In this document: in pieces, positions 1 to 34,236 of the stretch
Numbering within the stretch: the stretch's first letter is position 1
Layout: each line of letters begins with the position of its first letter
Assembly (NCBI RefSeq): GCF_004745575.1
Contig: NZ_RPEM01000016.1
Location: 1-34,236, forward strand
DNA from: Pseudotabrizicola sediminis
GTDB lineage: Bacteria; Pseudomonadota; Alphaproteobacteria; Rhodobacterales; Rhodobacteraceae
Length of the DNA stretch: 34,236 bases
Direction: 5' to 3'
The notes under the pieces: model-generated
The model's input: only the letters and a program-made list of their open reading frames with translations
The model's database searches: none
Told to the model about the DNA's origin: nothing
Position numbers and translations under genes: made by a program

Positions 1-225
1 GGTCATGATCTGATCGCGCACCGCCTCGGGGATGCGGTTCCAGACCCTGGAAGGGGAAGAGGACCTGTCCTCCAGCCCCTCCAGCCCATGCTCGACGAAG
101 CGGGCATACCACCGGTAGAACGTGGTGGGCGGGATGCCGATCTTGGACAAGGTGCGCCTGACGGACAGATGCGACTGCTCCACCAGCCGGATGATCTCGA
201 GCTTCTCAGTGGCAGGATACCTCAT
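1..225 (-). CDS. IS3-type transposase OrfB, N-terminal part (runs off window)
   Basis: This frame starts at the ATG complementary to 223-225 and stays open for 75 codons to the window edge. The protein begins MRYPATEKLEIIRLVEQ and continues with a helix-turn-helix-like stretch (SVRRTLSKIGIPPTTFYRWY), typical of the DNA-binding N-terminus of IS3-family OrfB. The catalytic DDE core would lie beyond the window. The start overlaps the orfA stop in an ATGA arrangement. A run of eight A residues on the coding strand (plus-strand T run near 251-258) just upstream is the kind of slippery site IS3 elements use for -1 frameshifting to make the OrfAB fusion; that role is inferred. Confidence 0.8.
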   Translation of the reverse strand, partial: MRYPATEKLEIIRLVEQSHLSVRRTLSKIGIPPTTFYRWYARFVEHGLEGLEDRSSSPSRVWNRIPEAVRDQIMT

Positions 226-635
226 TCGTGGTCTCCCCCAGGCCCGGTCATGTTTTTTTTGAGCAGACGGTTTTCAAGGCTGAGATCGGCCACCAGTTCC
301 TTCAGTGCCAAAGCCTCGGCGCGCAGATCCTTCACCTCGCCTGTGTTCGCCTGGCGGGCCGTATCACCGGCCAGCCGCTTCTTGCCGGCCTCGAGGAATT
401 CCCCTTACGGCGAATGCAGGCATTCGCCTACCGGGCAACGCTTCGACCAGCTGTAATACAGGCTTTGGGCGATCCCTTCCTTCCGGCACAGCTCGGCAAT
501 GCTGTCTTCGCCACGAAGGCCGGACAGCACGATCCGGATCTTCTCCTCGGAAGAATGCAGTTTGCGCGTCGCGCGCCGGATGTCTTTCACAACCTGCTCC
601 GCAGGCGCCTTCGTGCTCACGGGTTTCTTCATCAT
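222..635 (-). pseudogene. IS3-type transposase OrfA, disrupted by a 39-bp insertion
   Basis: The reading frame begins MMKKPVSTKAPAEQVVK and includes the HTH-type segment SIAELCRKEGIAQSLYYSWSK, characteristic of IS3-family OrfA. The start is the ATG complementary to 633-635, preceded by GGAG. After SWSK the frame meets 39 extra bases (402-440) carrying an in-frame TAA. Beyond them it resumes in the same frame as EFLEAGKKRLAGDTARQAN and a leucine-rich C-terminus ending GPGGDHE. Removing the 39 bases gives a normal-looking OrfA of about 124 aa. The insertion therefore inactivates orfA, and the element is probably not autonomous. Confidence 0.8.
402..440. repeat. 39-bp palindromic insertion (REP/MITE-like) in orfA
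   Basis: The segment holds a perfect 9-bp inverted repeat, GGCGAATGC (409-417) and GCATTCGCC (420-428), separated by AG. The hairpin can be extended imperfectly by the flanking CCCTTAC and TACCGGG. It sits inside the OrfA frame, is exactly 13 codons long, and splits SWSK from EFLE. The compact palindrome suggests a small mobilisable palindromic element; no second copy was noticed in the window. Confidence 0.65.
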
Positions 636-717
636 CTTCAACTCCATATGGGGTCAAGATGAGCCACAAACCCTCCGCTACGCAATCATCCTAAACTGTT
701 CCATGGGCGCTGATGGC

Positions 718-861
718 GGACATCCCAATGTGCTGATCACTGGGCATCAGGGCTTTTTCACACTGGAGGCAATCGAGGCGATCGCGGCAACGACCATCGC
801 CAATGTGATCGCGTTCCAGCAGGACGGGGTGCCCCTGCATCCCGTTGCTCGGCCGGATTGA
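718..861 (+). pseudogene. 3' fragment of a D-lactate dehydrogenase/2-hydroxyacid dehydrogenase gene
   Basis: The plus-strand frame reads HPNVLITGHQGFFTLEAIEA followed by IAATTIANVIAFQQDGVPL, ending at TGA 859-861. This matches the conserved C-terminus of LdhA-type NAD-dependent 2-hydroxyacid dehydrogenases, where PNVLITGHQ contains the catalytic histidine and is followed by FFT.EAL..IA.TT..N. Only about 45 residues remain. Upstream the frame runs into unrelated sequence at the presumed IS3 end, so the 5' part of the gene is missing, probably lost in an IS-linked rearrangement. Confidence 0.65.
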
Positions 862-1130
862 GATGCCGGCCGCGCTGGCCACCCTGCCGATCCTTGTTGT
901 GATGCTGGCGATGGCCATTCTGAGCTGGCGCGCTAAACTGGCGGGGGGTGGCAGGGCATTGCGTAGCACTTGCAGTGGTTTTCTGGTGCGGACGTTCTGG
1001 TGGCAGCGACTGCAGCAGAAGCCGTAAGCAGCACGCTGTTAGTAAAGGCGAATGTCTGGCCCTTGCTGATTGTACTGACGTGATGGCGCACACGCATTGG
1101 TCAGTTGCGCCATCCTAAAACCAATAATTC
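862..1130. other. Gene-poor stretch with a strong inverted repeat
   Basis: I recognise no gene here. One plus-strand frame (from about 845 to 1027) encodes a hydrophobic stretch (MPAALATLPILVVMLAMAIL) that could be a leftover membrane segment, but it matches no family I know. A perfect 9-bp inverted repeat, GATGGCGCA (1082-1090) and TGCGCCATC (1106-1114), lies just past the 3' end of the minus-strand DUF2306 remnant. It could be the old terminator of that gene, although no T tract follows it. Confidence 0.35.
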
Positions 1131-1389
1131 TCAAGCCTTGCGCACTATGCCTTCGGCAAAGACAACGCAGGCCGTCCATGACCCCAGAAACACGATATCG
1201 GCGGCGAGGCCCATCGGAGGCTCTCCAGTGAGTACTTAGATGGGAAAAAAACACCATTTCCCGGCCGTGGCCCCCGTGCCGATCGCATAGGCGCGGATCA
1301 CCCAGTTGCGGTGGTGGATAAAGTCGCGCTTGCGGCCAGTATCGCAAGAGCCAAAGCCACACCCAGAGCAATCCCAAACAGCCGCCGCC
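1131..1389 (-). pseudogene. Degenerate DUF2306-like membrane protein remnant
   Basis: Pieces of one membrane protein appear in different minus-strand frames. RRLFGIALGVALALAILAAS is a transmembrane segment ending near 1320. DFIHHRNWVIRAYAIGTGAT lies across 1240-1330 and resembles the H-R-x-W-x-I-R-A-Y-A motif of DUF2306 proteins. A last piece, MGLAADIVFLGSWTACVVFA, ends at a stop complementary to 1131-1133 and looks like the final helix. Frameshifts and deletions separate them, so no functional protein can be made. The family assignment rests on remembered motifs. Confidence 0.5.
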
Positions 1390-1714
1390 CGCAGTTGATC
1401 GCTACTGAATACGTATCGGGTAAGTGCAAAAGCAGGGATGGCTCGCTTATTGTGTCATGATGGCTTCTATTGATTGTGATTGGCTAACTCCTCGGTCCTG
1501 TTGACCGCGCTGGTTTGGTGGGATGGTGCAATCCGAATTCTTGACGTTGCTGGACGTTTCTTTTAAGATATTGAAATATAGTAGAAATTCTTATTTCTTT
1601 GTTGCCATTATCTCGTCCCAACTGTTCCATCCTTGATGATCACATAGACCCTCGGCGCTCTGCGTTTTTCATGGCAAGATCGGTTCTGAGGGACATTCGG
1701 AGCGGGGTGCGGAC
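1390..1714. other. AT-richer leader before the IS481 transposase
   Basis: No gene is visible. The stretch 1555-1610 is clearly more AT-rich than the surroundings. Around 1630-1650 the sequence TTGATGATCACAT resembles the reverse complement of the far side of the transposase (TCGATGTCACAT near 2676-2688). This pair is a weak candidate for the terminal inverted repeats of the IS481 element. Confidence 0.3.
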
Positions 1715-2690
1715 ATGCTGATCCATCTTCACAAGCAGGCGACGACGACGCCGAAGGTTCGGGCAGCGATTCAGGCCAGCGTTGAGCCTGCGTCCGCCCT
1801 TGCGGAGCGGTTCGGCACGACCGAGCAGACGGTCTACAAGTGGAAGCACTGGGACACGGTGCATGACCGCAGCCACACGCCGCACCGGCTTCAAACGACA
1901 CTTACGCCCGCGCAAGAGGCCGTGGCGGTTGTCCTGCGCAAGTCATTGCTGGTGTCGATCGACGACCTGCTCGCGGTGGTGCGGGAATTCCTCAATCCGG
2001 ATGTCTCGCGCTCGGGCCTCGACCGCTGCCTGCGTCGGCACGGGGTGGGCAATCTGCGCGACCTTCAGGGACGCGACCCCAGACCGAAGCATAAGGCATT
2101 CAAGGCCTACGAGCCCCGCTATCTGCATGTGGACGTCAAGTATCTGCCTCAAATGGTTGACGAAACCTCGCGCCGCTACCTGTTCGTGGCCATTGATCGG
2201 GCAACCCGCTGGGTGTTCATCCGCATCTTCAAGGCCAAGACCGCCGCCAACGCCCGCTGGTTCTTGCGCGACTTGGAACGGGCCTGCCCAATCCGGATCA
2301 GGACGGTTTTGACCGATAATGGCAAGGAATTCACCGACCGCCTGTTTGGTCTGCGCAAACGCGAGGCCACCGGCAAGCACGAGTTCGACCAGCTCTGCGC
2401 AGACCTAGGAATCGAACACCGCCTCGCACCGCCGCAGCACCCTCAAACCAACGGGATGGTCGAACGCTTTAACGGCCGGATCGAGGAGGTGCTTCAATCC
2501 CACCACTTCCATTCAGGCGAGGAACTAGAAACCACGCTGCACCGCTACGTGCTGCTCTACAATCAGCAGCTTCCGCAGTCAGCCTTGGGCAGCAAGACGC
2601 CCTTGCAGGCGATGAGGGACTGGCACAAACTGAAACCGGAGGTGTTCAGGAAACAGCCATATCACCTTCCGGGATGTGACATCGAGTTAG
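1630..2690 (+). mobile_element. IS481-family insertion sequence (approximate ends)
   Basis: The element is defined by the IS481-type transposase and a tentative pair of terminal inverted repeats (about 1632-1650 and 2674-2690). The transposase sequence normally stops next to the right end, and here the family-like C-terminus (RKQPYHLPGCD) is reached near 2680. Sequence right of about 2690 belongs to an unrelated phage-type gene read on the opposite strand. No target duplication could be assigned, so the ends are estimates. Confidence 0.5.
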
Positions 2691-2989
2691 GCCCGCTGGA
2701 TCGCATCGTCCCGCCAGCCCCGAGAGAAGTAGGGCGTGAAGCTTTCCGAGGAGCGCCACGCCATCGATGCGCGAAATCCGCCAGCACCAGGACAGGGTGG
2801 TGGTGCCATCATAGAGATGGGCCTGCAGCGCAGGGGAGAGGGCTTTCATGCACCCGCTCCGTCGACCGAGATCCCGCGCCGGCGCAGACGCACGCCGTCA
2901 TTCACGCGCAAGCAATAGCCAAAGGTCCGGCATGTTTCGCTCCACCTTACCAAAGAGTTGGAGCCTCCGGCATACCCGACACGGTTTAG
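1715..2989 (+). CDS. IS481-family DDE transposase with read-through C-terminal tail
   Basis: The 424-aa frame starts MLIHLHKQATTTPKVRAAI. It has an N-terminal HTH (ALAERFGTTEQTVYKWK) followed by an rve integrase core. The DDE residues are visible in HVDVKYLPQ, LTDNGKEF and NGMVERFNGRI. About 323 residues, up to LPGCD near 2680, match the family. The last ~100 residues are arginine-, proline- and alanine-rich read-through into neighbouring DNA whose real coding sense is the minus strand, so they are probably a by-product of the insertion site. The enzyme cuts and joins its own IS ends; the core looks intact and possibly active. Confidence 0.8.
   Translation: MLIHLHKQATTTPKVRAAIQASVEPASALAERFGTTEQTVYKWKHWDTVHDRSHTPHRLQTTLTPAQEAVAVVLRKSLLVSIDDLLAVVREFLNPDVSRSGLDRCLRRHGVGNLRDLQGRDPRPKHKAFKAYEPRYLHVDVKYLPQMVDETSRRYLFVAIDRATRWVFIRIFKAKTAANARWFLRDLERACPIRIRTVLTDNGKEFTDRLFGLRKREATGKHEFDQLCADLGIEHRLAPPQHPQTNGMVERFNGRIEEVLQSHHFHSGEELETTLHRYVLLYNQQLPQSALGSKTPLQAMRDWHKLKPEVFRKQPYHLPGCDIELGPLDRIVPPAPREVGREAFRGAPRHRCAKSASTRTGWWCHHRDGPAAQGRGLSCTRSVDRDPAPAQTHAVIHAQAIAKGPACFAPPYQRVGASGIPDTV
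2750..2849 (-). pseudogene. N-terminal fragment of a DUF2163 phage/GTA-type protein
   Basis: The minus strand from the ATG complementary to 2847-2849 reads MKALSPALQAHLYDGTTTLS then WCWRISRIDGVAL. This is the hallmark start of DUF2163 proteins found in prophages and the Rhodobacterales gene transfer agent tail region. Similarity stops after about 33 residues, where the glycine-phenylalanine-threonine-aspartate block should follow. The start overlaps the stop of another minus-strand frame (ending DGAGA) in an ATGA arrangement, as in tightly packed tail operons. The rest of the gene is absent, and the IS481 element lies next to the break. Confidence 0.6.
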
Positions 2990-3039
2990 AAATGGCATTA
3001 GAGGTCAACTGTGCATGGTGTCAGGACAGTCCGCACTGC

Positions 3040-3068
3040 TTGACTTTCAAAGATCACTTCCTTATTTG
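3040..3068 (+). promoter_or_regulatory. Candidate sigma70-type promoter for groEL
   Basis: TTGACT (3040-3045) is followed after 17 bases by TATTTG (3063-3068), directly upstream of the CIRCE operator. The -35 is near consensus and the -10 is weak. An HrcA operator overlapping the transcription start is the usual arrangement for groE promoters. Confidence 0.45.
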
Positions 3069-3073
3069 ATTAA

Positions 3074-3100
3074 TTAGCACTCGATAGCGCCGAGTGCCAG
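3074..3100 (+). promoter_or_regulatory. CIRCE element (HrcA operator)
   Basis: TTAGCACTC (3074-3082), a 9-base spacer and GAGTGCCAG (3092-3100) match the CIRCE consensus TTAGCACTC-N9-GAGTGCTAA in all nine positions of the left arm and seven of nine in the right arm. CIRCE is bound by the HrcA repressor and gives heat-inducible expression of groE genes. It lies 198 bases before the groEL ATG, an unusually long leader in which groES would normally sit. Confidence 0.85.
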
Positions 3101-3298
3101 AGCGAGGTTCCTATCCCCTGCAGTTGCTTGGTGAGGTACCGGTCTCCCTTCCGACGGCTTGCCCAGACGCTGGTGCCGTTGTCGGCCGCTAGGTCGCTCG
3201 CTCTTGATGCTGCAAGTCGACACTGGGGGTTTATACCCGAACTCACGTCTGACCCGGTTCTGCTTGCCGCCTGTCCGAAACGCGGAAAGGAGTACGGC

Positions 3299-4903
<1,605 letters not shown>

Positions 4904-4965
4904 CGGCATCGCCGAGCAGTGCTTTGCCCGACCCCGTCACCCTGTGCCCCATTTGATGCGAGACT

Positions 4966-5139
4966 ATGGCAATGAACCAGAAATTGAAGAATCTAATAGA
5001 GAGAGTGTTGATCGCCCGACCGGCTGCCACCGCCCAGGACATACGCAATCTCGTGCCAGCGCTGCGTGAAAAGAGCGACAGCGAGATCGAGAAACTTGTG
5101 ACGCCTTTTCGCAACCGGCGTGCAAATGGTGCGCGATGA
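4966..5139 (+). CDS. Small hypothetical protein (57 aa) coupled to the pseudouridine synthase
   Basis: The frame from ATG 4966 to TGA 5137-5139 encodes a charged 57-aa protein starting MAMNQKLKNLIERVLIARPA and ending FRNRRANGAR. I do not recognise a family. It looks helical, with basic residues at the C-terminus, compatible with nucleic-acid or protein binding. Its stop overlaps the next start in an ATGA, which argues for translation and coupling. No strong Shine-Dalgarno is visible. An overlapping ATG at 4956 opens a less protein-like frame. Confidence 0.5.
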   Translation: MAMNQKLKNLIERVLIARPAATAQDIRNLVPALREKSDSEIEKLVTPFRNRRANGAR

Positions 5140-5840
5140 TGCAGGCTCGCCGACTTGGGCCGCCGAGACGCGCCTCCCGACTTATCCTTTTCAACAAACC
5201 CTTTGGCGTTGTTTCCCAGTTCAGCGGTGATACATCGCCCGACGGACGCAAGACGCTTGGAGGCTGGATAAACTGCCCCGGTGTTTATCCCGCGGGACGT
5301 CTGGACAAGGACAGCGAGGGCCTGCTGCTTCTGACCGACAATGGGCCGCTTCAGGCTCAAATCGCCGATCCGAAGTTCAAGCTGCCCAAAACCTATCTCG
5401 TGCAGGTTGAAGGTGAGCCGGACGCGGAGGATCTCGAGGCGCTGCGCCGTGGCATTGCCCTGAAGGATGGTTTGACCCTGCCGGCAGAGGTGGAGCGCAT
5501 CTGCCCCCCCGATCTCTGGCCACGCGATCCGCCGGTTCGGTACCGGAAGAGTGTTCCAGATTGCTGGCTGCGCCTGACTCTGCGGGAGGGCCGAAATCGC
5601 AAGGTCAGGCGGATGACGGCCGCGATCCATCATCCGACGCTTCGACTTGTGCGCTGCCGTATCGGGCCCTGGACTTTAGACGGCATCAGGCCCGGTACAT
5701 GGCATGAGATCCGGCTGCGCGATGCGCGTGCCGCACTGGCACCGCCAACGACGATTGAGCTCTTGAGCGGCAAGGCCGATAAGAGGGCATCCCGAGAAAC
5801 TCAGCTGAAAGGTGGCTGCACTGTGGAAGGGCGGCAATAA
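5136..5840 (+). CDS. RluE/RsuA-family rRNA pseudouridine synthase
   Basis: This 234-aa enzyme isomerises a uridine to pseudouridine in RNA, most likely 23S rRNA by analogy with RluE. The signature RLDKDSEGLLLLT spans residues 55-67, with Asp57 as the catalytic aspartate. Other family blocks are LILFNKPFGVVSQF near the N-terminus, KTYLVQVEG, and LREGRNRKVRRMTAAIHHPT with the conserved RNRKVRRM motif. There is no N-terminal S4 domain, as in RluE. The start overlaps the 57-aa ORF by four bases, and the next gene begins one base after its stop, so it sits inside a tight operon. The C-terminal ~35 residues are an extension of unknown role. Confidence 0.88.
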   Translation: MMQARRLGPPRRASRLILFNKPFGVVSQFSGDTSPDGRKTLGGWINCPGVYPAGRLDKDSEGLLLLTDNGPLQAQIADPKFKLPKTYLVQVEGEPDAEDLEALRRGIALKDGLTLPAEVERICPPDLWPRDPPVRYRKSVPDCWLRLTLREGRNRKVRRMTAAIHHPTLRLVRCRIGPWTLDGIRPGTWHEIRLRDARAALAPPTTIELLSGKADKRASRETQLKGGCTVEGRQ

Positions 5841-5841
5841 C

Positions 5842-6562
5842 ATGAGCGCATTGTTTGAAGAACTCGACTATTGCCCGACGCCAATCGGCGCGCTCAGTTT
5901 GCGCCGCCGTCGGGATCTGCGCCTTGGTGAGGATGTCTGGGAGATCATGCTTGGCGAGAAATTCCTGATGACCAGCCACTTCACGGTTTCAGAAGTGGCA
6001 CTTGGCCAGCTGGGTGTCAGGGCTTGCAGGGGCGAGGGCCTTGACGTGGTGGTGGGGGGGGCTCGGTCTTGGCTACACGGCAGAAGCCGTTCTTGCCGAA
6101 GGTTCGGTCGCTGACCTCATTGTGGTCGAATACCTTGCCCCCGTCATCGAATGGCACGAAACCGGGATTCTGCCCATGGGAACCCGGCTGCCGAGTGATC
6201 CGCGCTGTCGATTGGTGGCGGGAGATTTTTTCGCGATGGCTCAGGGTGAAGGGTTCGACCCTGAAAGGCCCGCGAGGCAGTTCGACGCGATTCTCGCCGA
6301 TATCGACCACGCCCCCGACCATCTGCTCGACGCGCGAAGCGACAGATTCTATCAGGTCGAGGGCCTGCGATCCCTGAAGCGTCACCTGAAACCCGGAGGC
6401 ATCTTCGGCCTCTGGTCGAATGAAGTCACGGACCAGCGGTTCCTCGACAGGCTGGGCGCGGCGTTCCCCCAAGCTTGGGCGGAACCTGTCACCTTTGACA
6501 ACCCTCTGACCGGACGGCCGTTTACGCAGACGGTCTATCTGGCGCGAACTGAGGTGGCATGA
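5842..6562 (+). pseudogene. Spermidine-synthase-like methyltransferase-fold protein, frameshifted in a G8 run
   Basis: Two frames make one protein. The first begins MSALFEELDYCPTPIGALSL and runs to DVVVGG. The second continues GLGLGYTAEAVLAEGSVADL through GDFFAMAQ, DAILADIDHAPDHLL and FDNPLTGRPFTQTVYLART. They join if one G is removed from the eight-G run at 6054-6061, restoring GGLGLGYTAEA, the nucleotide-binding glycine motif of the spermidine-synthase-like fold. The restored protein is about 239 aa. The substrate is unknown; relatives may transfer aminopropyl or methyl groups. The ATGA overlap with the next gene survives. The shift could be a true mutation, a phase-variable tract, programmed slippage or a sequencing error. 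Confidence 0.75.
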
Positions 6563-7248
6563 GCCCGATAAACTCGCAGACCCAGCGTACACCCGAAGTT
6601 CTCGGCCTTTCCTGCCCGGTCTGTGCGGCATCGGCGGAACCGTTCCTGTCTGTTGACGGGCATGACTACTTTCGCTGCCTGACATGTCGGACTCGGTTTC
6701 TTGATCCCGCGCAGCACCCCGCGCGCGACGCGGAATACGCGCACTACCTCCATCATGAAAACGACCCCGACGACCCATGCTATCGCCGCTTCCTGTCCAA
6801 GCTCGCGGAGCCGCTGCTGGCACGCCTTGAAGCTGCCTCGCGCGGGCTTGATTACGGCTGCGGTCCCGGCCCCGCTCTAGCTGTGATGCTGCGCGAGGCG
6901 GGGCACGAGGTGGCGCTTTACGATCCGTTCTTCGCGCCCGATCCGGCACCCCTGGGCGACACTTACGATTTCGTCACCTGTACCGAGGCGGCCGAGCATT
7001 TCCACCACCCGAGCCGCGAGTTTGCCCGTCTGCGCGATCTGGTCCGCCCCGGCGGTTGGCTCGCCATCATGACCTGTTTTCAGACCGAGGATGCGCATTT
7101 CGCAGCCTGGCACTACAGAAAGGACCCGACCCACGTGGTTTTCTACCGTGAAGAGACATTCCAAAATCTTGCCGACCGCTGGGGCTGGACCTGTGAAGTG
7201 CCGGTAAAGGACGTTGCCCTGATGCAACGCCCGAGGGTCTCCGCATGA
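6559..7248 (+). CDS. Class I SAM-dependent methyltransferase with N-terminal zinc ribbon
   Basis: The 229-aa protein starts with a likely zinc ribbon (Cys19, Cys22, Cys40, Cys43 in CPVC and CLTC). A class I methyltransferase core follows: GLDYGCGPGPAL as SAM motif I, EVALYDPFF, the acidic TCTEAAEHFHHP, and LRDLVRPGGWLAIMT. It probably methylates an RNA or protein; the exact substrate cannot be read from the sequence. The C-terminal half contains the ProThrHis segment KDPTHVVFY seen in many methyltransferases of this type. Both ends overlap their neighbours by ATGA, so it is translationally coupled to the spermidine-synthase-like gene and the Hen1-like gene. Confidence 0.85.
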   Translation: MSPINSQTQRTPEVLGLSCPVCAASAEPFLSVDGHDYFRCLTCRTRFLDPAQHPARDAEYAHYLHHENDPDDPCYRRFLSKLAEPLLARLEAASRGLDYGCGPGPALAVMLREAGHEVALYDPFFAPDPAPLGDTYDFVTCTEAAEHFHHPSREFARLRDLVRPGGWLAIMTCFQTEDAHFAAWHYRKDPTHVVFYREETFQNLADRWGWTCEVPVKDVALMQRPRVSA

Positions 7249-7868
7249 CCTCCTGGCACCACGAAGAGCGCCTGAAAGCGGTGCAAGAGGTCGTGCGGAA
7301 AAGCGGATCAGCCCGGGTGCTTGACCTCGGGTGCGGCGCCGGGGATTTGTTCGTGCGGCTTGCGATGGAGCCCGCCCTTGTGGAACTTGTGGGCATCGAC
7401 ATCTGCCGTGCGTCGCTTAACCGTCTGCGTGACAGATTGGTGGCAGGCAAGCCTTCGGTGCCCTGGATCGACTTGCGCAAAGCGTCGATGACTGAGCCGA
7501 CGCCTGATCTGGCCGGTTTCGATTGCGCCATCCTCATTGAAACGATCGAACACATCGAACCTGAAGAATTGTCGAAGCTGGAGTGCGCGTTGTTCCAGAC
7601 CATGCGGCCGAAAACGGTGGTGATCACGACCCCAAATTCCGAGTTCAATCCGTTGCTCGGTGTGCCGTCCTGTCGGATGCGTCATCCCGGCCACCGTTTC
7701 GAATGGGACCGGGCGCAGTTCCGTCGCTGGTGTGCAAGGGTGGCCAATGACACAGGCTACATCGCGGATATCCACAACATCGCTGGCCTGCACCCCGATC
7801 TTGGCGGCGCAAGCCAGATGGCTGTGTTCCAGATGATCCAGCCGGACACGCAGACGAATGCTGCCTGA
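7245..7868 (+). CDS. Hen1-like RNA 3'-terminal ribose 2'-O-methyltransferase (methyltransferase domain only)
   Basis: The 207-aa protein has SAM motif I (VLDLGCGAGD) and the metal-binding signature of Hen1 enzymes: Glu99, Glu102 and His103 in IETIEH, plus His150 in RHPGHRFEW. The blocks VVITTPNSEFN and HRFEWDRAQFRRW are also Hen1-typical. Hen1 enzymes methylate the 2'-OH of the 3' end of RNA, in bacteria usually together with the Pnkp repair ligase. Known bacterial Hen1 proteins carry an extra N-terminal domain. Here only the methyltransferase is present and no Pnkp lies nearby, so the RNA target is open. It overlaps the upstream gene by ATGA, and helD follows after seven bases. Confidence 0.8.
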   Translation: MTSWHHEERLKAVQEVVRKSGSARVLDLGCGAGDLFVRLAMEPALVELVGIDICRASLNRLRDRLVAGKPSVPWIDLRKASMTEPTPDLAGFDCAILIETIEHIEPEELSKLECALFQTMRPKTVVITTPNSEFNPLLGVPSCRMRHPGHRFEWDRAQFRRWCARVANDTGYIADIHNIAGLHPDLGGASQMAVFQMIQPDTQTNAA

Positions 7869-7875
7869 GGGAAAC

Positions 7876-9972
7876 ATGACCGGACAAAAACCTTTGAAAA
7901 TGAGCACAGAGAAAGACCTTGAGTCCGAACGGCTGATGCAGTGCCTTGCGCGGATCGACTCGAACCTCGGCGCAATCGGCGTCCGGCTGACGGATTATCA
8001 GCGCGACATTCAGGCCGCCCACGATCATATGTGGGAAGCTCGGCGCGACATGGACCATATCGACAAGATCGGCATGCGGCAGTCGATCGACCAGATGATG
8101 CGGTCGTCGGATGTGCTGCGCGCGCAGGCCAAAAAGCTCGAAAAGCTGCGCAAGTCGCCTTATTTCGGGCGTTTCGATTTCCGTCGCACCGACCGCAACG
8201 AGACGGCGGCGCATTACATCGGCATCCACGATTTCCGCGATGATGAAACCCAGGAGCCGTGGGTTTATGATTGGCGCGCGCCGGTGTCGTCCTTGTTCTA
8301 CGACTTCGAGACCGGACCTGCGCAATATGTGGCCCCCTCGGGCACGATCCCTGGCGATCTGCTGCTTAAGCGGCAGTTCCGCATTCGAGACGGCGCGATG
8401 GACTTCATGCTGGATGTCAGCGTGAACATCGTCGATGACGTGCTGCAGGATGCCTTGGCGCAGGCCAGCGACGACGGCATGAAGAACATTGTCGCCACCA
8501 TCCAGCGTGACCAGAACGCCATCATCCGCGACGCCGATGCCCACACGCTGATCATCCAGGGCGTCGCAGGATCGGGCAAGACCTCGATCGCGCTGCATCG
8601 CATCGCGTTCCTGCTTTATCGCTTCAAGGACACGCTCACTTCCTCCGACATCCTGATCATCTCGCCCAACCGGGTGTTTGCCGACTACATCGGCAACGTT
8701 CTACCCGAACTGGGTGAGGAAACCGTGCCAGAGATCGGGATGGAGACGCTGGCCAAGCAACTTCTGGGCAGCGGCATCCGGTTTCAGACCTTCTTCGAAC
8801 AGACGGCGCTTCTGCTTGAGACAGATGACGAGGCCATGAAGGCGCGGATAAGGGCCAAGGCCACACAGGATTTCCTGCGCCAGATCGAGTCTTATGCGCA
8901 GCATCTTGAAAAGACCGCCTTCGTCGCCAATGATCTGACGGTCCGCAGGCGCCCCTTGCCCGGTTTCGTGTTCGATACGACATGGAACCGGCTGAAGCAT
9001 CTGGATACCGCTGAACGCATCGTTGCCACAGGCAACGCGATGATCGAGCAGTTTCAGCAGCAATACGAGATTGAGTTGCGCAAGGAGGAACGCGCCGTCG
9101 TCCGCAGCGCCGTCCGCGGCATGGTGAACCGCCCGACCTTGCGCGCGGCCTACAAGGGGCTGCTCGATTGGATCGACCGACCAGATCTGTTCAAGCCGAC
9201 CGGGGGAAAATTTGAATACGCCGATGTCTTCCCGCTGATCTACCTGCAGATGCTGACCGAGGGGGTGGAAAACCCCTACGCAGGTGTCAAACACCTGCTG
9301 GTTGACGAGATGCAGGATTACACGCCAGCGCATTACGCGGTGCTGGCGCGGCTGTTTCCCTGCCGCAAGACGGTCCTCGGCGACGCCACCCAGTCGGTGA
9401 ATCCCTACAGCGCATCGACGGCAGAGCAGATCGAAAGCGTGCTGGAAGGCGCGTGGCGGGTAACGCTGAACAAGAGCTACCGGTCAACCTGGGAGATCAT
9501 GGAGTTTGCGCTGAAGATCTCGCCCAACCCCGATCTGGTCGCAATGGAACGTCATGGGCCAGTGCCGGATGTGCGGGTCGTGAAAACTCCGCAGCAGGCG
9601 TTGGCCCGGATCGCCGCTGCGGTGGAGGAGTTTCACGACTCCGACCACACCAGTCTTGCGGTGCTGGCCAAGACGCAAGCTCAGGCCAAACGGCTGCACA
9701 AACATCTCGCCGAGGCTGGCGTTCAGGCCCGGCTGCTGGAAGAGGGAAGTTCCGGTTTTTCCACCGGCGTCATTGTCTGCACGCCCCATCTCGCCAAAGG
9801 ACTGGAGTTCGACCGCGTCATGATCCCCGATGTCAGTGCGGCGGTCTATGCCACCGAAATGGACCGGAACCTGCTCTACGTTGCCTGCACTCGGGCGATG
9901 CACCGGCTCAGCCTGATCTCGGTGGGGGCACCGTCTGACTTCCTCGATGTGAAGCAACACGTCAATGCCTGA
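7876..9972 (+). CDS. helD: HelD-like UvrD-type ATPase (RNA polymerase recycling factor)
   Basis: The ~698-aa protein belongs to the UvrD/Rep-like superfamily 1 group that includes HelD, which binds stalled RNA polymerase and uses ATP to release nucleic acid. The first ~100 residues are charged and probably form the coiled-coil arm. EPWVYDWRAPVSSLFYDFE is a HelD-typical block. Helicase motifs are Walker A GVAGSGKTS (residues 229-237), VDEMQDYTPAHY, GDATQSVNPY, LNKSYRSTWEI, KGLEFDRVMIPD and YVACTRAMHRL. I chose ATG 7876 because GAGGG lies seven bases upstream; an ATG at 7858 is possible. It is the last gene of the operon starting at 4966. Confidence 0.88.
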   Translation: MTGQKPLKMSTEKDLESERLMQCLARIDSNLGAIGVRLTDYQRDIQAAHDHMWEARRDMDHIDKIGMRQSIDQMMRSSDVLRAQAKKLEKLRKSPYFGRFDFRRTDRNETAAHYIGIHDFRDDETQEPWVYDWRAPVSSLFYDFETGPAQYVAPSGTIPGDLLLKRQFRIRDGAMDFMLDVSVNIVDDVLQDALAQASDDGMKNIVATIQRDQNAIIRDADAHTLIIQGVAGSGKTSIALHRIAFLLYRFKDTLTSSDILIISPNRVFADYIGNVLPELGEETVPEIGMETLAKQLLGSGIRFQTFFEQTALLLETDDEAMKARIRAKATQDFLRQIESYAQHLEKTAFVANDLTVRRRPLPGFVFDTTWNRLKHLDTAERIVATGNAMIEQFQQQYEIELRKEERAVVRSAVRGMVNRPTLRAAYKGLLDWIDRPDLFKPTGGKFEYADVFPLIYLQMLTEGVENPYAGVKHLLVDEMQDYTPAHYAVLARLFPCRKTVLGDATQSVNPYSASTAEQIESVLEGAWRVTLNKSYRSTWEIMEFALKISPNPDLVAMERHGPVPDVRVVKTPQQALARIAAAVEEFHDSDHTSLAVLAKTQAQAKRLHKHLAEAGVQARLLEEGSSGFSTGVIVCTPHLAKGLEFDRVMIPDVSAAVYATEMDRNLLYVACTRAMHRLSLISVGAPSDFLDVKQHVNA

Positions 9973-10038
9973 CCGTGCGCGGGCCACATTGCAGAAAGCG
10001 TGGGCGAGGTCTGGCTTGGGCAAGGGGTGCGCTGGTTG

Positions 10039-10179
10039 ATGGACAAATGCGGTCCTTTGACCTATATACTCTTTACGAACCAGCTGACCGAGGTCGTCGC
10101 CATGCGATGGCCGGGTGGCGTGTTTACCAAAAATCGTAAAACCATCGCACACGACCTGCGCCGACGAGGCAGCAGGTAG
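10039..10179 (+). CDS. Possible small ORF (46 aa), unrecognised
   Basis: An ATG at 10039, preceded at a reasonable distance by AAGGGG, opens a 46-codon frame. It encodes MDKCGPLTYILFTNQLTEVV and ends DLRRRGSR before TAG 10177-10179. The C-terminus is basic. It lies in the otherwise empty space between helD and the small-gene cassette and could equally be a chance frame. I cannot name a family. Confidence 0.22.
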   Translation: MDKCGPLTYILFTNQLTEVVAMRWPGGVFTKNRKTIAHDLRRRGSR

Positions 10180-10209
10180 GGCTCTGCAAATATTGAACAG
10201 GGATACCAA

Positions 10210-10458
10210 GTGAGCTTAAAAGTAAGAATTCAGGAGAGAGACGTAGAAATCGTCGGAAAAGGTACGATCGATGGCGACGTCCCATTCTATTTCAAGGATC
10301 AGGGACACCGGTGGATGGTCCGGATTGGAAAAAACTGGACGATCAAGCAATTTGAACTGGTGGGCGATTCCGTTCCATCAATTTCCGCCGCGCGAAACAA
10401 GATGTACTGGGCAATTGCACAATTCCGGAACCAATCCCGAGATCGGGCCATCAATTGA
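10210..10458 (+). CDS. Hypothetical protein (82 aa), first gene of the small-gene cassette
   Basis: This frame starts with GTG at 10210 after a weak AGGGA and encodes 82 residues beginning MSLKVRIQERDVEIVGKGTI. The sequence alternates short beta-like stretches (VEIVGKGTI, RWMVRIGKNW) with a helical C-terminus (AARNKMYWAIAQFRNQ). No known family is recognised, and there is no signal peptide or membrane segment. It is followed 56 bases later by the first of two paralogous 74-aa genes, so it probably belongs to the same accessory cassette. Confidence 0.5.
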   Translation: MSLKVRIQERDVEIVGKGTIDGDVPFYFKDQGHRWMVRIGKNWTIKQFELVGDSVPSISAARNKMYWAIAQFRNQSRDRAIN

Positions 10459-10514
10459 GATGATACGATAGCCTGTTGTTTACGAAACGAAATCTGGTCG
10501 AAGAGGATAGAAAA

Positions 10515-10739
10515 ATGCTTCATAAAATCGCCCTGATGGAAAGCATCAGCCGCAAGACCGCGGATCAACTGCATCAGTACCTGATGGATTTCGCTGAAAA
10601 TACCCACCGTATGTTTTGGGTGGACAACCGCGCTTACGTCGAAGTCCACGCGACCAGGGATGCAGACCTGATCCGCCGCCAATTTCCGAACTTGGTCGCT
10701 GGAAACCCACGTTATACGTCATCCAATTTTCCGTGGTAA
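10515..10739 (+). CDS. Small conserved paralogue A (74 aa), unknown function
   Basis: The 74-aa protein starts at ATG 10515, preceded by GAGGA; a longer frame opens at 10476. It begins MLHKIALMESISRKTADQLH and continues with FAENTHRMFWVDNRAYVEV. It is clearly related to the protein at 11802-12026: both share M-x-x-K-I-x-L-x-x-x-x-SRKT, H-x-YL-x-DF, HR-x-FW and N-x-RAY, then a DLxRxQFP block near the end. The conserved length and spacing argue that both copies are real genes. Function is unknown. A small soluble partner, for example an antitoxin-like or adaptor protein for the neighbouring RES-domain protein, is conceivable but unproven. Confidence 0.65.
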   Translation: MLHKIALMESISRKTADQLHQYLMDFAENTHRMFWVDNRAYVEVHATRDADLIRRQFPNLVAGNPRYTSSNFPW

Positions 10740-10804
10740 GACCGGAATACGCACTTTAGATTTGTAGCCATCTGGTCCGCACAGAAGGCGGCGTCCTTTC
10801 AAAC

Positions 10805-10819
10805 CGACTTCGAAAGTCG
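10805..10819. promoter_or_regulatory. Short inverted repeat just before the RES-domain gene
   Basis: CGACTT and AAGTCG flank a three-base CGA spacer, ending six bases before the GTG start at 10825. The perfect 6-bp dyad could be an operator or a small hairpin affecting the leader. At this length chance is possible. Confidence 0.3.
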
Positions 10820-10824
10820 ATCTC

Positions 10825-11556
10825 GTGGCAGATTTTTCCGGCCCTCGTGACTTCCTGAATTTCAGATCCGAGGCTTCACAAAGGAGCCGATACCTGCGTT
10901 CAGCAAGCGGCGAGGCGTTCCTCCGGGCTGTTGCCGATACATGCAAGATACGCTTGAAGAGCATTTCGTCTGGCGCAGAGTTCTGGCGCGCACAGGTTGG
11001 ACATGACTGGACGAGCGATGCCGATGGACGAAGGATCAGCGGCCCTCATTCCGAAACCCGCATGCGCCCATGGCAGGATCGCGCGTATGAAGGCCGGGTC
11101 AATGCGAAAGGAATTCCCTGCCTCTACCTCGCCACGACACGGGAAGTTGCGATGTCGGAGGTCCGCCCTTGGATCGGGTCCATCCTTTCTGTGGCCCGCT
11201 TCAGCCTTGCCCGGGACGTTACCGTTGTGGATTGTTCTAAATACCATGGGCTGGATGCTCCCGAGGTCGGATTTTCGGACTCGGATGAAGTAAGCGAGCA
11301 GGTTTGGTCGCACATAGACTATGCTTTTTCGCGCCCCGTCACGCGCAGCGACAACACGGCCGAATACGCGGCCACCCAGATCATCGCCGAGGTGTTCCGC
11401 TCGGAAGGCTATGATGGGGTCATCTATAAAAGTGCTTTCGCCACTACGGGTTACAACATTGCCCTGTTCGATCTCAACGCCGCGCTACAGACAGAGTCCT
11501 ATCTTTTCCAGGTGAGCAAGGCGACATTCGACTTTCGCGAACTCACGCTTGATTGA
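10825..11556 (+). CDS. RES-domain protein (toxin-like, possible NAD-degrading fold)
   Basis: The 243-aa protein carries a RES domain in its middle and C-terminal parts. The characteristic residues are visible: Arg91 in EGRVNAKGIPCLYLA, Tyr101, Glu112 in SEVRPW and a serine in VIYKSAF (about residue 203). RES toxins such as those of the xre-res family degrade NAD+. This one has an additional N-terminal ~80 residues and lacks an adjacent Xre/ParS-type antitoxin. Instead it is bracketed by two copies of a 74-aa protein. The start is GTG 10825, which has only a weak ribosome-binding site. If it is a toxin, one of the small neighbours may neutralise it. Confidence 0.75.
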   Translation: MADFSGPRDFLNFRSEASQRSRYLRSASGEAFLRAVADTCKIRLKSISSGAEFWRAQVGHDWTSDADGRRISGPHSETRMRPWQDRAYEGRVNAKGIPCLYLATTREVAMSEVRPWIGSILSVARFSLARDVTVVDCSKYHGLDAPEVGFSDSDEVSEQVWSHIDYAFSRPVTRSDNTAEYAATQIIAEVFRSEGYDGVIYKSAFATTGYNIALFDLNAALQTESYLFQVSKATFDFRELTLD

Positions 11557-11801
11557 TACCGGATGCTGTCGCGTACAGGGTATGCCGCCGCACAACTTGT
11601 CCTCTTGGACCTTCATGATGTAGGCGCACTGCGGTGGCCAATCGATTCAGACTGGACTCGCGGGCCTTCATCGATTAGCGGTTTTTTGTGCGAGACTCCA
11701 ACGTGACCACGTCACCGTTGCGCTTCTCGTTCCCAGCATCATCGTTGAATGTCAGGTTCGTGGCTCGTCGAGCAGCGGTCCGGTAGAGGTCAGGGAGGGT
11801 C

Positions 11802-12026
11802 ATGTTTAGAAAAATCGTGTTGAACGAGCGGCTCAGTCGCAAAACCGTGGGGCATATTCACCGATATCTTTTCGACTTCGGTCAAGGCGCACATCGGGTT
11901 TTCTGGATTAATGAACGCGCCTATCTTGAAACCGATTGCGTTTCAGACCTCGACCTTCTCAGGGATCAGTTCCCGGCAATGATCGTCGCAGAGATCGACC
12001 AGAAATCGCACGAATCCCAAAGGTGA
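11802..12026 (+). CDS. Small conserved paralogue B (74 aa), unknown function
   Basis: The 74-aa protein starts MFRKIVLNERLSRKTVGHIH at ATG 11802, behind a good AGGGAGGG. It aligns nearly end to end with the protein at 10515-10739 (SRKT, HRYLFDF, HRVFWINERAY, DLDLLRDQFP), so the two arose by duplication and have diverged considerably. The 3' end overlaps the next gene in a GTGA arrangement, which couples them. No family is recognised. It is soluble, with no signal or membrane segment. Confidence 0.7.
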   Translation: MFRKIVLNERLSRKTVGHIHRYLFDFGQGAHRVFWINERAYLETDCVSDLDLLRDQFPAMIVAEIDQKSHESQR

Positions 12027-12673
12027 ACGGACAGAACATAGAGCGGAGGGAAGAGCAGACGGTGGGAAAGATTTCAAGGAAAGCAAATCCGCCAGAGATC
12101 GTGGAGCGGGAACACGGCCGCTATATGATCAAGGCAGGATTACTTCAGAATACGATTGTTGCACGGGCATTCCCGAAGCCACCGTCGAAATTCCGCCACC
12201 TTGTCGCGGAGGCTTTTGGCAAAACTGCCGATGACGCTATTGAGCAGCTGATCAAAACACTCGAAGCCTTGCGTTCCGAACGCCGTTCGCTGAGACGCGA
12301 CGATCCTTCTCTTCCCACTGGGGTTCCGACTTCGGATGAATATGCAGATGCATTGCGGAGCCTGTCTCCTGGTCCGAAACTGCTGCGCGCCCTTCATGAC
12401 CACGCCCTGTCACGCAGGTGGGGGTTGCGCATGGCAGACCTCGCGACGGCTGGTGAATTTGCCACCGTGCAGGATTTGCTCAGTGCATATCAGAGACTCG
12501 GGACGGATATCCTCAGGGTGGTAGAGCAAGACGAAGGTCCGGATGTCGGTCTTCAGATTGTCATGTGCGGGATCAACGGCGACGGATCTCTTCCCAATGA
12601 CATTGGCGCGCTGCAACCGGAACTGCAGGACGCTGTTTTGCGCCTCTTGGGCTCTGATCGACCATCGGTATAA
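12023..12673 (+). CDS. Hypothetical protein (216 aa) coupled to paralogue B
   Basis: I place the start at GTG 12023, whose GTGA overlaps the stop of the 74-aa paralogue B. A second GTG at 12062 follows GGAGG at longer spacing, and the open frame extends upstream to 11936. The protein is soluble and about 216 aa. The N-terminal third includes GRYMIKAGLLQNTIVARAFP. A likely helical segment follows (FGKTADDAIEQLIKTLEALR), then a linker and a helical C-terminal domain (LRMADLATAGEFATVQDLLS). I recognise no family. Its coupling makes it a partner candidate for the RES cassette. Confidence 0.6.
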   Translation: MNGQNIERREEQTVGKISRKANPPEIVEREHGRYMIKAGLLQNTIVARAFPKPPSKFRHLVAEAFGKTADDAIEQLIKTLEALRSERRSLRRDDPSLPTGVPTSDEYADALRSLSPGPKLLRALHDHALSRRWGLRMADLATAGEFATVQDLLSAYQRLGTDILRVVEQDEGPDVGLQIVMCGINGDGSLPNDIGALQPELQDAVLRLLGSDRPSV

Positions 12674-13013
12674 TTGATGGCGTTGGAAACCTTTGTCTTG
12701 AGACAAGAGGGGCAAATGACTTGCCAGCCCTTTTTGATGTTCCGGTCCGAGCCTTGGTATCATCTGCGTGGCGCCGAAGTTCTTTATCGGTCCTCGCTGT
12801 CAATGCTGAAAAAGTGCTCGCTCACATATAACCGGACGTCAGAAAACGCGTCAAGAAAACTGGTCACAGCTGCGCTTGAGCCAAGGGGTTGAGGGTGAAA
12901 TCCATCAGAAACCGAATCCAGAGTCGGCGCATGCTGCAAATCGTGTGCAAGAAACCCGTTCGTTCTGCAAAGCCATATTCGGGCTTCTTTTCACCTACGG
13001 ACAAAAGCTTAAA
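12674..13013. other. Gap before the ABC-F gene
   Basis: No convincing gene, promoter or repeat is visible. A frame opens at 12876 in phase with the ABC-F gene, but its first 46 codons do not look like that family. A 72-codon frame at 12674-12892 has no recognisable features. Confidence 0.4.
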
Positions 13014-14870
<1,857 letters not shown>

Positions 14871-14973
14871 CCCCCTAGCTCGCAGGCTCGCAGGCGAAGC
14901 AGCCCGATGCCGTCTGTCTGTCAACCGCTTCTTCCGGGTTTCTATTTGCGGCCGGATGGCCGAATAGGGCAAC

Positions 14974-16227
14974 ATGGTAAATTTTCTGATCTTCCTGAGA
15001 ATAAACGCATCCTGGTTGGCCGCCGGATTTCTGCTGACCTTCACATCAAGTTTCGGGCAGACCTTCTTCATCTCGGTCTTTTCGGGCGACATCCGCGCAG
15101 AGTTTGGCCTGTCGAATGGCGAGTGGGGCGGGATCTATACCCTTGCGACCATGGCATCGGCCGTCGTCATGGTGTTTGCCGGGGGACTGACCGACAGATT
15201 CCGGGTGCGCCATATCGGGGTGATCATACTGGGCATTTTGGCCTTTGCAGTTTTCCTCATGGCGCAAGCAGGTTCCGTCTGGGTTTTGGTTCTTGCGATG
15301 TTTCTGTTGCGACTGATGGGCCAGGGCATGATGGGTCATACGGCAATGGTTGCAATGGCACGATGGTTCGTGGCAACCCGTGGCCGCGCCGTCTCGATTG
15401 CCGGGCTGGGCGTGGCGATGGGCGAAGGATTGTTGCCCATTACTTTTGTTGCACTGATGGGGGTCTTTGCCTGGCGTGATCTGTGGATAGGCGCGGGTCT
15501 GTTCCTGCTTTTGATGACGCCCGTACTGTTCGTGCTGCTGCGTCGAGAGCGCACGCCGATGTCCTTTGCTAAAGAGACGCATTCGGCGGGAATGCAAGGC
15601 CGTAGCTGGACCCGCGGCGAGGTTTCACGCCACTGGCTGTTTTGGATGATGGTCCCCGCCCTGCTGGGCCCTGCAGCCTGGAGCACTGCATTTTTCTTTC
15701 ATCAGGTCCATTTTGCCGAAGTCAAAGGCTGGTCGCATGTGTCGCTGGTGGCGCTGTTTCCGATGTTTACACTAACCGGCATAATTACCATGCTTTCGAC
15801 TGGCTGGCTGGTGGACAGGTTCGGATGCGCGCGGCTGGCCTCGGTCTATCTCTTGCCGTTTGCAGCCGGTTTTGGGGTTATAGCAGTGGCAGACGCACTA
15901 TGGGTTGCGGGGCTGGGTGTCATCTTGATGGGCGTCGGGCAAGGCATGAACTCGACCCTCAGCACAGCTTTCTGGGCCGAGTTTTTCGGGACACGCCATC
16001 TGGGCACAATCCGCGCCATGACGGCGGCCATCATGGTTCTTGGCACCGCCATTGGGCCGGGCGTCAGCGGCGTGCTGATCGATCTGGGCATCGCGTTTCC
16101 CAGCCAGGCATACGGCATAGGGATCTACTTTCTTGTGGCAGGCATACTGGCCGGTATAGGCGCGTTACGGGCGCGTCTGCTGCTGCGTGCGCTGCCGGAT
16201 GAAGCCCCGAGTAAGCGAACATCCTAA
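14974..16227 (+). CDS. MFS transporter
   Basis: The 417-aa protein is a multi-spanning inner-membrane carrier with about twelve hydrophobic helices. The loop between helices 2 and 3 contains GGLTDRFRVRHIG, the MFS motif A (G-x-x-x-D-R-x-x-R-R), and a matching GWLVDRFGCARLA follows the seventh helix. These support a proton-coupled major facilitator, but the cargo cannot be inferred. FFHQVHFAEVKGW in the second half resembles the MFS group of putative monocarboxylate-type carriers. It follows the ABC-F gene in the same direction and could be cotranscribed with it. Confidence 0.85.
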   Translation: MVNFLIFLRINASWLAAGFLLTFTSSFGQTFFISVFSGDIRAEFGLSNGEWGGIYTLATMASAVVMVFAGGLTDRFRVRHIGVIILGILAFAVFLMAQAGSVWVLVLAMFLLRLMGQGMMGHTAMVAMARWFVATRGRAVSIAGLGVAMGEGLLPITFVALMGVFAWRDLWIGAGLFLLLMTPVLFVLLRRERTPMSFAKETHSAGMQGRSWTRGEVSRHWLFWMMVPALLGPAAWSTAFFFHQVHFAEVKGWSHVSLVALFPMFTLTGIITMLSTGWLVDRFGCARLASVYLLPFAAGFGVIAVADALWVAGLGVILMGVGQGMNSTLSTAFWAEFFGTRHLGTIRAMTAAIMVLGTAIGPGVSGVLIDLGIAFPSQAYGIGIYFLVAGILAGIGALRARLLLRALPDEAPSKRTS

Positions 16228-16833
16228 AATTTCTGCTGAAGATGCTGACTACATCAGGCCGCGCACGCAAAGCATATGACCGCATTGTTTGACGGACCCG
16301 GAGTTGCCGGCAGTCCAAGCCATCCCGTTGTCAAATGTGCAACTGAGACAGGCTAGCTTCTCGGCGCAGCCCCTTCTTTCACCTGCCCTCAGGAACTCTG
16401 GTGAGCCACTGGCGCTGCGCCGGGGGGCAGCATCGTCGGCGTGCGTTGGAGTTCGCCCTTCTGAGTGCCAAAGTTGTCTTGGCCAGGCTCGTGAAGTCGG
16501 AGTGTCAATCAACGTAGCCCTGGAGCTTCAGGATTGCGCAAAAGTCATGCGCGTAGTGCAATGCGGATATGCGTTTACATCGGCGACATTTTGCCTCATA
16601 GGATTTGGAATAATCGGGCCCGAATTTTCGGGTGGCTTCTCCGGGCGCCTATCCCTCGGCAACTGAACGCACGATTACTTTCCACAACGTCAATGCAGCG
16701 ATATCGCGCGCATCTGGCCGTGAACAGCAACATAATGTCTTCCTGACTGCTCCACGCAAGTCCGGCGACCATAATCCAAATCGACTTTCGCCATCATGGA
16801 TGTGCGGGCGAAAGAACAGCATGACGGAAGCCT
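16228..16833. other. 606-bp intergenic region upstream of cfa
   Basis: No gene is convincing here. Overlapping frames on both strands lack family features and ribosome-binding sites. The region contains the 20-bp repeat at 16641-16660 and an AAATCGACTTT at 16778-16788, both of which recur upstream of the SulP gene. It therefore probably holds the cfa promoter and its control sites. Confidence 0.45.
16641..16660 (+). repeat. 20-bp repeat, copy 1 (upstream of cfa)
   Basis: CCGGGCGCCTATCCCTCGGC differs from the copy at 19032-19051 by a single C/T. Similarity extends weakly to both sides (GGCT before it, TGAACG after it). It contains an imperfect dyad (CCGGG and CCCTCGG). It lies about 175 bases before the cfa start. 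Confidence 0.6.
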
Positions 16834-18114
16834 ATGAACAGAACATTTTCCAATTTCGTATCCAGCCATATCACGACTGGGCATCTGATCCTGACCTTTC
16901 CGAATGGATCACAAACAATCTTTGGTGACGGAACGGGACCGACCGTTGCGGCGCGCATAAAAGACCAAAGGACATTGCGGCGTCTGACAACCAATCCTGA
17001 ACTGGCTTTTGGCGAAGCGTTCATGGATGGCACCTTCCAGATGGAGGAGGGATCGATTTATGACTTTCTCGAACTGGTTTTCCGCAATACTCGCGTCGAG
17101 GAGTTGGCCGGTATTCCGGGACTGGCCAGGAAAGCCTTCGGCATGTTCAACCGGTGGACCGGATACAACTCCATTTCAAAATCGAAATCGAACGTCGCGC
17201 ACCACTATGACCTGAATGGCGATCTCTATCGGCTGTTTCTGGACAGCGACAGTCAGTATTCCTGTGGTTATTTTGAAAACGATGGCGACAGCCTGGAGCA
17301 GGCGCAACTGGCGAAGAAACGCCACATCGCGGCCAAGATGGTCATGAAGCCAGGGCAGAGCGTCTTGGACATCGGCTCTGGCTGGGGTGGGCTCGGCCTG
17401 TATCTGGCGCGGCATTTCAATGCGAAAGTGTCAGGTGTCACGCTGTCCGAAGAACAGCACGGCATCTCGAACGCTCGTGTCAAGGCATCAGGCTTTGACA
17501 AACAGGTCGGGTTCCATTTGCGTGACTACCGCGATGTCTCGGAAAAGTTTGACCGGATCGTTTCGGTCGGCATGTTCGAGCATGTGGGGCTTTCATCCTA
17601 TGACGAATTCTTTGGCAAGGTGCGGGACCTGCTGACCGATGATGGTGTGATGCTGCTGCATTATATCGGGCAGAGCGGCCGACCTTCACATACGAACCCG
17701 TGGGTGCTGAAATACATCTTTCCGGGCGGTTACATGCCCGCCTTGTCCGAGGTGCTGCCGGTTATCGAGCGTCAGGGTCTGATCGTCACTGACTTGGAAA
17801 CCTTGCGTCTGCATTACGCCGAGACCCTGCGGCACTGGCGGCAGAACTTCCTTGCACGGCGCGACGAGGCCGTGGCGCTTTATGACGAACGATTTGCGCT
17901 GATGTGGGAGTTCTATCTTGCGGCCGCGGAAACCGCGTTCCGCCATCAGGGGTTGGTGATCCACCAGATCCAGATTGCCAAACGGCAAGAGGCCGTACCC
18001 CTGACCCGCACCTATATCGAAGAGGCAGAGGCCGAGTTGCGTGCGCAGGAGGCACCTGTGCGGGCCGTGCCACGGCAAGCGATGGCCAAACAAAAGGTGG
18101 GTGCGACCGGTTGA
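16834..18114 (+). CDS. cfa: Cyclopropane-fatty-acyl-phospholipid synthase
   Basis: The 426-aa enzyme transfers a methylene group from SAM to the double bond of unsaturated acyl chains in membrane phospholipids, a typical stationary-phase and stress adaptation. Family blocks are NVAHHYDLNGDLYRLFLD, YSCGYFE, the SAM motif VLDIGSGWGGLGLYLA, VTLSEEQ, SVGMFEHVG, YIFPGGYMPALSE and HYAETLRHWRQNF. The N-terminal ~130 residues are the usual lipid-recognition part. ATG 16834 follows GGAAG. A plsC-type gene lies 59 bases downstream, so the pair probably acts on membrane lipids together. Confidence 0.93.
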   Translation: MNRTFSNFVSSHITTGHLILTFPNGSQTIFGDGTGPTVAARIKDQRTLRRLTTNPELAFGEAFMDGTFQMEEGSIYDFLELVFRNTRVEELAGIPGLARKAFGMFNRWTGYNSISKSKSNVAHHYDLNGDLYRLFLDSDSQYSCGYFENDGDSLEQAQLAKKRHIAAKMVMKPGQSVLDIGSGWGGLGLYLARHFNAKVSGVTLSEEQHGISNARVKASGFDKQVGFHLRDYRDVSEKFDRIVSVGMFEHVGLSSYDEFFGKVRDLLTDDGVMLLHYIGQSGRPSHTNPWVLKYIFPGGYMPALSEVLPVIERQGLIVTDLETLRLHYAETLRHWRQNFLARRDEAVALYDERFALMWEFYLAAAETAFRHQGLVIHQIQIAKRQEAVPLTRTYIEEAEAELRAQEAPVRAVPRQAMAKQKVGATG

Positions 18115-18173
18115 CCCGTCGCGGGCGCGCGCAATAGACCACTGCGCAAACAGGCTCGGCAAGCTGCATCGCT

Positions 18174-18911
18174 TTGATCGTGCTAAGGTCATTCCTGTTC
18201 GACGCCGTGTTCGTGATGTGGACAGCGCTGTTTGCCTTGGGCATCCCGGTGTTGTGGGTCGCGGGCAGCCCCCGCCGCCCGATACGCGCCGTCACCCGGC
18301 TTTGGGTGCGCGGTGTTCTTGTCCTGCTGAAAGTGGTGGTCGGCCTGACCTATTCCGAACAGGGCCGCGCTGCCAAGCCGGATGGGCCGTGCCTGATCAT
18401 ATCGAACCACCAGTCTGTCTGGGAGACGCTGGCCTTTGTGGTTCTGTTTCCCGATGTCGCCATCATCGCCAAGCGCGAGTTGGTGAAGATTCCTGTGGTG
18501 TCCTGGTATCTGGCCCGGTCGCCGATGATCATCATCGACCGCGAGGCGGGGTCAGGTGCGCTGAAACAGATGCTTACCTCTGCGCAGGATGCCCTTGCCG
18601 ACGGTCGCTCTGTACTGATCTTTCCCGAAGGCACCCGCAAACTGCCCGACGCCGCCATCAGGTTTCACCGTGGCGCCGAGCTTTTGTATGCGCGTCTCAA
18701 TGTTCCTGTGCTGCCAGTCGTGATTGATTCTGGCAGATTTTGGGGCGCAGCCCAGCCATTCAAACGACCAGGATCGGTAGCCGTGTCCTACCTGTCGGCA
18801 ATCCGGCCGGGGCTGCCGCCCGCGACGTTCACAAAACAGGCAGAATCGTTGATCCAGACAGAACGGAGCAGAATCGACGCAACCCGGATAAGCTCAAAAT
18901 GTAACCCATGA
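18174..18911 (+). CDS. plsC: 1-acyl-sn-glycerol-3-phosphate acyltransferase (PlsC family)
   Basis: This protein of about 245 aa should acylate lysophosphatidic acid in the inner membrane to give phosphatidic acid. The catalytic block reads SNHQSVWET, i.e. His-x4-Glu instead of the commoner His-x4-Asp, a variant seen in several proteobacterial PlsC proteins. FPEGTRK is the conserved substrate-binding motif, and PVLPVVID is also typical. Two hydrophobic segments are present near the N-terminus. The start is uncertain: TTG 18174 or GTG 18180 with no clear ribosome-binding site. Position after cfa supports a lipid-remodelling pair. Confidence 0.85.
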   Translation: MIVLRSFLFDAVFVMWTALFALGIPVLWVAGSPRRPIRAVTRLWVRGVLVLLKVVVGLTYSEQGRAAKPDGPCLIISNHQSVWETLAFVVLFPDVAIIAKRELVKIPVVSWYLARSPMIIIDREAGSGALKQMLTSAQDALADGRSVLIFPEGTRKLPDAAIRFHRGAELLYARLNVPVLPVVIDSGRFWGAAQPFKRPGSVAVSYLSAIRPGLPPATFTKQAESLIQTERSRIDATRISSKCNP

Positions 18912-18964
18912 ACAGCCACATCTTGCGGCGAACAGGCTCAATATATGGAAAAATCAGCTTTTGC

Positions 18965-18993
18965 TTGACATTGTCTATGCTGCACCGCAGAAT
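18965..18993 (+). promoter_or_regulatory. Candidate sigma70-type promoter for the sulP-usp genes
   Basis: TTGACA (18965-18970) is a perfect -35. Seventeen bases later CAGAAT (18988-18993) fits a moderate -10. It lies 85 bases upstream of the SulP ATG, with the dyad and the 20-bp repeat in between. Confidence 0.5.
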
Positions 18994-19009
18994 TCATCGA
19001 ATAACTTAA

Positions 19010-19024
19010 ATCGACTTTGTCGAT
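19010..19024. promoter_or_regulatory. Inverted repeat ATCGAC-TTT-GTCGAT
   Basis: A perfect 6-bp dyad with a 3-base spacer lies downstream of the candidate sulP promoter. Its left half is part of AAATCGACTTT, which also occurs at 16778-16788 before cfa. It could be an operator shared by both transcription units. Confidence 0.4.
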
Positions 19025-19031
19025 GGCTATG

Positions 19032-19051
19032 CCGGGCGCTTATCCCTCGGC
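19032..19051 (+). repeat. 20-bp repeat, copy 2 (leader of sulP)
   Basis: CCGGGCGCTTATCCCTCGGC matches the copy at 16641-16660 in 19 of 20 positions. It lies 27 bases before the SulP start, inside the presumed mRNA leader, so it could act at RNA level or mark a recombination point. Confidence 0.6.
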
Positions 19052-19078
19052 CCATTTCTTGAACGGACCTCCTCATAC

Positions 19079-20563
19079 ATGGCTATTTCTGAACGCACCT
19101 GGCGCGACTGGGTGGGTAACCCGCGTGTCGAGCTATTGGCTGGCATCGTGGTTGCCCTGGCCCTTATTCCCGAGGCAATCGCCTTTTCCATCATTGCAGG
19201 CGTCGACCCCAAGGTCGGCCTCTATGCCTCTTTCTCCATCGCAGTTCTGACCGCCATCGTCGGCGGCAGACCGGGGCTCATCTCGGGCGCGACGGCCGCC
19301 ATCGCGGTGCTGATGATCTCGCTGGTCAAGGATCATGGTCTTGAATTTCTGCTCGCCGCGACAATCCTGGCGGGCCTGCTGCAAATTCTGGCTGGGGCGC
19401 TGAAACTTTCCTTCATAATGAATTTCGTGTCGCGCTCTGTGATGATCGGCTTTGTGAACGCACTGGCGATCTTGATTTTCATGTCGCAGATCCCGGAACT
19501 GACCAATGTGCCGATGATGACGTATGTCCTTGTCGCAGCTGGATTGGCGATCATTTACGGCTTCCCCTATATCACCAAGGCAATCCCGGCGCCGCTGGTG
19601 GCGATTGTTGTTCTCACCGTTGTTGTCTATTTTGCCGATTTTGATGTGCGCACGGTCGGCGACATGGGGGAACTGCCCGATACGTTCCCGATTTTTCTGC
19701 TCCCACAAATCCCGCTGACCCTGGAAACCTTCCTGATCATCCTGCCTTATTCGCTCGCGGTGGCTGCCGTCGGTCTGCTGGAAAGCCTGATGACAGCGAC
19801 GATCGTCGATGAATTGACCGACACGCCCAGCAACAAGAACCGCGAATGTATCGGCCTTGGCGTTGCCAACACCGCGACTGGGTTTATCGGTGGCATGGCG
19901 GGTTGTGCGATGATCGGCCAGTCGATCATTAACGTCAAGTCAGGTGGCCGGGCGCGACTGTCAACAGCCGCGTCGGGTGTTTTCCTTCTGGCGATGATCC
20001 TGCTGATCGGGGATGTCGTCAAGGCGGTGCCAATGGCAGCCCTTGTCGCTGTGATGATCATGGTCAGTATCGGCACGTTTTCGTGGTCGTCGATCGGCAA
20101 CCTGCGCTCGCATCCCGTCAGTTCATCCGCTGTGATGATCCTGACTGTGATCCTGGTGGTCTACACCCACAACCTCGCAATCGGCGTGATGGCCGGCGTC
20201 CTGCTTTCGGGGATCTTCTTTGCTTCGAAAATCGCCCAGATTTTCGGCGTGACGTCCGAGGCCACTCCCGACGGCAGATCGCGAACCTACATCATCAGCG
20301 GTCAGTTGTTCTATGCTTCGGTCGCGCGGTTCAACGCATCCTTTGATTTCAAAGAGTCGCTTGACGAGGTGACAATCGACGTCAGCCGCGCCCACATCTG
20401 GGACATCTCGTCTGTTGCTGCGGTTGATATGGTTGTCTTGAAATTCCGGCGCGAGGGTACGAAGGTGAATTTGGTTGGCATGAACGAAGCATCGGAAACC
20501 ATCGTCGACGAGCTGGCCATTCACGACAAACCCGGTGCAATGGACAAGTTGCAGGCTCATTGA
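19079..20563 (+). CDS. SulP-family anion transporter with C-terminal STAS domain
   Basis: The 494-aa inner-membrane protein belongs to the SulP (SLC26) group, which carries sulfate, bicarbonate or related anions. The family start is visible ([34 protein letters not shown]), as are [31 protein letters not shown] and the [20 protein letters not shown] block. About 11-14 hydrophobic helices end near residue 390. A STAS-type domain follows ([20 protein letters not shown]). BicA-like bicarbonate and sulfate transport cannot be told apart by eye. The start has no clear Shine-Dalgarno. A universal stress gene follows after 13 bases, a frequent pairing with SulP carriers. Confidence 0.9.
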
Positions 20564-20576
20564 CATGGGAGATAAC

Positions 20577-21437
20577 ATGCAAAAAATCACCGCCTTCATC
20601 GACGGGTCGTTTTATGCGGCCAGCGTCATTGACCATGCAGCATGGGCTGCCCAGAGGCTCAAAATGCCCATCTCGCTGGTGCATGTCATGGGACGCCGGA
20701 ATGAGGTGTCGAGCCAGCCTGCTGATCTGAGCGGCAGCATAAAGCTGGGTGCACGCACGGAACTCCTCGACAAACTCGCCAAGCTCGACGGAGAACGGGC
20801 CGTTCTTGGCCGGGAACGCGGCCGTGCCATCCTTGACGACGGCCAAGCCCGCCTCGCCAAAGCCAACCAAGACATTGAGATTTTCACAAAGCTGCGGAAT
20901 GGCGATCTGGTCGAAGCCGTGCAGGATCTCGCGGATGAAACCCGGTTTGCAATCATTGGAAAGCGCGGAGAAGCTGCAGATTTTGCAACAAAGCACCTTG
21001 GATCAAACCTCGAACGACTGGTTCGGACATCGACGCGCCCGGTGCTGGTGGTGTCGCGCGCATTCAAGCCGATCCGCCGGTTTCTGCTGGCCTATGACGG
21101 CGGCCAAAGCTCCATCCGCGCAGTGAACCGTATGGTTGAAGGGTCGGTTCTCGATGGCCTGGAGTGTCATATTCTGAAGGTCGGACCTGCGGCCACTGAC
21201 GTCGGCAAAGACCTCGATTCCGCGTCTCAGGCCTTGCGGGATGCAGGTTATATCGTGAAAGAGCATCTGATGCAGGGCGAACCAGAGGCAGTGATCGCGA
21301 AGGCGGTGACCGACCTGGATGTCGACATGCTTGTTCTGGGCAAAAGCGGCCACTCGCGTTTTCGGCAGCTCTTTATCGGCTCCACGACACTTGAGCTCAT
21401 GCGAACCTGTCATGTCCCGGTCTTGGTTTTCCCATAA
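20577..21437 (+). CDS. Tandem-domain universal stress protein
   Basis: The protein has about 286 residues and two Usp folds. The first runs from MQKITAFIDGSFYAASVIDH to about residue 160. The second starts at RRFLLAYDGGQSSIRAVNRM and ends GSTTLELMRTCHVPVLVFP. The second domain contains VLGKSGHSRFRQLFIGSTT, close to the ATP-binding G-2x-G-9x-G-S/T signature of Usp proteins; the first is more divergent. I start at ATG 20577 because GGAGA lies just upstream, though the frame opens earlier. It is probably cotranscribed with sulP and may sense the energy state or regulate the carrier. Confidence 0.87.
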   Translation: MQKITAFIDGSFYAASVIDHAAWAAQRLKMPISLVHVMGRRNEVSSQPADLSGSIKLGARTELLDKLAKLDGERAVLGRERGRAILDDGQARLAKANQDIEIFTKLRNGDLVEAVQDLADETRFAIIGKRGEAADFATKHLGSNLERLVRTSTRPVLVVSRAFKPIRRFLLAYDGGQSSIRAVNRMVEGSVLDGLECHILKVGPAATDVGKDLDSASQALRDAGYIVKEHLMQGEPEAVIAKAVTDLDVDMLVLGKSGHSRFRQLFIGSTTLELMRTCHVPVLVFP

Positions 21438-21497
21438 CGCATCAACGCTTTTGCCTGCCTTTTGGCACGAGCGATCACACTAGGATAGGAAACGTCG

Positions 21498-22505
21498 ATG
21501 CCGCGCAAAAGCCTGACCCAGTTCCTTGTCGAGCAGCAACGCGAGCAGTGTGCTCTTCCAGCGCAGTTACGGCTTCTTTTGGAAGTCGTGGCGCGCGCGT
21601 GCAAGCGCATCGGCTACACCGTCAACCAGGCTGGGACGGACGGCCTTTTGGGCGACGCCGGCGCAATCAATGTGCAGGGCGAAGCGCAGAAGCGGCTGGA
21701 CGTGATGGCCAACGAAATCCTGCTCGAGGCCAATGAGTGGGGCGGCCATCTGGCCGCAATGGCGTCCGAGGAGATGGACACCATCCACCCGGTTCCCAAC
21801 CGCTATCCGATGGGCGAATATCTGATGATGTTCGACCCGATCGACGGATCGAGCAACGTGGACGTGGCACTTTCGGTCGGCACCATCTTTTCCGTGATCG
21901 AGGCACCTGAAGGAATTTCGGGCCGAAACCCGACCGAAGCCGATTTCCTGCTACCCGGACGCAGGCAGGTCGCGGCGGGTTATGCCCTTTACGGACCGCA
22001 GACCCTTCTGGTGCTGTCAGTCGGCACCGGCGTCTATGAGTTCTCGCTCGATCGCGCAATGGGTTCCTGGGAGTTGACGGGAGAAAAGCTGCGCATTCCG
22101 CCCGGCTCCCGCGAGTTTGCGATCAACATGTCGAACCGCCGCCATTGGTCCGAACCGGTACGCGAATACATCGATGATTGCTTGGCTGGGAAGGATGGGC
22201 CACTCGGGCACGACTACGGAATGCGCTGGACGGGTTCTATGGTGGCCGACATTCACCGCATCCTTAAACGCGGCGGTGTGTTCATGTACCCTTGGGACAA
22301 CCGCAATCCAGACGCCGCTGGCAAGTTGCGCTTGTTGTACGAGGCGAACCCAATGGGGTTTCTGATCGAGCAGGCAGGCGGGCTGGCATTCGAAGAAGAT
22401 CATCCGATCCTGGAAATCCAACCGCGCGCACTGCACCAGAGGGTGGGTGTCACCATGGGCGACAGGGCCGAAGTCGAGCGCATCCTCGGTTACTTTTCTG
22501 CATAA
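21498..22505 (+). CDS. fbp: Fructose-1,6-bisphosphatase, class I
   Basis: The 335-aa cytosolic enzyme hydrolyses fructose-1,6-bisphosphate to fructose-6-phosphate for gluconeogenesis or the Calvin cycle. Class I marks are the metal-binding glutamates in ASEEMDT (residues 89-95), [21 protein letters not shown] with the catalytic Asp cluster near 113-116, the active-site [20 protein letters not shown] region, and GFLIEQAGG. The length is standard for the family. It begins 60 bases after the universal stress gene, in the same direction. No Calvin-cycle genes are next to it in the window, so gluconeogenesis is the simpler reading. Confidence 0.93.
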
Positions 22506-22807
22506 GGCAGGAGGCCGCCGAATTTAAAAGCGGCGAATACCCCGGAGACCGCGCGATTTACTTTAGCTGCTGGTGTGGGGGAGGCGCTCAGGTTTTCAGC
22601 GCCCAAGACTGTTTCGTCTTCTCCGCGATCCGAAGAATCAGCGCGCATTCCATCACGCCGGGCTGCGGACAATCCGCCAAGTGACGGCGGGCTGTAGCTT
22701 TTCCAACGATAGTGCCCTATTCCCCACGCACCGTGTCCGCGAACGTCACTTTGGCTGGGTCTCGATGCGTGGCGCAGGTGCAAATTGACGTGACGGAGAA
22801 GGACGCA
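22506..22807. other. Intergenic region between fbp and the Nudix gene
   Basis: No gene is visible in these 302 bases. A small hairpin, GGCGCT (22583-22588) and AGCGCC (22598-22603), could end fbp transcription, although no T tract follows. The Nudix frame is open further upstream to 22712, but that extension does not look conserved. Confidence 0.35.
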
Positions 22808-23335
22808 ATGAGATTGATCACGAAGCTCGTCCATCCGGACGTGAAGGCCACGACGGGTGCGATCCTGACCCGCCGGGCGGCGCGCGGCATCGTGTTGCGC
22901 GAGACGTTGATCCTGCTGCTGTTCACAGAACGCTACAACGATTTCAGTTTTCCGGGCGGCGGCGTGGCCGAGGGGGAAGACTTGATGGACGGGCTGCGCC
23001 GTGAACTCGAGGAAGAAACCGGCGCCAGCAATGTCCGCGTGCAGCGCAACTATGGCTATATCGAGGAACTGCGACCGCATTGGCAGCCCGGCTTTGCGCT
23101 GATGAACATGACATCGCATTTCTATTTTTGCGACATCGACCCGGAATTGCGCGCCACGAAGATGGAAGATTATGAGAAGGCCAACGGGATGCGGCCGGTC
23201 TGGGTCGATCTTGAAGAGGCCATCGCCCATAATCGGGGCGTCATGCAGCGCCGTGAAGCCTCTATGGGTATGTCGATCCAGCGCGAAACCTTCATGCTGG
23301 AAGAAATCGTGAACGACCTGACGAAGGCGGCATAA
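22808..23335 (+). CDS. Nudix hydrolase
   Basis: The 175-aa protein contains a complete Nudix box, G-x5-E-x7-R-E-x2-E-E-x-G, read in GGVAEGEDLMDGLRRELEEE followed by TGA. Nudix enzymes hydrolyse nucleoside diphosphates linked to other groups, often as housekeeping or stress sanitising enzymes; the substrate here is unknown. ATG 22808 follows GGAGAAGG. TERYNDFSFPGG just before the box and the WVDLEEAI segment after it fit the family. It is convergent with the kinase-like gene on the minus strand, with a hairpin between the two. Confidence 0.88.
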   Translation: MRLITKLVHPDVKATTGAILTRRAARGIVLRETLILLLFTERYNDFSFPGGGVAEGEDLMDGLRRELEEETGASNVRVQRNYGYIEELRPHWQPGFALMNMTSHFYFCDIDPELRATKMEDYEKANGMRPVWVDLEEAIAHNRGVMQRREASMGMSIQRETFMLEEIVNDLTKAA

Positions 23336-23340
23336 ACAAG

Positions 23341-23367
23341 CCTTGCACCACGATGTGCAGTGCAAGG
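23341..23367. terminator. Hairpin between convergent Nudix and kinase genes
   Basis: CCTTGCAC (23341-23348) and GTGCAAGG (23360-23367) form a perfect 8-bp stem with an 11-base loop, in the 41-bp gap between two convergent stop codons. Its location suits a bidirectional terminator. There is no clear T tract on either strand. Confidence 0.55.
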
Positions 23368-23376
23368 TGATCTGCG

Positions 23377-24420
23377 TCAGGCCTTGTTGGGGTAAGGCCG
23401 CAACCCTAGCAAAATCTCGGCTTCCTCGCTGAGTGGGCGGGCCAGACAGTCGCTATCGGTCTGGTTTGCCAGCTGCTCACGCAGCAGATCATAAACCGTC
23501 TGACGATCCGCGCTGGTGTCGATTTCGATGCATTTGCCCTCGCTTTTGAAGTGCTCGACAATCGGCAAAGTTTCCGCCTTGAAGGTGTCAAAGCGCAGTT
23601 TCATGGCATCGACATTGTCGTCGCTGCGGTTTGAGTATTGCGCACGACCAAGAATACGTTGGGTCAGTACCTCCAGCGGGCATTCAAAATAGATCATCTT
23701 GGGCAGGTCACCGTCCCGTCCAAACACCGCGTACCAGGCGTCCATATTGCCGAACGAGCGCGGGAAACCATCGATCAGAAAGTTCAGATTGCCGGTGTGA
23801 CGGATGGTCCGCTCTATGGCATCCTTCAGCAGCCCGACCACGATTTCGTCAGGCACCAGTTTGCCGGCATCGATGAAAGACTTGATCAGCGCGGTTGTCG
23901 GACCACCGGCCTTGAGTTCAGCGCGCAGCAGGTCGCCGGTGGACAGGTGTTGCCATCCCAGCTGGATCTGCGCCAGTTCGCACATCGTGCCCTTGCCCGC
24001 ACCCGGGCCACCAAGAATGAAGACGATATTTGCTTGCGGGGTGGGCAGGCGCGGATCGCAATGATGCAGTGTTACGGACGGTGCTGGTGCTACCCCCATC
24101 TTGTAGACGCTCCAGGGTCGGTCGGTAGGCGGCAGCGCGTCGTCGCAGGTGATTTCATAGGCCAGATGACCATCCAGCCGCGAAATGCGCCACGACTTGT
24201 AGCCGTTGGAATAGGAGATCGCTGGGCTGCGGGCGGCTTTGCCGTCGGCACGGTCCCAGGCTGGTTTGCCGTTCCATGTGCCCGCAGTGGACAGGGTGCC
24301 GGATTCGGATTCGGCGGGCGGTGCAGTCGAGGGAATGTAGAGGCCATCAACTTCCGCCAGGCCCGCGCCTGACACCTCGATGAACAGGGTGTGCGGTGCG
24401 GATGTGTCGGTTTTTGTCAT
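23377..24420 (-). CDS. Adenylate/UMP-CMP kinase-like nucleotide kinase with an extra N-terminal domain
   Basis: The 347-aa protein has a nucleoside monophosphate kinase in residues 130-315: P-loop GGPGAGKGT (137-145), STGDLLRAE, the NMP-binding FLIDGFPRS (214-222), YFECPLEVLTQRILGRA and a short lid (YSNRSDDNV), as in UMP-CMP/adenylate kinase isoenzyme 1 types. The first ~125 residues are unusual for a bacterial kinase: a beta-rich domain with VSGAGLAEVDGLYIPS, WNGKPAWDR, SWRISRLDGHLAYEI and YKMGVAPAPSVTLH. I recall this pattern from algal and protist proteins, often fused to signalling or kinase domains. ATG 24420 follows AAAGG. The reaction would be ATP + NMP to ADP + NDP. Confidence 0.87.
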   Translation of the reverse strand: MTKTDTSAPHTLFIEVSGAGLAEVDGLYIPSTAPPAESESGTLSTAGTWNGKPAWDRADGKAARSPAISYSNGYKSWRISRLDGHLAYEITCDDALPPTDRPWSVYKMGVAPAPSVTLHHCDPRLPTPQANIVFILGGPGAGKGTMCELAQIQLGWQHLSTGDLLRAELKAGGPTTALIKSFIDAGKLVPDEIVVGLLKDAIERTIRHTGNLNFLIDGFPRSFGNMDAWYAVFGRDGDLPKMIYFECPLEVLTQRILGRAQYSNRSDDNVDAMKLRFDTFKAETLPIVEHFKSEGKCIEIDTSADRQTVYDLLREQLANQTDSDCLARPLSEEAEILLGLRPYPNKA

Positions 24421-24661
24421 TGGATACCTTTTCTGTTCATAGCGCCCGTATGCGGACCAAATGCTCGGACATTTCAGCCTGTCAGATTTCTGGCCTTGCG
24501 GTCGCTGTGCGTAGCGATTGGGCCAGGGTGCAGCAGTTGCGGACGATCTGTCCGTAGGCTGCGCAAGTCTATGGCACAGGATCAGCGACATTTGCAAATC
24601 TTAGGGAAAAAAGGGTACCGCCGCCTTCACTCCTTTGGCGGCGTCGGTAGAATTAGGCCAG

Positions 24662-24730
24662 TCGCTTGACGGCAAAACCCCGGAGCAGGCCTACTTCAAT
24701 CAGCCGATGCCCGAAGCGGTGGCGGCGTAA
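24662..24730 (+). pseudogene. 3' remnant of an IS3-type transposase OrfB
   Basis: The plus strand encodes SLDGKTPEQAYFNQPMPEAV followed by AA and TAA (24728-24730). This is the characteristic C-terminal tail of one IS3-family OrfB group, where it follows the DDE domain in H-SSLDGKTPDQAY. Everything upstream of the serine is gone or scrambled. It is a different tail from the OrfB at 26287-27252, so an additional element once lay here. Confidence 0.6.
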
Positions 24731-25271
24731 GCGATGCGGAAAGCCACTTAGAAAACGCCCGGGACCTGTTCAGATCAACCGAACCACCTCTGTCTTTGAC
24801 CGAACATACGGTGGGCCGCTTAGGTCTGCCTGATCTCAGGCAGTGTAATCTGCGAAAGAATCTGGTGCTATGCCCAGCCTTTCAAGCACATCAGTTGCAG
24901 GTTTACGTCGATTCTCGATCGCCTTTGAAGCGTCAACCGCGGCACGGCAAAGTTCAAAAAAGCTTACTAGACCTCTGAGTGCGCTGCTACTTTTGTGGCT
25001 AAACTACGATGTCTTGAGGAAGAGCGTGGCCATGGGGCCTCCTGATTTTGGTCGTAACGTATAGTGCCAAGTTAGTTGTGTACTCGGCTTACTGCAGCGC
25101 AGCAAAGCGGTCTTCCCGTCATGCGTGAAACGCATAGCTCAGGCGAAGGGCAGCTGCACTGGTCAAGGCGGACAAATTTGGCGGGGGCTGGAAAGGTTTT
25201 GGACACGGACTGGCGGGCGCTTCATGCACCTAGCACCGTCTTCAGATGGCACGCTAAACGCCCGATAGCCT

Positions 25272-25431
25272 TGGCTTCCGCTAAGTGGATTCCGAAGTGG
25301 GTGGCTTCCGCAAAGTGAATTCTTGACAAAAATTGTAAAATCCACCCTTCTGCGGAGAATTTCCCCTATAATATCATGTAAATAAATAATTTTCATTTTC
25401 ACTATCACCAAGGTGGCTTCCACGTGGATTC
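25272..25431 (+). repeat. Three short direct repeats (TGGCTTCC...AGTGGATTC type)
   Basis: Copies lie at 25272-25292, 25302-25322 and, shortened, 25414-25431. The first two start exactly 30 bases apart and share TGGCTTCCGC-x-AAGTG-GATTC with small changes; the third lacks several internal bases. Multiple direct repeats near element ends are typical of IS21-type insertion sequences, so this may be an IS21-like end remnant. Binding sites for a regulator are an alternative. Confidence 0.4.
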
Positions 25432-25649
25432 CCTGGTGAAAGTGCCTGTCGCTAGCGAAATGCTGCACTGCGCCCCCCCGCATACGTTCGGAGCCGGGGA
25501 GGAACCATGCCAAGGGGGGCGCCAGCCGTGCGTGATCTGGCTCAATCATGACGGGTTGATGGATGCCGACGTCGCGCGTATCGTCGTGGAGAAAAAGAGC
25601 GGAAGTTGAAGGCAAACAAGCCCTTCCGAGGACTTTGGAAGGTGAAATT

Positions 25650-25959
25650 TTGAGTCAGGACACGATCAAGACTAACGCCACTTACATCTGGTCCATCGCG
25701 GAAATCCTGCGTGGGGATTTCAAGCAGTCTGAATACGGCAAGATTGTCCTGCCCTTCACTGTCCTGCGGCGCTTCGACTGCCTGTTGGAACCGACCAAGT
25801 CGGCCGTGCTGGAAACGGCTCCCACGCTGCCGGAAGAAACCGATGACGAAGCGCAGGCGATGATCCTGACCGCCATCGCCTCGCCGGGTGGGCAGATCTA
25901 CAACGAGAGCCAGTTCACATTCGCATCGTTGCGGGGACAAGATCCACGCCAGTTGCGGG
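25650..25959 (+). pseudogene. hsdM: 5' fragment of type I restriction-modification methylase gene hsdM
   Basis: From TTG 25650 the frame reads SQDTIKTNATYIWSIAEILR after the initiator, then the HsdM-typical N-terminal helical domain (GDFKQSEYGKIVLPFTVLRR, then FDCLLEPTK). Type I HsdM methylates adenine in the recognition site as part of an M2S complex. Only about 100 of the usual 500 or more residues remain: at 25960 the IS3 element begins, and its far side is not hsdM. The catalytic NPPF region and hsdS/hsdR are absent, so no functional methylase is made. GGAAGG lies before the TTG. Confidence 0.8.
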
Positions 25960-26023
25960 TGACGTTGCCCCCTCCGCCTAATCCAGTTTGAGGTAGACTC
26001 TGGCCCAACCGAAAGGACCAGAG

Positions 26024-26290
26024 ATGAAGCGCAGCAGGTTCACCGAAGATCAGATCATCGGCATTCTGAAAGAGCATGAGGCCGGGATTTCCGTCGCCGA
26101 TCTATGCCGCAAGCATGGCGTCAGTGATGCGACCGTCTACAAGTGGAAGGCCAAGTATGGTGGCATGGATGTGAGCGAGGCCAAGCGGCTGAAGGGTCTC
26201 GAGGACGAAAACGCCCGTCTGAAGCGGCTGCTGGCGGATGCGATGCTCGACAATGCCGCGCTGAAGGATCTCTTGGGAAAAAAGTGGTGA
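26024..26290 (+). CDS. IS3-family transposase OrfA
   Basis: The 88-aa protein ([20 protein letters not shown]...) contains the HTH segment [20 protein letters not shown] and a leucine-zipper-like tail ([20 protein letters not shown]). It recognises the IS ends and, after ribosomal frameshifting, forms the N-terminus of the OrfAB transposase. Its 3' end carries a GGGAAAAAAG tract, a likely -1 slippery site, just before the stop at 26288-26290 where OrfB begins. GAAAGGACCAG upstream provides a ribosome-binding site. Confidence 0.9.
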
Positions 26291-27252
26291 CGCCCGCCGC
26301 GAAGCGGCAAGCGGTCGCGCATCTGGTGGCAAGCCACGAGATGAGCGAACGGCGGGCGTGCCGGGTGATTGGCTGTTGTCGGATGACCATGCGGTATGAA
26401 GCAGTCCGGCAGGATGACCCTGTGCTGCGGGAGCGGCTGAAAGAACTGGCCAAGGTTCGGCGCCGGTTCGGCTATCCATTGGCCGGTAGGCGATTGCTTG
26501 AAATCGCCGTAAGGCGGCGGCTGCATGTGTTCCTGCGGCGTGAGGGCCATGAGGTCAATCACAAGCGCCTGTTCAGGATTTACCGGGAAGAACAGCTTCA
26601 TGTCCGCCGTCGGGGCGGGCGCAAGCGGGCCATGGGCACACGGGCCCCGATGGTGCTGCCATTGCTGCCGAACCAGCGCTGGTCGCTCGACTTCGTGTCC
26701 GACCAGCTGACGGATGGCCGCCGGTTCCGGATCATGACTGTCGTCGATGACTGCACGCGCGAATGCTTGGCCCTGATCGCCGACACCTCGCTCTCGGGGG
26801 CACGGGTGGCGCGGGAACTGGCTGCGCTGTTTGACGCCCGCGGCAAGCCCCAGACGATTGTCAGCGATAATGGGACCGAGTTCACCTCGAACGCGATCCT
26901 GAAGTTTGTGGATGACCGCAAGTTTGACTGGCACTACATCGCACCCGGCAAGCCGACGCAGAATGCCTTCATCGAAAGCTTCAACGACAGACTGCGGGAT
27001 GAGCTGCCGAACGAGACCCTGTTCCCGTCCCTGCATCACGCCCGCGTCACGCTGGCCGCCTGGCGCACCGACTACAATACCGAACGCCCACACTCCCGCC
27101 TCGGCTGGCAGACCCCAGCCGAGTTTGCCAAAACCTTCGCCCCGCAACGGGGCCTGACGCTGCGCAACCCGCAAAGCTCCGCGCCAGCCCCCGTTGCCCA
27201 ACCCGCCCAAACCAGCAAAACTCAAACCCGGAGTCTCGCTCACGCTGGATAA
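26287..27252 (+). CDS. IS3-family transposase OrfB (DDE integrase)
   Basis: OrfB in the -1 frame relative to OrfA starts around GTG 26284/26287 ([20 protein letters not shown]) and gives about 321 aa. An HTH-like region ([18 protein letters not shown]) and the HTH_21-type [19 protein letters not shown] precede an rve core. DDE residues are visible in [20 protein letters not shown] and [14 protein letters not shown], followed by [19 protein letters not shown]. It is intact, and the OrfAB fusion would be the active transposase. The frame is open upstream to 26143 inside orfA, as expected for frameshift production. Confidence 0.9.
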
Positions 27253-27304
27253 AAGTTGGGGGCAACGTCACATCCCACCTTTATTGCCACTCCGATTGCC
27301 CTCA

Positions 27305-27317
27305 TATTGCGTCAATA
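27305..27317. promoter_or_regulatory. Inverted repeat before the xre-res pair (candidate autoregulation site)
   Basis: TATTG (27305-27309) and CAATA (27313-27317) flank CGT, 15 bases before the antitoxin ATG. Xre-type antitoxins commonly bind short dyads in their own promoter. The IS3 right end is 34 bases upstream, so the insertion may have clipped the native promoter. Confidence 0.4.
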
Positions 27318-27332
27318 ATGATGGAGTCGCAT

Positions 27333-27683
27333 ATGAGTCTCGAAGCCTTTGCCGAAGATGGCCGGTTCGCCCCCGGCCGGATCGCGACCGCCCTGCGCAC
27401 CACGCTGGACGAGGTCGCCCGCACCGTCGGCCTCGGTCGCGATGCCGTCATGCGGCAGGACCGGATCGCCAGCCCAAAGACCCAAAAGCGGTTGCGCGAG
27501 ATGGTCGAGATCCTGAACCGGGTCGAGCCACGCTTTGGCTCCGCGCTGATCGCCTATGCCTGGTACCGGTCGGAACCGCTGGCTGGCTTTGGCGGGCTGA
27601 CCGCGATGCAGCTTGTCCGCGAGGGTCACGCTGCCGATGTGCTGGAGTATATCGACGCGGTCGACGCTGGCATCCACGCCTGA
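27333..27683 (+). CDS. Xre/MbcA/ParS-type antitoxin (DUF2384)
   Basis: The 116-aa protein is the antitoxin half of an xre-res module. The N-terminal HTH region (FAPGRIATALRTTLDEVARTVGLGRDAV) fits an Xre-like DNA-binding fold. The C-terminal half (EILNRVEPRFGSALIAYAWYRSEPLAGFGGLTAMQLVREGHAADVLEYID) is the DUF2384-type toxin-binding domain, with the usual W-x(n)-P-LxGF-x-G-TA-x-x-L pattern. ATG 27333 follows GGAG; an ATG at 27318 is possible. It should bind and neutralise the RES toxin three bases downstream and repress the operon. Confidence 0.85.
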   Translation: MSLEAFAEDGRFAPGRIATALRTTLDEVARTVGLGRDAVMRQDRIASPKTQKRLREMVEILNRVEPRFGSALIAYAWYRSEPLAGFGGLTAMQLVREGHAADVLEYIDAVDAGIHA

Positions 27684-27686
27684 CGG

Positions 27687-28184
27687 ATGCACTATCAGGC
27701 TCTTCTGTACCGCGCGCTCAACCCGATCCGCGCCCGTGAGCCGATGTCCGGCGAAGGCGCCCGGCTGCATGGCGGGCGCTTCAACCCCAAGGGCGTACCG
27801 GCGCTCTACCCCGCAACGTCGGTGATGACGGCGATCCGCGAGGCCAATCAGATCGGGACGCTGCAGCCGACCACGCTGGTCTCCTACGAGGCCGACATCA
27901 ACCCGATCTTTGACGCGACCGATGCCGAGGCGCTGGGCGCCTACGACATGACGCCCGCCGAGCTCGCCGCCGAAGACTGGCGGTGGCAGATGCGGGCACA
28001 TGGCAAGGCGCCGACGCAGATCCTCGCTGAAAAGCTGATCGCCGACGGCTATGCCGGGCTGCGGGTGCCGAGCTTTGCCAAGGGGGCAACCGGTGAGGAT
28101 CTGAACATGGTGCTCTGGGTCTGGGGCAGCACGCTTCCCACCAAACTGGTGCTGATCGACGACGAAGGGCGCCTGCGGCAATAG
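27687..28184 (+). CDS. RES-domain toxin
   Basis: The 165-aa protein is a canonical RES toxin, which inhibits growth by depleting NAD+. Characteristic residues are in place: Arg31 in GGRFNPKG, Tyr41 in ALYPA, Glu52 in AIREAN, and Ser129 in RVPSFA; the first two coincide with the numbering of the studied Pseudomonas putida toxin. The gene begins three bases after the antitoxin stop, the standard antitoxin-first layout. Length is normal and no damage is visible, so the pair is probably functional and may stabilise this mobile region. Confidence 0.9.
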   Translation: MHYQALLYRALNPIRAREPMSGEGARLHGGRFNPKGVPALYPATSVMTAIREANQIGTLQPTTLVSYEADINPIFDATDAEALGAYDMTPAELAAEDWRWQMRAHGKAPTQILAEKLIADGYAGLRVPSFAKGATGEDLNMVLWVWGSTLPTKLVLIDDEGRLRQ

Positions 28185-28206
28185 CGAAGCTCTCCGGGCT
28201 GCACGC

Positions 28207-28542
28207 TCAATGCAGCATGTCCGCAAGCCCCAACCCTTCAAACGCCTCTCTCATCGCCGGATCAAACCCCGGATCGATCCGCGCGGGGCCATAGCCGTGC
28301 GCCCGGTTCCAAGCATCGATCTCTCGCAGTTCAGCGGCGAACTCCTCGAGCGATGCGGCCTCCTTCAAGGTCGTGTCGCCCTCGCAGTAATTGAAAATCA
28401 TCAACCGGGTCGGGTTGGCCCAAGTCCCGAAGTATGAGGCGTCCTGCGCCGTATCGACCTGCGCCCAGCCGTTTGCGTAGCTGCAGAGCCCGAAATCATA
28501 GACGTAGCGATCGCCGGGGCAGAATTCGCGAGTGATCCTCAT
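28207..28542 (-). CDS. Hypothetical protein (111 aa), plasmid/island type
   Basis: The acidic 111-aa protein starts MRITREFCPGDRYVYDFGLC and ends DPAMREAFEGLGLADMLH. It contains aromatic-rich segments (YVYDFGLCSYANGWAQVDTAQDASYFG) and a helical middle (LEEFAAELREIDAWNRAHGYG). I know no function. The start overlaps the stop of the upstream 182-aa gene by four bases (ATGA), so they form an operon. The impression is of accessory genes common on Rhodobacterales plasmids. Confidence 0.65.
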   Translation of the reverse strand: MRITREFCPGDRYVYDFGLCSYANGWAQVDTAQDASYFGTWANPTRLMIFNYCEGDTTLKEAASLEEFAAELREIDAWNRAHGYGPARIDPGFDPAMREAFEGLGLADMLH

Positions 28543-29087
28543 GACGTCACCTGCGCGCGGGCGGTGATGGCGATCACGCAGAGGTCGCGGTAGCGGGCCG
28601 TCGCTTTGGGGCTGGACGAGACCGGGTTGATCTCGAAGGCCTGCAGACCGGCGATGTCGCCCGCCTTTGCCAAGGCGACGATCTGGGCCAGCTTTGCGCG
28701 GAACTGGGCGTGGGTCGCCTTAGAGAAATCCGGCGGCTGCGGCTGCGCGCCGCTCCCGGCCTGATCGAGGATGGCTTGGCGCTTGCCGACCACCACATTG
28801 ATCGCGGCCTTCGGTGCTTCCTCCGCCGCCGGGATTGGCTCGCCCGCAGGATCGGGGTTGCCGTAATCGAGGACTAAGGTCAGCCGGACCTCGGCCTGAT
28901 CGAAGGTCTCGGCGGTCATGATCGACGTGAAGGCGAGGACCGCGCGCTCGGCGCTAATCCTTGCCGCCAGCAAGCGGGCGAAGTTGTCGCCCGCCTTCTT
29001 GGCGCTGGCGGCCGGTTCGATCGGAGTTTCGGCAAGGCGCTGGGCGAGCGTGTCGATTTGCGCGGCGGTGACGGCTTTGGTTTTCAT
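28539..29087 (-). CDS. Hypothetical protein (182 aa), plasmid/island type
   Basis: The 182-aa protein starts MKTKAVTAAQIDTLAQRLAE at the ATG complementary to 29085-29087. It is alanine-rich and mostly helical (KKAGDNFARLLAARISAERA), with a conserved-looking C-terminus (FEINPVSSSPKATARYRDLC). No catalytic motif or membrane segment is visible. The frame is open upstream as far as 29378 because it continues from the preceding broken gene; the chosen ATG gives the natural protein start. It is coupled to the 111-aa gene by an ATGA overlap. Function unknown. Confidence 0.65.
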   Translation of the reverse strand: MKTKAVTAAQIDTLAQRLAETPIEPAASAKKAGDNFARLLAARISAERAVLAFTSIMTAETFDQAEVRLTLVLDYGNPDPAGEPIPAAEEAPKAAINVVVGKRQAILDQAGSGAQPQPPDFSKATHAQFRAKLAQIVALAKAGDIAGLQAFEINPVSSSPKATARYRDLCVIAITARAQVTS

Positions 29088-29320
29088 GGTCGGGTTCTTT
29101 CGGGCGTTGGTGATGTGGGCGGAATGACCGAGGGTCGTAACCGCGTAGATCATCGTGCGGCCGTCGCCGATCGCTGCGCCAAAGGCCTGCGCCTCGGGCA
29201 GCGTCGCAAATTGCTTGCGCGTGGAGTGGCGGGCGTGCGGCCCCGGGCGGAAACAAAGAGGGCGGCGTTCTTCAGGCGAAATTCTTCGTGGGTTGTCAGG
29301 GGCTTCGTGGAGGTTTTCAT
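29088..29320 (-). pseudogene. Frameshifted small gene upstream of the 182-aa gene
   Basis: An ATG complementary to 29318-29320, with a good GGAGA ribosome-binding site, opens MKTSTKPLTTHEEFRLKNAA then LFVSARG. Around 29240 the protein-like frame switches: the neighbouring frame reads ARHSTRKQFATLPEAQAFGA then IGDGRTMIYAVTTLGHSAHI and runs without a stop into the next gene. The combined reading looks like one ~75-aa protein broken by an indel near the C/G-rich GGCCCCGGGC stretch. In its own frame the first part stops at 29150. Function unknown. Confidence 0.45.
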
Positions 29321-29414
29321 GGCGGTCTCCGTTGCGTTGCAATGGCTGCAGACAGCGCACGGTGTCAAAAGAGATCAACTCCTAAGTCACTGAATAAATG
29401 AGGTTTTGGTCAGA

Positions 29415-29540
29415 ATGGGAGTATCCCGGCGAAGCTATGCCGCGCAGCGCGGGGTCTGGGATGAGGCGCGTGCAAGGCCATTGCTTCTTGGGCGCATTGC
29501 TACCGTGAAGGCGGGCGGCAGAAGTCGCTGTGCTTCATGA
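29415..29540 (+). CDS. Possible small ORF or remnant (41 aa)
   Basis: An ATG at 29415 opens MGVSRRSYAAQRGVWDEARA, ending at TGA 29538-29540. The opening resembles the N-terminal HTH seen in some phage or plasmid proteins (SRRxYAAxRGVS). The later part departs from that pattern, so this is probably a decayed fragment rather than an active gene. Confidence 0.22.
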   Translation: MGVSRRSYAAQRGVWDEARARPLLLGRIATVKAGGRSRCAS

Positions 29541-29663
29541 GCATTCAATGTCTCCTCAGAACAGACAGAGACCGCCGTACCGTTTCTGGAGCTTGTATCT
29601 GCGCTGGCGCATGAGGTCGGCCTCTTCCCGGAGTCGGCCAAAGCTGTGTTCTGACAGGCCAAG

Positions 29664-29686
29664 CGCACCGCACTTTTCACGGTGCG
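29664..29686 (-). terminator. Hairpin downstream of the P-type ATPase gene
   Basis: CGCACCG (29664-29670) and CGGTGCG (29680-29686) form a perfect 7-bp stem around a 9-base loop, starting 10 bases past the ATPase stop on the minus strand. The position suits a terminator, but no T tract follows. Confidence 0.4.
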
Positions 29687-29695
29687 AAAGGTCAA

Positions 29696-32212
29696 TCAGG
29701 CCCTTGAAGAAACGGTTGCGCCAAGGCTGCCCCGGTCCTCGTTAGATGCGGTTCGGTCTTTCCAGACCAGAAGGCGCAAGGCGTTGGCGACCACAAGCAG
29801 TGTTGAGCCTTCGTGGAACACTACCGCCGCACCAAGTTGCAAACCGAACAGAGTCGCAGGCACGAGGACGGCGACCATTCCAAGGCTGATCCACAGGTTT
29901 TGGCGAATGATCCGGCTGGTGGCACGGCTCAGACCAATGGCAAATGGGAGCCTGCCGAGATCATCGCCCATCAGCGCAACGTCAGCAGTTTCCAGCGCCA
30001 CATCCGATCCCGCAGCCCCCATCGCAATCCCGACCGTGGCGTGCGCCATGGCAGGAGCATCGTTCACACCGTCACCCACCATGGCGACCGGGTTTTCTGC
30101 CCGCAGCCGTTTGATCTCTGCGACCTTGTCTTCGGGCATCAGGTTGCCCACGGCCTCGTCCAGACCAACGGTCCTCGCAACGGCATCGACGACACGCTGA
30201 TTGTCGCCCGAGATCATGATCATCCGGGTGATCCCGATCCGGCGCAGACGTGCGATCACCGAAGCGGCCTCGGGCCGGGGTTGATCCATCAGGCCCAGCA
30301 CGCCCAGATATTGCGCGCCCCTGCGCAACACGACAGTGGTGCGGCCCTGGTCCTCCAGCCTTGCGGCCGTTGCGCGAAGATCGTTCGGAATGGGCGAGCC
30401 GTCGAGTTGGTCAAACAGGCCGGGTTTTCCAAGAAAGACGTCCTCGCCTTCGTACCGGGCGGCCAGCCCATTCCCTGTGATGCTGCGCAGATCCTGCGCC
30501 GGGGGAATGTCCGCGCCTGCCCCGAGACGCATGAGCCCATTGCGCACCACCGCAGCGGCAAGAGGGTGATTACTCAGTTGTTCCAGCGCGATGGCCACGG
30601 TCAGCAGATCACGTTCCGTCATGTCGGCGGCCGGAATGGCATCGATCAATTCCGGTTTGCTGACTGTCAATGTGCCGGTCTTGTCAAAGGCAATCGCTTT
30701 CAGCGATCCCAACCTTTCCAGCGGGCCCCCTCCCTTGACCAGCACGCCCCCGCGCGCCGCACGGGCAATCCCGGACAACACAGCACTGGGCGTGGCGATA
30801 GCCAACGCGCAGGGACTTGCGGCAACCAGAACGGCCATGGCGCGATAAAAGCTGTCCCCGAATGGCTCGTCGATCACCAGAAACGCAAACAGGAGCAGGA
30901 AGACGCTGCTCAGCACCACGGGTACAAAAACCCGCTCGAACCGATCCGTAAACCGCTGGGTCGGGGATTTCTGGGTTTCGGCTTCAGCCACCATAGAGAC
31001 GAGGCGTGCAAGGGTGCTGTCAGCCGCGCGGCGGGTCACCTGCACCTCCAGAGCGCCACTGCCATTGATCGTTCCGGCAAAGACGCGGTTCTCATCCGTC
31101 ACTGTCTGCGGGCGCGTGGTCGCCAACGCGATATCAGCGACCGCAACCTTGTCCACAGGGACGCTTTCGCCGGTAATAGGTGCCTGATCGACGCTGCTGT
31201 GGCCCAGCGTGACGAACCCGTCTGCCGGGATGCGCGAATTAGGTCGGATGATCACGGTATCGCCCGCCGTCAACTCCCCTACTGGCACCTGTGACACCGC
31301 ACCTGCGCGCCGCACCTCTGCTGTCGGTGGGGCCAGATCAGCCAGCGCCGAAATCGCCTTTCGGGCGCGATCCATGGCGTAGTGCTCCAAGGCGTGGCCC
31401 AGGCTGAACAGCACCAGCAAAAGCGCGCCCTCGGCCCATTTGCCCAGAACTGCAGCCCCTGCGGCGGCTACCAGCATCAGGGCGTCAATCTCCAGTCGAC
31501 GCATGCGAAGGTTGTCGATGGCCTCGCGCAGCAGGTAATATCCACCAAAGACGTAGGCCGCGATGAAGATCCACAGAGGCAGCCAGGACGGCACCTCGCT
31601 AACAAACGGCAGGGCTGTCCCCATAACCAGCAGTGCGCCGCTGATCCCGGCAAAGATGATCTCGGACTTTTCGCCAAGGATCCCGCCGCGGTCGTGGTCG
31701 TGGTCATCACCCGTCGCATCGTGGGCATGGCCCGCCGCGCCTTCCAGATGCTCACCGATCCCGTCAAGCGCAAGTAGCAGGTCAGGTTCTGTTGCCAATG
31801 TCCGGTCAAACTCGACTCTGACCGCACCTCCGGCCGAAACCGCTGCCTCCTGCACGCCAGGCTGACCCAGCAAATAATCGGTCACCGTCCGTGCACGCCC
31901 GGCAGATGTGATGCCTTCGAGTTGCCAAAGCACATGACCGAAGCGCTGCGTCACCTGCGCCCCAACCCCTTCGGCAATTTCCTTGATCCGGCCCAGGCTG
32001 ACCATGTCGGGATCGTAATGGATGCAAAGTTTCGCGGGCTGATCCCCGTCGGCGGCCAGCACATGCACCCACGTCACTCCATCCCGGCCAGTCAGTTCCG
32101 CCAACAACCGTACGGCGCATGCATCGGCCGCATCTGGGGCATCAGGAAGCAGCACCGGGATATCCAACTGAAGGGTGGTGCCTTTGATCGGCGCAGTTAA
32201 GAGCTCTTTCAT
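29696..32212 (-). CDS. P1B-4-type metal-exporting P-type ATPase (CoaT/CtpD-like)
   Basis: This ~838-aa inner-membrane pump uses ATP to export metal cations. ASPCALAIATPSA places an SPC motif in the metal-binding helix, and HEGSTLLVVANALRLL supplies the HEGxT motif of the final helices; together these define subgroup P1B-4, linked to Co, Fe(II), Ni or Zn export. Phosphorylation site DKTGTLT, actuator TGES, nucleotide-binding SNHPLA and hinge VGDGVNDAPAMA are intact. The N-terminal ~190 residues hold two HMA-like repeats without CxxC and end in a His/Asp-rich stretch (HAHDATGDDHDHD), unusual for P1B-4. ATG 32212 is preferred; a TTG nine bases upstream is possible. It lies downstream of the arsenic genes. 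Confidence 0.9.
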   Translation of the reverse strand: MKELLTAPIKGTTLQLDIPVLLPDAPDAADACAVRLLAELTGRDGVTWVHVLAADGDQPAKLCIHYDPDMVSLGRIKEIAEGVGAQVTQRFGHVLWQLEGITSAGRARTVTDYLLGQPGVQEAAVSAGGAVRVEFDRTLATEPDLLLALDGIGEHLEGAAGHAHDATGDDHDHDRGGILGEKSEIIFAGISGALLVMGTALPFVSEVPSWLPLWIFIAAYVFGGYYLLREAIDNLRMRRLEIDALMLVAAAGAAVLGKWAEGALLLVLFSLGHALEHYAMDRARKAISALADLAPPTAEVRRAGAVSQVPVGELTAGDTVIIRPNSRIPADGFVTLGHSSVDQAPITGESVPVDKVAVADIALATTRPQTVTDENRVFAGTINGSGALEVQVTRRAADSTLARLVSMVAEAETQKSPTQRFTDRFERVFVPVVLSSVFLLLFAFLVIDEPFGDSFYRAMAVLVAASPCALAIATPSAVLSGIARAARGGVLVKGGGPLERLGSLKAIAFDKTGTLTVSKPELIDAIPAADMTERDLLTVAIALEQLSNHPLAAAVVRNGLMRLGAGADIPPAQDLRSITGNGLAARYEGEDVFLGKPGLFDQLDGSPIPNDLRATAARLEDQGRTTVVLRRGAQYLGVLGLMDQPRPEAASVIARLRRIGITRMIMISGDNQRVVDAVARTVGLDEAVGNLMPEDKVAEIKRLRAENPVAMVGDGVNDAPAMAHATVGIAMGAAGSDVALETADVALMGDDLGRLPFAIGLSRATSRIIRQNLWISLGMVAVLVPATLFGLQLGAAVVFHEGSTLLVVANALRLLVWKDRTASNEDRGSLGATVSSRA

Positions 32213-32361
32213 TCGAGTCAACGCTTTCTCGCAACGATCATTGCCGCATGCGCATATCTGTCATTCGAAATCGCTGACGTCAGAGAGTCGGGGAAACGCC
32301 TGATGGTCCCACGAACGCTCCAACCGCACTGTGCCGGACGGTTCCAACACAGTCTGTCCTT

Positions 32362-33207
32362 TCAAGCTGCGGCTTCCGTGCCGGGAACCAGGTATACCGG
32401 CACCTGATCAGCGGGCATGGCCGCCAGTTCCGCTGGCGTGAGGCATGCGTAGATCTCTATCAGCGTACCATCGGGATCGGTGAGCCACAGTTCGTGCAGC
32501 GGTGTTCCCTTAAATGTCGTCCGCGGGGGTTTTTCGACAGAGGCACCAATGGCCAGAGCGCGGTGGTAGGCGTTGACGACGGCATCCCGATCCGGCAGCG
32601 CCAGTCCGAGATGATAGAGCGTGTCGTGGTGCAGATCCGTGCCGTCGGCGACCATGATCACGAAATTGAGTTTCAGATCAGGACGAATGAACGTGGCATA
32701 GCGGTGCGTCCATTCCTTGGGCCAGGTGTTCAATAACCAGCAATAGAACCGGGTGCTGCTTGCCAAGTCGCGCACGCGCAGGCTGGCGTGGAACTCGGTA
32801 CCTTTTGGTCCTTCGGGCAGGTCGATCAGTTGCGCCAGAACCTCGATCCTTGCCTTGATCTGATCACGCGCGGTGCGGAAAGCGGCGATGTCGCCTGCGG
32901 CAGAGGGGTCGGTGATCGGCCAATGCAGGCGCCGCACGGGGCCGGGAACATAGGGGCAGACCTCTTCGGCACAAAGCGTCACGATCAGGTCGGCCGTTTC
33001 GGGCGCGACCTCTTCCAGCGGCTTGGACCGATGCCTTGAGAGATCGATGCCCGTCTCGGCTAAAGCTTCGATCGCCAGCGGATTGAGCGTGCCGGGGGCC
33101 GAGCCTGCGCTGGCGACCTCGACCGATGCGGGCAGAATGGCGCGGGCCAGTCCCTCGGCCATCTGGCTGCGGGCGGAATTGGCGACGCAAAGAAACAGGA
33201 TTCGCAT
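32362..33207 (-). CDS. Fused arsenate reductase (ArsC, LMW-phosphatase type) and VOC-domain protein
   Basis: The 281-aa protein joins two domains. Residues 1-130 are a thioredoxin-linked type ArsC: P-loop Cys7-x5-Arg13 in [13 protein letters not shown], and Cys79 and Cys84 in [11 protein letters not shown] as candidate resolving cysteines; ITDPSA provides the general-acid aspartate. It would reduce arsenate to arsenite for export. Residues ~138-265 are a vicinal-oxygen-chelate domain ([46 protein letters not shown]) resembling CadI/ArsI-like proteins, which can bind metalloids or cleave organoarsenicals. The gene starts four bases after the upstream Usp gene. The fusion suggests coupled handling of arsenic species. 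Confidence 0.87.
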
Positions 33208-33211
33208 GGGA

Positions 33212-34075
33212 TCACTCCTCGGTCTTGATGAACGGCACCATCAGCACAGGACGACGCGCGATTTCGCAAAGATTGGCTGCCGTGGAGCCGATCGCCATGC
33301 TTGCGACCCAGCCCTGCCCGTGCTTGCCAACAACGATAAGATCGGCGTCGCGATCGGCGGCCAGCCTTGCGATTTCCTCAGATGGCTTTCCGGTTAGGAT
33401 ATGCGCCTCCGCCGTGCCACCGGCTGCAATGATGTCATCAACAATGTAGGAAAGCGCAGCTTGTGCCATCCGGGGCCAACGCGCATAAATCTTGCCGCCA
33501 TCAGGCGCAAGGACATGCATCACATCGACATGTGTCCCTAATCGAGCCAGTGCCATGGATGCCTTTTCCGACGCTTGCGATTGCTGCGAAAAGTCCGTGC
33601 CGAGAACCACCCGCCGCAACCCGGCGTGACAGGTGCGCGCGCAGGCCCCATCGCCGTCCTTGCCTGTCGATTCGATCCATTCCAACCGCACTGGCTGCGT
33701 GCTGAGCCGGATCACTTCGCGTGCCACCGAGCCGAGGAACAGGCCGCGGATCATGTTCTGCCCGCGCGAGCCGATCACGGTCAGATCGGCCCGATGGTCG
33801 GTGGCCGCTTGCAAAATTTCCTTGGCCACCTCACCGGCTGCGCGGATTTCGATTTCCACTTCCATCCCTGCTGCGTGCAGCGGTGCGGCACGACCCTGAA
33901 GCCAATCCTCCAGCGCCTCCTTATTTCCGTAGGAGGCACCCAGCGCATAGCCGACCTGAACCACATGGATCAGGATCACTCGGGTCACGCCCATGTCGCG
34001 AAGGTCGGACAGGCAGTCCAGCAACGGCCCTTGGGCGGCAGAATAGTCCACCGTTATCAATGCTGCGGGAAACAT
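33212..34075 (-). CDS. Tandem-domain universal stress protein in the arsenic operon
   Basis: The 287-aa protein has two Usp folds. The first ends with [20 protein letters not shown] and the second, starting near [20 protein letters not shown], ends [20 protein letters not shown]; both carry the G-2x-G-9x-G-S/T nucleotide-binding signature. Its ATG overlaps the stop of the ACR3-like gene by one base (TGATG), and ArsC follows four bases later, so it is translationally embedded in the arsenic operon. It probably gives ATP-dependent stress support rather than transport itself. It is only distantly similar to the Usp at 20577-21437. Confidence 0.87.
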
Positions 34076-34236
34076 CAGTTCTGCTCCTTTGACTTTTGTG
34101 CGCGAATGGGGGTTTCTTCAGCCGGAAACCAATGCTTGGTGCGATTGGCGAACCAGACGAGCGACAGCATCACCGGCACCTCGACCAGCACGCCGACCAC
34201 GGTGACAAGGGCGGCGATGGAGTTAAGGCCGAACAG
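34075..34236 (-). CDS. ACR3-family arsenite exporter, C-terminal part (runs off window)
   Basis: The 53 residues visible begin [20 protein letters not shown] and end [13 protein letters not shown]. The hydrophobic last helix with GLNS-x-AAL and [13 protein letters not shown] matches the end of ACR3-type arsenite permeases, which expel arsenite across the inner membrane. The gene continues beyond the right edge. The one-base overlap with the Usp gene shows that it leads, or is part of, the same transcript with usp and arsC-VOC. Confidence 0.8.

What the first reader, a model, noticed from the sequence alone, without database searches (positions are those of the whole stretch)
4966..9972. Compact RNA-modification operon: RluE-like, spermidine-synthase-like, zinc-ribbon methyltransferase, Hen1-like and HelD
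Seen: six genes in one direction with three ATGA overlaps, one 1-base gap and one 7-base gap. They combine a pseudouridine synthase, two or three SAM-fold enzymes including a Hen1-like RNA 3'-end methyltransferase, and an RNA polymerase recycling ATPase. Known: Hen1 in bacteria normally works with Pnkp in RNA repair, and HelD rescues stalled RNA polymerase. Inference: the operon could modify or protect an RNA (rRNA, tRNA or nascent transcript) and clear stalled polymerase. I know of no described system with this composition.
Basis: partly seen in the sequence, partly recalled or inferred. Interest (0 to 1): 0.78.

Follow-up and report, generated by a model that had tools for sequence, protein, structure and literature searches.

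The report
Orphan Hen1 methyltransferase cassette with HelD
A small, patchily spread bacterial gene set pairs a lone RNA-end methylating enzyme, cut free of its usual RNA-repair partner, with two more enzymes of the same broad fold and sometimes a factor that frees stuck RNA polymerase, and it may be a mobile kit for protecting RNA under stress.

Summary
The six genes, overlaps and gaps are as described, except that the spermidine-synthase-like gene is split by a frameshift at an 8-G run (seven relatives are in frame there). The Hen1-like protein is only the methyltransferase half of bacterial Hen1: four metal ligands kept, ligase-activating half absent, no Pnkp nearby, its own clade.

In 390 genomes of the order presence is nested: spermidine-synthase-like (7) within zinc-ribbon methyltransferase (14) within short Hen1 (20), including unlinked cases. 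HelD was found in 3 of 211 of these genomes, each beside short Hen1, and in 0 of 169 other genomes of the class. RluE is not a core member; here it is the genome's only RluE, relocated. Against a strict unit: in the class sample 3 of 4 other zinc-ribbon genomes lack short Hen1. Cassette genes recur singly on plasmids near SulP/Usp, CFA, NMP kinase, NUDIX or RF3; a Clostridia plasmid pairs HelD with the zinc-ribbon enzyme.

Best reading: a mobile damage-control module with RNA 3'-end 2'-O-methylation uncoupled from ligation. Substrates are unproven.

The parts
3299..4903 (+). second groEL (ORF list starts at TTG 3128; ATG 3299 likelier); possible head of the transcript
   Evidence: ORF and codon-score gene; groEL-small ORF order conserved in L011/L075 and L077
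4966..5139 (+). 57-aa conserved protein of unknown function
   Evidence: 68-75% identical homologue between groEL and the cassette in L011/L075 and L077; no family match
5136..5840 (+). RluE-type 23S pseudouridine synthase; the only RluE-class copy found in this genome
5842..6562 (+). spermidine-synthase-fold protein (Spd), frameshifted at an 8-G run near 6054-6061
   Evidence: intact relatives; fold of an intact relative
6559..7248 (+). zinc-ribbon class I methyltransferase (ZnMT)
7245..7868 (+). short (orphan) Hen1: methyltransferase domain only
7876..9972 (+). class I HelD, RNA polymerase recycling motor
10210..12673 (+). flanking cargo that recurs in some cassette loci: 82-aa and 87-aa unknowns, RES-domain protein 10825-11556, unknown 11936-12673
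12945..14870 (+). ABC-F type ATPase (ORF list starts at 12876)
16834..24597 (.). island companions: CFA synthase 16834-18114 (+), acyltransferase 18174-18911 (+), SulP 19079-20563 (+), Usp 20535-21437 (+), FBPase 21498-22505 (+), NUDIX-like 22808-23320 (+), NMP kinase 23377-24597 (-)

Best explanation
This is a horizontally spread, modular damage-control cassette for the gene-expression machinery, riding in a larger stress-tolerance island. Its core is an orphan Hen1, a metal-dependent methyltransferase domain that 2'-O-methylates the 3'-terminal ribose of RNA. It has lost, or never had, the domain that activates the Pnkp ligase, so it would cap RNA 3' ends rather than serve religation. ZnMT is its usual partner. 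Spd, and in a few genomes class I HelD, are added in a nested way. HelD would remove stalled RNA polymerase while the SAM-fold enzymes modify the 3' ends or other positions of damaged, trimmed or released RNAs, protecting them from further cleavage or exonucleases. Shown here: gene content, domain loss, conserved catalytic residues, nested co-occurrence within the order, linkage, island setting. Inferred: activity, RNA as the substrate of ZnMT and Spd, and the common stress role.
For: Domain: matches only 267-461/462 of TIGR04074; E99, E102, H103, H150 align with the HENMT1/HEN1 metal ligands and are invariant in the 11 short Hen1s aligned. Clade: the 36 full-length rows are split from the 29 short rows by a 100/99 branch. 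Pnkp: the cluster beside all 9 full-length Hen1s (2 of 2 members tested are TIGR04075 over cut-off) has no member at the 27 short loci and no tblastn hit there. Nested profile over 390 genomes: Hen1s 20, ZnMT 14 (all in the 20), Spd 7 (all in the 14); hypergeometric 2e-21 and 1e-11, not corrected for kinship. Co-present though unlinked: ZnMT in G215, G258, G297 and, outside the order, G410; Spd in G206. HelD in 3 of 211 order genomes, all beside Hen1s, in 0 of 169 others of the class sample, and beside Hen1s in Lutibaculum. HelD and a ZnMT homologue (33%) 32 bases apart on a Clostridia plasmid next to Usp. Comamonas plasmid: Hen1s within 12.6 kb of homologues of the window's SulP, Usp, CFA, NMP kinase (73%) and NUDIX (60%). 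Spd near SulP and Usp on 3 of 6 plasmids with a strong Spd match.
Against: In the class sample 3 of 4 other ZnMT genomes have no short Hen1, and one of these, G487, has a Spd-ZnMT pair, so the partners are not obligate. 6 of 20 short-Hen1 genomes of the order, and 2 of 6 further short-Hen1 genomes searched whole, have no ZnMT match. HelD sits near Hen1s in only 4 of 27 loci. The ZnMT model (mean pLDDT 72) is nearest to sugar C-methyltransferases. Distances of Hen1s and ZnMT agree only moderately (Mantel r 0.48, p 0.03, 20 pairs). SulP of this kind is on 1675 of 72,556 plasmid records, so island co-location is weak evidence; 3 of 6 Spd plasmids do not show it. Pnkp elsewhere in the short-Hen1 genomes, beyond the fetched stretches, was not searched for.
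Confidence: 0.45

Rival explanations
1. Accretion without coupling: the genes are individually useful stress or housekeeping cargo collected in a mobile island; adjacency reflects shared transfer, and the only functional group, if any, is the two- or three-gene SAM set.
For: RluE is the ordinary genomic RluE relocated; ZnMT and Spd occur apart from the others in other families; SulP of this kind is on 1675 of 72,556 plasmid records; order and strand are reshuffled in Lutibaculum.
Against: Nested presence in the order including unlinked cases in G206, G215, G258, G297; overlapping ZnMT-Hen1 junctions in several genera; HelD in alphaproteobacteria found only beside Hen1s in the genomes tested; HelD-ZnMT pair on a Clostridia plasmid.
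Confidence: 0.3
2. Small-molecule pathway: Hen1s methylates the ribose 2'-OH of a free nucleotide or nucleotide-like compound, ZnMT C- or O-methylates it and Spd transfers an aminopropyl-like group, making a protective metabolite or signal.
For: ZnMT model best matches sugar C3-methyltransferases TcaB9/KijD1 (TM about 0.6); Spd model best matches spermidine synthases; NMP kinase and NUDIX genes in the same island.
Against: Hen1s is closest to RNA-acting Hen1 with all four metal ligands kept; intact Spd relatives match no Pfam or NCBIfam family over its cut-off; neighbours such as RluE, mnmA, HelD and RF3 act on RNA or gene expression. A tRNA methyltransferase complex (Trm9-Trm112) is also among the 50 listed ZnMT folds, at rank 50.
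Confidence: 0.12
3. Antibiotic or toxin tolerance: HelD (RNA polymerase), ABC-F, RF3, RluE and the methyltransferases protect polymerase and ribosome from inhibitors or ribotoxins by target modification.
For: The HelD review (PMC8655204, passages read) ties some HelD isoforms to antibiotic resistance; ABC-F type ATPase in the window; RF3 near cassette members on plasmids.
Against: No match over cut-off to a resistance methyltransferase among these proteins (an Rmt-family hit for Hen1s at E 0.008 is far below its cut-off); ABC-F subtype not resolved; the far part of the window holds metal-resistance genes.
Confidence: 0.08
4. Canonical RNA repair in pieces: a Pnkp or Rnl ligase lies elsewhere in the genome and this Hen1 joins it, as in the Pnkp1-Rnl-Hen1 system whose hen1 is distant from the ligase operon.
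For: PMC4411300 (passages read) describes hen1 lying far from the Pnkp1-Rnl operon; the short-Hen1 genomes were not searched for these ligases.
Against: In the described complexes the Hen1 N-terminal domain activates the ligase, and it is absent here; no genome in the 390 has both a short and a full-length Hen1 match at E 1e-20.
Confidence: 0.05

Closest known systems
[quoted passage not shown] PDB 3jwj, 3jwg)
   Same: methyltransferase domain over nearly its whole length, SAM motif and all four metal ligands
   Different: no N-terminal ligase-activating half, no Pnkp near it, separate clade, different partners
Pnkp1-Rnl-Hen1 complex (PMC4411300)
   Same: hen1 gene apart from the kinase/ligase genes
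   Different: that Hen1 still carries the ligase-activating domain (read in passages); the short Hen1 does not
Class I HelD (B. subtilis type, NF041464; PDB 6wvk)
   Same: over the NCBIfam cut-off; aligns over both main parts
   Different: 698 aa against 774, with a shorter unaligned middle (query 358-441 against chain 366-511); host is an alphaproteobacterium, a class whose name does not occur in the main text of the 2021 HelD survey
Spermidine synthase / polyamine aminopropyltransferase
   Same: predicted fold
   Different: no family match over cut-off in the scans made; 11-20% identity to the 50 listed structures; activity unknown
Sugar C3'-methyltransferases TcaB9/KijD1 (zinc-binding N-terminus, recalled)
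   Same: closest folds to the ZnMT model
   Different: TM about 0.6 of the query and 13-17% identity only; no sugar biosynthesis genes seen in the cassette

Membership tests
Bacterial Hen1 (TIGR04074 equivalog) | methyltransferase domain with E-x-x-E-H and distal H metal ligands | tested here: met
   ligand identities from PMC10781085 (passages)
Bacterial Hen1 (TIGR04074 equivalog) | N-terminal ligase-activating domain and score over cut-off | tested here: not met
   179.9 bits against 340; profile 267-461 of 462 only; a full-length relative from the same family scores 584.4
Bacterial Hen1 (TIGR04074 equivalog) | Pnkp in the same operon | tested here: not met
   no Pnkp at 27 of 27 short loci by clustering or tblastn (flanks held 0.7-14 kb upstream and 1.3-19 kb downstream); present at 9 of 9 full-length loci, 2 of 2 tested being TIGR04075; rest of the genomes not searched
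Bacterial Hen1 (TIGR04074 equivalog) | 2'-O-methylation of RNA 3' ends | not testable with these tools
   needs enzyme assay
Class I HelD | NF041464 score over cut-off | tested here: met
   524.2 bits against 419; 6wvk_H E 1.6e-106
Class I HelD | RNA polymerase binding and recycling | not testable with these tools
   needs binding assay with alphaproteobacterial polymerase
RluE (NF008487) | score over equivalog cut-off | tested here: inconclusive
   best match but 206.8 against 284; the G297 homologue also scores under the cut-off, 229.9
Spermidine synthase | family sequence match over cut-off | tested here: not met
   pieces of the window's gene: none; intact relatives: Pfam none in 2 of 3 and one DUF4159 hit under cut-off, NCBIfam none in 2 of 2; weak phmmer hits to aminopropyltransferases at E about 0.02
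Spermidine synthase | fold | tested here: met
   Foldseek E 8e-13, query TM 0.55-0.69 in the 50 rows listed, on a relative's intact protein
Known anti-phage defence system | PADLOC match of the cassette proteins to one system | tested here: not met
   single mads_2 hits to the three SAM-fold proteins and generic UvrD-helicase hits to HelD, among them a weak mads_8 hit; most mads parts not seen, so no system

The most novel reading that the evidence does not exclude
A mobile bacterial RNA 3'-end capping pathway: an orphan Hen1 2'-O-methylates RNA 3' termini independently of ligation, as eukaryotic HEN1 does for small RNAs, ZnMT and Spd install further marks in sequence, and HelD couples this to clearing stalled RNA polymerase during stress.
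Probability: 0.2. Interest if true: 0.85.

Novelty: new variant of a known kind. Interest (0 to 1): 0.6.

Why it matters
Bacterial Hen1 is known as the methylating arm of RNA ligase complexes. A clade that keeps the catalytic site but drops the ligase-activating half, beside other SAM-fold enzymes, would show 3'-end methylation used for its own sake in bacteria. It also gives HelD, assumed to fit Gram-negative polymerases poorly (PMC8655204, passages), a setting in alphaproteobacteria, and offers a nested set of genomes (Hen1s alone, +ZnMT, +Spd, +HelD) in which the contribution of each gene can be tested.

Tried and rejected
Rejected: defence-system membership; phage origin (2 of 50,697 phage records match, at 28-29% over about 70% of the query; no viral-contig relative); tRNA or riboswitch link (no tRNA, one sul1 motif outside the cassette); promoter and terminator scan, no better than shuffles; RluE as a core member. 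Two distant Spd matches (38%, G217 and G244) were dropped from the Spd count. L011 and L013 were dropped from the locus counts because they are the same loci as L075 and L078. L009's genome is not held and could not be searched. Literature searches touching the plasmid island, HelD (54, 97) and Hen1 (53, 100) gave nothing describing this set in their listings; no search combined all the gene names.

Limits: hypergeometric values treat genomes as independent, which they are not. Genome searches used fixed E cut-offs (1e-10 to 1e-40), so diverged copies would be missed; searches carried no positive control of their own. HelD was tested in 211 of the 390 order genomes and RluE in 30. Gene calls in unannotated loci come from a codon-score script of mine, not a standard gene finder. 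Structure models are from 7 and 5 sequences, mean pLDDT 72 and 78. Two plasmid regions, Indioceanicola (L108) and Embleya (L134), are unannotated; scanned with my query set they showed only ZnMT and Spd.
Full report
What is there. The window is the first 34,236 bases of a 52,403-base contig of a 4.04-Mb draft genome; the nearest named relatives of its Hen1-like protein are Brevirhabdus and Lutimaribacter. The spermidine-synthase-like (Spd) gene is split by a +1 at a run of 8 G. In the seven related loci matched by my pattern the same place reads in frame, so a sequencing or assembly error is likely but not shown. A second groEL ends 62 bases upstream of the small ORF, and groEL-small ORF-cassette recurs in L011/L075 and L077.

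The Hen1-like protein. It matches positions 267-461 of the 462-position bacterial Hen1 model and nothing of the N-terminal half. It aligns over residues 7-195 with solved Hen1 methyltransferase domains (3jwj, E 3e-34) and over 7-180 with human HENMT1. The four metal ligands named for HEN1/HENMT1 in PMC10781085 (passages read) fall on E99, E102, H103 and H150, invariant in the 11 short sequences aligned. In a 65-row tree a 100/99 branch splits 36 full-length rows from 29 short rows. At nine of nine full-length loci of the same family a conserved neighbour of about 851 aa starts within 2.7 kb of the Hen1 match; the two members tested are Pnkp (TIGR04075 over cut-off). At the 27 short loci no member is found by clustering or tblastn. 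PMC4411300 (passages read) says the N-terminal domain activates the ligase. So this is Hen1 without the ligase link, as far as the fetched stretches show.

Partners. Over the same 390 genomes of the order, short Hen1 is in 20, ZnMT in 14 and Spd in 7 (two 38% matches set aside; the window's own copy is in two pieces), each set inside the one before. ZnMT lies directly upstream of Hen1 in 11 of 14, in 11 genera; two congeners of the window's genome (G046, G253) have none of the three. In G215, G258 and G297 ZnMT lies on another contig, and in G206 Spd does, so co-presence is not only linkage. Spd-ZnMT-Hen1 in this order is found in the window and in 5 of the other 19 genomes. Against strict dependence: 6 of the 20 have no ZnMT match; in a sample of the class 3 of 4 other ZnMT genomes have no short Hen1, while the one other short-Hen1 genome there (G410) has ZnMT, unlinked; and G487 has a Spd-ZnMT pair without Hen1. 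RNA-modifying neighbours occur twice: RluE 8 bases before ZnMT in G297, and MnmA overlapping ZnMT by 4 bases in G215; the other lone ZnMT genes looked at have no such neighbour that I recognised.

HelD and RluE. HelD was found in 3 of 211 order genomes tested and in none of the 169 genomes of the class sample other than the window's own, G001 and G002 (172 searched). All three, and Lutibaculum (L015), have it starting within 2.4 kb of the start of short Hen1. The 2021 HelD survey (PMC8655204, passages read) does not use the word alphaproteobacteria in its main text, and notes that Gram-negative polymerase inserts were assumed to hinder HelD. On a Peptoclostridium plasmid HelD and a 33%-identical ZnMT homologue are neighbours beside a Usp gene. 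RluE is different: 25 of 30 genomes have an RluE-class gene and only two have it here, in each as the only copy at that level.

Setting. The window continues with ABC-F, MFS, CFA, SulP, Usp, FBPase, NUDIX, NMP kinase and metal-resistance genes. A Comamonas plasmid carries short Hen1 (45%) with SulP (68%), Usp (36%), CFA (35%), NMP kinase (73%) and NUDIX (60%) within 12.6 kb. Spd lies near SulP and Usp on Agrobacterium, Sphingobium and Sphingopyxis plasmids, three of the six plasmid records with a strong Spd match; the other three (Microvirga, Streptomyces, Embleya) do not show it. RF3 is near a cassette member on four plasmids. SulP of this kind is on 1675 of 72,556 plasmid records, so this shows mobility more than function.

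Judgement. A real, patchily inherited gene set whose defining part is an orphan Hen1. The RNA-end capping and damage-control reading is the best single explanation but rests on one enzyme's active site and on neighbours; the substrates of ZnMT and Spd are open. The listings of searches showed no described system with this composition; none of them combined all the gene names.

Noticed in passing
window 16613-16665 (+): sul1 RNA motif (RF03058, 46.6 bits) lies upstream of the CFA synthase gene, not of the SulP gene.
   Followed up: no
window 32362-33207 (-): 281-aa fusion of an arsenate-reductase-type domain with an ArsI/CadI-type VOC domain, next to a heavy-metal P-type ATPase 29696-32221 (-).
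   Followed up: no
window 23377-24597 (-): NMP/adenylate kinase with about 190 extra N-terminal residues, 73% identical over 347 of 348 residues of a Comamonas plasmid protein.
   Followed up: partly
window 10825-11556 (+): RES-domain (toxin-type) protein with a homologue in two tblastn pieces on an Agrobacterium plasmid; no antitoxin partner identified.
   Followed up: partly
L128 1303-8145 (Brevibacterium pAP13): HelD relative (41% to the window's) 1.3 kb downstream of an RF3 gene that follows an RNase J gene, on a mobilizable plasmid.
   Followed up: partly
L116 7694-9474 (G215): MnmA gene overlaps a ZnMT gene by 4 bases, a possible clue that ZnMT acts on tRNA.
   Followed up: partly
window 1715-2989 (+): IS481-family transposase just upstream of the second groEL.
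   Followed up: no
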